Shown here: positions 1-64,000 of the stretch, piece after piece
Position numbering within the stretch: position 1 is the first letter of the stretch
Layout: each line of letters begins with the position of its first letter
Source: Symbiodinium sp. CCMP2592
Lineage: Eukaryota > Sar > Dinophyceae > Suessiales > Symbiodiniaceae
Assembly (NCBI GenBank): GCA_905221615.1
Contig: CAJNDT010006024.1
Location: 985,017 to 1,049,016 of the forward strand
Direction of reading: 5' to 3'
DNA length: 64,000 nt
The notes under the pieces: generated by a model
Databases searched by the model: none
What the model was told of the DNA's origin: nothing
Seen by the model: only the letters and a program-made list of their open reading frames with translations
Program-made: the position numbers and the translations under genes

Positions 1-623
1 TTTGGGGTTTAAGGTTCAGGTTTATAATGTATAGAGCTTGGAGTGGTGGTGAGGTTTATGGAGCTTTAGGACGCTATGAGTGCTAGGGTTTCTAAGTTTA
101 GTGCTTAGGGTTCAGTGTCTGGGGGGTTTTTAGGGGGTGTGGGTTCAGCATCCTTTATTAAGTGCGAGGGTTCATTGCTGGCACAGAGTTGGGTTACGGC
201 CTTGGGTTCAGTTATCAAGCCGCTTGGGCTCGGGCGCCAAACGGTTCTTGAACCACGCTTTTGGAAATAACAAAGCGCGTTGAATGCCAAGGATGCTCAC
301 CTTCTTCAGAAACTCAAGATGCTTCGAGTTCCAGTGGCTCCTGTTCTAACAACCAACGCTGCCAAGGCACCACCCAGCCCACTGTGAGCAGCTCCCGGTC
401 ATAGTCTAGTGCCTGCAAGGACGTGGCAGCTCCTCTTGCTACCAACCCTGTTCATGTGTCCGCATCAGCGAATATCACGAAATATGACCGGCTACTAGTT
501 CATGCAGCGATGTATGGAGGTGGCGGTGCGAGTGATTGATGATGCTGGTCAGCGTGCTGCAGTCATGTTCGCGATATCTGTCGTACCTGTCGCAGTAGTA
601 GGGACAAACCCGCCGCCATCATG
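1..623. other. non-coding, telomere-like words at left edge
   Basis: No gene is supported here. The first ~150 bases are degenerate TTTAGGG-type text (tttggggttt, gggtttctaag, ttagggttca). The rest is mixed-composition DNA with no long open frame or motif that I recognise. Confidence 0.5.
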
Positions 624-1045
624 CATATATATATATATATATTAATATATATATTATATTTTATATTATATATATTATATAATATATATTATATATTATA
701 TATTATATATTATATATTATATATTATATATTATATATTATATATTATATATTATATATTATATATTATATATTATATATTATATATTATATATTACATA
801 TTACATATTACATATTACATATTATATATTATATGTTATATATTATATATTATATATTATATATTATATATTATATATTATATATTATATATTATATATT
901 ATATATTATATATTATATATTATATATTATATATTATATATTATATATTATATATTACATATTACATATTATATATTATATATTATATATTACATATTAT
1001 ATATTATATATTAGATATTAGATATTATATATTATATATTATACG
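624..1045. repeat. AT-only tandem array, 7 bp unit ATATATT
   Basis: A short (TA)n run is followed by about 400 bases of near-perfect 7 bp ATATATT units, with scattered A-to-C and A-to-G variants (attacat, attagat). Because 7 is not divisible by 3 and the unit lacks stops, it gives spurious Tyr/Ile/Leu open frames. The 7 bp period equals the telomere-type TTTAGGG word seen elsewhere, but the sequence is unrelated. Confidence 0.95.
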
Positions 1046-2919
1046 TGCATGCAAGAAGGTCTTGGAATCGGTTGCACAGCAATCCCAAAGCAGGCCGAAC
1101 CCAACTGCCCGAATTGAGGCTGTTGCACTCCAGACCTCAGACCCTTCTAAACCCTAAGCCCAGAAGAGCCCCAAGGAGATCCTATGCTTCAGTTTAAACT
1201 CGTACAAACCGGCTCGAACCCCCATAGACCCTCATAAACTCTTCTAGACCTCTATCTACCCTCTCATGAAACCCTACAAGCCAACATCAACCTTTCTGAC
1301 CCTAGCCCCCAAACCCTAACCCCTCCTAAGAGCCTCGAGCCCCCTAAGATCCGGCCCAGGTGCATCCGTGGGCGCCGGATCTCCCGGAGGTCCAGTTGGG
1401 AACCTCGAGGGGGACGTGCTTTGGTGTTTTTTTTATCAAAGTGTAGTATGGTGAATTGCTTTTATTGCGGTGTATACTAGCATCTTCTAGTACGTGATAG
1501 TGCATGTTGTTGTCGACCACTATAGCATATCATTATTCATCACAGTTTTTTGTTTGTAAATTCAAAGATGCTGTAGACTAATCTAGTTCATTGTAGCTCT
1601 GTGCAGGGCGAGCTTAGCTTCCAGGTTTGTGGTGTGGGGCTGCGATTTAGGCTTTCGTCTAAGCCTAGCCTTCGAACATTGAGTTCATGGGATCGCAAAT
1701 TTTCAGGTGCAGGGGTTGGACGAGAGGGCGGGCCTTCTCGCAAACATCTGAGGCTTGTACTTTCGTTCTGGCCTATGTACGGGGACAAATCACTATGAAT
1801 GTGGCACGAGTAATCCCATTCCGGGGCATTTAGAACCCGCGATTCGGGCGATCAGAACCGTAATGAAACTCTGAAACCCTACTGTCACCCTACTTTCAAG
1901 ATCTGCAGATCTGCACACAATTTACAGCTGTTTCAAAGAGGGCAGGTGCTAGCTGTTAAGCTCGAGTCGGAGAGCAAGGGAGACCTTCGCTGTCGAAGAG
2001 CCCATGCAGGGGATCTAAGAGTTAGGATAAGTCTTGGGTACATCATAGCATATCATGGTATACATAATTGTACATACATATAATTACGGAACCGTAGGGA
2101 TGCTACCGGATGCTATGTTTCGCTCATGGTACCTTGATCTGATCCTCCTCCAAGGAGCTTTCCTGCAATGCCAAGTGCCCCGGTCATCGTGCAGAGCACC
2201 TCAGATGAATCGAAGGTTTACATGCAAGGTGCCCGCGTGCTTTGTATGGATCTTCATTTCCAAAACTTGGGAGGTTCGTGCATTGCAACTCAAGCATACG
2301 AGAAAGCAGGTCTTCAAAATACAGCGTGAACAAACAAACATTCGCAGGAATTTCTGCAGAAGTGCAAATTCACGCAACGTTCATGCTCCCCTGCTTTACT
2401 GTTGAACACATGCTGTATTCCTCGTGCTGCTACAGTACCCGACTAGAGTATTAAGTTATTGTAGCATTATAAAGGCTAAGACGAAAACTGGGACCAAAGG
2501 CTGTCTTGAGGCGAGCCATTCTTTCAGCTTTCCAGTCCCGTGGCACTCTAAGCACCGGCTGACAGTCCTCAGGTATGATATAGTATACTGCACTCAAATC
2601 TACTCTGCTATGATGTACTATACTAAGCTATACTATTATGTCCAGCCACGTTTGCCGACGCTCGCAAGACTGGCGCACCAGACGGCATTAACGGGTTACG
2701 TCTCTGCGTCTGCAGGCGATACAAGATATACGAGGTGGCAATTTGCTGGCGGACGAAACGGAGTCGCAACATCGCGTGAAAACACCATTGGATTGTTGCG
2801 CAGAAGCAGGCAGCAGCGACGACTTCCCGTTGCTCTCTCACGAAGCCTTTCCACACGACTGCAGACGAGAAACAGAGAGCTTGTCAACTGTGAGGAACTC
2901 TTGTCTCAAAGATCTTGCT
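1046..2919. other. no gene recognised
   Basis: Mixed-composition DNA. CCCTAAA-like words appear at 1150-1340. Short open frames between 1590 and 2920 show no recognisable motif and no exon-like conservation of frame. I call nothing here. Confidence 0.5.
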
Positions 2920-2983
2920 GAGAAAGGATAGATACAGTAGGGTTTAGGGCTTAGGGTTTAGGAGAAAGGATAGATACAGTAGG
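2920..2983. repeat. 22 bp direct repeat flanking 20 bp of telomere-type DNA
   Basis: The 22-mer at 2920-2941 (core aaaggatagatacagtag) recurs exactly at 2962-2983. The 20 bases between them (2942-2961) consist only of TTTAGGG-type words. This is the expected footprint of telomeric repeat inserted at a staggered break, or of a short duplication around such an insertion. Confidence 0.8.
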
Positions 2984-3389
2984 TAAATCTGCGGGTATCT
3001 CTTCCAGCCGCAGCACCGACATCATCACGATGAGCCCCATAGACGGTAGACTGGCCCAGACCTTGGAATAATCGCACTGACATGATCAGATTAGATTCGC
3101 AACGGGCAGTTATAGTGTCATAGTCCGAGTTCATGCAACACGGTAGCGACGCCAATGCGGCTGTGTTCCGGGCTCTGCGTTCCATGGGCTTGGGGGAATT
3201 CTGCAGCTGTCACTGCGTCATTGCTGCGGCAGAGCTTTCTCGATAAGCATACTCCGGGCCGGGAACGCAAAATCCCGGGTCGAGTATGAGGGGCCTGAGC
3301 AATTAGAACAGGGCTTCGGGCTGCCTTGCATTATGAGTATCACAAGGAACTCTCAAAACTGATATAGCGATTCTTCCGAACCCTGTAAT

Positions 3390-3880
3390 TTCACACCTAA
3401 ACCCTAAATTCTAAACCAAAACCCCAGACCCCTAAACCCTGTTATAACCCCTACCAAACCCTAAACCCCCCTATAGCCCCTATGAACCCTAAAGCCGAAA
3501 AAGCCTGAACCGACACCCTAAACCCTAAACCCCCTTATAACCCCTATAAACCCTAAATCCTATGAAGCCTAAACCAAAACCCTCAACCCTGAAACCTTGA
3601 TATCCCCTCTAAACCCCTCTACAATCCCTGCAACGCTATACCCTCAAGCCTAAACCAACACCCTAGATCCTAAACCCCCTTATAACCGCTATAAGCCCTA
3701 AATCCTATAAATCTTAGATCCTAAACCCCTTTATAACCCATATAAACCCCTTTGTCTACCCCTCTAACGCTTTTCCGGCTATACCCTAAAGCCTAAACCA
3801 ACACCACGGGCCCTAAACCCTCTTATAAGCCCTACAACCCTATAAACCCTAAACCCTGAGCCCTAAACCCTTTATCAGGA
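3390..3880. repeat. degenerate CCCTAAA-type (telomere-like) tract
   Basis: Dense aaaccctaaaccc words are interrupted by ccccttataaccc and similar spacers. This is not a perfect telomere array, so it looks like old interstitial telomere-type DNA. Confidence 0.8.
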
Positions 3881-3974
3881 GCCTAGGGGCGAAGTTCCAG
3901 TTAGCCCCGGCCCAGCTTCCTTCGCGCCAGAACTCCGAAGGCCGCGAGGAGCCCTTGAAGCGAGTTGTCTTAGA

Positions 3975-4250
3975 GATTGGGGTTTAGGCTTTATGGTTTC
4001 GGGTTTAGGGTGTAGGGTTTAGGGTTTCGGGTCTAGGGTTTATGGTTTAGGTTTGAGGGGTTGACTAGGGCTCAGGAGTTAGGGTTTGGGGCTTAGGTTT
4101 GGGGCTTAAGGGTTCATGGTTTCGGGTTCGGGTTTGTGGTTTAGGGTTTCGGGGTTCATCAGGGCGCAGGATTTAGGGCTTGGGTTTAAGGCTGCGTCCT
4201 CATAGTTTGGGGTTTAGGGTTCAGCATTTAGGATTTAGGGTTTGGGTGAG
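3975..4250. repeat. degenerate TTTAGGG-type tract, opposite orientation
   Basis: The complementary vocabulary (gggtttaggg, tttatggttt, gcttagggttc) follows the CCCTAAA tract after ~95 bases. The pair is therefore arranged head to head around 3881-3974, a segment that could hold a small exon of the transporter-like gene at 4948-8630. Confidence 0.75.
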
Positions 4251-4947
4251 CTTCGGGTGATCCAGTGGGGTGGTTGGCCGCACTGGACCTTCCCATGTCA
4301 CACATGTTTAGAACTCTTTAACTCGTATGCACTGGCAAACTTGCAGGTCGATACATGTCTGTGAACTTACACTGTTGCGTGTTGATGTGTTATGTGTACA
4401 AAGATGCACAAGCAGAAACTTGCACCGACATCGACATCGGATGTGACTATGCATGCTCTATGGTAGCCTCTCTTGTGCTCACACATGTATTGTTATGGAC
4501 AGGACCGTCAGACAACCAGGGAGCATTACGAACAGGTAGACGGAACGTCATCTGAAGTGCAGATACGTGTGATGCCTCCTCGCCTCTACACATACATATT
4601 TATTCATGTAAGTCATCTCATTTCATGTCAGCTCATGGCATTTCATGAAAGTGACGTGAGTTTCACCCAAGTGAGCCTTGAAGGTAAATCCTCAAGCCAC
4701 CTCGCATCTCCACATCCCGAAACCTCAAAGCCTGTGGCATCAATTAGAGCTGAAATGTGATCTTCCACCAAAAGTTTCAGTGGCGCTGCATCCCTGCCTG
4801 TCGGGGGTAGGTCCACCCTGCTTCGGAAAGATCCATCATGTCCACACCTGCTATCCTCGGGTTCAGGTGGGGTGTACTTTAGGACCACTAGTTGCTTGTG
4901 ATTGGAGACTAGCTTGCGCTTATCCCTGAAACATATTTTCCCAATGC

Positions 4948-7900
4948 CGGAGAAGGACTGCACCACCAGATAGAAGAGGAAGAGCGGCACAAGCTGACAG
5001 GCAAGCCCCCCCAGCTTCTTCACCGGGGCACTCTTCGGGAAAAGCTTCACAAGCCTGGGTGGCACCTTCCGCATGAAGACCAAGGCCCCAAACATGCAGG
5101 CGACCCTGGCCAAGGGCTGGACTTGCAGAAACTGCTCAAAGTCCTGGGGCCAAAGGTAGCGGAACTTCACGCCCGAAGAGATCTGCAAGGAGGACTTGAA
5201 GATGAAGAAGCCGATGGAGCCCAGGAACCCGCTTGTAACAGGCGCTGGGAAAAGAAGCCTGAGTCGTTACTAGTATCAAGTCTGATGCAAAGGCTCCTTG
5301 GTTATAACTATGATCTACCCCGAAACTCTTTTCTAGAAACCTCCTATATAAACCCTAAACCCCCTTCTAGTTATCAAGGCAACATGAGCTTGCCAAGGCC
5401 AAGGTGACCAAAGACGATCGAGGCAATCCCCGTCAGGATGGTGCTCACGGCGATGATCGCCAGCTGCGTGGGCACAATCCTCCATTCTACAGTTACCTTG
5501 ACCCCAAGTAACCTGCCTTGTTGTGGACTTAGATAAGGAGATCATTCTAGGGAACCCTAAAATGGTAGGTACTCTAGGGTCCAGGTAGGGTTTAGGGTTG
5601 AGTGGGGTTTAGATTTAGGGTTTATGGTTTAGGGTTAAAGTCACTCTAGGGGATAGTCTGGGAGAGGACTACGGTTTTTTTTATGCTTCTCGAAGGCTAC
5701 TCTTATGCTCCTGTGGCTGAGAATCCATGAACCCAAACTGGCAGGAAGATAAAGTCTCCCTAAACACTGAACCCTAAACCGTTCCATCCCAGCCCTCTGG
5801 TACATGCCACTGAAAGTCGCCGGTCTCCGAACACCAAACTCATACTCCACACCCTGCATCCAGGCCACACAGCCCATAAATCCGAAACCCTAGACCCTAT
5901 AAGCCCCAAATTAAAATCCCTCATCCATACACCCTTTGAGCCCTAAACACCATAAACCCTAAACCTTCGCACCAATTCAGATCCCTGGCCCTAGCTGCTT
6001 GTCCTTTCCGGTTCACTCGCCAGAGCAACTGCTACCTGCCAGTTGAGAGCTTGGAGCTTCGGGAGTCTAGGCCTGCGGGGTTGAAGAGAATTGAGGGGTT
6101 TAGGATGGTTTAGGGTTTAGGGGCTTAAGGTTTAGGGTTTAGGGGTTTAGGGCTTTAGGGTTGAGGGTTCATTCTAAGTCTCAGTGGAGCACAATGCAGG
6201 GTTGAGGGCAGAGCTCAGGTTGGGACAGCTCTGACGTCGAGCAGTTCAGGGGTAAAGGGTAGTTTGGCCTTGGGTTTGGACAATTCGGCTTCATAGGGGA
6301 GTTTCCGAAAATTAGGGGTACCTCATTTAGGGGTCCTTTTAATAAGGATCCTACTATTTCGGGTACTATATTAGGGTCCCCTATTTTCGGAAAATCCCGT
6401 AGTGGTGCAGTACAATCAACGAGGTAACGCTGTTCATGTACTTCTGCTTCATGACCATCACCCTGTTGACCACCATCATCGCTGGTCGGTCTCGGTAACG
6501 AAGAGACTACCACCCATTCTAACTGTGTAGCTGGCTCCTTGGGAGGGTCCGGAATCTTCGAAGTAAAGCCCAAAGTTTTTTTTGGGGGGTCTCAGGTCTC
6601 AGAAGTCCCGCTCTCCGGGCTTCAAGACTATCACGACCCGAAGGGCACACGCTCAGCGCATGTTTCTCTTTGGGAGCACTTATAATTAAGGTAACTATAC
6701 CTATAACTACTTATAACCCCAATAAAGGTACTTATAACCCTACTGACCAAGTCCCATGATCCTCCAAGCAGCCCCACCTGACCCCCCATCGTCCCCCAGA
6801 GGATGCCAATGACGTCATTGATGCCAATGAGGCCGGCCTTTTGAGTGTTCGGGGCTTAGGTTTAAGATGTACCGTAGGGTTTGGTTTAAGGTCTAAGGAT
6901 TCAGGACTTTTGGGGAGCTTAGGGCCTAAGCTTAAGGGCTTCGGGTTAGAGCTTCAGGTGCGGAGGGCTTCGGGACACCGGACAGACTTATACATATCCT
7001 AGATCCTGGGCTTTTGGGTTGGGGTGTAAGGGTAGCAGCCACATGACGACTAAACCCTGCATCCTAAACCCTACCTTCGTTTCCAAGAATTTCAAGCCTG
7101 CATTCGCCCGAAAGCGCCATACCACGCAGCCGAGATCGCAGAAGAGAGCCTGGGTCCGGGTCTTAATATAGGGGCCGTAATGGTTAGAGCTATAAATATG
7201 GTAAGGAAACCACCAAAATAGTATTGGTAATTATTAAGGCCCCTCTAGTACCTTCGGGGTCTCAATAATTGGAGTAGGGCTGTTGGGGTATATTCAGGCA
7301 TGCAGGGACTCTATCGACAGGCCATGAGTGGTTACTTCAGACCGCGCGAGCCGGGGTTTACGGTTCAACGTTAAAGGTTTAGTAAGGTTTGGGCTAGGCT
7401 CGGTTTAGGTCAAAAACATCCCTGAGAATTCACCCCGAGGTTCCATGTGCCCAAATAACTCTATCTGGATGCTAAACGACCAGAAAATTCTGAATACAAG
7501 TAAAATTTCCAATCTACACCCCCAAACCTTAATCCAATCTTTACACCTCTACATTGCAGCCCCTGCTTTGTCCTTGGACCCTTCACGGCAGGCATGAACT
7601 TAACCCAGGCTGTAAGACGGCAAAAGGAGAGTTGGGATAAACAGTTCCATTCACTCAGTGTTTGGCCCCAAACCTTAAACCTGAATCCCTCAAAGCGCTA
7701 GATGCACTACTAAACCTTGGTCACAACCCTAAACCCGAATCTTGGCCCCGAACCTCCCCCGAACGAGCTTGTAGGGGCTTTCCCACACAGTTGACCTGCA
7801 GCCTTGTAGTCCTAAACCCCTTAACCCCTCAACCCTAAACCATCCTAAACCCTACGCCCTCACACCCTAAACCCTTAACCCCGAAATCGCAAACCGCCCA

Positions 7901-8630
7901 AATCCCACACCTTCCGTCTAAGGGCAGCCGAAGAGCCACATCATGCTGATGCCGAAGGCAAACATCCCGTTGAGCTCAGGCACGTCGGCTGTCGTGAAGA
8001 TCAGGCTCGAGGTCATCATGGCTGAGAGACCTTTGCGGGCTTAATTCGAATTTAGGAGTTTAGGGTTTTTAGGGTATAGAGTTTAGGATTCAGGGTTTAG
8101 GGTATAGAGTTTGGAGTTTAGGCTTTAGGCTGCTCAAAAAATGTCGGGGTTTAGGGTTTAAGGCTTTGCTCAAGCAGCCGTATAGATGGCTTTAGACTCT
8201 GGCTTTGGGGTAAATTATACGGTTAGTTATAAATCCACACCAAGGGGGGAACCCGGAGGAATGCAATGATGTACAGTGTGTTCGTGTTGCTCGGACCCCT
8301 CATTATGTTGGGCAATCTTGCTGCAACGACTCGTAACGACCAAGGAACCATTGGATGGTATCATGCCACGCTTACTCTGGTTGCAATTCATCTATGATTA
8401 CTCGTATCAAATCCTTAAGCCTTAAACCCTATATACCCTGAAAGCCTTTCACCCTAATCCCCATAAACCTTAAACCCCATAAACCCTAAACCCTGAACCC
8501 CACAAACCTTAAACCCTAAGCCTTAGAAGGGCCTGCAAAACGGGCCTTGTCGAATGCCGATCATGAGTCCAGCGCCCACATTCGCCACGACCAGAGCCTT
8601 GTCCGGGCGTCCATCTTCCAGGGGAACGAC
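4948..8630 (-). CDS. multi-exon SulP-like anion transporter gene, partial
   Basis: Seven minus-strand exons join in one frame: 8630-8558, 8021-7943, 7149-7098, 6837-6783, 6481-6431, 5486-5376 and 5244-4948. Inferred donors are GC, GA, GC, GT, GC and GA, all with AG acceptors; such donors are known in dinoflagellates. The joined product is rich in membrane segments: ANVGAGLMIAMMTSSLIF, GLIGINDVIGILWGTMG, PTQLAIIAVSTILTGIAS, then LGLGKLMLPSPVTSGFLGSI and a further hydrophobic stretch near its end. The order of an early GAG/LI segment, a TGIxSxxFGxLxLGKLM helix and a PxPVxxGFLGSIG segment is what I know from SulP permeases, especially the fungal YGR125W-like branch. The first exon and the C-terminal part (later membrane helices, possible STAS domain) are not identified; a possible next exon lies at 3968-3918 (NSLQGLLAAFGVLAR). 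Introns contain telomere-like text and MITEs. Exon joining is inference; the exons themselves are clearly protein-like. Confidence 0.55.
6297..6398. mobile_element. MITE-like element, family D, inside an intron
   Basis: Terminal inverted repeats gagtttccgaaaattagggg and the complementary cccctattttcggaaaat enclose ~55 bases. The internal gatcctactattt...ggtactatattagggtccc segment is shared, inverted, with 21709-21787. It lies between two exons of the SulP-like gene. Confidence 0.7.
7169..7246. mobile_element. MITE-like element, family A, inside an intron
   Basis: It runs from ataggggccgtaatggtt to ggtaattattaaggcccct, with the internal family signature gtaaggaaaccaccaaaata. It sits immediately upstream (in minus-strand sense) of the exon at 7149-7098. 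Confidence 0.75.
8400..8525. repeat. CCCTAAA-type telomere-like tract
   Basis: Degenerate ccttaaaccctatataccc and cccataaaccctaaaccc words. In minus-strand sense it follows the exon at 8630-8558, so it is probably intronic. Confidence 0.7.
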
Positions 8631-9099
8631 CTCAAGGGCAGGTCTCAAAAAAAGGGCTCTAAAAGTGATTCTTGAAGGCTCTGGTGGAAGGTCTTTGTAA
8701 GGGCTTAGCCTCAAAAAACAAGGTTTCCAAAAGGATCTTTGCAGGCTCTCCAAGGTTTAAGGGTTAAAGGATCTTCCGGAAGAGCGATCTGAAAGGGCGG
8801 CTTTAGACAGGGCCTGCAGTGGTTTTGATGGGGGCAACTGGCGGTTTCAGCGGGGTTCTGCAAGTGTTTTTATCAGGGTTCAGTATTGTTTTGGGTTAGT
8901 TAAGTTTGCTGGTTTGGCGGCTTCGGGGCAGAGTGTTGAGGGTACTTGTAACGGGCAAGTCCATCAGCCTCAAACCCCTCAACCCTAAACCTTAAACCCT
9001 AAACCCTAAACCCAGGCCGGTGGCCTGACTTTGGCCCGCCTGGCGAAACTTCGGGGCCCGAAACCCCAAACCCAGGCCTCCGGGCTTCAGGGTTGTCGG

Positions 9100-9143
9100 T
9101 AATGCAGGAACCTGATTAAGAAACCTTGGGCCTTGATTAGGGT

Positions 9144-9192
<49 letters not shown>

Positions 9193-9240
9193 CCCTACTA
9201 TGTTTTGGGGCCAGGGTTTCCTAATCAGGTTCCTTCATTA
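9100..9240. repeat. inverted repeat centred on a (TA)n run
   Basis: Arms at 9100-9145 and 9189-9240 are reverse complements with a few mismatches (aggaacctgattaagaaacc against ggtttcctaatcaggttcct). The loop is ~40 bases of (TA)n, so the whole unit can form a long hairpin or cruciform. Confidence 0.8.
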
Positions 9241-9354
9241 CATGGGCTTAGGTCTATGTCTGCTCTGGCCTCTTGCCATAGTGGCCACCAGCCAAACAGG
9301 TTCGTGTTCTTGGTAGGCGGCTTATTCCTCAGTTGGTGTCCATGTCATGTCCTT

Positions 9355-9359
<5 letters not shown>

Positions 9360-9386
<27 letters not shown>

Positions 9387-9387
9387 C
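9360..9387. repeat. (TC)n microsatellite
   Basis: About 13 uninterrupted TC units after a T run. Confidence 0.95.
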
Positions 9388-9389
9388 CG

Positions 9390-12335
9390 CCACAGTTCCT
9401 ACTGCAGCACACAATCACTCAACACTCACTCACTCGCTCAAAGCTTTTCCCGAACATCGTTCTCTTCTCTGATCCTCACGACCCGGCACTTACCAGGGAA
9501 GTAGAGCCAACACGCAGTGCCCTGTTCTAACGCACACCCGAAGCTGCAGTTGCAGTCTTATCCGCTCGACCAGAAGCCGGGGCTCAAGAGCAGATCCATA
9601 TCAGCTGAGGCTATACCGGCATTCCGCGAGTCGACTATGAAAGGATGAGGAATCTTAGCAGGAGCTAGGCGAGGCTGGGAGCTTTTCTCCTTCATGACTT
9701 GTACAACCGCAATGCATATATGCAGCTATCTCGAGTGCCTTGCTCTTGCGAAGTTGGATGCACAGACAGTGGTCGGGTCTCGTTTTGATCTTCAGATTCA
9801 TACTGCCGGCTGCTGGAGCAGAACGGCGACGGAAGTGCAGAAGCTGGGGTCTGGTAGCAAAGCTTCGGCAGGTGGCAGCCTGCATGCAGAACGAGGTAGC
9901 GGGCAAATCCGCTCTTCCCGTGCTAGGGCACGCTGTGCCTCCAGCAGATCCGTCCTCACTCGGACACATAGCTCTGAAGGTGGGGACCTTCAAAGAGTCA
10001 GCGTGCTGTGAGACAACTGATCCCGACACCTCAAAAGCATCCGAATCCCGTCTCGAAGATTGCGCACTAGCGGACTAGCGCGCTGCACGATACCCGCGTG
10101 TCTATCTTGGAGGAAGAGTCCAAACACAGGGTCCGAGGCTCCGTTCCACGAAAGTAGCTACACAGCTACACCACAGATCGCCACCGTGCATCCCCAACGC
10201 CACGATCACCAAAAGCCGCAAAATCCGATTGCGTTCTTTCCGGCAGGATCTCTCCCTGAACCACAAACACAGAACACGAAGCGACAGTACGAAGTCGTCA
10301 CGTCGGCGCACGGCTCCCCATCGACAAATGTTCTAAGCAACTCGAAGATGAAGTGGCATACGCCGCGGCTCTAGCGGACCTTGGGGCTGCCTTACGGTAG
10401 TCTTGATTCCATTCACATGAAACCTCTTAGGGTTCCTTTAAAGGGATCTATAAGGGCTCTTAGGGTTCCCTTAAAGGGATCTATAAGGGAACAGTGCACC
10501 ATCAATGGCATCAAGACCTTGCCTCACAGAACAGTCGTTGCTCTGCGAGAGAGAGGTCGTCGCCTGCTCGACCGTCCTGCCGCACTGCCCTAGGCTCTGG
10601 GCAACCACGTACATGCAACATGTATGCTGCAGATATAAGCATATTATGTGTGTGTGTGTGTTGAAACATGCATATGTATGTATGCATGCATGCACGTATG
10701 TGTGCGTGTGTGTATCTATGTTGTCTGGTTCAACAGTGGAACCACCAGAGAGGACATGTTATAGGCAGACGTCTACGTAATCTAACTTCCCTTTGCTCAT
10801 ATCGAGCTGCAGGCCGAAACAGAGAGCTTCCCACAAAGACGATCAGCCTCGCTCCCCGCTGATGATTTGTTATGCTTCGGCAGAAGAACAATGATGGCGT
10901 TGACAGCAGTGATAATGGCGGTGATGATGCTCGTCATCAGTTTTGATACCTGCAGGTGTAAAAGACGTCCATCCAAGTCAAAAGATCTAGACACAGCCGT
11001 CCTGGTGTGCGATGAGGCCCGACTCGGTTGACCTGTTGGAACGGAAAAGCACAAAACCAACTGTAAAAGCCTTAGTAATTGGAAAGGGTTTGGGGAATTT
11101 GTTCAAGAAGAATTACAATAATTACAACATTATTCAGACCCCTTGCAAACTCCTTTACTCAGTAGTTTGTGTGTGCTGGCTACGAGGTGCAGGTCTTCAG
11201 TTGAGCTTTCGTGAGAAGCAGGCAAGCTAGCAAAGCAAAGCAGGTTCATGTCTTGTGGCCCTAGGTGTAAGCATGAAATTACAAAGCCATTGTAGAGCAG
11301 AGCTTCTGTATGGGCGATTGGTCTTCTGGGCTCAGGATTGTGTCGAGTAAATGTCTTAAGGTTGAAGAAGGCCTTCTAGTGCCTCATCCGACCCTTGTAG
11401 TTGGGTTTCAGAAAATTCCCGTGGTCTGTGAAGGGGCTTTAGGTTCCTTATGTTTAGACACTCCTACCTGGCCCACATGCGTTAGGATGTCAGAGAGCTA
11501 AACCAAAGCAAACGTGAACCATCAAGATGGTTTGAACGTCTGTCAGTTCTGCGGAAGCCCCACCACAACGCAAGTAAAAGCCTCTCTGTTCTCCGAGGTG
11601 CTCGAGGGGCGCGCATGTTGCAGTGGCTGGGCAGCTGCATTGTCCGGCGGCACGGCCTCGGAATCGGCGCGAAGAAACTGAAACGCGCCTCGTGGCATGT
11701 CAAAAGCATTGGCGATTGACGCTTTTTCGAGCCGCCGTTTCTGTACCTCTCCTTGCCTGTTGTTGTTTCTTGAGGCAACAAAGCAGGTCATGTCCGTCTG
11801 TCAACCACTGTGCTGCGACCAAGTTTCGACAGATTGCATTAAAAGTACGCGAAAACGTCAGCCTCGATGCTGATGTCCGACCACTTGCACTCAGCACTCA
11901 GACTAACAAGGCCACGAGCCGCGATTGGGTGGGTAGCATCTCAGCCAACACCACTGCGTCACTGCATCTAAAAGCTCGCCTTTGGCCGTAACGATCAAGC
12001 GGAAGGTCTGACGGCGATCCGTACACTCTCCCAAGCCTTGTCCGTCATACTCAGACAGTCTGAAGTCTGCACATCCACGCAATTAGCGACAACTTATCAA
12101 ATCTTCGGAAAGCCAGGACTGTTCTAGGAATGCTTTGCCTGTGTTGCGAAGATAGCTTTCGAACCTTTGCAGAATGTGGGTTTCGGAACCTGGGGTTCAC
12201 AGATCTCAGAGTTAGCATCATGCTTCGGACACCTCAGGTTCGGACGCTCGGTCGAAGCGCTCCGGCAGAGACTGGTGTGCCTGCAACCACGATCTTTAGC
12301 TCTCAGAGGAGTCTAGGCTTCCATTATCGGGTGGT
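9390..12335. other. no gene recognised
   Basis: Mostly unique-looking, moderately GC-balanced DNA. A (TG)n/(GCAT)n-type simple stretch is at 10645-10715. Several open frames of 60-125 codons overlap on both strands, but none shows a domain motif or a convincing splice context. Confidence 0.4.
10426..10491. repeat. two 33 bp tandem units
   Basis: The unit cttagggttcc-tttaaaggg-atctataagggct is repeated twice. Its core AAGGGATCTATAAGGG is the reverse complement of the unit core at 20977-21105, so the two belong to one repeat vocabulary. Confidence 0.8.
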
Positions 12336-12339
12336 ACTA

Positions 12340-12442
12340 TAGGGGCCTTTATAGCTGGAATATGGTCTGGGGGTATACTGTACTATAACTATAACTAGAC
12401 TAAGGAACCCCCAAAATAGATTGGGAATTATTTAGGCCCCTA
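12340..12442. mobile_element. MITE-like element, family A
   Basis: It runs from taggggcctttata to aattatttaggccccta, with the internal signature actaaggaacccccaaaata. The terminal inverted repeats are about 15 bp. Confidence 0.8.
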
Positions 12443-12449
12443 CCTTACC

Positions 12450-14550
12450 TTCGACTCATTTGCCTTCATGGTCTGCGAGACCTTGCGGCCTGGTAGGCAT
12501 GTGGAGGTTAAGGGCGTATCGTACACCACTTAGTACGTTCTGCCAAGATGTGAGACCCTCAAAACCCCCACGGATCATCCAAAACCTCATTCAGCGAAGT
12601 AATAATTTAATAATCAATAGACCCAATGGACAACAAGGGTACGAATCAGAAGAACGAGTTTTCACAAAGGGAGGGGCCTCGAAACAGATGTCGGGTCTGT
12701 TCCTTAGCACGCGAAGACGAGAAGGTCTTCCAGGACAGAGAGTAGAGACGCCCTGAGGTCGCCACCTTTCGCACGCCGTCCTTCGCAGTGGTCCTGGCAG
12801 GTGCACGCAACTATCCCCCTTACAGGAAGTTTTGGATGAACGCCCTACCCCTTTTGGTCGAGGGGTGATGCCCTCAGCATCAGGCATCGTCCCACACGCC
12901 AAGGGGACACTGTTCGAGTATTTGCAGCCACAAGGGCATTAGCTGAATGTGCTTTTGCCCTTAGTCTCGCTGCCGGTGCTGTGCGTGTGTGCGTGTTTGG
13001 TCGACCACCCCACCCCCCAATGCCCCGCCTCTCTGAGCCAGTGTCCCCAGCTTAGTACTTCGGTGAGAGATCATCGAGGGAAGAGCTTTGTTCCTGCGAT
13101 GTGGGCTGTCTTGCCAAGTGTCCAATTCCAACCCAAGCCGCCCGGCTTGGGGGGGCGGGCCCATGGAGGTTCGGGTGGCACATCCCTCCCCTAATCCCCG
13201 GCTCGGATCGAGGGGCCCGGAGCGTTGAACTCTGCACCGGAGCCCCGATGACGTATGCGGAGGGGCAAAGAAGGCGAGAGGGACCGTTTCCGTAGGCCGG
13301 AGAGCACCCCAGGTCGACACTCACTCACTCACTCACTTGGATGAACGCCCAACGAGGACATGGCAGAAAATGACAGCGGTCAACACTTCTTGAGATGCAA
13401 GTGCCGTGCCTACTGCACACGGTGATCCTTTAGTCGATAACCATCTAGCATTCCAGGCTTGTCACTTGTTGCCAGTAGCAATGATGTTAGAGTAGCACAT
13501 GTGTCGGAGCAGGCCTGCGGCTCGGCTCGCTTGGGGGCGTGAACGGACCTCGTGATGCGTTTTGCGTGCTATTGAGGATGATGAGGATGGGCTCCGTCAG
13601 GTTGCGACGAAACGTAGGTAATCGGTAGGGGATTCAGGCAACAATTTGCTGACAACCTTGTCCCTCTACACGCTGCACGAAGCATCCCTCTTCTTCAGCG
13701 GCTGGGTGCCTTACTGCTATACACATTCAACAGATCCATGCGCCGGGTGCCCGAAGCTTCGTATCGTAACATGTGCCACCCAAGACCCTCAGCAAATCCC
13801 AACTCCAGAAAGCAGAATCACGAAAGCAGCTACTCAAGATCCCTTACCCTGCATGTATCGGCCTGTTCACGGAAGATCGGCTGCTACCGAACACAAAATG
13901 CGAAGTGCAGGATTGAAGGATGCTGGGCTTTATTACACAAAGACCTCTCTTGGCATCACAAGTACAGCCGTGACGACATTCCTATTCTCCTGATTATTGT
14001 CACTTTTGAGAAGATGCTCTGATGATGATGGAATGATGCATAGGAGGATGGCGATGAGCAGGAAGATGATGGTGGCGATGGTGATACTGTTGGTGAGGGC
14101 TTTGAACGCTTGGGCTTGAGGGTCAGGGTACGAAAAATGCCAGGGTCTTATCTGGCGGAAGATACGGAATGCCTTTGTCCGATGAAGGCCGGCTGAGGCG
14201 AGGAGCCTGGCCACTGACAAAGATATCCCACCAGTTGCGACCACACCAGCATGCAACTCTCACCTTGCTGTTCTGACGAGAAGAGCGCACTGCAGAGCTC
14301 GGAAACATCAGGACATGGACGCGCCGCTCCGAAAACGAGGGGGGGGCTGTAGCAGGGCTTGGTTTGGGAAGCAACACTTGCTCGATTCCCCGGATTCTTC
14401 AGCCCGTTTCGTCTGAGGGGATGCCTTCGCACCAAGAGATCAACTATGGCTGAAAAGGGAGCCCGCGAAACAGCAGTTGGGCACGTCAAAGGTGTGCATG
14501 CTTGTGGCTGAGGCATTCTATGGCTTTGGAGGTACAAGAAGGTGGTCACA
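12450..14550. other. no gene recognised
   Basis: Mixed unique DNA. A short (ACTC)n stretch lies at 13318-13336. Overlapping open frames on both strands at 12950-13320 look like GC-driven chance frames, with no motif. Confidence 0.4.
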
Positions 14551-14650
14551 TAGGCGCCTAAAAAATCACCATGACTATCTTAAAGGGCTTATTACAGCAG
14601 AATGGGTCCCAAAACCACCCTATTCTATTCTAGTTATTACTAAGGGCCCC
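14551..14650. mobile_element. MITE-like element, family A, reverse orientation
   Basis: It begins taggcgcctaaaaaatcac and ends agttattactaagggcccc, with the internal signature reversed (gggtcccaaaaccaccctatt). The ends are diverged. Confidence 0.55.
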
Positions 14651-15587
14651 ACATTCAGCGACCAGGTCAGGCCGGGAGCAGAGAAACATCCACATCGGAC
14701 GAAGGGCACACTCAACAATCAAAATCAAAACCCCACCACCTCGGGCCCCAGCCTAGCCGACGATAGCCAACAGTAACCTTAAAGTCGATACGTCCGAGTC
14801 TAAGGAACCTGGTTTTTTACAGTGCCCAGATGCTTTCAGTCATCCCTCCGCCTTGAGCGTCGGTGCAGAGGCGCTGCCTGCCAAACTCCTTGGGACCTAT
14901 GCAGTCGCAGGCACTCCTCTCTGATGCACTTTAAAGGGCTGGTGCCCAGTTGTGGGTTCCATGCGCCGGGGGGTTGGTGACTGCAGCAGAGACTAGGGTT
15001 GGGAAGATCTAGTAAGCTATTGTAGGGGCCGTGATAAACAGGATTGTAGCAGGCAAACAAACCTCACCCCTGTCTTCGGGAAGCTGGTTTCACCAATTCT
15101 CAGCACTGTGCTCACAAATGGACCCCAAACCCTAAACAAATACTTGTGCAGGACCGAAAAAGGCTCTGAACTTTCACAACCAATCCTTCGTAGATCCTGA
15201 CCCTCCGCGGACCCAAATCAGAAATCCTCAATGCCATCCACCCTAAAGCCCGAAAACCTGAACCCTGAACTTTATAAGCATTAAAGCCCTGGAAGCCCTA
15301 AAACCTTAAGCCCTCCCCCCTAGCCCAAGCCAATCTGGCCTCCGGCTTCGTAAAGGTCATGGCAATGAAGGGCGGCAGCGAGCGCTTAGGGACTTCAGGT
15401 TGTGGGGTTTAGGTAGGACTCTAGTCTCGAGTTCTAGGGTTTGGGGCCTAGGGCCTCTGGGTAAGCTGCAGAGTTTAAACGGGCCGAGGGCCAGGGGTGT
15501 TGATGTCATATGCGAACTTCGGGTGGCGTCTCGAGAGCATGGCGTGGTGTTTGCAGGAGTTGTCAGACTTCGAGGCAGCATCTAATG

Positions 15588-15655
15588 TAGGGGCCTTAAC
15601 AAATTATCATAGGGGTTTCAGATATATCATACTATAATTAAAGCAAGGGGCTCCA
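15588..15655. mobile_element. MITE-like element, family A, 3'-truncated
   Basis: It has the intact left end taggggccttaacaaatta and the internal ggtttcagatatatcatact, but breaks off after aaagcaaggggctcc. No right terminal repeat follows. Confidence 0.6.
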
Positions 15656-15659
15656 CGGA

Positions 15660-18220
15660 CTGGCCACTTAATGCTTGTCGATTGCTGGTGGTGGGCTTTA
15701 AGCAGCTAAAACAAAACATGACATACTACACCTAGTATTATAGTGTAACGTGCTACAGCGAAACTACAGCATAGTAGAGCGCCTTATAATGGATTCTGAT
15801 ATACTATAACATTTTCAAGCGGAGCCGTGTGCCTGCGAAGGGACAGAAGGCTTTCGTGTGACTGGGGGTAGGAGATGGAAGGGCTTAAAGCTTAGGGTTT
15901 CCGGTTTAAGCTTTGGGGCTTCAGGTTTAGGGTGTAGGGCTTGCGGTTAAGGGCTTAGGGCTTAGGGTTTAGGGTTTTGGGTTTTGGGGTTTAGGGTTTA
16001 GATGAGCATCGCTGGGACATCAACTGGGCTTACTACCGAAACCGCCTACTCTAGTTGCACGAAGATGGTTCAAAACTGGTCCTGGCGAGCGCCTCACTTC
16101 ACTGAGAACATCCGAACCGACCTCGGCGGGACTTCCGGACATCCAGACAACCTGGACCCCGAAGCAGTTGACAGTAGTCACAGTAATCGGGATAACGAAT
16201 AAGTAAACACTCATCTAAGCTTTTTGTATAAATATGTAAGCCCGGACCCTCACACCCGGACGCTGAACCCACAAGGAGGCTGTCGACAAGAAACATGATG
16301 AGACCTCTCCCGAAGTCCTTCACCTGCCCCCAGCCATTACACTTTCATCATAGGCTTTGGTTTAGGGTTTACGCTTTCGGGGTTCAGGGTTTGGGATTTT
16401 TCGGAAGGCCCTTTTACACCTGCTACGCCGTAGAGTTGGGAGACCGTGTAGATCGGGCCATTGGCAACTTTAGTTTTTTTTTAGGTTTAGGGTTTAGGGT
16501 CTTTTGTTATTGTTTCGAGGCTCTTTTCCGTCTGCACGTGGGAGGGTTTAGGGTTTAGGGTTTGTCACATGCATAACCGCCTGGAGCTCGGGACATAAAC
16601 AGGAACCAAGGCCCCGCACAATGTGGGCAATTGCTGGTTTAGGGTTTATATAGGGCATGATCACTCTACTGCTGTCCTGCCTCAGCTCCTTAAAGCAAAA
16701 ACTGCGGCCGTGAGCCATTGTGCTGGTATCAGTACCCAAAGACTCCCATATCCCTTGATTGAGGAATATACCTTAAGTCATATTAGGGATCCCACTATCA
16801 TTTAAGCTGTATTCCTTGATTAAGGCTCCCCTCAACCCGAAACCTTCAAGAGGAGGTGCTGAGAGCCCTGCGTCCAGCAGCAATCTCAGATCTACACCAA
16901 AGATGGGGCGTGCAGACTGCAGCAAGATGGGAGTAGTTATGTTATGCATATACATAAACATATACATATACATATGCACACACGCACAAACATATGCATA
17001 TCCATACAGAATGTACTTGCTGGCATCGCCTTTTCATCTGTATGTTTGGGTGTGTGGGCCCTCATGTGTACTTGTGGGTCAGTGAGTCTCTATGTGGGTC
17101 ATGCTTTTGCCTATTGCTCAGGCAAGTTTGCGAAGGTTGTTACCATTTGAGTTTGTTACCAGTATCACTGCAACTACCAGTCTTGGTAATTGTGATACTC
17201 AGTCCGCATTCGATGCTTCGGCGGATAGCTATGGGGTTTAGGCCTCAGACTTAAGTTGCTTTTTGAGCGGGTCGTGTTGGGTGTAAGGCGTAGGTTGTAG
17301 GGTATGTAGGGTTCAGGGTGGGTTTAGGGCTTTCGGGTTTGGGGTGGCTTACCTCCTTAACTCTTTCAAGACTTGCATCGCAATGCAATACCCTTGGTTG
17401 ACAATTTATGCGCGCGTATGGGGCTGTGCACCTCCTGTCCGTGCAAAAACCACTCTAAGAACAGCTTCCAGGCCTGCATCAGGCATGTCATCACAACGAT
17501 CCAGTTGGCTTCGCCGAGGCTGCACAGGGATGCAAATGGAACGGCAGACCGTGACTTTGGAAGCTCCGTGAATGAAGCCTAGCAGGAGCTTTGCAACCGC
17601 GGTAAACCGTGGAAAACCCACCTGCAGAATTGCATCCTGAAGCTTTCGCCCACATTCCCACAGAGCTGATTTAGTAAACGCAGGCATCCCTACACGAGTG
17701 TGCTTCGTGCCTTTGCATGCCATGGAGCCCTTATCCGAAAACCCGTGCTGAGCCTTCTCCTACCTACCTCAATATACTCCTCGCCTGAAGCCTTGTACAG
17801 TGCCGTGCAGCAGATCCAAGGGTTCGGGACCGCTTCTGTTGCAGCAAATGCCAAGCCTGTGCATGACATCGGGATACTTCTGGCTGAGGACGTGCGGAAT
17901 CAACACTTCGATCTCAGCGGAGGTGTACCTGTTGCTGTTGATGTAAGCGCAGGATTTAACTTCAAGGGGTGAGATGGGTTAGGAGCCAGGAAGGACGTGG
18001 GCTGTTGGAAATGCGGGCTTAGAATCTTGGAAATGAGATGCAGTCCGGTGTGCATGCAGGGTCTCGGGCACAGAGTGTTTCCACAAGTTTCGGGCTTGGA
18101 TAAATCGGAGGCCCTAGCCCTAGCCATAGCTGCAGAGCGAAGCCCTGAATCGGGTAAAGCCAAAAAGCGTCCACTGTCACAGAGCCATGAGATCAGCCCA
18201 GGGGATGTAACCTGCAATTC
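15660..18220. other. no gene recognised; telomere-like stretches
   Basis: TTTAGGG-type words are dense at 15885-16000, 16350-16400 and 16480-16560. An AT/CA-rich simple stretch (catatacatatacatatgcac) lies near 16945-17010. No coding evidence. Confidence 0.4.
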
Positions 18221-18227
18221 TTGTTTA

Positions 18228-18308
18228 TAGGGGTCATAATGATTGGAATATGGTTTTGGTGCCCATTGTACCCAATTATAATAAGGAGCCCCCCAAAATA
18301 GGGCCCCT
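18228..18308. mobile_element. MITE-like element, family A, right end shortened
   Basis: It runs from taggggtcataatgatt to ccccaaaatagggcccct. The usual ~18 bases between the AAAATAG signature and the right repeat are missing. Confidence 0.65.
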
Positions 18309-18489
18309 CTGTTGTATATAGACCGCTCCAATATTGTTTATAGCCCGCTCTCGTCCGGCGAGGTGAAGAGGCACATTGACCTCACGGTGGCACTTGCAGC
18401 CCCGCATTCTACGGTCACGGCGGGTCACTGCGGGTGGAAACACCCAGCCCTCGAGGACTAATGGCGTTGGTGTCCTATCCTGAATCATC

Positions 18490-18571
18490 AGAATAGGGTT
18501 TTGGGAGATATTTTTCCTTTGTTTATAATAAGGAACCCCCAGAATAGTATAGGTAATTATTTAGGCCCCTA
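18490..18571. mobile_element. MITE-like element, family A, left end lost
   Basis: It starts within the family at gaatagggttttggg and ends with the complete right side aggtaattatttaggcccct. It lies only ~180 bases from the preceding copy. Confidence 0.7.
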
Positions 18572-19617
18572 GAGCAATGCAAACATCCAACCAATAGTTC
18601 CCCAATTCCATGCACCCCTCGGGCTCGAGCCCGAGTCTAAATCTCAACAAGTCATCGGGGCTCAACATCCAAGCTGCAGGGCAGCGGGCCTCTTAAAATC
18701 CCCAAATCTATGCAAATCACCATCTTCACCAACTACAAACTGCAAAATCCGGTGGTTGCTTGCCGTAAGTCCGACTGGGCAGCTTGCATAGCTTAGCACT
18801 GGTTCCTCCACTTCTTTGGCGATCGGAACTGGAATGCCGGGCTAGGAAAAATGCTCTGCCAGGAGCCTCCAGCAGGCTTTCTGCTCATGCCAAACAAGCC
18901 ATCCGCAAGTCCGGATGCAGGACTTACAACAACGGGACAGAAAGACGGTCTTTCCCCGGCATCCTGGCAGTGCGCATATGGGGTTGATCAGACGCAGAAG
19001 AGGTCTCTTGTCGAAGCAACTCCTTTGCGTTGCTCATGTGCTGGCGATGTTCCACAATTCCCTCCGAAGCCTGTGACGCTACCGCTTACTGCCCTGCTGT
19101 GGTGGAGATAGCTGTGATGCAGCGCCCTAAGGGCCAAAACGCTCCTTTGCCGGCATCATCTGCAAAAATAACAAGGCATCCCTTACCAAACCCCTTCACT
19201 CCATGAACCCCTCGATTATCTGAGGTGCCGTGGGCAAGCAAGACTCAGAAGACCTCTGCCAGTCATCGCAAAGCATCACTCAAGGCCTCGTCCAAGGCTC
19301 GAGCTCCAACCTTTAGATTCTACATACAGTAGAATATAGAGTTTAGAGAAGCCTGAACATTCGGTGATAGTATATTCTTAATGAAGTACCTGGACAAGAA
19401 TAGTACCCTAGAACCTATTCTGTCTTCTGACCCCTACGTTAGACTTGATTTTATGGCTGAAGGGTTTAGCGCCGTATGGCCTGGGCCTACCTGGACCATG
19501 AGCCTTGTGGGTAATTGATGTCAAGCAGGCACCTTCTTCCACCAAGGCATGACAATGATTCAGCAACCCACCACCCTAAGCTTTGAACATTGTCTCCTCC
19601 TTGCGGTACTGGTAATA
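18572..19617. other. no gene recognised
   Basis: Mixed unique DNA between two MITE copies. No coding or repeat signal that I can support. Confidence 0.4.
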
Positions 19618-19716
19618 TAGGGGCCTTAATAATTACAATAGGGTTTTGGGGCGCATTACACTACAAATATAATAAGGAACCCTCACCATAATGTTGGTAA
19701 TTATTTAGGCCCCCTT
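19618..19716. mobile_element. MITE-like element, family A, near full length
   Basis: Probably the best-preserved copy: taggggccttaataatta at the left, gggttttggggcgcatta, then aataaggaaccctcaccata, and tggtaattatttaggcccc at the right. It shows ~16 bp terminal inverted repeats and a ~100 bp length with no coding capacity. Confidence 0.85.
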
Positions 19717-20540
19717 AGTATGCAGTTTCATTGAAAGCCCGAGGTCCCTGACTTCGCTGTTCCCTGCTCCTGGCCTTCAGCCCGCAGCAGCTTCTCCTCG
19801 AGTTAGGGGTCGCTCTCGTTGTGGTGCACAGCCTGAAACATCACTTCGAGTAGGCTTCAAGCGCTTCGTGCTTGAAAGGTTTGGGTGTTTTTGAGCACAT
19901 TCTTTCCACCCTTGCAGTTAAGGTCCGGTTTGGGGGGTTTATAAGGCTTAGGGTTTTGGGGGGTTTTGCGCTTCAAGGGTCTAAGTTAGTCGCTTCGGCG
20001 ATTCAGCTGTGAAGGCAACGACGGCGGGATTCCGTCGACCACTGAGCTTTAGGAACATGAGGGCATGAATGATGTTCTCCCGCGCGGAACGATTTTTCTG
20101 AGACCCAAATTTAATGAAAGACTTACGATGGTGACTGCCGCGATTGCGAGTAACTGCTAGTACGGCAGACTGATATGACGGAAGACATAAAATGCGATTG
20201 TACACTGAAGCTACTCCGTTTTCTAACTTTAGGGATTAAGGAATGCATGTCAGGCACAATGCAGCGATGCCACAAAAGAGGTGCCGTGCTGTGACTTGCC
20301 AGCTGCGTATGATCTGTGAAGCTCTCTCTCTGTGCTGAGATCCGGGCGATGCAAAGCATACATGACACCATCATCAAGGCCTCAATCAGACGGCTCCGAA
20401 ATCAATGCCAACTCTGGTCCCAAAAGCACACCACAGCGTAAACCAACACAAACCTTAAACAAAAACCTCGTCGACCCCCAAGACAGGAGTATGGGGAGGG
20501 GGTGCATGTCGCTGACAGAATATTGGTTGCGGAATACTAC

Positions 20541-20618
20541 AGGGGCCTGAAGAATTGCCTATACTATTTTGGGGGTTCCTTACTATAATTTACCGGGTTC
20601 TAATTATTAAGGCCCCTA
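20541..20618. mobile_element. MITE-like element, family A, reverse orientation
   Basis: It runs from aggggcctgaagaattgcc, through tactattttgggggttcctt (the family signature reversed), to ctaattattaaggccccta. Confidence 0.8.
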
Positions 20619-20976
20619 TATTACACACAGAACATGTCGTCTTGCATTGCGAGTTGTAGGCCGCTTGCGTCCACCCCGGGGAAGGCGCGGAAGCGCCACT
20701 GTCCGCCTCGGCGACAGCAAAAAGCAACTCGATTCATTTTAGGGCGGTTTGGGCTTGGGGTCCAGGCTGTACGGTTCAGGGTGCAGGGTTTGAGTTTTAA
20801 TTCTAAGTTTGTGTGGAGTTTTAATCTTCGGCTAACTGCGGGAACTCAGAAGACTTCGCTCTCGAGCGTCGTCTCCTCCAAAGCCCAAAAGAGAAGCCTC
20901 AGATACCCTAGAAGTGCCTCAATGAACCCACTCGCAACCCTGCAAAGGATCCCTCAAAGAAACCCTCAAGCGACGA

Positions 20977-21105
20977 TAGATCCCTTAAAGGATCCCTGAT
21001 AGATCCCTTAAAGGATCCCTTATAGATCCCTTAAATGGATCCCTTAAATGGATCCCTTTCGGGATCCCTTATCGGATCCCTTATAGATCCCTTAAAGGAT
21101 CCCCT
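20977..21105. repeat. ~23 bp tandem array, atagatcccttaaaggatcc
   Basis: Five or six units of atagatcccttaaaggatcc plus ct(g/t). The unit is itself partly palindromic (GGATCC and TTAA cores). The array degenerates into ggatcccttatcggatccc at its right side. Confidence 0.9.
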
Positions 21106-21194
21106 GAGGGCTCCCCTTCGCTAAAGCTCAGGGAGCGGCTGAAGAGATCCTTCCCGCCCTGTCCAGAGAAGCTTGGAGGGGCTTGAAGCCCAAC

Positions 21195-21290
21195 TACAGT
21201 TAGGGCTTAGGGTTTAGGGCTTAGGGTTTAGGGTTAGGGTTTGGGGTTTAGGGTTTGGGGTTTAGGGTTTAGGGTTTGGGGCTCAGGGTT
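21195..21290. repeat. TTTAGGG-type telomere-like tract
   Basis: About a dozen gggtttaggg / gggcttaggg / gggtttgggg words in one orientation. This is one of the less degenerate interstitial stretches in the window. Confidence 0.8.
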
Positions 21291-21708
21291 GAGGACGAAG
21301 CTAGAAGTGCTCATCTGGGAAGCCTTAAACTGCAACCATACATGAAGCATGCGAGGGAAGAAGCAGGTCCGGCGATGCTTGCAGGCTGAGGGAGCTTCAG
21401 AGTTCAGCGCACAATGCAGGGAGCTTCGAAGTTCGAAAAGCCATGATGTATCAAAGTATACGGGCTCGGTTTCCTGGATCCTGCCATCTGGGCTCTACCT
21501 GCTTTAAAGCTGCATAATCTAGCTGTAGAGGCGCTGGAGTCGGCACAGCCATAAAGGCCACAGCTATCGATGTCCTTCCATAAAGGCCGCAGCTATCGAT
21601 GTCCTTCCAAGGCCCAGCTGTCCACTAAAGGCTCAAATGCCATCAACCCTTGCAGAAGCAGAAACTCGCGAACCGAGGGCAGAAAGGACCTGGGAGGTTC
21701 CGAGATCA

Positions 21709-21787
21709 GGGGACCCTAATATAGTACCCTAAATAGTAGGATCGCTATTACAAGGACCAAGGTACCCCCAATTTTCGGAAACCCCCA
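21709..21787. mobile_element. MITE-like element, family D, inverted relative to 6297-6398
   Basis: It runs from ggggaccctaatatagtacc to aattttcggaaacccc. Its reverse complement matches the inner half and right end of the 6297-6398 copy. Confidence 0.7.
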
Positions 21788-22052
21788 CCTGAAGTAAGAA
21801 ACTTCTGAAAACAGCCTGCACCTTTCCATGCCCGCAGCCCGATCTCCCAATCCGATCCATAAAGCCAGAAACGAAGCCCTAAACCTAGACCCGAAACCTG
21901 GAAACCTAGGTATCATAAAAGAATGGAGAGTTAGAACACATATGAAACAAGATACTATATTTCTAACAGGGAGCGCCAAAAATGGTAAGGCCCCTATATC
22001 AGAGTACCCTGTAGATCCCTTGCAGGAACCCTTCTAGACCCCTTGACAAAAT

Positions 22053-22102
22053 GGGAGTTTCCGAAAATTAGGGTACCTTATTCCCCTATTTTCGGAAACC
22101 CC
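22053..22102. mobile_element. MITE-like element, family D, internally deleted
   Basis: Only the two terminal repeats remain, nearly back to back: gggagtttccgaaaattagg and cccctattttcggaaacccc. Confidence 0.7.
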
Positions 22103-22213
22103 TAAATTCTCTTTGGGCACCCCATCCACCGGACCTCGGCGAGGCAGATGTCCTGCTTCACCTGAGGACCGGCAGCCTGGTTCTTCGGATCCTTGGCTCC
22201 AGCGTCGGGTAAA

Positions 22214-22378
22214 AAAAGGGGCCTTAAGAAGTTGAATGGGGTTCCTATTAAAGGGTCTAGAAGGGGTTGCTATGAGGGATCTATTGGGATACTATGATAT
22301 AGGGTCCTTGACCTATAACTTTTCTTTTTTTTGGGTTGGGGGGGGGTCCTTATTATAATTGTAGTAGAATGGGCCCCC
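22214..22378. mobile_element. possible family A relative, enlarged
   Basis: The left end aaaggggccttaagaagttg and the right side ataattgtagtagaatgggc resemble family A. The interior is longer and carries runs of T and G. Weak assignment. Confidence 0.35.
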
Positions 22379-23568
22379 AAACCCTATTAGCACGCCGGCG
22401 GCTTGGGATTCTACCTTTCATCGACTCAGGGATGCTTGCTATGTGATTTTCTAGCTACGATGATTGTGTGGGTGGGACCCTTATTTTGACAACCACCCAT
22501 GTACTAGACAAACTATACTGTACACCATACGGGCTGAAGTCAGGGGCTTCCATGGGGTTGCGGAGCTTCGATGGGACTTGCTGCTTCGTCTGCTACACTC
22601 CCTGCAGATTGGCGTGTATGGCTGATGCGCAGACTTCAATCCTGCATCTAGGTGCGTACAGTATCGAGCTTTTCGATCTTATATAGTAGAATCTAGTAGA
22701 AGAAGTTCTGATACCAAAAGTATATATAAGATGACAGAATGTAACATAATGGTGTCTTAGGCTCTGGCCTCAGAAGCTGAGGTTGACGTTGAACAAGCTC
22801 AGGGCGGAAATTTGGCACAAAAGTAGGCACCCGGCCGTCACCAACGGGTTTGCAACGATTCGGCGCTGGTGCCGGAATCGTCCAGAGTCTGTCGGCACAG
22901 GTTGAGATGATGGCATCATGAAAGCTTGTCTTTGACACGGCTGGCTCTCGCCAAAAAAACATATCGCTGGATGGGTAGGCCAACATTGTTCCGAGCCCAG
23001 TCCCTCATCCTCCACGTGACCATCACGGAAACTTGAAGCACAAGTCTTGTACGAGGGAAGCCCGCCTATCCAGAAGACGAAGAGGCCTCGCCCTGCCGGT
23101 AGCATGCCAGTGTCTTCCGGCGCGGCTCTCTCGTTTTCAAAGCACGACTACAGCAGATGTGAGAGTGGAGCCACTGCCCACAGCTGTGGACCATGCGGAC
23201 AAGTTGATGGTGTCCCATGCATGGTTTGGGTGCACTGTAAATGTGTTGTAAAAAGCACGTGTGCAAAGAAAGCGGCTTGTGTGTTGGCAAGACACGGCAG
23301 CCAATGCCTCAAAGCCCCAGCCAACCAAATGCTAGCGATATCGGCCATGACAAGAATGGGTTGCTGGTGCCACACGGGCCGCTAACCAAGACCGCTGAAA
23401 ATTGAATTCAGTAGCAGCCTAACTGTAAGTGAACATCCAGGTGCTGACATATTTCCAACCATATTTACACACGATCGCAAGCCCCTCTCGTCACAGGTTA
23501 CCACCGACGAGCTAGCTTCGACTTCCACACTTCAATGCCATCAGACCGCCTTCCCCACAGGCTGCATT

Positions 23569-23630
23569 GTAGTTCCTTTTTGGGGGTTACCTTATAGGGT
23601 TCTAAATATGAACCCCAAAAAGGAACTACT
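23569..23630. mobile_element. hairpin element, family B
   Basis: Left arm gtagttcctttttgggggtt, loop of ~20 bases, right arm gaaccccaaaaaggaactac: a near-perfect inverted repeat. The same arms occur at 26430-26512. Confidence 0.8.
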
Positions 23631-25289
23631 ATGGAGCCTCTAGGTACCCATAAAGACCCTAAACACCTCTCTCGCACCCAGGTGCCTTGGTGCTTCAGGA
23701 GGAAGTCATGGCGCTGCGTCAGGTGAAGCTCGGCAAAAACCTCACCTCAGCTCCCGACGGCTCCGAAGGCAGATCTTAAAGGGCAGCTACTGTAGTGCAA
23801 CAGGAGGGAGTGGGCTGGGCGAAAGAGTGGATACGATCTGTCATGCTTTCCCGCATGTTCCGCGAAAGACTTGTTGCCCTGAACACTGGATCCCCGGACC
23901 CCAAAATCGTACACCTTGTAAGCTGCAGAGCAGTTCTGCAGCGAACCCTTCGCCGTCTGGAAAGTATGTGGGGGCACGGAGGAAACCACAAAGCTTGCTT
24001 CAGACTTTGAACCAATGGCTGAACATCATGGGATCCCTGTGGTTCGAGTGGTTCTTTCACGCCCCGGCGCCGGCAGGGTAGCAGACTTCGAAGGTGGACT
24101 GCCCCCTGCGAGGTATAAGCGGTTGCCCATCTCGTTTGGCTTGTTACCAAAGCGCATCGGCAAAGAGATAGCGGGATTCGAGGGTTATACTTACTACGGC
24201 GATTTCGTGGTGGGAGCGCCTTGATTGGGTGCTTTCGTTCGGGGTGTGCTGTTCCCCGGCCCATCAAGGCCCATCCTTCAATTCTAAGGATACACATGCA
24301 CTTTTTGCATGTATGCTCGACAGCATGTGTTTATGCTTGTCTGCATGTATGCGTGCTTGTATCCTTCTCTGTTGACATATCTGCATGATCTTTCTATTCA
24401 AGCATGTTCCGAAAGCATGAACCAAAGTGCATACAAGCACATTCACATTCGTCTCATTTCATTTTTGCTCTCACTTCCTGCGCGTATGACTGTTTATCTG
24501 CCGGTCTCTGTCCATCTCTCTCTAGTTGTCCGTATGCACGCATGTGCCTAGGCATGCATGAAATGTGTAATTAATCTTTGTACATAGACCGCGCACTGCC
24601 CCCCCCCTGCCGACCAATCTTTATTGTGTGGCTTGCGGTACCCTGCATAGACAGCTGTTCTGCTGTGTGTGAGGGTCAGACATTTGCCATCCCGCAAAAG
24701 GTGTGAGAGAAGAAGCATTGTCAAGCATAAAATCTGGAGATCAAAGATGTTTGCTGTACTACGCATTAGTGCCGCTTGGGTCTGGCAGCCTGTTGCAGAT
24801 ATCCCGCATGTAAAGACCCTATAGTACGGAGTCAAGCTTCCTTCTCACAGGCGTGGATGTCAGCATCCTGAACCCAAAACTTTGAGTTTATCGCACCTGA
24901 CGCTGTCTTACAAAGCAAACAACGGACCACTGCCGTTGCAGCGTTGCCTCAACTTCCGTCTCACACGCACCTTCTCATTCAGTTCTTGGTCCTGCAGGCC
25001 ACGACGGCTCTAATCTGGGAGCCTTAAGACCCAGAACCCGGTTTCGGGGTATATTACACCGCAGACATGCGCAAGAGTGCAACAAATATAGGGACTGCAG
25101 GCAACATGAAAAATGTGGCTCAGTTTACGTAGATCCGGGAAAGACTACGATTAATCAGTGTCGACCCCTGCGTTGCCCTACATAACTCCAAGGCACCGCG
25201 ACCGCGACTTACTGGTCACCGACAAGGCCCGCAGAGTCCTGCCAGATGCTGAAGACCTCAGATGCTTGCCGGTGCATGCACTTCGGTGC

Positions 25290-25410
25290 AGGAACCCTTA
25301 TCGAACTTGTATGGGGAACCCTTACAGGGAACCTTGTAGGAACCCGTTTAAGGAGCCCTTACGCGAACCCATATAGGAACCCTTCCAAGAACCTTTATAG
25401 GAACGCTTAT
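25290..25410. repeat. degenerate array of ggaaccctt words
   Basis: Units of ~15-17 bases of the type aggaaccctt-nnn-aggaaccctt. The same vocabulary recurs at 43010-43340. Translations of it (REP, RNP strings) are not real genes. Confidence 0.7.
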
Positions 25411-25587
25411 GGTTTAAGTTCGAAGTCCAGGGATTGGCGACCCAAAACCGACTGAATAGTCCATCCTTGCTGAGAACTTCCTGATTCATCGGTAGCCCAA
25501 AGCGGTTTCCCTAGACCCCAACACCTTAAGGCCCTAAACCCCACACCAAACAAAAAGCAACTGGACGCCGATTGAAACCTTGTGGTA

Positions 25588-25682
25588 TCGGGGCCTTAGA
25601 GTAGGGTTCTATTGGGGGCATACGAATATCACACCATAGCAAGGAACCCTAAGGAAGAATATTGGTAATTGTTTCTGACCCT
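25588..25682. mobile_element. MITE-like element, family A, diverged right end
   Basis: It runs from tcggggccttagagtaggg, via caaggaaccctaaggaagaa, to attggtaattgtttctgacc. Confidence 0.65.
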
Positions 25683-25982
25683 CATCTTATGCTTTTGCCA
25701 GTATCACAAATATTACTATTCTCATGGTCATCATTACCCTTATATTACTAGTGGATAGTACCACTATCACCACTATTCCTATTATCAGTATTACACCCCC
25801 CCCCCCATAACGTACTACTAAAATTCCCGGACCTTCCTGCGAGAGAGTGGCAAGGCCTCCATCCTTCAGCTCCCCAACTCCGTGCTTGGTGCCATCCTGG
25901 CCCATCCACAGATCTACAGAAGTGTATAGAGTTTAGGGTTTACAGAAGGGGTCAGCGCTTCGAAAACCCTGAACCCTATAAC

Positions 25983-26099
25983 CATATGGGTTAGAAGGGG
26001 CCCCAACCCTGTAATTAGTGACTATAAGGAATATATTCGGGCCCTGTTGTATTCCTATTATACCACTATTACAGGGTGGGGGCCCCTTCTAACATATGG
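25983..26099. mobile_element. MITE-like element, family C
   Basis: ~36 bp terminal inverted repeats: catatgggttagaaggggcc at the left and ggggccccttctaacatatg at the right, extending inward through accctgtaattagtg and cactattacagggt. About 45 bases lie between the arms. It is the only copy of this family I see in the window. Confidence 0.75.
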
Positions 26100-26170
26100 G
26101 TACTGCCACCTTCTCCACTTGCACTGTCAGGCGGGAGGGCATCCCAACCCTCGGAACCTTCAAGGCGATG

Positions 26171-26330
26171 TAGGGGCCTTAACACTTCGAAGAGGGTTTT
26201 GGGGGACATTAATTATGCTATAATTCTAATCCGGAACCACCCCCCCCCTCAAAAAATGAAAATATTCTGATTATTAATTATCAAGGCCCCCAAAAAACAA
26301 AAAACTAATTCTTAATTATCAAGGCCCCTA
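26171..26330. mobile_element. MITE-like element, family A, with duplicated right end
   Basis: The left end is taggggccttaacacttcg. The right end occurs twice (attaattatcaaggcccc at 26271-26290, then taattatcaaggccccta to 26330), separated by an A/C-rich filler. This suggests nested insertion or end duplication. Confidence 0.7.
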
Positions 26331-26429
26331 CATTGGGGCATCACTGGGATCGATTTCCGAAGACCCGAGCTTCGAGACCTAGGGGTCTCAAGGCTCTGAA
26401 TCTGGGGCTGTGTCTGGACCCTACCCATA

Positions 26430-26512
26430 TAGGCCCCATAGTAGTTCCTTTCTGGGGTTCATGTTTAGAATCCAAGACGGTAATCCCAAACAGGAGCTAC
26501 TATGGGGCCTAT
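26430..26512. mobile_element. hairpin element, family B, with extended ends
   Basis: Left arm ataggccccatagtagttcc, right arm aggagctactatggggccta. The arms extend those at 23569-23630 and end in AGGCCCC, like family A, so B may share end recognition with A. Confidence 0.75.
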
Positions 26513-26891
26513 GAGTAACCGGTCCGAAAAGTAGGGCTATGGAGTGTGAGTAGACGGGACTGCGCCTTCTGCACCCTGAAGCTGCACATGTTCGGGTTTC
26601 TGCAGACATCTTCTAAGCCAAACTATCTAATCCTCAGAACTCTACGTGGTCCGTTGTGAACGGGGTGGGGGGTCTCAGGTGCCGTGTCGGGTATTCTCCT
26701 TTCACTGGCGCAAGGAAGGTTGTGAGGTAGGCTGGATGCTGATGCTGATGCTTCCCGTTGAGCCGTTGGATTCGGGCCCGGCAGTAGATCTGAAAGATGA
26801 ACCTGACTTTTGATCCGATCGATTCAAGACACGCCTCCAACAAGGTCTGAAAGAACGGCTCTTTCAGCCACGCCCATATGCTCACGTACTA

Positions 26892-26973
26892 GAAAGGCCT
26901 TAAGAAGTAGACTAGGGTTTCGGGGTATATCATACTGTAACGAAAATAAGGAACCCCAGAATAGTATAGGCCC
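26892..26973. mobile_element. MITE-like element, family A, right end truncated
   Basis: It runs from gaaaggccttaagaagtaga to ataaggaaccccagaatagt, then ataggccca. The AATTATT segment of the right end is missing. Confidence 0.65.
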
Positions 26974-27112
26974 ATTTCTTACTCTGACTTGCGCAGAGAA
27001 ATCCCACGCCCCCCGCGCCGACCTCGAGACTGGTGTCCTCGGGTGGCTGTTGCCACGGGCGACATCCCGCCATAATTGCTGATCTTGAAAAATGTAGAAG
27101 TGATCATAATAC

Positions 27113-27113
27113 C

Positions 27114-27176
<63 letters not shown>

Positions 27177-27195
27177 TCACCCCCCCCCCATGACA
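27113..27195. repeat. (TA)n/(GTAT)n run joined to poly-C, junction type G
   Basis: A simple AT run ends in ggtca, then a run of nine or ten C, then atgacagacc. The same junction order recurs (inverted) at 29945-30145 and at 48640-48720. Confidence 0.8.
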
Positions 27196-27399
27196 GACCA
27201 TCCCCTTTAAAACATCGCTCCCACCGGCGTGTTCGTGCTTTTTCCGGAGTATCGAGTTTGAGCCCTCCGAACGTATCCCTGGAACCACCAAAAGACTGAG
27301 ACCAGAAAGCAGCACGATAAGGCGCGCGGGTGTCCTACCAAGAAAGGAATTACAGAGCACACGTGTATGGATGAGGGTTGTGCTGACACACTACATAGT

Positions 27400-27826
27400 A
27401 AGCACTACACAGTAATCTTACTTGAGTCATATATAGAGCAGATTCCAGCATTTCCAAAATTTCCAAAATTCTCTCCCCTAACTTTCCAGATTTCCAAAAT
27501 TTCCAAATTTCCAAAATTTCCAAAATTTCTAAAATTTCTAAAATTTCCAAAATTTCCAAAATTTCCAAAATTTCCAAAATTTCCAAAATTTCCCGACCTA
27601 GTCGACAGGATTTTTCCAAAACATAAGGGCTGACTTTTTGGAAATTTTGGAAATTTTGGAAAGTTTGGAAATTTTGGAAATTTTGGAAATTTTAGAAATT
27701 TTGGAAATTTTGGGAATTTTGGGAATTTTGGAAATCCGGAAAGTTAGGGGAGAGAATTTTGGAAATTTTGGAAATGCTGGAATCTGCTCTATATATGACT
27801 CAAGTAAGATTACTGTGTAGTGCTTT
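27400..27826. repeat. ~430 bp palindrome built on TTTCCAAAA units
   Basis: The left arm starts aagcactacacagtaatctt at 27400; the right arm ends in its reverse complement at 27826. Each arm holds ~75 bases of unique sequence, then ~11 units of the 9-mer tttccaaaa (tttggaaaa on the right). The centre is ~40 bases. Arms match almost perfectly across ~195-205 bases, so this would extrude as a cruciform or fold as one long hairpin if transcribed. Confidence 0.9.
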
Positions 27827-27829
27827 TAA

Positions 27830-29432
27830 CACTAACGTTGACATGTATATTAATGCTTTCATTTCGAATATGCACATTACTAATTCTATTATTAACATTA
27901 ATACTCCTACGCCTACCAATAGTCATATTCATATTGATATTAATGCCAATACTAACAGACTCCTGCGTATATTAATGTCCGCAGATATACATAGCACTAT
28001 CTGAAAAGCAAATATATCAATGCATTCGTGTACTAACGTAGTATATTCGTATTTAATTTGTCATATTCCCAGTTTCCAACGTGACAATATACTACTTGTT
28101 AACGTCTGATTATACTGTATTGATATGCTGATATGCTAACTTGCTAAGACACGAATACTGTAATATGCAAGTACACTGACACATGGCAATGGTATACTAA
28201 CATATGGATATACCAAAAAAGTTGTTAGATAATATACGAATATGATAAATGAAGTAGCATACCAGGATACTCATACACTAATATGTTAATAATCGAAGAT
28301 AATAGCACACCAATATACTAATGTACTCATGCACGAACGTACGCATGCATTAATATACTAAGAGCATACAAACATGCAGGTATACAAACATATTACTGTT
28401 CGAATACATTATAATGGGTTGGTTTACTAAGCTGTTTATATAATCTATCAGTATACTAATATATCAAAACAAATTATAGTATTGATACGCATACTAGCAC
28501 GTCCGCGAATATTACACTGATGTTAAATTCATCATTAAGACTGATTAAAACTGACATCGACATTGGCACTGGCATCAACACTAACTATCACTAAAGATGC
28601 TAGTGTACTAATATACGAATACTGTAAAAGGCAAGTACACTGACATGTTCACATGCCATTATGCCAACATATTGATATACCTATAAGCTATTAGGGAAAA
28701 TACGAATATAGTAAATGTAGTAATAGACCACTATAATAATATACTAATATACTACTACGTTAACATACGAATATCATGATACACCAATATACTAATGTAC
28801 TCATGCACCAACGTACTAATATATTCGCGCAATCTTCAACTCTGCAAATATACTATTGTTCGAATACATTACTGTATTATTATATTAAGCTCAAAATGTA
28901 CGAATCAATCAGTATATTCACATATCAAAACTATTTCTATTACTGATACTAATACCAGCACTTCTGTGAACAATAAACAGATACTAAAACCAGCATTCAG
29001 ACTGATACTAATAGTAACACGAGTACTATTACTGACATTGACATCGACACTGGCACTAACACCAGCACGAACATAATCACGAGTTCATATTTACTATTAT
29101 TGATATGTATACTTTTATTCAATACTAATACTAATACTGATGCTAATACTAATACTAAATACCAATACCAATACTAGTACTAAAGCAATACCCATCCTAA
29201 TATCAATACTACCACAAAACTATTACTCATATGAACACTGATACCAGGATTAGGACTACTACAAACAATGACAGCAGTACTAAGAATAGAACCAAGAACA
29301 ATACATATTAATCCTAACACTAATACTAGTACTAATACTAGCTACTAATTCTAATACTCATACTCATACCAATACTAATGTCACCACTACTGCTGCTACT
29401 ACTACTGCTACTACTACGACTACTACTACTAC

Positions 29433-29464
<32 letters not shown>

Positions 29465-29815
29465 GTACACATACTTAATACTAAAACTAATACTGATACT
29501 CATACTAGTCACTAATACTAATACTAATACTCATTCTAATACTAATACAAATACCAATACTAATGCTACCACTACTACTGCTGTGCGACAACTATTGCTA
29601 GTACGACGACTACTACTATTAACATCAATACACATACTTAATGCTAATACTAAGAGTAATACTAATTCGAATACTATTACTCATACTAAACATCCTAATA
29701 TCAATACTACCACAAAACTAATACTAATGCTAACACTGATACAAGAATTAAGATCTACAAACAGTAATAGTGGTACGAAGAGCAGAATTGAGATTAAGAT
29801 TGGGACTAGGAGCGC
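27830..29815. repeat. AT-rich tract of degenerate ACTAAT words
   Basis: Nearly 2 kb is made of short words such as actaatact, atactaata and aacatactaat, with a pure (CTA)n stretch around 29395-29465. It is not a simple tandem array, because word order drifts. Its vocabulary is the reverse complement of the tract at 48800-50450. No coding evidence. Confidence 0.85.
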
Positions 29816-29944
29816 TGCATGCGTGTGAAGAAATTTCCAAAAATTGCAAACCATCTAAAAGAACATTTTGGAATTGAGTTTGGGAGAAGTGTCTGTCGCC
29901 TATCCGTTGACAGATCCTGCCTGGGGACGCACGCCACCCTTCCC

Positions 29945-30145
29945 CTTCCCCACGACGGTCTGTCATGGGGGGGGGGGGGGGGGGAGCATATATATATATA
30001 TATATGTGTGTGTGTAGGTATATGTATAAGCATATACACACCTATACATATGTAAATATGCACGTATATACATATATAGGTAAGATACATATATACATAT
30101 ACACATATATACACGCATATTATATTATATATCATAATATATCAG
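29945..30145. repeat. poly-G run joined to (TA)n, junction type G
   Basis: cgacggtctgtcat is followed by 18 G, then agcatatatata and ~150 bases of TA/TG/CATA simple sequence. It is the inverted counterpart of 27113-27195. Confidence 0.85.
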
Positions 30146-30159
30146 ATAACAGATACTAG

Positions 30160-31300
30160 AGACGGATCGGAAAATAATTGCTATGTCCGGTAAGGCAATC
30201 TAAAGCTTCTGCACTAGAACCGCCAGAGCTTTTCGAAGGGTAGGCAGCTCAAACCCTGGCCCCTCACGAGTGCAATCCACGACCTGATTCTCGAGGCTTC
30301 AAAAAACTACAGATAAAGCAACTGCTGACCCCTTCATGCCGCCAAGGTGCTATGGTGAAGATGTCTTCTCCAAAGATATCCGACATGTCGACCTGGGCCG
30401 GTGTACGATCGCTACGTTGAAAGAGAGCCTGGATTGTGGGGCAGCTGCTGACAAGACTTCGGCACGCTCGGCTTGACTAGCAGCCATCCTTGCTTTTCGA
30501 CATCACCGAGTCCATGGACTCTTGAGCTTACATGTACTTATCTGCTACATGCCTGGCCAGTGCCCGCGCAGCGGCTTCACCCAGTAGTTAGTGAAGTCTC
30601 CGGATGCAGTGTCATCGTGGATGGCAGGTAACTTCTCCGAACGTGCACGAGCAGAGTCCCCCGCATTCAGAACCACCGCAGCATCCAGCTTTGCCTGGGT
30701 TCTCAGTCTCTGCGAGACACTGCCGTCAGACTCACAGCAAATCCTGTGTCCCTATGCCTGCACCATGGTATAGGACGCGTGGCAACCCGATGTTACATGC
30801 ATGAAGTCCGGCGACAAGGTTGCATTACGTCTTCCAAGTGCCGAAACCTCAGCGAGGAGGCGATTCCTATAGAGTGCTTACGTTCATGATACGCGCTGAT
30901 TGGGACCTGCACGCCATGAAGGCTTCTTAGATTCTTCTTTTCCGTCTTGCATAGAGGGCTTTTATACAAACCCTCCATGAGGGCTTCTTCTATTCCGCCA
31001 GATTCCATATGAAGCGGGCAGCTGAGGTGTGAGCTTTGTACATGCTGGGCATCTTCAGGTCGAGAACCTGCTCAGAGCTAAGATCATCTGACCCAGATGG
31101 CCCCAGATTCTCTGAATACAACTACCACAGTATGCACTGCCAGCACTCCTCCCATTTGTGCCTGTAACCTGTACTTCGAGCAACGGACTTGCATAATGTC
31201 AGCGCGGAAGCTCAAACCAACTGGCTTCTGCGCGAAGACCCAACTTTGGCAACCCCTAAACCCTAAACCAACTTTTGGACGCAAACTTTAATGTGAGCTC
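30160..31300. other. no gene recognised
   Basis: Mixed unique DNA. No motif or exon set that I can support; AGAG words begin to rise toward its right side. Confidence 0.4.
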
Positions 31301-31304
31301 GTGA

Positions 31305-31425
31305 TTATTAAAGGTCCCCTCAATAGAGCTAAACTCGGCCCGGCACACAATAATAAAAGGTCCCCTCAATAGAGCTAAACTCGGCCCGCACACAATAATA
31401 AAGACCCCTCAATAGTCCTAAAACC
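31305..31425. repeat. ~46 bp tandem repeat with AAGGTCCCCTCAATAG core
   Basis: Three copies of aaaggtcccctcaatag begin near 31309, 31355 and 31401 (the last with a small deletion), each followed by ctaaactcggccc-like sequence. The same 18 bp core, aaaaggtcccctcaatag, in the same orientation, is in the 268 bp repeats at 36040-37545. The repeats thus bracket the transposase and protease genes. Confidence 0.85.
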
Positions 31426-31556
31426 CGTCCCGTCCTAAAATTTTTAAGGTTTAAGTAGAGAAGCACTCCTACTACAAACTAACGCCCTGGAAGAGGAGAG
31501 ACAGAAACAGGCAAGATAAAGGACAGAGAGATAGCCAGCCAGCCAGACTTAAGGGT

Positions 31557-33765
31557 TTACAGCTTTGAAGAGCTCCCTGGTCCTGTCAAGAGAGGCACCT
31601 TGCTCCGCTTGAGAGCCTCTTTGCGCATGAGATACTTGAAGAGAAAATCATGATCACAAGAGAGGCAGCCCCCCTGCCAGCGGCAGCGAGAGCACCTCTG
31701 CAGGCCGAAGAGGTAGAGGTGCCGGATCTCAGAGACAGCTTCCTTGGAGAGATCGCTCCACCGGAAGAGGCTGTTGTTCTCTTCGAGAGTCTTTTTCGCT
31801 GCAGCCTTTGCAGAGGCCTTGAGCTTCGCAGAGGCTGCGAGAGCCTTGGCAGCCTTGGCCTGAGAGGCCTCCAGCGCTTTGGAGAGCTTCAGAGCCTTCT
31901 GCTGAGAGGCCTTGCTTTCCTCGGAGAGCTTGTCGCTCTCCTGGCAGCAGAGCTTTAAACCCTAACTATCACAGAGAACCCTCCCCACCCCAGCAGAGTC
32001 TCCTTCTGCAGAGCTTTCTCAAGAGGCAGAAGCCGCTGCTTCTGCCAGACCTTGCAGAGCTCAGCCGGCCACATTCGAGAGGCAGGTCCCTCGGAGAGGC
32101 TTGCAACGATCGATTCCATCCAAGAGAGCACGAACCACCCGCGCTCGGACGAAGCTTGAAAAGTGTTGTTCACAGGCGGGAGAGCAGGGTCGAGCACCCC
32201 CAGCAGAGCAGCCACAGTCCTGGCCTGCTTCAAAGCATTCTCAGAGGGTGGGTGCAAAGAGTCTCTGTAAGTGAGAGACCAGGGCTCATCTGGAGAGGCC
32301 CTCTCCCCTTCCAAGAGCGTCCAGTGGTTGGGGCCCAGAGACCAGATGGGGCAGAGCAGGCGGCACTTTCCAGCCAAGACTTGCTCGAGAGCCTTGTGCG
32401 GCCAGTCAGAGCCTGCACTCACAACCTCGAGCTGGTAGAGCAGAGCGGGCTCGAGAAGAGCGAACTCCTTCGTCTCGAGAGGCCACGTCCAGGAGAGCAG
32501 CTCCCAGCCCCAGAGCAAGTGCTGTTCTTCCAAGAGAACACTGAAAGAGGTCGGGACCTTGAGGAGGACGTGGTCGAAAGACCTCTCTTCTAGAGGCATC
32601 TGAAGAGCACCGCTAACTCTCAGAATGGATCGTAGAGTCTCGCGGGTCATAGAGTTGAAGCCCTTCCAGTGCCTTGGAGAGGCCCAGCCAGAGTTCTTTG
32701 CCTGCACGAGAGAGGCAGGGACAGAGAAGCTCCCGTAGGCAGAAAAGAGGTGCAGCTTGCCGTCAGAGAAGCCCTTCACGTCCCCTTCTCTGCCGAAGAA
32801 GAGCGCCCCAGCCTCTTCAGAGACCACTCGCACCGTGGTGTTCAGAGGCAGCGGCCAAGAGCTTGCATCCACCTCGCCAGAGGTCTCCTCGCCGTTCTTG
32901 GCTTTTGCGACCATCTTGTCGGCGAGAGCCTCCGCTGCTTTCTTCTTAGAGTGCTTCTTCTTCTTTTCTTCGCGGCAGAGGCTTTCAGCTTGAGGCTGGG
33001 CTTCGTCGTCACAGAGGGCTTCGTCACCGCGGAGAGCTTCGGCACCTTCTTGGCAGAGGCCTTGGCAGAGGCCTTCTCCGAGTCCTTGACGGTAGAGGCG
33101 GCCACCTTCTTCGCCTTAGAGGTGGTTGCTCGAGGCACGATGCCGGAGAGGACCTCTTTCTTGCTGCGTTCCTTCAGCTTCTTACCGAGAGCAGAGAGAA
33201 GCTTGGATCGCAGAACCCTCCTGACCAGAGCCCTGTTCTGGCGCTCCGCAGCCTTCTCTTTCGTCTTCTCCAGAAGAGCTTTGTAGTCTGCAGAGGTGGC
33301 CTCCAGCCGCAGATGTTTCCGACGGAGAGCCGGGGACAGCCTGAGGAAGAGGCTGTTGTTCAGCGGCAAGAGAAGCTCCTCCTGGATGCTGTCCGGGACG
33401 TCCAGAGAGTCATCGGCGCCATCTTCCGCAGGAGCCGGAGAGTCATAGCTCCACTGGATCAAGTCCGAGACGGCCTTGATGTTGGAAGAGAGCTTGAAGT
33501 CCGGAGGCTGCGGAACACCGTCTTTGGAGAGCCACTTGTACCGGTCGGAGAGCCAACTCTCTGGGATTCGTTTTGTTCCCACTCCCAGAGACAGCTCCTT
33601 GGCCCAGGCCTGGTCGCAGATTTTCACGAGAGCTCCGTTGCAGGGGCGGTACACCAAGAGTCCGTTGCGGACGGTGGCAGAGAGCACGAAGTCCTTCTCG
33701 GCCTGCCGCTTCTGCAGAGCACGTTGGGCAGCGACGGTGCAGAGGACTATGTGCTCGTAAGTCAC
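31557..33765 (-). CDS. Ulp1/C48-like protease-fold protein, frameshifted, two exons
   Basis: Partner gene of the transposase, starting ~50 bases after its stop. A Lys/Ala-rich N-terminal part (from about 33765, GTG or an upstream exon) runs into an A/G-rich tract near 32950-32985, where the frame changes by one. The reading then continues naturally (HSKKKAAEALADKMVAKA). The middle shows GPNHWTLLEG, TYRDSLHPP and TFQASSERGWFVLSWMES. This fits the His-Asp-Gln-Cys order of Ulp1/C48 cysteine proteases, but where family members have CG the sequence reads RG (codon CGC, one transition from TGC). A 50 base GA-AG intron (32002-31953) joins ALQK in frame to a last exon, 31952-31557, with an Ala/Lys coiled coil and a CSRCRWQGGCLSCDH zinc-type cluster. 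Stop TAA is at 31559-31557. Likely role: accessory protein of the mobile element. Catalytic activity is doubtful in this copy. Confidence 0.6.
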
Positions 33766-33818
33766 CTGCCAGCGAAGGGAGAGATTCCAATTGTTTTCAT
33801 TTAGTTTATTATTAGGTC

Positions 33819-36008
33819 CTAAGTAAGAGCGGCCTGGAAGAGACCCTTGTTCTTCTCTCTCCAGAGGGTCCGTTGCTCGGTCAAGGCTTCTCGGAAGAGT
33901 GACTTGAAAGAGCGAGCAAAGTCGGTGTCCGTCACCTGGAGATAGTGAGTGAGCTTTCCGAGAATCTCGACAGAGGCCTGGTTCACGACCTGCTGAGTCT
34001 GCTGGACTTCAGAGGAGAAGATGGCCGCGAAAGAGTCTCGGATGTAGAGCGAGCAAGGTTCTTCAGAGCCCTGCTGCTGCACCACCCAGTTCAAGAGCAC
34101 ACCGTCCATGTTAGAGGCAGGTTGCTGCATTATGTCGATCTCAGAGAACTCCTGCGGGTAGAGAGCCCGCAGTTTCACAGCCCACTGAAGAGACCGGCAT
34201 TTCTCGCCAGAGAGGTGCACAACCTCAGAGTTCCCCACACGGTACCGCTCCATGGAGATGTACCGGCCTTCAGAGTCCAAGTTCGAGAGGCGGCAGTGCT
34301 TCCCCGGGAACACCAAGAGACCAGCGGACACCTCAGCAGAGGGAGTGCCATCACCGCAGAGGCCGTGGATCTTCTGCCGGGCCTCATAGGTGATGCGGAA
34401 CTTGTCCGCCTCAGAGTGTGCTCGCTTGACCTTAGAGCCGGGCTTGAGCTTAGAGTCGGAAGGCTGCTCGTCCATGTCTCCCAAGACCTGGAGAGGTCCG
34501 TCTTCGCCCAGACTTTCCTCCAGAGCTGTTCGGGCAGCCTGAAGCTCCTGGCGAAGAGAGTCTCCGCTGCCAGGGTGAACTTGCAAGAGCTCATCTTCGC
34601 TGAAGAGAAGCTTCTTCGGCTGAGCTTTGGCCCAGAGCGGCACCTGGTCGCTCATGCCGAGCACAAAGTCTTTGCGAGAGTTCAGGACAGAGGCAGGGTC
34701 GGCCACGAGCTTTTCAGAGGCCAGAGCCTCCTCAGAGGCACACGTCATGGCCCAGAGGGCCCGATCACAGGCCTGGAAGGTCAGCTGAGAGCGTACCTTC
34801 TCCTCGGTGGGAGAGAGGTGCGTCACCTGCTCCGCCACCAAGAACTTCGCACCAGAGTCCGTCACCAGGCGGTCCGTCAAAGAGAGCCGGTACTTCTTTG
34901 AGGCCAAGAGTTTGCGCTTCCTGTCCAGAGCAAGCTTGGCCAGCTTCTGCAGAGAGTGCTTCTCAGGGTCTTCGTGAGGCAAGAGTTCGGCCTTTCGAAG
35001 CAGAGCCTGGCTTTTCTGCACCAAGAGAGTCAAGTACTCCGCAAAGAAGTCCTGCTTGGAGACAGAGTGGCCGTGTTGCCTTTCAGTCGCATGCCACTGC
35101 TTCAGAGCGGGCAAGAGGTCGGGAAAGTCCGCCTTGCGACCGCCGCCCTTTTGCCGCATGTAGCGACAAGAGCGCTTGGCCTTGCGAGAGGCTCTGCTCT
35201 TCGGGTGGAGCTTGTGCTTCTCCACGAGAGCCTCCCAGACGGCCTTCTTGCCAGAGTACTCCTTGAGAGTCTGCACAGGGAGGCCGTGCTTTTCCGAGAG
35301 TTGCCCCCAGTGCTCCCGCTCAGAGACTTCGGGCGAGCGAGAGCCCGCCTCCTGGCAGAGGAGCAGCTTCTCGTAGGCGGTCAGCTCTCTTCTTGCAGAG
35401 ACCTGGACACGTACTCGCCTGTTGCTGGAAGAGGGAGCTGTGCCAGAGCCAAGAGGCCGACCGCCTTTGTTGAAGCTCTTCTGCACCACAGCTTCAGCCC
35501 TGTCAGAGAGAGCGTCCTGGTACTCCCGAGCGAGAGCTCGCAGTCGCTCGTAAGCCTCAGAGTGCCTGTTCCGAAGAGTCGCCTTCACAGGAACAGACTC
35601 GGCAGAGCGAGCGGCTCGGTCTTCTGCAGAGCCCCAGAAACTTCTCAGAGACTTTTGTTTCGAGCCAGAGCTCGAGAGACTGTCGAAGGAGAGCCGCCTC
35701 TTCACGGCCGGAGTTCGGGCCTGTTCTGGAAGAGTTTCTTCTTCCCCCTCAGAGTACACAACCAGAGCAGCTCCTTGGCCGTCAGGCTGCTCCGGCAGAG
35801 TCCGTGCCTGAGAACGCTCCGGCAGAGTCCGTGCCTGAGAGCTTTCCGCGTTGCCCTGAGTGTCTAGACCCTCTTCCTGAGAGGTTTCCACGTTGCTCTC
35901 AGCTTTAGCGCGGGCCAAGAGAGCCTCCGCTTCAGCTGCGGCCTTGGCAACCAGAGCCTCGGCCTGCTCTTTTGCTTGCTGCAAGAGCCGCTTCGCACGG
36001 TCCTGCAC
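33819..36008 (-). CDS. pogo/Tigger-like DDE transposase
   Basis: 729 codons open in this exon. A polypyrimidine tract and CAG directly precede 36008 in sense direction, so the first codons may be an exon start and the true ATG may lie upstream. An Ala/Glu/Lys coiled coil (residues 1-40) and a Ser/Gln linker come first. A basic, HTH-like region follows (about 205-330, with KGGGRKADFPDLLPALKQW, as in Tc5/CENP-B HTH modules). Then DDE-type motifs: FVLGMSDQVPLWAK (D454), a strand like the family's phosphate/kinase-like middle (GLLVFPGKH), LYIRDSFAAIF (D658) and HYLQVTDTDFARSFKSLFRE (D694). The last matches the LQPLDxxxxxxFK signature of pogo-like enzymes. Known role of the family: cut-and-paste transposition, usually at TA. 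The reading is intact. The sense strand is very rich in CTCT. I see no clear terminal inverted repeats, only the flanking direct-repeat arrays. Confidence 0.7.
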   Translation of the reverse strand: MQDRAKRLLQQAKEQAEALVAKAAAEAEALLARAKAESNVETSQEEGLDTQGNAESSQARTLPERSQARTLPEQPDGQGAALVVYSEGEEETLPEQARTPAVKRRLSFDSLSSSGSKQKSLRSFWGSAEDRAARSAESVPVKATLRNRHSEAYERLRALAREYQDALSDRAEAVVQKSFNKGGRPLGSGTAPSSSNRRVRVQVSARRELTAYEKLLLCQEAGSRSPEVSEREHWGQLSEKHGLPVQTLKEYSGKKAVWEALVEKHKLHPKSRASRKAKRSCRYMRQKGGGRKADFPDLLPALKQWHATERQHGHSVSKQDFFAEYLTLLVQKSQALLRKAELLPHEDPEKHSLQKLAKLALDRKRKLLASKKYRLSLTDRLVTDSGAKFLVAEQVTHLSPTEEKVRSQLTFQACDRALWAMTCASEEALASEKLVADPASVLNSRKDFVLGMSDQVPLWAKAQPKKLLFSEDELLQVHPGSGDSLRQELQAARTALEESLGEDGPLQVLGDMDEQPSDSKLKPGSKVKRAHSEADKFRITYEARQKIHGLCGDGTPSAEVSAGLLVFPGKHCRLSNLDSEGRYISMERYRVGNSEVVHLSGEKCRSLQWAVKLRALYPQEFSEIDIMQQPASNMDGVLLNWVVQQQGSEEPCSLYIRDSFAAIFSSEVQQTQQVVNQASVEILGKLTHYLQVTDTDFARSFKSLFREALTEQRTLWREKNKGLFQAALT

Positions 36009-36039
36009 TTGCGACTTGAAAGAAAGAGGGTGTCGGATT

Positions 36040-37545
36040 TAGGATTTCAATTCCGTCATTAAGCCCCAAACCACCAAAAACAAAAAGCTGCCCGCCCCAC
36101 AATAGTTCGGATGAAAAGGTCCCCTCAATAGTGCAACGGCCTGCCGGGGGCCTCCAGAACAGCAAACCAGAATCCCTTGCTGTATTCAAAACCATAAGGC
36201 TTCTATATAGAAACCTCAAGTCTCCAGCCTTCAGGGATTCAGGCCAAAGCTCCAACTCTGGTTTTGCACGGCTGCCAGATCTATAGGTTTCTTATATAAA
36301 CCCCTTATTAAAAAAGCCATCCCAACAACTTTTCTAAGGGGTAGTATACGATAGCTGCCCACCCCACAATAGTTCGGATGAAAAGGTCCCCTCAATAGTG
36401 CAGCGGCCTGCCGGGGGCCTCCAGAACAGCAAACCAGAATCCCTTGCTGTATTCAAAACCATAAGGCTTCTATATAGAAACCTCAAGTCTCCAGCCTTCA
36501 GGGATTCAGGCCAAAGCTCCAACTCTGGTTTTGCACGGCTGCCAGATCTATAGGTTTCTTATATAAACCCCTTATTAAAAAAGCCATCCCAACAACTTTT
36601 CTAAGGGGTAGTATACGATAGCTGCCCACCCCACAATAGTTCGGATGAAAAGGTCCCCTCAATAGTGCAGCGGCCTGCCGGGGGCCTCCAGAACAGCAAA
36701 CCAGAATCCCTTGCTGTATTCAAAACCATAAGGCTTCTATATAGAAACCTCAAGTCTCCAGCCTTCAGGGATTCAGGCCAAAGCTCCAAACTCTGGTTTT
36801 GCACGGCTGCCAGATCTATAGGTTTCTTATATAAACCCCTTATTAAAAAAGCCACCCCAACAACTTTTCTAAGGGGTAGTATACGATAGCTGCCCACCCC
36901 ACAATAGTTCGGATGAAAAGGTCCCCTCAATAGTGCAGCGGCCTGCCGGGGGCCTCCAGAACAGCAAACCAGAATCCCTTGCTGTATTCAAAACCATAAG
37001 GCTTCTATATAGAAACCTCAAGTCTCCAGCCTTCAGGGATTCAGGCCAAAGCTCCAAACTCTGGTTTTGCACGGCTGCCAGATCTATAGGTTTCTTATAT
37101 AAACCCCTTATTAAAAAAGCCACCCCAACAACTTTTCTAAGGGGTAGTATACGATAGCTGCCCACCCCACAATAGTTCGGATGAAAAGGTCCCCTCAATA
37201 GTGCAGCGGCCTGCCGGGGGCCTCCAGAACAGCAAACCAGAATCCCTTGCTGTATTCAAAACCATAAGGCTTCTATATAGAAACCTCAAGTCTCCAGCCT
37301 TCAGGGATTCAGGCCAAAGCTCCAAACTCTGGTTTTGCACGGCTGCCAGATCTATAGGTTTCTTATATAAACCCCTTATTAAAAAAGCCATCCCAACAAC
37401 TTTTCTAAGGGGTAGTATACGATAGCTGCCCACCCCGCAATAGTTCGGATGAAAAGGTCCCCTCAATAGTGCAGCGGCCTGCCGGGGGCCTCCAGAACAG
37501 CAAACCAGAATCCCTTGCTGTATTCAAAGCATTTAGGCTTCTATG
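36040..37545. repeat. 267-268 bp tandem satellite, six units
   Basis: The core aaaaggtcccctcaatag recurs at 36114, 36381, 36648, 36916, 37184 and 37452. Units are nearly identical; the first has a different left side and the last a diverged right side (after ccttgctgtattcaaa). Unlike its surroundings it contains almost no AGAG. In minus-strand sense it lies just upstream of the transposase ORF, so it could be a subterminal array, a promoter region or an intron. Confidence 0.95.
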
Positions 37546-37978
37546 CAGAAAGATCTAGAGGCTGTGTTGTAGTTAATTAAACCTCTTTTGGAAGCTTCAG
37601 TCCTCGACAGCAGGGTCCATCGTGCTCCCAGCTCCCTAGAGCTGCCGTCTCTTAGAGCCACGAAGAACTGCGAAGAGTTCGAGATCTGTTAAGAAAACAG
37701 CTGACAGACTTCCCTCAAGGCAGAGATCCTTCGATAGCTCCTGCATCACACATCAGAGAGACCACGATCCCTTCATTTTGCGAACAGGCGATCCTTCCTT
37801 CGAAAGAGTCGGTCACTGCAGACATGCATGTATCGAGAGAAGCAGCTCTTGCTTCGAAGAGCCACTGCAGACATGAATGAATCGACAGAGCGCGCTGTGT
37901 GCAGCCTGAAGAAACAAGTGAGAGCTAAGAACCCGAAGCTTTAGACCCCGAAGATAAAAGCTGAGACAGCACAGAGGA

Positions 37979-38955
37979 TCATGTAGAGGCCGGTGGCTGG
38001 GCAGAGGTGCTCGTCGAGGCAGAAGCCGATGGCTCAGCAGAGGTGCTTGCCGAAGCAGAGGCCGGTGCAGCTGCAGAGCCTCCGGACCGATGTGAGTGTC
38101 ATGAATCCAGAAAAGAGGTTTAAAGTTTAGGTTTCCTCCCGCCTCCGGTGGAGAAGCTTGCGATGAGAGAAGCCAGAGCTGATCCTCCAGGGCAGACTCA
38201 AGCAATCCCAATCGAGGGCTTGCAACTAGAGTCTCCAAAACAAAAGAGAAAAGCTACCAAAGGAGACGAAGCCAACACGAAGCCAGAGAAACAGAAACGG
38301 AGAAGATTAAGGGTTTAAGATGTTGGGGATTCGAGTCCAGAGCATCGCCCTTTTCTTCTCGCAAGAGCTCAAGCCGCTTCGGGCGAGGCAGGGAGAGGAA
38401 CTAACATCTCCCAATCATCAGAGTGATGCTCATCATGATCAGAGTGGTGCTCAGAAGCTTCAGAGTGTGTCTGAGAGCCAGGCAGAGAGTTTCCCAGATC
38501 CTCGAGATCCTCCTCTGTCAGAGGCCACCAACCGCGACCGCCCTCCAACAAGAGGAGGTCCCCAACAGAGAGATCTCTGCGTCGGATCACCCATCCCTGA
38601 AGAGTCCACCTCTCAGAGCTGAAACAAGAGACCTCCGGAGAGAACCTCATGCCGTCCGGGAGGCACCAAGAGCAATCTTGGAGAGGCAGGCCCAAGAGTT
38701 CTCCGATCAGAGAGGCGATGTCTGCATCGTCCTCCAAGAAGAGTCTGCTGATGCAGAGGAGCGAAACATACCTGAGTCCGTCGTGATGCAATCAGGAGAT
38801 TTAATTATCAGGGACATCAGAGCCAATGTGAAATGCGAACTGAGGCACTGGTTCACAGAGACACTGCGAGAGACGGTCTCCATGTTTCCAAGCAAGAGGC
38901 CGAGATGCTCAGAGCAAAAGAGCTCCCGGGCTGAATGTTCTCCACAAAACAGAGT

Positions 38956-39008
<53 letters not shown>

Positions 39009-39666
39009 CGAGAGAGAGAGACAGAGAGAGAGAGAATGTGTGTTTGTGCGAAAACAACTAGAAACTAAACCCTAATCAAACCGTAAACCCCAAAGCAGAA
39101 AAGAGACACCTCTTTTGCAGAGCCAAGCAGAGAGTCGCTCGGACGACAGTTCCAGAGAGAAGCTCTAGCAGAGTGGAGAGGTTTTAAGGTTCTAGAGTCT
39201 AGGGTTTAGGCTCGAAGGTAAAGGTAAGGCCTGTAAGGGTTTAGGGTTTAGGGGGGTTTAGGGTTTGGGTTGATTACCTGAGAGTTCAGGTCTAAGGGTT
39301 TTAGAGTTTAGGGTTTAGGCTCGAAGTAAAGGTAAGGGTTTCGGGTTTAAGGATTAGTATTTAGGGCTTAGAGTTAAAAAACCAGCTCCATCTGCGAGCT
39401 CTCGATCATGTAGAGCCCGGCTCATCGAAGCCTGGGATGGGAGTATGTAAATATAAGTACAAATAAATAAATATATAAATAAATATATATATATATGTGT
39501 ATATGGCTATCTTTATTATTATTATTATTACCATTATTATTGCTATTATTGTTCTAATTATATATACATAAATATTATCATATATATATATATGTAGTAG
39601 AAAATCGTCGAGCAGCATAGAGTGCTGCCGGACGAGAGCCAAGGCTGCCAAAAGAGCTCCTCGCAT
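37979..39666 (-). CDS. multi-exon gene, unknown function, acidic and Ser/Ala-rich C-terminus
   Basis: ATG at 39666 opens MRGALLAALALVRQHSMLL, possibly a signal or membrane anchor. Further exon-like blocks on the minus strand: ~39425-39380, ~39170-39100, ~38925-38815 (EHLGLLLGNMETVSRSVSVN), ~38785-38410 (ADIASLIGELLGLPLQDC, then WTLQGWVIRRRDLSVGD and a His/Asp/Ser acidic stretch), ~38237-38145 (TLVASPRLGLLESALEDQLW) and ~38070-37979 (SAAAPASASASTSAEPSAS, TGA stop). The last three join in phase with a GT donor and a GA donor. Outer exon borders are uncertain. No family recognised. It is co-directional with its neighbours and shares their CTCT-rich sense strand. A (GA)n run lies in one intron. 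Confidence 0.5.
38960..39034. repeat. (AG)n microsatellite
   Basis: ~75 bases of AG with occasional AGCG/ACAG interruptions, inside a probable intron of the gene at 37979-39666. It is an extreme form of the AGAG enrichment of the block. Confidence 0.9.
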
Positions 39667-40260
39667 TTAGAGGGTTTAAGGTTTAGTTAGGGTGTAGAGC
39701 CACGGTTTAGGGTTTAGGGTTAATTAGGGTTTTGAGGTTTTAGGTTTAAGACGGGTACAAGCCTTAGCTACATAGGGCTTAATTAATTAGGAAAAACCCG
39801 AAACCTATTTAATTACGAACCCCAAACCCTGGAACCCCTTCACCCTAAACCCCGAAACCCTAAAACCAGAGCCAAGCGTCGCCAAAATCGAGGCACAGAG
39901 GCTCCACCCCAATGCCTCGCATAGAGTTTGGGATTTAGGGCTTGAGAGTTTTCGGGCATTAATTAAGGCTTTGGGTAAGCTTAGAGTCTGGGGGTTGAAT
40001 TTAGAGAGATTTAAGGCAGTAAGGGTTTGGCTAAGTTTAGAGTTTGAGGTTTAGTGTTTGAGAGATTCGGGGCATTAATTAAGGGTTTGGGTAAGTTTAG
40101 AGTTTGGGCTTTAATTAGGGTTTGGGTGTTTAGGCTTTGATTAATTAATTAGGGTGGTGGGTTTGTTAATTAAATAAAGAGCCAAGTATCAGAGAGATCC
40201 ACGGAGAGGCCTCTCTAAGCCTCGGATGTGAGGGTTTAGGAGTAATTAATTTTTTTAAAA
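39200..40260. other. TTTAGGG, TTAATTAA and AGAG words; exon 1 of the 39.67 kb gene inside
   Basis: Non-coding text mixes three vocabularies: gggtttaggg, ttaattaatta and tagagttt / gagagtt. A ~40 bp segment (tagggtttaggctcgaag) occurs twice, near 39198 and 39310. An AT-rich stretch with (TTA)n and (TA)n lies at 39440-39595, in the first intron of the gene starting at 39666. Between 39670 and 40260 I see no coding block. Confidence 0.5.
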
Positions 40261-40302
40261 AAAGAGAGCGAGCCACAAAAGAGAGACTTTCTGCCGAAGA
40301 GC

Positions 40303-41669
40303 TCACTCCTCCGCCACAGCGGCCAGAGCATCCGTCTCAGAGGCCGGCCCAGCCGTCGCAGCCGCCGTAGAGTTCACATTGTCAGAGGGAGGCGGCTGCT
40401 CAGAGCCCTCAGAGCCTCCGCGGGCAGGATAGCGATCCGGCGCAGCCATCTGCTTCAGAGCTTTCGCCAAAGTGTCAGAGCGAAGCAGCTCGGCCTGAAG
40501 GCTATTTAATGAGAGTCTAATTAATTAAGGTTTAATTCGGGATTTAGGGTTTAAGGGGGAGGTTTGCAGGCCAGATACAGAGTGCACCAGAGACGGCCAG
40601 GAGAAGCCAGAGAACCGGGCGTGCCTGCCAGAGGCACCCCGATGAGAGTGCGAATGAAATTAATTAACTAGCACAACCCTAAACCCCAAACCCCACAAAC
40701 ACTTCAACCTTGAACCCCAAAGACTAAACCCAACCTAATTAATTAATCACTGCAAACTAGAGGCTCAGAGTGGTACACCAAGTGGGCCAGAGTTTCCTGC
40801 TCTCGACAGAAGAGCCAGCGGGCGTGTGCAGAGTTGGCAAAAACCTCCTCCACATCCGCCCGCCGCACCAGCTTGGACCTCAGAGGCTGCACTGCACTAG
40901 TTAATTAATTAGTTAAAGAAAATGGACCAGAAGGAAAGACACCAAACATTGCCAAAGCACTCATCCCAGAGCCACCGGATGTTGAGAGAAACTTCGCAGA
41001 TCATGTCCGGGTCCAGAGCATCATCCTGCACGCAATTAGAGAGCAATTGGGGTTTGGGGCTCTGCTACTTACTTAGTTACTTAGGGTTTCCTTAGAGAGG
41101 TTAAGGCATTAATTCACCATTAGAGTCTGTCCGCATCGAAAGAGATCTGGCTGTAGATGAGCTGAACGGAGAGCTGCCAGGTCACAGAGATGCCTGGGAC
41201 ATGCTTTAGAGTTTGGGTTAATTAGATAGGATTAGGGTTGAGGGTTTAGAGTTTAGGGTTTAGGGTGTAATTAATTAGTGTTTTAGGTGAAATAGAGGTT
41301 CCTGGATTGAAGCTAGGACACAGAGGGCCACAAAGGTAGTCTCGTCAGAGCCAGGCACAGAGTGGACCAGAGCCAGGACTTGAGAGATCCACCTTCGGGG
41401 ATTCGTTTCGGGTTTAATTAATTAGAGTGTGCTTCGCTTTCATTAGCACCAAGAGCCCACAGCCTCCAGAGGATGGCCCTCGTGGACACGAGGCTTCTGC
41501 GAGCCCAGCCGATGCTGTCTTTGCGCCGATCGTAGAGCTTCAGAGCATCGAAGAGCTTCCTTAATTAGAGGTTGGGAAAATCAAGAGTTTTGCCAGGGTT
41601 TAGGGTTTAATTAGGGTAATTAGAGCTGCCTAGAGACTCCTCCGCCGAGGCCAAAGTCACAGCTGCCAT
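40303..41669 (-). CDS. eight-exon gene with one C-terminal membrane segment, unknown function
   Basis: ATG at 41669 (MAAVTLASAEESL), then exon-like blocks down to TGA at 40305-40303. Blocks in order: exon ~41565-41475 (LFDALKLYDRRKDSIGWARR), ~41400-41320 (WISQVLALVHSVPGSDETTF), ~41208-41125 (ISVTWQLSVQLIYSQISFDA), ~41036-40950 (DPDMICEVSLNIRWLWDECF), ~40885-40765 (LVRRADVEEVFANSAHARWL), ~40625-40565 (VLWLLLAVSGALC, hydrophobic) and 40501-40303 (LQAELLRSDTLAKALKQM, then a Ser/Pro/Ala/Glu-rich tail). Blocks 2-5 and 7-8 join in phase with GC, GT, GA and GC donors; the exon 1 and exon 6-7 borders are less certain. Introns are short (50-150 bases) and contain TTAATTAA and TTTAGGG words. The topology of a soluble front and one tail helix recalls PEX11-like proteins, but I do not claim homology. 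Confidence 0.55.
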
Positions 41670-41841
41670 GCTTCCCAGAGGTCCTCGGAATAGTGAAAAG
41701 TCCAACCCAAGAGATTGAGTATTTTCGCTTTCAGAACTAGAGGCTTCCAAAGAGAACAGTATGCCAACGGAGTTGAGAGTCGAAGGTTGCGAAAAGAGCG
41801 GAGCAAGAGGGCTGCTGGAGCGAAGAGGGCTGCAAAAATCT

Positions 41842-41941
41842 GCTACTATACTACTACTGTACTACTGTACTACTGTACTACTGTACTACTGTACTACTAC
41901 TGTACTACTGTACTAATGTACTACTGTACTACTGTACTACC
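41842..41941. repeat. 8 bp tandem array GTACTACT
   Basis: About 12 units of gtactact with small deletions. It ends at a C-rich stretch (cccccggcccccaaacaac). Confidence 0.95.
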
Positions 41942-42038
41942 CCCGGCCCCCAAACAACTTCGACCCCGGACCCCCCAAACAACTTCAGGTCAGAGATATG
42001 CGGACCCCCCGTTAATATTACAGGGACTGGACTTGTTT

Positions 42039-42054
42039 GGGGGGGGGGGGGGGT
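42039..42054. repeat. poly-G run
   Basis: Sixteen G after ggactggacttgttt. Unlike the type G junctions, no (TA)n run is attached. Confidence 0.9.
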
Positions 42055-42059
42055 TTAAT

Positions 42060-43000
42060 AATCAGGAGACCACATTATACACCAAGACAAATCCCAACCT
42101 CTACGAACCTGGCGTCCAAAATGCTCACCTGTTGGACCTCCTTTGAATTCTCCGTCGAAGACGAAGCCTCGTGATTTTGCGCTGTCGAAAGATTCAAGGT
42201 GTAGGGATGGGGGGAAGGGAGGCGGGACTTTATGGATCAAGCCCCTAGAAGTCTATGAGAAGGGTATGTGTCACTTTCCTGCCTTGACATGGTGCGCTCT
42301 GAAGCCAACAAGAAGGGCAAGAATGGACACTTCAGAATGCAGGGGCAGCAAAGACAGGGCGAGGGGTTTCTTAGGCTCTCCTTCCTTGGGGCCATTGCCC
42401 ACTGTCATCTGGCTCAAGGAATCAGCGAGAGCAGTCCGGCTTTATCAACCTGATCATACCTGCCATAGTGAGCCTCGCAACCTCAAATCCTGTACAGACC
42501 CAAACTGTGCACCCCGCCGGGTCTGCCTTTCGCGGTGCAGACGAGGACGCCTGGCGGGTGGAGGGCATTCTGCCAGTTGGAAATTTCTATTGTTCGATGT
42601 ACGCTTCAAGGTGGACGCGTGAGACCGTGAGAAGCAGGGAAGACCACTCAGAAACGATCTTGAGAACCGGATAACAGACACGAAACGTGGCAGAACACTG
42701 GCGTAACGCCACGACAGCGCAAACAGAACGCAACTGTATTCAGCTCGAGCAGCGGAGGTCACTCGAAATCCTGAACCCTCAATGGCTTCCATAAGTTCCT
42801 CTGCCTGGAAGCAAACGTCGGATCAAGGCTGCAAGCTTAACTTTTCAGCAGCTTGTCACACAACCTCGAATTCCGAACCCAACACCCCAAACCCCAAACT
42901 ACTACACCCATGACCCCTCCCTCACCTGTGCCCCCACAAAAAACCCTCAACTCAGCACCCCAACTCCGAACCCCCAACGCTCTTATGCGCAGAACGTGAA
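42060..43000. other. no gene recognised
   Basis: Unique-looking DNA with open frames on both strands at 42140-42800, but no motif. TGGCTCAAG at 42410-42418 matches the last nine bases of the dinoflagellate spliced leader; it is too short to call. Confidence 0.4.
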
Positions 43001-43009
43001 TGAGAACCT

Positions 43010-43340
43010 TCTGGCGAATTCTCAAAGGAACCCTTACGGCAAACCTTCTAGGAAACCGTATGAGGGCCCTTTTCGGAACCCTTGTGGTAGCCCTTCAAGT
43101 GACCCTTGTAGTAGCCCTTGCAGAAACTCCTGCACAGGGCTCCAAGGGAATCGTACTTGTATACTAACCCTCATAGACCTTAAACCCTAAACCCTGAACC
43201 CTTATAGACACCCCTAAAGGAGCACTTGAAGGAATCCGTCAAGGAACCCGCAAAAGGAACCCTACTATAGAAACCCTTCAAGGAGCCCTTAAAGGAGCCC
43301 TTCAAGGAACCCTTAAAAGGAACCCTATTGTAGAAACCCT
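43010..43340. repeat. degenerate array of aaggaaccctt words
   Basis: Units of 14-17 bases such as caaggagccctt-aaaggagccctt-caaggaaccctt. Same vocabulary as 25290-25410. A stretch of CCCTAAA words (43155-43200) interrupts it. Confidence 0.8.
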
Positions 43341-43470
43341 TGACCTTCAACCTTAAACCCTAAACCCTAAACCCCTAAACCCTAAACTCTAAACCCCTAA
43401 ACCTTAAACCCCTTAACCCTAAACTCTAAACCCCGAAACCTTGAATCCTAAACCCTAAACCCTTTGAAGG
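43335..43470. repeat. CCCTAAA-type telomere-like tract
   Basis: About 15 aaaccctaaacccc words with one- to two-base variants. Confidence 0.85.
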
Positions 43471-43994
43471 AGCCCCTTTTTAGCACGATAGAAGGCAGGC
43501 TCGGCCTTCGACTTGCTCGCAGGTGCCCTTGAGCGGCAGCTTCTTTGAGGCTCGTTCCGGATTTAAGGGTTGCTGCTTAAAGGTTATGTGTTGCTTTTTA
43601 GGTTTGGGGTATTTTTTTCAAGTTTGGCTGTGCTTTTTATGTTTTCGGTAGGTTGTTTTAAGGTTTTGGTGGATTTTAGGCTCAGGGTTTAGGGTTGCTG
43701 GTTTAGTTTATTGCTTACAGGCTTCAGGGCTTCGTGCTTAGGGCTTAGGGGCTTCGCGTTTGTAGGGCTTAGGGCTAGGATCTAGGGCTTTAAGGGAATT
43801 AGACTTAGGGGCTTCTGGGCTTTCGTGTTTAGGGAGTTCCGGGGCTTCGGCAAAACAAGCCCAGGCGAAAACAGACTGCCACAGCTTGCAGTGGCTCGGG
43901 CAGCTCTAAGGCGAAAGAGACCAACTTCTCCGGACGTTCTCCATCCCCGAAGGTCTGGGCCGCGCGGCTTTGCTATTCCTGACCTCCACCAGTA

Positions 43995-44496
43995 AGTCAC
44001 AGCACAGATGCCCATCCAAATTGCACTGAGACTAAGCCCATGGCTGTGCAGCCGCAGGAGCTTTTGAAGCCGATGCCTGGAGGTGCCTGAGGCCCGCCTT
44101 CTTCTGCGGATCCAACCTTTGGAGAACAGGGGCTCAGTGATGTTTGAATTTGTCGCTGAGTTCGGGAAATTGGTGAAACTTGGGTTGTAAAGCCCCTTTC
44201 TGCAGACCCTAGCTTCCTTTCGTGTTAACCCTGAACATCCCTAAAGCATAGGAAATTGGAAACGCCCATACACACCCTAAACCCTCAACAGAGTTAAAGC
44301 CGCTGCCCTCAACAAACACAAAAACTGCTAAACTCTAGTTAACCCCTAAAGCCTAGAGCCATTCTGAAACCTGAGGCATGAACCAAATACCACTAAAGCT
44401 CGTCGCACATCCCTTCCTGAGCAGACGGCTCTGCGAGGAGATGGAGCTGCTCCGACGTGTCGCCGATGTCGCTGGCGAGGCCCTTAAGGAAGGAAA
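43995..44496 (-). CDS. possible gene fragment, two exons
   Basis: Minus-strand block 44496-44413 starts after a CCCAG acceptor and ends before a GA donor-like CAG|GAAG. It reads VISFLKGLASDIGDTSEQLH. A second block (from ~44115, after TCCAAAG) continues in phase 0 with VGSAEEGGPQAPPGIGFKSS and reaches TGA near 43996. Another frame of the second block instead gives a hydrophobic stretch (LSLSAIWMGICAVTYWW), so the join is uncertain. No family recognised. Candidate only. Confidence 0.25.
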
Positions 44497-44499
44497 TGA

Positions 44500-45400
44500 C
44501 CTGGGTTTGTTTTGGGGCAGTTCCGGGTCCCTACATATGGGTGCCCTCTGTAGGCAAGGTCCAAAGTTTAGGGGCGGGGCTGTTTTGTCTCCCAGTTGTC
44601 TTCCGAAATGTGGCCATGCTGACCGTGGCTCTCGTCAGAAGCAGAAGCTGAAGCTAGACCCATGCGAAGGAGTCCGGCAAAATTGGCCCGTCTCCGGCTC
44701 TGAACAGAGACCTTCAACTCGGAACCTGTCTGAAAAACCGGGGGATGAGAACCGCACGTCCTCGTCGGGATTTATGGCTTCGATCTCCTGAAAGGAAGGG
44801 AGGGGCCTTTGGGATGAAGTCGAGGCGTCGTCTCGCTGAGCTTCTTAGGGCTCACTGGCAATTTAGGCAATTCTTGTTGTGGGGAGGTGGTGCAGGGTTC
44901 GGGGTGAAGGGACGGTCTAGTGGCTCATGCTTCACTCGTCCAGCTGAAGCTTCTACTAACCCGAAGACTTGGGATGCTCGTGCCTCGAACCCCTAGACAC
45001 GGCTCCATTGGAACAGGAATTTAGTGGACATGATAGCACAATTGTTCTCAGACACACACTACAGGAAATAGCACCCTAAACCCCTAAGCCCTAAACCCCA
45101 AAGCCCTAACACCCTAAACTCTAAACCCCTGAAAAACTCTAAACCCCTAAACCCACTCACTGATACCCAGCTCCACAAGGCGCTGAGTGTTGCTCAACTT
45201 CGGGAAAGGATTGCAGCCATCTGTTATGAGAGGCTGAGGAGATCTGCACAAAAGAAGGGAAAACTTTTGGCTGCAACCCCTAAACCCGTAAACCCTACAT
45301 CTCCAAACCTAGTGATACGTCTTCCGAGCGCCGCCTGCAGATCCCAGCCGCGAAAGTTGTACAGCGCGGGGATCGACTTAGCAGGCACCGAAATATGCGT
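44500..45400. other. no gene recognised
   Basis: Mixed DNA; CCCTAAA words at 45070-45155. Open frames at 44380-45000 on the plus strand have no motif. Confidence 0.4.
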
Positions 45401-45402
45401 GT

Positions 45403-45416
45403 GTGTATATATATAT

Positions 45417-45449
<33 letters not shown>

Positions 45450-45470
45450 TATGCTACCCCCCCCCTCAGG
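45403..45470. repeat. (TA)n/(CATA)n run joined to poly-C, junction type G
   Basis: tatatatatgctac, a run of C, then tcaggtacccagg. The flank aggtacccaggtt is shared, inverted, with 48455-48515. Confidence 0.8.
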
Positions 45471-45639
45471 TACCCAGGTTTTCGTCTTTGTGCTGATAGC
45501 ACGAAGGAAGTCGGACAGAAAAGGCTGCAAGTGCACCCGCATGCTCGCGATAAGCCGACATATAGTACTAGTAGTGAGCGAGTGTGACAAACTGCAGGGT
45601 ATGGCGAAGCAGGCCTACTGAAACCCAGTAAGAGAAAGA

Positions 45640-47130
45640 ACTTTGCACGGCATAGAAAATAGAAGTGATACTGTAGCATCCCCAAGGCCATGAACGCAGA
45701 TTTCGGATCAAGGTGGATAGTGGCTATGTTTAATTGGCTGTCGTTATGGTTTTTTACACACGCAACAATGTCATTGCTGTGGTGGGTGTTGCAGTCTCTC
45801 ACATGAATTGCTGTGTTCATTGGTTCATACAGCCATATATGGAATAAGCCTAAAGCAGTGTCATATAGTGTCAGTATACTTGTCAAAACCTTCAGTCTCC
45901 GCAGCACTGTACAATGATTCATGCGTGTCTGTCAAATTAGCAGTCAATAGCGACAAAGTATGAAATCGTGTTTCACGACGGTGTGTGTAGGCTTCGCAAT
46001 TGTTACTGCAAGTATAGTCTCCATTGCCTTAGGAATCCGATCTCCGTTTCTTTTCCCAGTCATGAAACTGCTACATGTTCTGTTCTTCTATATCGAGCTC
46101 AAAATGTCAAGTGTGGTTTTAATATTACCTCTCACAGTGTTGTTATCACATCTTGCAAATTGCCATTATTCCTGTTACAGTGGTTATCATACTTCACCAA
46201 TACCAGGCCATTTAGGACCATGTACCACCCGGCTTGTTTAATTTTTGCATCAAGTGTTACTGTGTCAATTACTGTTCTGATTGTTCATTCAGACTGCTTC
46301 GTATATTGTTCGGGAACCTTGCTTAATTGTAGCCAAGCATTATAAAGTCAATGAAGTACCTGCTGAGTCCTGTGTTTTATACATTCTGCTAGGTTGAGTA
46401 TAAACCTACCAGAGAACACCACGTGAATACGTACACTTGTGTTTCAAAGCACTTCTTGGTAGGATGATGGTTAGCCAAGTCACACATTTGCTTGCTTTTT
46501 ACCTGCTGAGAGTGGGTTGTTAGTCTTCCAAATCAAACATGATCCAACACGCCGGGGCTGCGTGTTACACGCTAGGTTGTATGTTGCAGTTAATTAGTTC
46601 GACTATAGTTTTTTCACGTCAGGTGACTTCGACATGTTTAATCCGAGTGCATTTCATCAAAAGTGCGTGCATCATGCAGGTAATATCCATTTTATTGTTC
46701 GCAGAATCGTTTTCGAAAGTCTGCACCTACTGTACCAAATGATGACAAGTTGACAACGATGTATGTCAGAATTTTGGTGCACATGGTAGTCTTTTGACTA
46801 CGGGCTCTTTGTTTTTTTGTAAGCACCAGTGCCACACCAAAAAAAATATACAACCACAACGACCAAAGCCCCCAATGCAAACACCAAGCAACATAAGTAG
46901 ATTCTTCTACATTTATCTTAAGAAGTGGGTGATTAAGCCAGCTAAGCTTGGTCGTGCAGCAATAGCTTTCCTACAATAAATTTTTGAATCTTAGACATGG
47001 AGTACAGCCTTGTATGTGATAAACAGAAAACCCATGAACTGGTGTTCCCACAGTAGTGTCTTCAAGCGGAGACCATGAATTACCTAGCTTCGTGTTGGAC
47101 CAACTAGTGAGCTTAATCAAGGATGCAAAT
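45640..47130. other. AT-rich unique DNA, no gene recognised
   Basis: Composition differs sharply from the flanks: AT-rich, almost free of telomere-type words and of AGAG. Several short open frames on both strands show no motif. It could be a different insertion or a distinct intergenic block. Confidence 0.45.
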
Positions 47131-47309
47131 ACCTTACCGGCTTGTCTGTAAAACGCCTCGCACGAGTACGTAAGATCTGCTCAATCGCAACTTTCGGTAA
47201 CAACGTATTGAAATATGTACTGTGGACAATGTTGCCGAAACCAGCATGTTCAACCATTCCCATAGATCTGGAGAAACTTCGGGAGCCGGAGCCGCAGTTT
47301 CGGGAATAA

Positions 47310-48300
47310 TGGAAGATGTTGGTAAAACCAACACTTTCCATGATCCCCCTTCAGACAAATCATGGAAATTGTTGGTCGCACCAACGTTTCCAGCAATTTC
47401 CATGAATTTGGAAAAACCTCGGGAGCCCGCACCATAGTTTCGGGAATCATGGAAATTGTTGGAAATGTTGGTAAAACCAACAATTTCCATGATTCCCCTC
47501 AGAGAAATCATGGAAATTGTTGGTTTTACCAACATTTCCAACAATTTCCATGAATTTGGAAAAACCTCGGGAGCCCGCGCCATAGTTTCGGGAATCATGG
47601 AAATTGTTGGAAATGTTGGTAAAACCAACAATTTCCATGCTCCCCTCAGAGAAATCATGGAAATTGTTGGTTTACCAACATTTCCAACAATTTCCATGAA
47701 TTTGGAAAAACCTCGGGAGCCCGCGCCATAGTTTCGGGAATCATGGAAATTGTTGGAAATGTTGGTAAAACCAACAATTTCCATGATTCCCCTCAGAGAA
47801 ATCATGGAAATTGTTGGTTTCACCAACATTTCCAACAATTTCCATGAATTTGGAAAAACCTCGGGAGCCCGCGCCATAGTTTCGGGAATCATGGAAATTG
47901 TTGGAAATGTTGGTAAAACCAACAATTTCCATGATTCCCCTCAGAGAAATCATGGAAATTGTTGGTTTTACCAACATTTCCAACAATTTCCATGAATTTG
48001 GAAAAACCTCGGGAGCCCGCGCCATAGTTTCGGGAATCATGGAAATTGTTGGAAATGTTGGTAAAACCAACAATTTCCATGATTCCCCTCAGAGAAATCA
48101 TGGAAATTGTTGGTTTTACCAACATTTCCAACAATTTCCATGAATTTGGAAAAACCTCGGGAGCCCGAGCCATAGTTTCGGGAATCATGGAAATTGTTGG
48201 AAATGTTGGTAAAACCAACAATTCCCATGATTCCCTACAGACAGATCATGGAAATTGTGGAAATTGTTGGCTTTTCCAACATTTCCAGCACGTTCCATCG
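47310..48300. repeat. ~148 bp satellite, about 6.5 units, with nested inverted repeats
   Basis: Each unit holds catggaaattgttgg...ccaacaatttccatg hairpins in both orders, plus a spacer (aaaacctcgggagcccgc). Units at 47740, 47888 and 48036 are almost identical; both ends diverge. Because the unit is self-complementary, both strands give near-identical spurious peptides. Not coding. Confidence 0.95.
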
Positions 48301-48454
48301 ATTTGGAGAAAGCTCGGGAGCAACAATACAGTATACGCTACACTTAGAAGCCCAGGGAGCCACAGTAAACGAAAACGTGCTTTCCCAGAGACGCCATGAC
48401 CAAGGAACACAAACAAATATTAGGGACAAGGTGTCTGGCTTGAACAGGACACAA

Positions 48455-48478
48455 CCTGGGTACCGGGGGGGGGGGGTA

Positions 48479-48515
<37 letters not shown>
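48455..48515. repeat. poly-G joined to (TA)n, junction type G
   Basis: aacctgggtacc, a run of G, then taccatatatata. It is the inverted relative of 45403-45470. Confidence 0.85.
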
Positions 48516-48517
<2 letters not shown>

Positions 48518-48639
48518 CTTAACTGAGTTATTTCTAATACGATGTCCACATTTGTATGTATATGTATATATTGTTATAGATATATATGCCGACGCTTTCT
48601 GTAGCGTGTGTCGGCCAGGGCGATGCCTTCTGTGCATAT

Positions 48640-48657
48640 ATCTATATATATACACAC

Positions 48658-48691
<34 letters not shown>

Positions 48692-48720
48692 GCTCACCCC
48701 CCCCCCGTTGACAGACCGCG
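48640..48720. repeat. (TA)n joined to poly-C, junction type G
   Basis: tatatatgctca, a run of ten C, then gttgacagaccgcgg. It shares tgacagacc with 27113-27195 and, inverted, with 29945-30145. Confidence 0.85.
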
Positions 48721-48799
48721 GGTCTAAAAAACACCGTGCACGACGATATTCTATGAAGCAAAACCTTTACATGAGGTACATAGTATAGCACCAGACGTG

Positions 48800-50450
48800 C
48801 GGCACATGAGTTACGTAACAGTCTTGTGGTAGTATCGGTATTAGGGTGAGTATTATTATTAATATTAGTACTATTGTTTGCTGTAAGTATACGTATCAAT
48901 ATTGCCAACTATAAATTAGTGTTAGTGCTCATGTTCGTGTTAGAGTTAGCGCTAGTGCCAGTGTCAATGTCAGTAATACAGCACCACTGCTACGAGTAGT
49001 ATCAGTATCAGTCTTAATGCTGGGTTTAACAGCAGCTTATATTCGCAGAAGTGCTAGTATTAGTATCAATATTAGAACTAGTTAGTTTGGATATGTTAGT
49101 ATATTGATAGTCTCGTATATTAGCAGATGAGTATATCAGTACATCAATGTATTCGAACAGTAAAATATTTGCATACTTGTATACTAGTATATTTTACATG
49201 TTAGTACAACTGGTGCATGAATACACTACTATACTGCTGTACTAGCTTACTAGTATATTGACATACCAGTATATTCGAACGTTAGCATATTAGTGTACGA
49301 GTATGTGTACTATATGACTGTTTTATCTAATCATTTATAAGTATATCAGTATGTTGGCATATTGGTATACGAACTTGTCATGTCGGTATTCTTGCATAGT
49401 GCAGTAGCCGTATATGAGTACAGTCACATATTCGTGTAGTATACTCATACAACAACGAGAGGTATATTGATACATTGGTATATGGGCATATGCCTATGCC
49501 AAAGCATTAATACATGAATGCACTGACGTATATATCTGTATCTTAAGATAGTGGTATGTATTTTATGTACATTAGTATATGCAGGTGTCTATTAGTAATG
49601 ATATTAGTCATCATATCAATATGAATATACTATTGGTGTTCGTAGCAGTATTAATGTCAATATTATTAGAAATAGGACTATTTATACTCGTAATAGCCAT
49701 AATATGAGTGTTCATGCTGGTAATACTAGTTGCATTCTTGAATATTCAGCAGATTATCAAAGTCCGTACTAGTGTTGGTGATAGCATCACTGTTAACGCA
49801 CAAGAGTTTACGTACTCGTATTCGTAGGAGTATCAATAGCTATGTAAATATTGATGTTAGTATAAATTTTGTGTGAAGTATTAGCAGTAGTGTTAGCTGT
49901 ATTTTATGTACATTAGTATAAGCAGGTGTCCATTAGTAATGATATTAGTTTTCATATCAATATGAATATACTATTGGTATTCGTAGCAGTATTAATGTCA
50001 ATATTATTAGAAATAGGACTATTTATACTCGTAATAGCCATAATATGGGTGTTCATGCTGGTAATACTAGTGGCATTCTTGAATATTCAGCAGATTATCA
50101 AAGTCCGTATTAGTGTTGGTGATAGCACTACTGTTAACGCACAAGAGTTTACGTATTCGTATTCGTAGGAGTATCAATAGCTATGTAAATATTGAGGTTA
50201 GTATAAATTTTGTGTTAAGTATTAGCAGTAGTGTTAGCGTTAGTACTATAATATTATTGATGATATACATTCGAAAGAATGTTTGTAGTATATTACTCTT
50301 GATCACGTGAAATTCTAACAGTTGAATACATGAGTGAGTTAAAGGATTTGTATTTTAATATGGTGGTATGCATGTTTATGTACATTAGTACATACAGGTG
50401 TGTGTTAGTATTGGTATTAATATACATTATTATCAATATGAATATGGTTA
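48800..50450. repeat. AT-rich tract of degenerate ATTAGT words
   Basis: Words such as agtattagtat and tattagtgtac dominate. This is the reverse-complement vocabulary of 27830-29815, so the two tracts are inverted relatives at the level of composition, although not aligned base by base. It ends abruptly at ~50450, where the retroelement block begins. Confidence 0.85.
49561..50242. repeat. 341 bp tandem duplication within the ATTAGT tract
   Basis: 49561-49901 and 49902-50242 are nearly identical (ttttatgtacattagtata start; shared caatattattagaaatagg). Few substitutions separate them, so the duplication is recent compared with the tract. Confidence 0.9.
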
Positions 50451-51136
50451 TTGCGTGGGGGATTGATCTCGACTTGGTTGCTGCTCTCCCCACCAGAGCT
50501 GTAATGAACGTAGGTGTGGCTGGCTAGCACTCTCCACAGACTGGACCCTGTCTCTCTCTCGTACTTCCACACGTGCGATCCTATGCAGGCAGAACCGGCG
50601 GCCGTTCCTTTTGCACTCACTGCCGGCGGCGGTTCGTCTGTGCAACGGGATAGCTCTGATTGCTCAGGCTAGAAGACACATATAGCACTTAGCTATGGGC
50701 ATTGACTTGAGCCAAACGTTGCGTTGGCGGTCACATAGAAAGGTAAAGACGAGGGATGCGTAGCATGCCCCCTAGAGTCGAGGGCCGCGTAGCGTGCCCC
50801 CTTCTCTTGCACTTTACACGGTCTTGCTCACAGCTCTTATAGTGACACCTTAGAACTTGACAAGGCATCGCAGTCCGTTAGCACCCCCCATGAGTTGCGT
50901 CTCCGACGCTGCTCACCCGGAAGATGGCACGATAGGACAACAGAAAATGTTCCGCCGCAACGTTGACATTGAAAAATCAGAGCTTTGCATCCCAATTAGA
51001 AACGTTGTGACACTCATCTACGTCAGTAACGATCCCCTGAAATGACAAACGAATCAGGCGTCACCGAAGAAAGAAGCATTCGCGATGGCATTCCACGGGC
51101 GAAGCTCAGAGGTCACGAACTGATAGGCGATGAAGA
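50450..51136 (-). other. 3' flank of the retroelement, possible LTR region
   Basis: Unique, GC-balanced DNA between the AT-rich tract and the end of the last retroelement ORF. In minus-strand sense it contains purine runs before TG (catggggggtgctaacgg near 50890; aagagaaggggg near 50797) that could serve as a polypurine tract. It also has a short direct repeat, cgtagc(a/g)tgccccct, at 50756-50802. A 3' LTR is expected here, but its partner would lie beyond the right edge of the window, so it cannot be confirmed. Confidence 0.35.
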
Positions 51137-53293
51137 TCAGGCGTTGTCTCGCCACCATCTTCGCGTTGACGTAGGATCGCGGTCCCAGGGCCGGAGGTTC
51201 TCCTCTGGATACTGGTTCCTTGGCTTTCCTTTGTCCTTGCCTTTGTTTCGGCCTTTGGCGGCGATGTAGTCGTGGTAGGAATTGGTGTTCCAGCCACCAT
51301 GTTGCTCGCCTCCGGTTCTTCCACGCCCTTTTGACGGTCCCTTGGATGAAGAAGCGCTTTCACGTTCCTCCGTAGTGACAGGCGTGTCCAGGATGGAAGT
51401 ACCACCTGGAGGAAGATAGTCAGCGGCCGAAATGTGGTGTAGGGCTTCCGTACGCCTTGTCGTCGGGTTTTGCTGTCTCTCAGTCTTGGATCTGTTCAAC
51501 CTGTCCATGAAATGCGCAGGCATCTGAACGCTGTGGTCCACTAGCAAGGCGATGGTCTGGACTGACTGATCAGAATGAGTCAGCAGAATACCGACGGGGT
51601 CGATGTACAAGAAGTCCACCGGTCCAGTTGGCGTTGGTCGTAGCACTGAGAATTGTTGGTGTCCCGTCACCATTGGGATCACCTCGCATAGGACGTTCAG
51701 GCAACAAAAGTGCATTGCCTTTACATCTTCATCCCTGTCGCTCTTCAAATAAGTAGTAGGGCTGAAGTTGTCCCTGCCAATTCCCATCATGTTGGCTCCG
51801 CGTACAAGTAAAGAAAGCATCTGGTTCGTCCGGAAGCGCTTCAAGGTGTAAGTCCCGTTGGGATCATACTGTTTGAGGTTCTCAGGTTCCTTCGCAAAGC
51901 GAATGATCTCCTCATCAGTCACGTCCCTGCTGACACCCGTTTCCTTGTCCACTGCTGCCAAAGATCCCCACTTTCCAAGCACATCATAGCGTTGGCCCAG
52001 TGCGAAACTTTCCCTCATCTGAAACAACGGCATAGTCGCCCACTTTGCGAATCCTGACCAAGATTTGTAGATGGATCTGCACACCACGTATGCCATGTAC
52101 GACAGAGCGGTCATGTTCGCGTCAATGCAATGGGCATTTCGCTTTCCAGAATAGTAAGATGGCTGCATGGCGGTACGTGCAAGTTGTAGTTCAGGATCGA
52201 TGTTCAAAGACTGGCCGGTAAGGAAGACGGGACGACGTTCCTGTGCGATTGCTTCCGGAACTGCGTCATCAAAGTCCTCTTCAGGCTCGACGTCCATTTC
52301 TTCATCAGGTTCCTGTTCTGGATCGTCTTCCGCGACAACAGATGGTTCTGGGATTTCTTCAGGTTCCGCAACGGTCTCTACCTCCATGGCTTCCTGCTCC
52401 TCTTCGGGCGCCTCAGGCAGTGCGGCTGCTGCGGCTTCCATTGTCTGAGCAATGAAGTCACTGGGGATCTCCGTAGGAGTATCCCGTTGTGGAGAACCTT
52501 GATAATATCCGCTTGAAATAAACTGTGACCAGCAAGACGTGCATCGGGAGAAACATGCTGGAACAATGTTGTAGCATGCCGGGCATACCCTCATTCTCCT
52601 TCCATCCTCGTCTCTGCGTAGGTCTTCGGGTCGCCAATTCTTGATGACAAACTTGATTCCCTTGTCCATGTAGTGATGCCGAACCGTGTTCTCCCTGTGG
52701 GACTCCAATACAGTTGTGAGGTCACGAATGATCTGCTCCTTGCTTGTGTCGTGGGGTCCAGGAGGCATCTCGCAAAGCAATTCCATGATCTTGCTCGGCG
52801 TTCGGTATCTCTCAAACTCGGGAAGCAACGGTGATGCATTGTAGTCCAACACCAGCTCTTTCTCCAACCTTTCATCGTAGATCTTTTCCACCAGAGCGAA
52901 AGAGTGTGTATCTCGAGGGTCAGGGACGCAAAACCATACCTCCTTGACGAAATGGAAAGGTATCGTTCGACCAACGATCATGATGCCGCTGTCTGTGATA
53001 CGTCCATCCTCTCGTGCAAGATCTTGCGATGGGACATGAAGAACCGCCAATGGCATGTGCTTGGCGTCTCGTCCGTGTACTCGCATCTTGGTCGTTGCGT
53101 TCCGGTGATCGAACGGCGCAAACACCCCCCAATAGCTGTGGAGTCTGCCGCCTTGGTTGCCTCGGAATTGGCGTCGATGGTCGAAGTCCCCGTCGGGGTC
53201 CTCCGAACCAGGCATGATGCCTTGCGTGACAATGGAATCCAAGTTGCGGCATGCTGTAGCGTGGAACGCACCTCCAAGACGTTGCAAGAGGGT
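51137..53293 (-). CDS. 716-codon ORF: Tpt1/KptA-like start, zinc ribbon, acidic and basic tail
   Basis: Same frame as the 1809-codon ORF upstream, separated from it by a single TAA at 53296-53294. There is no ATG near the start; the first usable codon is TTG. Residues 7-28 read AFHATACRNLDSIVTQGIMP, and ~80-118 read LAVLHVPSQDL...DSGIMIVGRTIPFHFVKEVW. This order (HxT with a GL/I-x-P turn, then a strand, then an S/DxGxxI segment and IP...V) is that of the catalytic lobe of Tpt1/KptA RNA 2'-phosphotransferases, an ADP-ribosyltransferase-like fold. Residues 235-252 (CPAC...CTSC) form a zinc ribbon. An Asp/Glu-rich stretch (280-350), a mixed region of unknown type (350-640) and a Gly/Lys/Arg tail follow. 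Either it is the C-terminal part of one ~2,530-codon protein, or it is an orphaned fragment. Confidence 0.6.
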   Translation of the reverse strand, partial: TLLQRLGGAFHATACRNLDSIVTQGIMPGSEDPDGDFDHRRQFRGNQGGRLHSYWGVFAPFDHRNATTKMRVHGRDAKHMPLAVLHVPSQDLAREDGRITDSGIMIVGRTIPFHFVKEVWFCVPDPRDTHSFALVEKIYDERLEKELVLDYNASPLLPEFERYRTPSKIMELLCEMPPGPHDTSKEQIIRDLTTVLESHRENTVRHHYMDKGIKFVIKNWRPEDLRRDEDGRRMRVCPACYNIVPACFSRCTSCWSQFISSGYYQGSPQRDTPTEIPSDFIAQTMEAAAAALPEAPEEEQEAMEVETVAEPEEIPEPSVVAEDDPEQEPDEEMDVEPEEDFDDAVPEAIAQERRPVFLTGQSLNIDPELQLARTAMQPSYYSGKRNAHCIDANMTALSYMAYVVCRSIYKSWSGFAKWATMPLFQMRESFALGQRYDVLGKWGSLAAVDKETGVSRDVTDEEIIRFAKEPENLKQYDPNGTYTLKRFRTNQMLSLLVRGANMMGIGRDNFSPTTYLKSDRDEDVKAMHFCCLNVLCEVIPMVTGHQQFSVLRPTPTGPVDFLYIDPVGILLTHSDQSVQTIALLVDHSVQMPAHFMDRLNRSKTERQQNPTTRRTEALHHISAADYLPPGGTSILDTPVTTEERESASSSKGPSKGRGRTGGEQHGGWNTNSYHDYIAAKGRNKGKDKGKPRNQYPEENLRPWDRDPTSTRRWWRDNA

Positions 53294-56200
53294 TTATAAA
53301 GACAGCGGCCCCGGCACCGGCGCGGAGCGGAGACCGGAGCCGGCCGGACGCCCGGACGGCCCCCCCCGCGGAGATCCATCGGCGGACGATATTGCGAACC
53401 TGTTCTTGTCCAACTGAAGCAAGTTGTTCTGGGGATCTGAATGCGCAGAGTGACCACTCGTAGCCCGAACGGCCCATGGCTTCACCCAGCCGTGGCATAG
53501 GTTCAGGTACCTCTGGCCATGCCGGCAATGGTCGTTGCTCTGGATCTCCGCGATCTGGTCCCGAACTGATACCAACATGTTCGAACCTGCTGATCCAAGA
53601 ACTTCCGTGCCGGGGTCCTTCACTCTCACACCCAGGAACTGCAACCGAATCTTGGCCTTGTTGCGTTTCGTTGCTGCAATCATGTTCCCCTGGAACAATA
53701 GCTGAAGTCTTTCATTGTACACTCTCTTCTTCTGTTGGTCATCGGTCCTTGAGACCCCTTCGGTGATGCGTCTGCTTTCATGGGTCCATAGTGGCTCATG
53801 CCTCACCAAGTCTTCGATCAGAACCCACCCTCCTTCATCACATTTGATGACACTGTTGAATGCCACCTGGCACCTGTTGTCAAGCCACTCCGAGCCTGGG
53901 CGCCTGGCGATTCTGTGGCGCAAGTCAGACTGGATGCATGATAGCGCCCAATCCGCATTCAACCTGCGCTGACGGGTGATGTTGCGAAGGACAACTTCGT
54001 TCACGATGTCCCACCGATTGTTGATGAAGCTTGCACCCTTGGTTGGGATCAGGTCGAGAATTCCGCCCCGGATTGGCCTTCCGCCGCCGATGGATTCATA
54101 GCCTGGATTGGTGTAGCTGTTGGTGTTCTCGTCGTACACATAGCTAGGACGGTCTCCCCGTTGGGGTAGGCGTCGGTCGCGATGGTCCGAAAGCTGTTCA
54201 ATGATGTCCACCACTCGCTGGCTATTCTCTGGTCCCGAATCCTGCAGTGGTACGCCACAAGCATCATTTAGGCCCCGACGATTCTCCACATCCGTGCAGA
54301 GATTGTGTTTGTTCTCATAACGGATCAAGACCACATCACCCCGAACTGCTTCGCCTCCGCGTCGCGGTCGGGCTTTGGCCTTGGGTCGTCGGTCCGAGGA
54401 TGCAACACTCACATGATCTGTGGTGTCAACGTCCATTGGTTCAGCCTCTTGTGAAGGTACTCGACGTGGATATCGAAGAAGACTTTCCTTGATGATCTGG
54501 ACGCTTCGAAGTACCAGGTCCCGAGTTGCAGCATTCTCCGTGCAATTTGACAGAGTGTGTAGGTCACTGCCACAAGCAACACAAAATGTGACGCGATCGC
54601 TTCCGACTGACATCTCGCCCTGAGCGAGTACGCCAACATAGTCCTGAAGCTGCGTGACAACTCCTTCACGAATTGCATGCCTGGGATCAGGGCCTTCTGC
54701 ACCTTGCTCTTCTTCGGGTTGCGCATCCACATCCACATCCTGTGCAGGTATTGGTGGAGCAACTGAGAACCCTGGATCGTCCGTGACGTTGTCAGCGGCC
54801 TGTGTCTCGTCGGTTCTCGCAATCTCTACAGGGTAGATATCACCATCGACGATCACTGTGAAATCAATCACGAGGTCAGCGGACATGGTGTTGACGATCT
54901 CAGCGACTGCTTCATTCTTCTTGGGCGGTGTCCTTTTGCGCGGGGAGTCAACCGTGATCAGCTCGATGGCTTCGGCCGACGCGTAGCGGAAGAATGATCT
55001 TTCGATTCCTCTCGCGCACGCATTTGCTCCCTCAAGGCCACCCCAATTCGGAAAATGACCTGGGTGTCTCATTGCAATTGTAAGAAGCCCGAGCGCCAGC
55101 TCCACTGTGTCACCCAGGAGCTCTTCCTTGGGCAAGACGGACCCTCTGTAGCATTCTTGGCGCTCTTCCGGAGTCAAAAGCATCCTCATGAAACCAGCAT
55201 AAGCGCAGTTCCCGGCGTCGTAGTAGCAGATGTAGCATGTCTTGCCTTCTGAGTCGTACCCTCTGTCCCACGCCAACTGTTTGGCCTTTCCCCATGCCGC
55301 GTACTCGATGGCCTGACTGGCTGTGATTCGGAGACCACCGTAGTGAGAAACCGTCTTGCCGATGTCTTCATAGACCATCTCCGCACAAACTTTGAGGAAC
55401 TCCTTGATGTCCACACGAGGATCCACGAATTGAAGCCTCAGGTCATAAAGGTGCTTTGCGCAAGCCAAGGTGTACTTCTGGGACGCGATCAAGTCATTGA
55501 AGGAGCTGATTTGATGCTGCATCTTCAAAGCTGAAGTATGCGCGCACACAATGCAGTGCCCAGGATACCCGTTTCCGGTGGGTTTGAAGAAGGCTTGTGC
55601 GTAGCACTCAGCCAACTTCATTCCTTCACATCCAGAGCAATAGAACGTTCTCCCTTTGACATAACCGGTGTTCGGGGTCGCATAGGTGTCGATCCGGAAC
55701 CAGTAGTGCCTGTTGTCGTAGTAGGCTTCGGGGACGGTCATGGCGATGTCAAAGTCCTGCCAGGTGACTGTGGACGACTCAGCGACCGTGTCACCCTGGG
55801 CACCCGACCTGATCTGTTGCTGCTGTTCCCCCGTAAACCATGTCTGCGAGATCTTGGTGGTCGTCTTGACTTCACTCTTGTCCTCCCAAATCTCGACGAG
55901 CGACGGGTGAGCAACTAAGTCGGTTCTGACTGTCTCATCCCATGAGCGAACTTTCGATGCCTCAACAAAGCACGTAGATACCATCTTCTCGCAAAACAGC
56001 TGCTTCTCATAGATAGCTAGGCCCAATTTGAACCTGACCCGATTGTCTGGCGGTGGTACCTTCTCGACTGACAAAGTGTGCACGCCAGACGACGCATGTT
56101 TCGCCTGACTGTACATTCTTGACCAAAACGAATATCCATGAATCACCACACATGCTCGGGCCCGCAACTCCAGTTCAATGTACATTCCCAGCGCGTGGAA

Positions 56201-58723
56201 ACCGTTGAACATAGAAGCTTTCTGTCGAAGGTAATTGCTGGCTGCTCCTACGAACCGTAAGTCGTGGTTGATGTTGACAATTGGAGGGCGCGTGGTACGC
56301 GTCCCTGCCGCAATGATGGGGTCAACGTACGTGGCTTTGAGCTGCCGCTGCAAATCAGCACGAATCGCTGCTCCGTCTCCGACCTCACTCATCGGAAATG
56401 ATATGTTCTCGATGAGGATCGCCTGGAGAGACAGATGGTAGTGCAACGTGACGGTTGCAAGCTGCTCTTCAGTCAAGCCATCCAATGTCTCATTCACAGA
56501 TTCCAACGATCCCTTTGTGACTTGGAAGTTGTAGTTGGCACCTGCGGTGATCGACGGTCTCACAATGTAGATCTCACTCCATCCATGCATGACGAGATTT
56601 TCTCTCACTGTATGCGATGATCCTCTGGTCCTTGCGACCATATCAAAGTCTTGGACGAGGATTGTGCATTGAGAGCGCATAGTCGCGGCATCAGGCTTGC
56701 CACCCATACCCAAACTATTGCGAAATCCGTTCAGCGTGTTCATGGTATTGATCCTTGCTTCTGCCGGAATTTCATCGTTTTCGACAAGATCGCTGTCTGC
56801 CTCGATCATCACAGCCGAGGTAAGCATTGGAGGAGAAGGAAGATGCACGCACGACACCAATGCCAATGCATGGTACAGCCGCGAATACATCCGTAACCAC
56901 ATCTTCGTGCTCAGCTTCACGTAGACCTTCAGGTTGAGACCCTTGTCGTCACTTTGAGAGACGGAACGAATCCTTGCCACGTAGGTCACCAGTCTTCTGA
57001 CGTAATGCTGAATCGGTGTGGTCCCCACGTCGTGGTTGGCCACGAACTTTGGCGTCTCATCAATGGTAGGTGGGTACTCGTCTTGATCACGTGTCGTCGC
57101 CAGCAAGCTCGAGCGACAGCCCTTTTCATCGATGTTGACGTAATGGTACCAACTTTCCTGAGCGCCAGCGGGGATTGGAGCTTCCTCCCATGTCGGTTGC
57201 GATGGTTCCTCTTCCGGTTGCGAAGTCGGTTGTTGTGGAGGAGGTGCCGCAGAAGATGACGACGCCGATGCCGTTGCCTCGTCCGTCCTTGCCCTCTTTG
57301 GTCCGTTGCTAGGGGTGGCTCGAGGTCCGGCAGCGGATCCTTGCGATTGTTCCGGCGTTCTTCCATGCTCAGGGTGCACGATTCCTTCCGGTTCGAGGTT
57401 GCTTGCCGTAGGCATCGCCACCCTCCCCGTTGAATACACCCAGCTAGGATGCCGTTGAAGATTGGGCGGAAATAGGCCATCATCTTGTAGAAGCGGTCTT
57501 GGTGCCTCCATCTGTTGGAATTCTGCTTCCCATATGCTCAACGTGTCGCGTTTGGTAGAGCAGTCGACCACATATCCAGATTCAACTCCGCATTGATTCC
57601 AGGTGTAGCTACGGAACGCATCCGGCAATTGGAAACCGTTCCTGTCTTGATCTGCACATACAGCATCCACGTGGTGCTTGAGGAAAGAATACGTGGTGTA
57701 GTCGGAATCAGGGAGCACGTCGTTGGACCATCTGTAATGCGGGTGTCCAGTTTCTGGATCAACCCATGATACGTAGGAATGAAGCACGTGGAGACAGACA
57801 CTGAACGCCTGGAGCGAGTTCATCGCAAAGGCGAGCTGGTGTCCCATGCCTTGAGGCATTGTGCGCATCATCATGGCCAGCTGGTGCACGTTGAGTGGCG
57901 TGGCGCCATCGTTGTTCGCAGCACACTCCTGGTTGTAGGTCCGTAGTCCATATCCAGTGTGTTTCGCGAACATGTACATCAGCTTGCACACCCTACATAA
58001 CGTAGGCTCCGCCAACAGGTCTGATTGGTCAGGTGCTCTACCCGACATAGGCAACTTGTGGTAGTAGTCCTGATTCACCGTATACCATTGTTGAATTCTC
58101 GTGTCTGTCACAGTCTGGTAGTGCGTCTCAACGGAGTTGATGAGAACGGCGAGGTTGTAGTACCCGTCCGCACTGACGATGTTCCTTGTTGCAGTGTTCA
58201 AGTCGAACCGAACTTGCTTTCGTTCTTGTTCCAGTTGAACCACAGCCAATTTTGCATCATCGCGGATCACTTCCTCATCCACCATGAACCTGGTGATGGC
58301 ATTGTACTTCCCCTCGTGGTCAGCAACAATGTGTTTGAGACCTCCACCAAACTTAGTGACCATGGCGAGTATCTCCCCATAAGGTTTGTCCATGTACTCC
58401 TCAGGAGCAGCAAGCAAGCAAGCTTTGAGGATTTCTCGGACTCGAATGGAAAGATCCCCTCCTGACGACAGATTTGCACACGTGAACAGCAAGACCAACG
58501 GAGGTGCTTTGAAAGCTGCCCATGTGCGAATGAGATCATTGTCGACCACTTTGGCTTTCGTAATCTTCGGCGGGAGCGAGACGCTCTGCGACGCATCCCC
58601 AGAATACATCTCCAGGAACTTGTGGAACTTCAGAAACGTTCGCATCATCCCACCAGGCGGGAAAACTTCCTCGTGGTCCACTCCATCGAAGGCCAGCTCG
58701 TAGGCATTGTAGCTTTCAGCCAT
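53294..58723 (-). CDS. 1809-codon retroelement ORF with a Gag-type zinc knuckle, 3' of pol
   Basis: ATG at 58723 sits in a strong context (GAGCCATGG). No family recognised for residues 1-1350. They contain a helical front, a Ser/Pro/Gln-rich linker (455-520, with basic GPKRARTDE), long alpha/beta-looking stretches, Cys pairs at 1029-1032 (CSGC) and 1057-1060 (CIVC) and a basic patch, PRKRTPPKKN (1261-1270). Residues 1381-1394 (CVACGSDLHTLSNC) fit CX2CX4HX4C exactly, the retroviral/copia Gag zinc knuckle. The C-terminus (about 1590-1775) has DEGGWVLIEDLVRHEPLW and WAVRATSGHSAHSD. These resemble the DGYVPVxxLL and IRAxQGHS motifs of the N-terminal lobe of Tpt1/KptA. The last ~30 codons are GC-rich and low in complexity, then TAA. 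Codon use is even and without CTCT bias. A nucleic-acid-binding structural or accessory protein is likely; this is inference. Confidence 0.7.
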   Translation of the reverse strand: MAESYNAYELAFDGVDHEEVFPPGGMMRTFLKFHKFLEMYSGDASQSVSLPPKITKAKVVDNDLIRTWAAFKAPPLVLLFTCANLSSGGDLSIRVREILKACLLAAPEEYMDKPYGEILAMVTKFGGGLKHIVADHEGKYNAITRFMVDEEVIRDDAKLAVVQLEQERKQVRFDLNTATRNIVSADGYYNLAVLINSVETHYQTVTDTRIQQWYTVNQDYYHKLPMSGRAPDQSDLLAEPTLCRVCKLMYMFAKHTGYGLRTYNQECAANNDGATPLNVHQLAMMMRTMPQGMGHQLAFAMNSLQAFSVCLHVLHSYVSWVDPETGHPHYRWSNDVLPDSDYTTYSFLKHHVDAVCADQDRNGFQLPDAFRSYTWNQCGVESGYVVDCSTKRDTLSIWEAEFQQMEAPRPLLQDDGLFPPNLQRHPSWVYSTGRVAMPTASNLEPEGIVHPEHGRTPEQSQGSAAGPRATPSNGPKRARTDEATASASSSSAAPPPQQPTSQPEEEPSQPTWEEAPIPAGAQESWYHYVNIDEKGCRSSLLATTRDQDEYPPTIDETPKFVANHDVGTTPIQHYVRRLVTYVARIRSVSQSDDKGLNLKVYVKLSTKMWLRMYSRLYHALALVSCVHLPSPPMLTSAVMIEADSDLVENDEIPAEARINTMNTLNGFRNSLGMGGKPDAATMRSQCTILVQDFDMVARTRGSSHTVRENLVMHGWSEIYIVRPSITAGANYNFQVTKGSLESVNETLDGLTEEQLATVTLHYHLSLQAILIENISFPMSEVGDGAAIRADLQRQLKATYVDPIIAAGTRTTRPPIVNINHDLRFVGAASNYLRQKASMFNGFHALGMYIELELRARACVVIHGYSFWSRMYSQAKHASSGVHTLSVEKVPPPDNRVRFKLGLAIYEKQLFCEKMVSTCFVEASKVRSWDETVRTDLVAHPSLVEIWEDKSEVKTTTKISQTWFTGEQQQQIRSGAQGDTVAESSTVTWQDFDIAMTVPEAYYDNRHYWFRIDTYATPNTGYVKGRTFYCSGCEGMKLAECYAQAFFKPTGNGYPGHCIVCAHTSALKMQHQISSFNDLIASQKYTLACAKHLYDLRLQFVDPRVDIKEFLKVCAEMVYEDIGKTVSHYGGLRITASQAIEYAAWGKAKQLAWDRGYDSEGKTCYICYYDAGNCAYAGFMRMLLTPEERQECYRGSVLPKEELLGDTVELALGLLTIAMRHPGHFPNWGGLEGANACARGIERSFFRYASAEAIELITVDSPRKRTPPKKNEAVAEIVNTMSADLVIDFTVIVDGDIYPVEIARTDETQAADNVTDDPGFSVAPPIPAQDVDVDAQPEEEQGAEGPDPRHAIREGVVTQLQDYVGVLAQGEMSVGSDRVTFCVACGSDLHTLSNCTENAATRDLVLRSVQIIKESLLRYPRRVPSQEAEPMDVDTTDHVSVASSDRRPKAKARPRRGGEAVRGDVVLIRYENKHNLCTDVENRRGLNDACGVPLQDSGPENSQRVVDIIEQLSDHRDRRLPQRGDRPSYVYDENTNSYTNPGYESIGGGRPIRGGILDLIPTKGASFINNRWDIVNEVVLRNITRQRRLNADWALSCIQSDLRHRIARRPGSEWLDNRCQVAFNSVIKCDEGGWVLIEDLVRHEPLWTHESRRITEGVSRTDDQQKKRVYNERLQLLFQGNMIAATKRNKAKIRLQFLGVRVKDPGTEVLGSAGSNMLVSVRDQIAEIQSNDHCRHGQRYLNLCHGWVKPWAVRATSGHSAHSDPQNNLLQLDKNRFAISSADGSPRGGPSGRPAGSGLRSAPVPGPLSL

Positions 58724-58835
58724 GGCTCGGGTTTCGGTCCTTCCTCCGTAGGAGGGAAGTCCCTACACCCTACTCGACTTCACGGTTCCGGGTTCTCCGT
58801 AAGAGGCACCCTTCCCCGATCCGTCTGGGCAGACC
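58724..58835 (-). promoter_or_regulatory. 112 base gap between retroelement ORFs, with hairpin before the ATG
   Basis: Between the stop of the 646-codon ORF and the ATG of the 1809-codon ORF. A stem (cttccctcc-tac-ggaggaag in sense) lies ~15 bases before the ATG. There are several AG dinucleotides after pyrimidine-poor sequence. It could be a spliced-leader trans-splicing site or a reinitiation region; the sequence alone does not decide. Confidence 0.3.
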
Positions 58836-60776
58836 TTAGTTGTTCCTTAGTTGGGGCTGTCTAATAGCCCCTTCATCAGCGTCTACACACTGATGTTGCT
58901 GCCATGCAATGTCCTCAGATTCATGTGCAACATGACTGACACTGACATGAGCTCGAACAAGGCTGCGAACATTTCTCGCAATTGACCGCCATGAAACATC
59001 AATGCGCTGCGACAAACTGTTCTTCGAATCATGGTCCAAGCAATCATTCAGTCTCATCACCAAACGGTCCGCTTCAGGCATGTTAGAGAACATGATCCTG
59101 CGTCCACCCCCATCGCCATCAGCACCAACATGATCATCAACCTTAACCTTCGTCACCTTGCCACTTGAAACAAGAGCATGCAACTCTGGCCAAGACCAAC
59201 ATGAGCATGAAGAAGGCATGTCAAGCGAAAAATAGACGTCGGAAAATTCCGCACACTTCTTCAGCAGGCGTTTGAGAGATTTCAAGACACTTCTGAAAAC
59301 CTTGTATTTCCCACCAGAACGTTTTTCACCCCCCACGCAAGCCCCTTCACTACTTCCAGGACCAGCACCTGATCGCAAAAGCGATGCTACAAACAGCACA
59401 GGTGTGCGCAGGTCGTTCCGGCACGCATCCTTCATTGTACCGATAAGGCTGTCCTCATCGGCTTTGGAGCTAATCAGCTCTTTGCAAGTTATGCGAGAGC
59501 AACCCTTAGTGAACTTAGGTACGGCGTAGCCGTTACCCAAGCCACAAAGGTCAACAATCATGCGGTCTGGCTTCCGTCCACCAGCCTTCGACGGCATGGC
59601 TACCAATCTCCCATCGCCAGTTGCCTGAAATTTCAAGGCTTTAAGCAACCTTCTGGAGATTTGGCTAGTCAACCCGCATTTATCAGATCGATCCTTAGCG
59701 TCCGAATCAGTCATGTGCAAATGTTTGGACGAGCACACATCAGACGACTTAGGATGCAACGCCACGTTTGCGGCAATGTACTCCCATTCATCCTTGCAGT
59801 AGCCGAGCTCAACGGCGGTTCCGGGAGATACAGGATCCCGAAAGTTATAACGTTGCCCGTGAGTGCATCCTTGGATCTTGATGCTCTTCCACATGGCATC
59901 TTCCTGAAGTCCCTTGTACTGCTTGGTTTCCTGGACTGGTACTCGAGGAGGTACTTCGATGATGATTTGGAACCCCCATGATACCGCTCTGCGCGCAATT
60001 CTTTGGACGACCTCCCCCCATGGGTAGTCTGTCCGCAATTTGGCCCTTTCAGGGTTGTCAGCGATTTTCCGACTCAGCCACGAATTCTTGCCTAACACCC
60101 CTGCACCAATGAAGATCACGGAGTTAGGGTTGCTTTTCCTTGCTTCCACCACATCGAAGAGGTAGGCGCACATGGCGTCGTCAACTTCTCGCCCCATACT
60201 CAGAACATTTACTTGCAGCCCAGGGTCGTAGTGAGAATCGGGAGCATGCTGGGCGATGCAATCCTTGCCTGGAGCATACTCATTCCACCAGTTCTCCTCA
60301 TCGACTCCTATCGATGTCCATACCGTCACTGCCTTTGGAGCATCTTTGATAGTGATACGGTACTTCCACCGGCTGTAAGGATTCTTGTAAGCATGGACCA
60401 ACCTTCCATCGTGGTCGATGAATTGGATCACCAGACCCTCCTTGGGCTTGTTCCTTTCCCGGCGCCAATTCCGCCTGACCACCGCTGAAGCCACCACCAC
60501 TTGCTCCATCCATATACCCTCTCGATTATCTCCCCTTCTTCTGCCGTCCCGCCCCGCATCAGCCATCATCGCTCCGTAAACACCCACCACGACCGACCCC
60601 CTTCTGCGCGACTCATCAGCCAAAATTGACAGAGTCGCCTTGACTTCTTTCGTCGGGACTGCTGGCCCCGTTTGCAACACCAAAACCAACTCCCCCTCGG
60701 CCTGCAATGTCTCAAAATCAACGCCTGGTACCCCCCATGGATGGCACGCGCCAGTGTGACAACCACCGCTCGCCAT
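58836..60776 (-). CDS. 646-codon retroelement ORF overlapping the end of pol
   Basis: ATG at 60776 lies 210 bases inside the pol frame. In the overlap this frame looks the more protein-like one (ATLSILADESRRRGSVVVGV), while the pol frame turns into Arg/Trp-rich text, so a frame switch from pol into this ORF is plausible. A module at residues ~218-380 reads SVIFIGAGVLGKNSW, VVQRIARRAVSWGFQIIIEV and IKIQGCTHGQRYNFRDP, then a Cys/His-rich KHLHM...CG segment. A second, shorter block at ~457-555 has the same order (TPVLFVASLLRSG, SLKRLLKKCAEFSDVYFSLD, VTKVKVDDHVG), suggesting an old internal duplication. The GC(x)HG(Q/L)R segment recalls a module I associate with other dinoflagellate retroelement polyproteins. 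Function unknown. Confidence 0.65.
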   Translation of the reverse strand: MASGGCHTGACHPWGVPGVDFETLQAEGELVLVLQTGPAVPTKEVKATLSILADESRRRGSVVVGVYGAMMADAGRDGRRRGDNREGIWMEQVVVASAVVRRNWRRERNKPKEGLVIQFIDHDGRLVHAYKNPYSRWKYRITIKDAPKAVTVWTSIGVDEENWWNEYAPGKDCIAQHAPDSHYDPGLQVNVLSMGREVDDAMCAYLFDVVEARKSNPNSVIFIGAGVLGKNSWLSRKIADNPERAKLRTDYPWGEVVQRIARRAVSWGFQIIIEVPPRVPVQETKQYKGLQEDAMWKSIKIQGCTHGQRYNFRDPVSPGTAVELGYCKDEWEYIAANVALHPKSSDVCSSKHLHMTDSDAKDRSDKCGLTSQISRRLLKALKFQATGDGRLVAMPSKAGGRKPDRMIVDLCGLGNGYAVPKFTKGCSRITCKELISSKADEDSLIGTMKDACRNDLRTPVLFVASLLRSGAGPGSSEGACVGGEKRSGGKYKVFRSVLKSLKRLLKKCAEFSDVYFSLDMPSSCSCWSWPELHALVSSGKVTKVKVDDHVGADGDGGGRRIMFSNMPEADRLVMRLNDCLDHDSKNSLSQRIDVSWRSIARNVRSLVRAHVSVSHVAHESEDIAWQQHQCVDADEGAIRQPQLRNN

Positions 60777-63700
60777 TTGGCGGGCAGGGCGCGCACATAA
60801 GACTGGCCTAGAGGCGGTTCAGGAATAGGCAAAAACGGCGGCGCAAGTACGTCCGCAATGGCAGCGGGGCGCAAATGCCCCCGCACGGGATGGTACTGAA
60901 ACACAGCACGCTCCACGTAGCGGTCGAACTTGCCCGGTGTGTCAAGGATAGCAGCACGATCCTCCATCTGGTGCCACTGCCCTTCACGAAGAATCCAAGT
61001 CGACCGAAGGTAACGACCAGGCGGCCACGCGGAAGGCGGCCCCCGCAACATGCGCGGGAACTTGACAACCAGGATGGGGTCCACACTGTCATGTTCTTGC
61101 AAGCCTTCCTTACTCGACAATCCAGCGCGATACAACACCTGAGGGAGGATCGGCGTCTGCGTGTAAGGAAAACAAGGCACCTCGCTCTGGAACGAGTAGT
61201 GCTGCTGACCCTTCTCATCTGTGCTTTGGGTATGAGTAGGGCGCATCAGATCCATAATCTCTTGGGAGCCGATGAAATCCGGCGGAAAGATGTTGATGAG
61301 CTGACACGCATGTGTCCAGGACACGGAATCCTTGAACGACTTGGTGTGTATGTCCGCGGACATCTTGGCAGTGACCTCATAGGCAAGAGAAACGTAACCC
61401 TCCTGAAAGATAGAATGCATCCATCCAATGCAGATACCGTGGGTACGTTCCAAGTGACGCATAGTCGGATTCTTGCCCGTGCGAATCACCCCGATCATGG
61501 TCTGGTTGTCGTCGTAGAAGACGAAGTTGGGGTCTTGCCCCCCAAGCTGCTTCCACAACGTGATAGCAGGCAATCCAAGACGTGACATGGCAAAGTCGGC
61601 CGCGACAATCTCGGCCTCAGGTGTGGAATGACTCAAGCACCCCTGCTTTTTGCTAAGTCCCGCCAAGGGAAATCTTGTGTGAGAACCTTGAATGTGCAAG
61701 TGAGCACCGGAGGTAGATTTCAAACTTTCTCCACAACCTGCATAGTCCGCATCGGCAAACAGCCCGATGGACGAGTCCTCCAAGGAGTTCCCGACCCATC
61801 CAATCATCATGTGATGTTTGGACTGGTGCACATAGGCCATGAGATGATGAAGAAGAGCATCTTCCTTCTTGGTCCATTTCGTGATCTTGCGTGCGAGATT
61901 GTTGATACTTCGCAGAAGATCGAAGCGGCAAATGCGCGCGGCATAAAGCAATTTCATGAGAATGCTGGCTGCCTGCGGAGCAAGTGCGCCGCGATTGGCC
62001 TCGTTGATTTCCTCTCCCTCGGGCGCCTTGGGAATAGGTGGAGGCGGAACGAGCCGACCATCCTTATCAACAGGCATGGTGTGTCCACACCACGTGCATC
62101 GATGGCTTTTACCTGACTGTGCCGGAGCACGAGCTGGGTGAGTCTTAGTCTCCTCAGCCGGACTCGGCGATGGTACCGTCTTGAATTTTGTCGGATCGAA
62201 CCCAGTCACGTCGCAGTACTTCTTGACTGTCATGTCCAGGTACGTCTCCATGTCGTAGGTAACGGTCTGCCCCTTCGTTTTGTCATGCAACGTTGCCTCG
62301 CCCTTGGAGATGCGACAACCCAGATACAAGCCCAGCGGCGTTTCTTCTTCCAATCGAAGTTCTTGGCGCAGCATGTTCCAACCCTTGGGTAGATTCTCTT
62401 TGGGTCCTGCCATCTTGAGATCATCCACGTAGATGACAAGTAAGAGCTTCATTTGCGGGTGGAAATACAATGATGGCCATTCATCACCAATTGGCTTGAA
62501 CCCTACTTTCTGTACCGCGGTGTGGCAATGTTGTTCCCACATGGTTCCTGCGTCAGGATGTCCATATAGAGCTTTGATCAGGCGGCATACCGGCCTACGG
62601 AACTTGTGCCGTTTCGCAGATGGGTGCCAGGCTTCATCAGGCAGTTCAACCCAACACGGAGTGCCCGACAATCTAGCCTGAATGTATGCTTGGATAGCAT
62701 CCGCCATCTGGACATCGTTGCCAGGAAGACATCCGTAATAATCTGCCCATCGTGAGGCTTCAAACGTAGCCGGGGAATTCCCCAAATCCTGAAACAATGC
62801 GGCTTCCATATTCTGGTCTTTGACCTGATCACCGAGTAGTACACCTCGCCCCTTGAACTTCCTGGCAGGATCGTCCTCTTTGCGCTGATAGTTCTTCTCG
62901 TAGATCAGTCCGTGTACTCGCGCCATATGTACTTTCTCACCTTTCTTCTTTGCCTCGGCGACGACGTCGTCATATTCACGCGTAGTTGAGAAGTCAAACA
63001 CTTCTTGGTCCCACAATCCTTTCCATTCTTTCATGAAAGCTTCCATGGCCTTGGGATTGTTGATCATCTCTTTGCGTGTGACGGGTCGAGTGACCATGGC
63101 ATTGAAGCACGATCCTCCTGCATGATTCTTTTCCCGATGTACGTTTCTGTGAGAAGTCGTACACGGCATAGAAGGAATCCAGTTATCATCCATGACCATA
63201 TGCGCCGGAACGGCCGGCACGACATCTGCCAAGAATTGTTCCTGTGTATATTGATCCACATAGGACTGTGCCCATGACCAACCATCGTCGTCGTCAACGG
63301 TCACGTTGAGTTGCAGATCAATTTCTTCACACGGAACAATCTTGGGAAAGATCATGTTGTCCAAAGTCTTGGTGACTATCTTCTTTCCTATCACAGCCTT
63401 CTTCCGGTCTTTCTTGGCAACTCGAGCTTTGTCTCGCTTTTCTTTCTTGTATGCTGCCTTCTTCTCCGTTTCGCTCATCTTCTTCCATGCTTCCGGAGAA
63501 TAAGAATGGATAGGTCGCCGTGTAGGAAGAGTTCGTCGACCATCACTTCGGATCTTGTACGGAACTCCCCTTTTGTCGATCTTGCAAGCTTCACCGTCAT
63601 CGGTAAGATATACAATGCCGTCTCCTTTCTTCCCCGTACTCCAATGTTCAATCTCCTCGGGAGCCAACTTCTTTTCTTTCAAGATCTTGATAATCTCTCC

Positions 63701-63823
63701 AGGTTCTTCGATGTCTCCTTCGGGGATGAGTCTACCGGTTGGACCGACTTCGCGGGGCGATCGCCGATCTTTCCCAGTGACCTTTGGTTCAGAAGAGGCG
63801 GTGCTGCACGTAGACCCAGCTCT
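60566..63823 (-). CDS. pol: Ty1/copia-type Pol: reverse transcriptase and RNase H, 5' part in another frame
   Basis: Open from a TGA at 63826-63824 down to 60566. Residues below count from 63682, a TTG that is not a convincing start. A Lys-rich linker (60-105) leads into the RT: MADAIQAYIQA (first Asp, 328), CRLIKALYGHPDAGTMWEQH (367-386), then LLVIYVDDLKMAG with the YVDD catalytic box at 418-421. A CTWCGH pair sits between RT and RNase H. RNase H follows: GLFADADYAGC (D644), SHSTPEAEIVAADFAMS (E691), FVFYDDNQTMIGVI (D724/725) and ADIHTKSF, all in copia order. A 250-residue C-terminal extension has no known domain; its last ~70 codons overlap the next ORF. Role: copying of the element RNA in cytoplasmic particles. 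All catalytic residues that I can see are present, but the frame break upstream makes an intact polyprotein doubtful. Confidence 0.9.
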   Translation of the reverse strand, partial: RAGSTCSTASSEPKVTGKDRRSPREVGPTGRLIPEGDIEEPGEIIKILKEKKLAPEEIEHWSTGKKGDGIVYLTDDGEACKIDKRGVPYKIRSDGRRTLPTRRPIHSYSPEAWKKMSETEKKAAYKKEKRDKARVAKKDRKKAVIGKKIVTKTLDNMIFPKIVPCEEIDLQLNVTVDDDDGWSWAQSYVDQYTQEQFLADVVPAVPAHMVMDDNWIPSMPCTTSHRNVHREKNHAGGSCFNAMVTRPVTRKEMINNPKAMEAFMKEWKGLWDQEVFDFSTTREYDDVVAEAKKKGEKVHMARVHGLIYEKNYQRKEDDPARKFKGRGVLLGDQVKDQNMEAALFQDLGNSPATFEASRWADYYGCLPGNDVQMADAIQAYIQARLSGTPCWVELPDEAWHPSAKRHKFRRPVCRLIKALYGHPDAGTMWEQHCHTAVQKVGFKPIGDEWPSLYFHPQMKLLLVIYVDDLKMAGPKENLPKGWNMLRQELRLEEETPLGLYLGCRISKGEATLHDKTKGQTVTYDMETYLDMTVKKYCDVTGFDPTKFKTVPSPSPAEETKTHPARAPAQSGKSHRCTWCGHTMPVDKDGRLVPPPPIPKAPEGEEINEANRGALAPQAASILMKLLYAARICRFDLLRSINNLARKITKWTKKEDALLHHLMAYVHQSKHHMMIGWVGNSLEDSSIGLFADADYAGCGESLKSTSGAHLHIQGSHTRFPLAGLSKKQGCLSHSTPEAEIVAADFAMSRLGLPAITLWKQLGGQDPNFVFYDDNQTMIGVIRTGKNPTMRHLERTHGICIGWMHSIFQEGYVSLAYEVTAKMSADIHTKSFKDSVSWTHACQLINIFPPDFIGSQEIMDLMRPTHTQSTDEKGQQHYSFQSEVPCFPYTQTPILPQVLYRAGLSSKEGLQEHDSVDPILVVKFPRMLRGPPSAWPPGRYLRSTWILREGQWHQMEDRAAILDTPGKFDRYVERAVFQYHPVRGHLRPAAIADVLAPPFLPIPEPPLGQSYVRALPAKWRAVVVTLARAIHGGYQALILRHCRPRGSWFWCCKRGQQSRRKKSRRLCQFWLMSRAEGGRSWWVFTER

Positions 63824-64000
63824 TCATCTAGTTCTTCGAGTCTTTTGTCTCCTATGGCATCAATAGCTTCATGTTCTGCTGACTTGAAGACTTCGCCGAG
63901 CGGCTCCGTCTCAATGTCAGATGGATCTATGTCCTGTAAGTCAGGATCTTCTCCGGGATCCGGTGGAGGAAGAAGTCCGCTTGGATCATCGTCATCCCCG
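63686..64000 (-). CDS. upstream part of the pol polyprotein, different frame, cut by the window edge
   Basis: Open from the right edge to a TGA near 63686, one frame away from the RT frame. It reads an acidic, Pro-rich linker (DDDDPSGLLPPPDPGEDPD, then KRLEELDEELGLRAAPPLL), typical of the stretch between integrase and RT in copia Pol. The RT frame picks up naturally at VTGKDRRSPREVGPTGRLIP. The two coding senses therefore swap somewhere in 63770-63823. Gag, protease and integrase would lie beyond the edge. Confidence 0.6.

Follow-up and report, generated by a model that had tools for sequence, protein, structure and literature searches.

Organization of the locus

The window, a stretch of 64,000 nucleotides from the dinoflagellate Symbiodinium sp. 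CCMP2592 (contig CAJNDT010006024.1), contains four long stop-to-stop open reading frames between positions 51137 and 63823, all on the minus strand, Table 1. A pol gene of the copia type is followed by three co-directional frames whose lengths, given as 646, 1809 and 716 codons in an earlier sequence-only reading of this DNA, are borne out by the ORF listing, and the 112-base gap noted there is present in the sequence, as is the single in-frame stop (TAA). The overlap between pol and ORF2 described in the same reading is also present but is incidental, as the pol homology stops near 60703 and that of ORF2 begins near 60461 in a different frame. A common codon-position GC pattern runs through pol, ORF2, ORF3a and ORF3b, and in 200 trials in which the 7.6 kb ORF3 stretch was base-shuffled the longest ORF averaged 167 aa, with a maximum of 268 aa.

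Table 1. Features of the retroelement, all on the minus strand
Feature	Position	Strand	Basis or remark
Upstream polyprotein continuation (linker before RT), other frame	63770–64000	-	three-frame translation against P0010, by eye
pol ORF, stop-to-stop	60566–63823	-	1085 aa
pol: copia-type RT, RNase H and conserved C-terminal extension	60704–63769	-	Pfam RVT_2, homologs, motif positions
YVDD motif of RT	62420–62431	-	motif position
RNase H of pol (presumed)	about 61289–61807	-	assigned by motif
ORF2, stop-to-stop	58836–60818	-	660 aa; 646 counted from first ATG
ORF2, homologous part	58836–60461	-	blast and local profile matches, alignment
First methyltransferase-like copy in ORF2	59619–60236	-	alignment by eye; boundaries approximate
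Second methyltransferase-like copy in ORF2	58899–59576	-	alignment A5, family model, positions
ORF3a, stop-to-stop	53294–58762	-	1822 aa; 1809 counted from ATG at 58723
ORF3a, ATG 58723 to TAA 53294–53296	53294–58723	-	start agrees with P0005 N-terminus
CCHC zinc knuckle CVACGSDLHTLSNC	54542–54583	-	pattern and position
Tpt1/KptA-like domain, stop-interrupted	52844–53965	-	outer limits approximate
KptA-like motif LRH	53915–53923	-	
KptA-like motif RATSGHS	53447–53467	-	
KptA-like motif HxT	53255–53263	-	
KptA-like motif, next Arg	53144–53146	-	
GC-rich (79%) insert, about 90 nt plus TAA stop	53294–53386	-	three codons there in P0005
ORF3b, C-terminal part of ORF3	51137–53293	-	718 aa; 74% identity over 713 residues to P0005 1781–2490

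The reverse transcriptase (RT) is of the RVT_2 type (Pfam E 1.2e-8, 35.3 bits, above the cut-off of 31.6, with the match at 62303–62599). The start of pol is not at 63823; in a three-frame translation, inspected by eye, similarity to the relative P0010 runs on in another frame as far as the end of the window (64000). This implies a frameshift in pol near 63.75 kb and an element that extends past the window. No LTR pair was found among the direct repeats of 46000–64000, and the 5' end of the element lies beyond the window. In the related proteins described below the region before the RT contains CCCH zinc fingers, an aspartic protease (E 2.5e-6) and a weak integrase core, the latter seen in P0037 (E 0.017) and, by eye, in P0017; this is the order of copia elements. 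When 60 relatives were compared with the window by tblastn all 114 matches fell inside 51146–63775, with no match elsewhere in the 64 kb.

Outside the element the window includes an island of 58–60% GC (31823–36038) with long ORFs on both strands, one of which (33819–36038, minus strand, 739 aa) gives a weak match to DUF2293 (E 0.0014, below cut-off). Tandem repeats are found at 36086–37551 (268 bp unit, 5.5 copies, 98% identity) and at 47310–48258 (a largely palindromic unit of 148 bp, present in six copies), while an array of 60 ATATATT copies and several patches of degenerate repeats resembling CCCTAAA occupy 625–1043, 3456–3842, 39922–40113 and 43196–43460. Two low-GC segments 20 kb apart, 28604–29168 and 48832–49422, show inverted similarity (71% over 596 bp).

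Linkage of pol to the downstream module

With the 1822 aa frame as query, three proteins were returned at E ≤ 0.001, namely P0005, P0006 and P0007 (1482 aa), of which one includes pol. This is P0006, a predicted protein of 2505 aa from Symbiodinium sp. KB8 in which RNase H (86% identity to the window), ORF2 (43%) and ORF3 (42%) follow one another in a single chain. A second search with the RNase H–ORF2 part of P0006, a query that favors pol and ORF2 and not ORF3, gave 58 proteins; the source names among the relatives are Symbiodinium sp. KB8 and S. microadriaticum. Local profiles place pol and at least one extra domain within one predicted protein in 40 of these 58, at least three extra domains in 19 and the KptA-like domain in 8, and the order pol, ORF2, O3a, O3b, O3c, O3d, KptA is kept in 39 of the 40. 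The remaining 18 have pol alone, and in 17 of them the protein ends no more than 322 aa past pol; P0053 continues for about 860 aa beyond pol with no profile match. The profile E-values are optimistic because the profiles were iterated within the set of 62 proteins, and as a control the same profiles gave no match in shuffled proteins or in pol segments. In P0059–P0062 the pol and ORF2 ranges overlap or almost touch.

The exception to the order is P0058, where the methyltransferase-like domain lies 5' of pol, suggesting that the domain may predate ORF3 or move more readily than it. P0058–P0062 are more distant pol proteins (38–42% identical to the window) that also match the methyltransferase-like profile.

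Divergence in the extra region follows that of RNase H, with Mantel correlations of 0.91 for ORF2 (n = 30), 0.93 for O3a (n = 25), 0.79 for O3b (n = 14) and 0.82 for O3c (n = 8), values that were reached in 0, 0, 0 and 6 of 2000 permutations, respectively. The extra region evolves faster (mean distances of 0.62–0.76 vs 0.29–0.42 for RNase H). Conserved order and congruent divergence together indicate that the extra ORFs are not chance neighbors of pol. The assignment of these ORFs to the copia-like element in the sequence-only reading is thus upheld, the order from pol through ORF2 to ORF3 recurring even among relatives that have diverged strongly; far from occurring elsewhere only without pol, extra domains share one protein with it in the 40 cases noted above. 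A protein search with residues 1100–3440 of P0050 recovered P0050 only, probably because the exact words shared with distant relatives are too few, and searches of viral contigs (alignments A3 and A4) and genome contigs (A3) gave pattern matches with no confirmed relative.

A methyltransferase-like module in ORF2

ORF2 contains two methyltransferase-like copies. In alignment A5 (12 rows) P69-C70 and E120 are present in 11 rows, the exception being the window, where the Pro-Cys motif of the second copy is lost (SLLRSG, 59367–59384) and Glu is replaced by Asp (SLDMP, 59214–59228). We take the Pro-Cys to be motif IV and the Glu to be motif VI of C5-cytosine DNA methyltransferases. The first copy reads GAGVLG (60090–60107) at the position of PCTGGS in relatives of the second. 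PCTGG is present in 31 of 40 proteins with the ORF2 domain; Pro-Cys is absent from the other 9, the window included.

At the sequence-profile level no Pfam methylase and no PDB profile matched the ORF2 family. In the family model Pro-Cys comes after the third listed strand (61–66), and the methyltransferase rows listed number 50, 49 of them named and one putative. Judged by this model, ORF2 is a member of a family with a C5-cytosine-methyltransferase-like fold. From its motifs the domain looks active in most relatives and degenerate in the window copy.

ORF3 encodes a zinc knuckle and a Tpt1/KptA-like domain

P0005 (2490 aa, 74% identical) spans the 1809 and 716 codon frames as a single protein, establishing that ORF3a and ORF3b are one gene. 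Both frames exist as the sequence-only reading had them, but they are two pieces of one protein rather than separate genes, and the extra genes number two, not three. A search of NCBIfam at E ≤ 0.1 gave no match for P0001–P0004 and P0007. The CCHC pattern recurs at the same place in 8 of the 10 relatives that have the segment.

Tpt1 enzymes remove an internal 2'-phosphate with the use of NAD+. The window scores 13.8 bits against the Tpt1/KptA family profile, below the curated cut-off of 26, and 2 of 17 relatives match at E ≤ 0.01 (best E 0.0047, P0050, 16.8 bits). The Arg-His-Arg-Arg tetrad and the HxT motif are nevertheless invariant in the 6 rows of alignment A2, residue equivalence being by order, despite identities to the first row of only 29–48%. 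In a 10-row alignment LRH is found in all rows and the other tetrad and HxT residues are kept wherever the sequence is complete and in frame. Tpt1/KptA structures are the top matches to a model of the domain (pLDDT 51). PDB profile searches gave, for alignment A3, a single match to a gap junction protein (E 0.26) and, for alignment A6, ATP-synthase stalk matches together with weak CCHC/nucleocapsid matches (E 0.04–0.15). On the strength of these motifs ORF3 appears to combine a CCHC knuckle with a Tpt1/KptA-like domain that keeps the residues needed for catalysis, and we infer enzymatic activity.

Interpretation and alternatives

The reading that we favor, and consider probable, is that the window holds a broken copy from a lineage of large dinoflagellate LTR retroelements of the Ty1/copia type, in which the 3' part is an accessory, nucleic-acid-modifying module passed on by inheritance. 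To judge from its reading frames the window element is a broken copy, and with its pol frame-shifted and its KptA-like domain interrupted by a stop it is probably unable to perform the role proposed below. It is very unlikely that the copy is functional through readthrough of the TAA or because the insert of about 90 nt is an unusual intron. One stop interrupts about 7.6 kb, the sequence on either side of it is 74% identical to P0005 and the reading frame is maintained across the insert, but the insert is missing from P0005, P0006 and P0007, it has no AG at its 3' edge, on which ground an intron was rejected, and pol is frame-shifted as well. That a separate gene or element merely adjoins a copia remnant is highly improbable. 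The frame switch between pol and ORF2, the ATG of ORF3 itself and the occurrence of ORF3 without pol in P0005 and P0007 would fit such an arrangement; we discarded it in view of the order conserved in 39 of 40 relatives, the congruent divergence and the joining of pol, ORF2 and ORF3 in one protein in both P0006 and P0008. We give almost no credence to an env-like entry protein, for which the location 3' of pol speaks, as in Sirevirus (available text of PMC8515867). No 19-residue window in the four window ORFs reaches a Kyte-Doolittle value of 1.6 and there is one, at 1.67, in P0005, so that env was rejected on hydropathy, and the domains assigned are nucleic-acid enzymes or binders. The remark in the sequence-only reading that nothing here resembles a membrane fusion protein agrees with the hydropathy of the window ORFs. 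The extra ORFs are not functionally blank, having a C5-methyltransferase-like fold, a CCHC knuckle and a Tpt1/KptA-like domain.

A further possibility, which we regard as unlikely, is that the 3' module has a mainly structural role, as a second layer that is Gag-like or serves packaging, in which the methyltransferase-like and KptA-like folds act as non-catalytic nucleic-acid-binding scaffolds. The CCHC knuckle, the loss of Pro-Cys in the window and its absence from 9 of the 40 ORF2-domain proteins (window counted), the lack of an assigned fold for most of ORF3, namely for O3a, O3b, O3c and the C-terminal part, and the much faster divergence of the module relative to pol all fit with such a role, while the invariance of the tetrad and HxT in A2 at so low an identity and the presence of PCTGG in 31 of 40 argue against it.

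If the module is indeed nucleic-acid-modifying, ORF3 would work within the ribonucleoprotein particle of the element, its CCHC knuckle binding the element's RNA and its Tpt1-like domain using NAD+ to remove (or ADP-ribosylate) RNA phosphates; the RT could then copy genomic RNA after its repair, or a cleaved tRNA primer. Cleaning of RNA ends or junctions by a Tpt1-like activity would be compatible with either use. For virus-encoded KptA, which is found within certain RNA-virus polyproteins, a role in the repair of cleaved RNA has been suggested (available text of PMC9503650), and the primer of copia-type Hemiviruses is part of a tRNA whose priming 3'-OH lies in the anticodon arm (PMC8515867 and PMC1181622, portions available). 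The methyltransferase-like domain would mark or bind cDNA; self-methylation of cDNA has been proposed for the DNMTs of SymbioLINE and SymbioDIRS (PMC5890265, accessible portion).

More tentatively, and with somewhat less than even confidence, we suggest an old lineage of giant dinoflagellate copia elements that encode their own nucleic-acid modification kit, consisting of a cryptic domain with the C5-methyltransferase fold and an active Tpt1-type enzyme that depends on NAD+ and acts on 2'-phosphates, either of the element RNA or of a half-tRNA primer; retrotransposition would thereby be tied to the chemistry of RNA splicing and repair. The coding capacity of such elements would exceed 15 kb, provided that P0017 is typical in its upstream part and the window in its 3' part.

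No description of the architecture was found in the open-licence literature searched, and within that literature its description in the sequence-only reading as an undescribed element architecture holds. Copia elements are reported to be the most abundant retrotransposons of Symbiodinium (PMC5890265, accessible portion). Should a methyltransferase-fold domain and a Tpt1-like enzyme be present in many of them, the capture of methyltransferases would be more widespread than has been supposed, and some retroelements would supply their own processing of RNA ends or junctions, descriptions of which were found for RNA viruses and phages only (available text of PMC9503650). With this finding very long predicted proteins can also be named, among them P0050, which belongs to a cluster of 1086 member sequences.

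Comparison with known systems

With Ty1/copia elements (Pseudoviridae) the element shares an RVT_2-type RT and RNase H and, in its relatives, the order of a zinc-finger gag-like part, aspartic protease, weak integrase core and RT. It differs in having more than 9 kb of coding sequence 3' of pol, where, according to the available text of the Pseudoviridae profile, genomes measure 4 to >9 kb and encode no more than gag, pol and env (PMC8515867), and the fingers before the protease in the relatives are CCCH and not CCHC. Unlike Sirevirus-like env carriers, the window ORFs have no hydrophobic segment at threshold. SymbioLINE-Dnmt and SymbioDIRS-Dnmt3 are likewise Symbiodinium retroelements with a cytosine-methyltransferase domain, but these are LINE and DIRS elements with recognizable DNMTs, whereas here a fold-level domain lies 3' of a copia-type pol; Symbiodinium Copia is described as being without any DNMT domain (PMC5890265, accessible portion).

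The Tpt1/KptA RNA 2'-phosphotransferases have in common with ORF3 the tetrad, the HxT motif and possibly, in the model with pLDDT 51, an ADP-ribosyltransferase-like fold, but here the domain sits inside a retroelement protein with long insertions and scores below the family cut-off. A KptA domain within a replicon polyprotein is known from RNA viruses and phages, the former being positive-strand; the available text of PMC9503650 names no retroelement or retrotransposon. LTR elements of bdelloid rotifers resemble the present element in having enzymes other than env at the ORF3 position that are conserved within families, in their case a GDSL esterase and a DEDDy exonuclease in small ORFs (PMC5408684, portion available), in contrast to the protein of ∼2500 aa with other domains found here.
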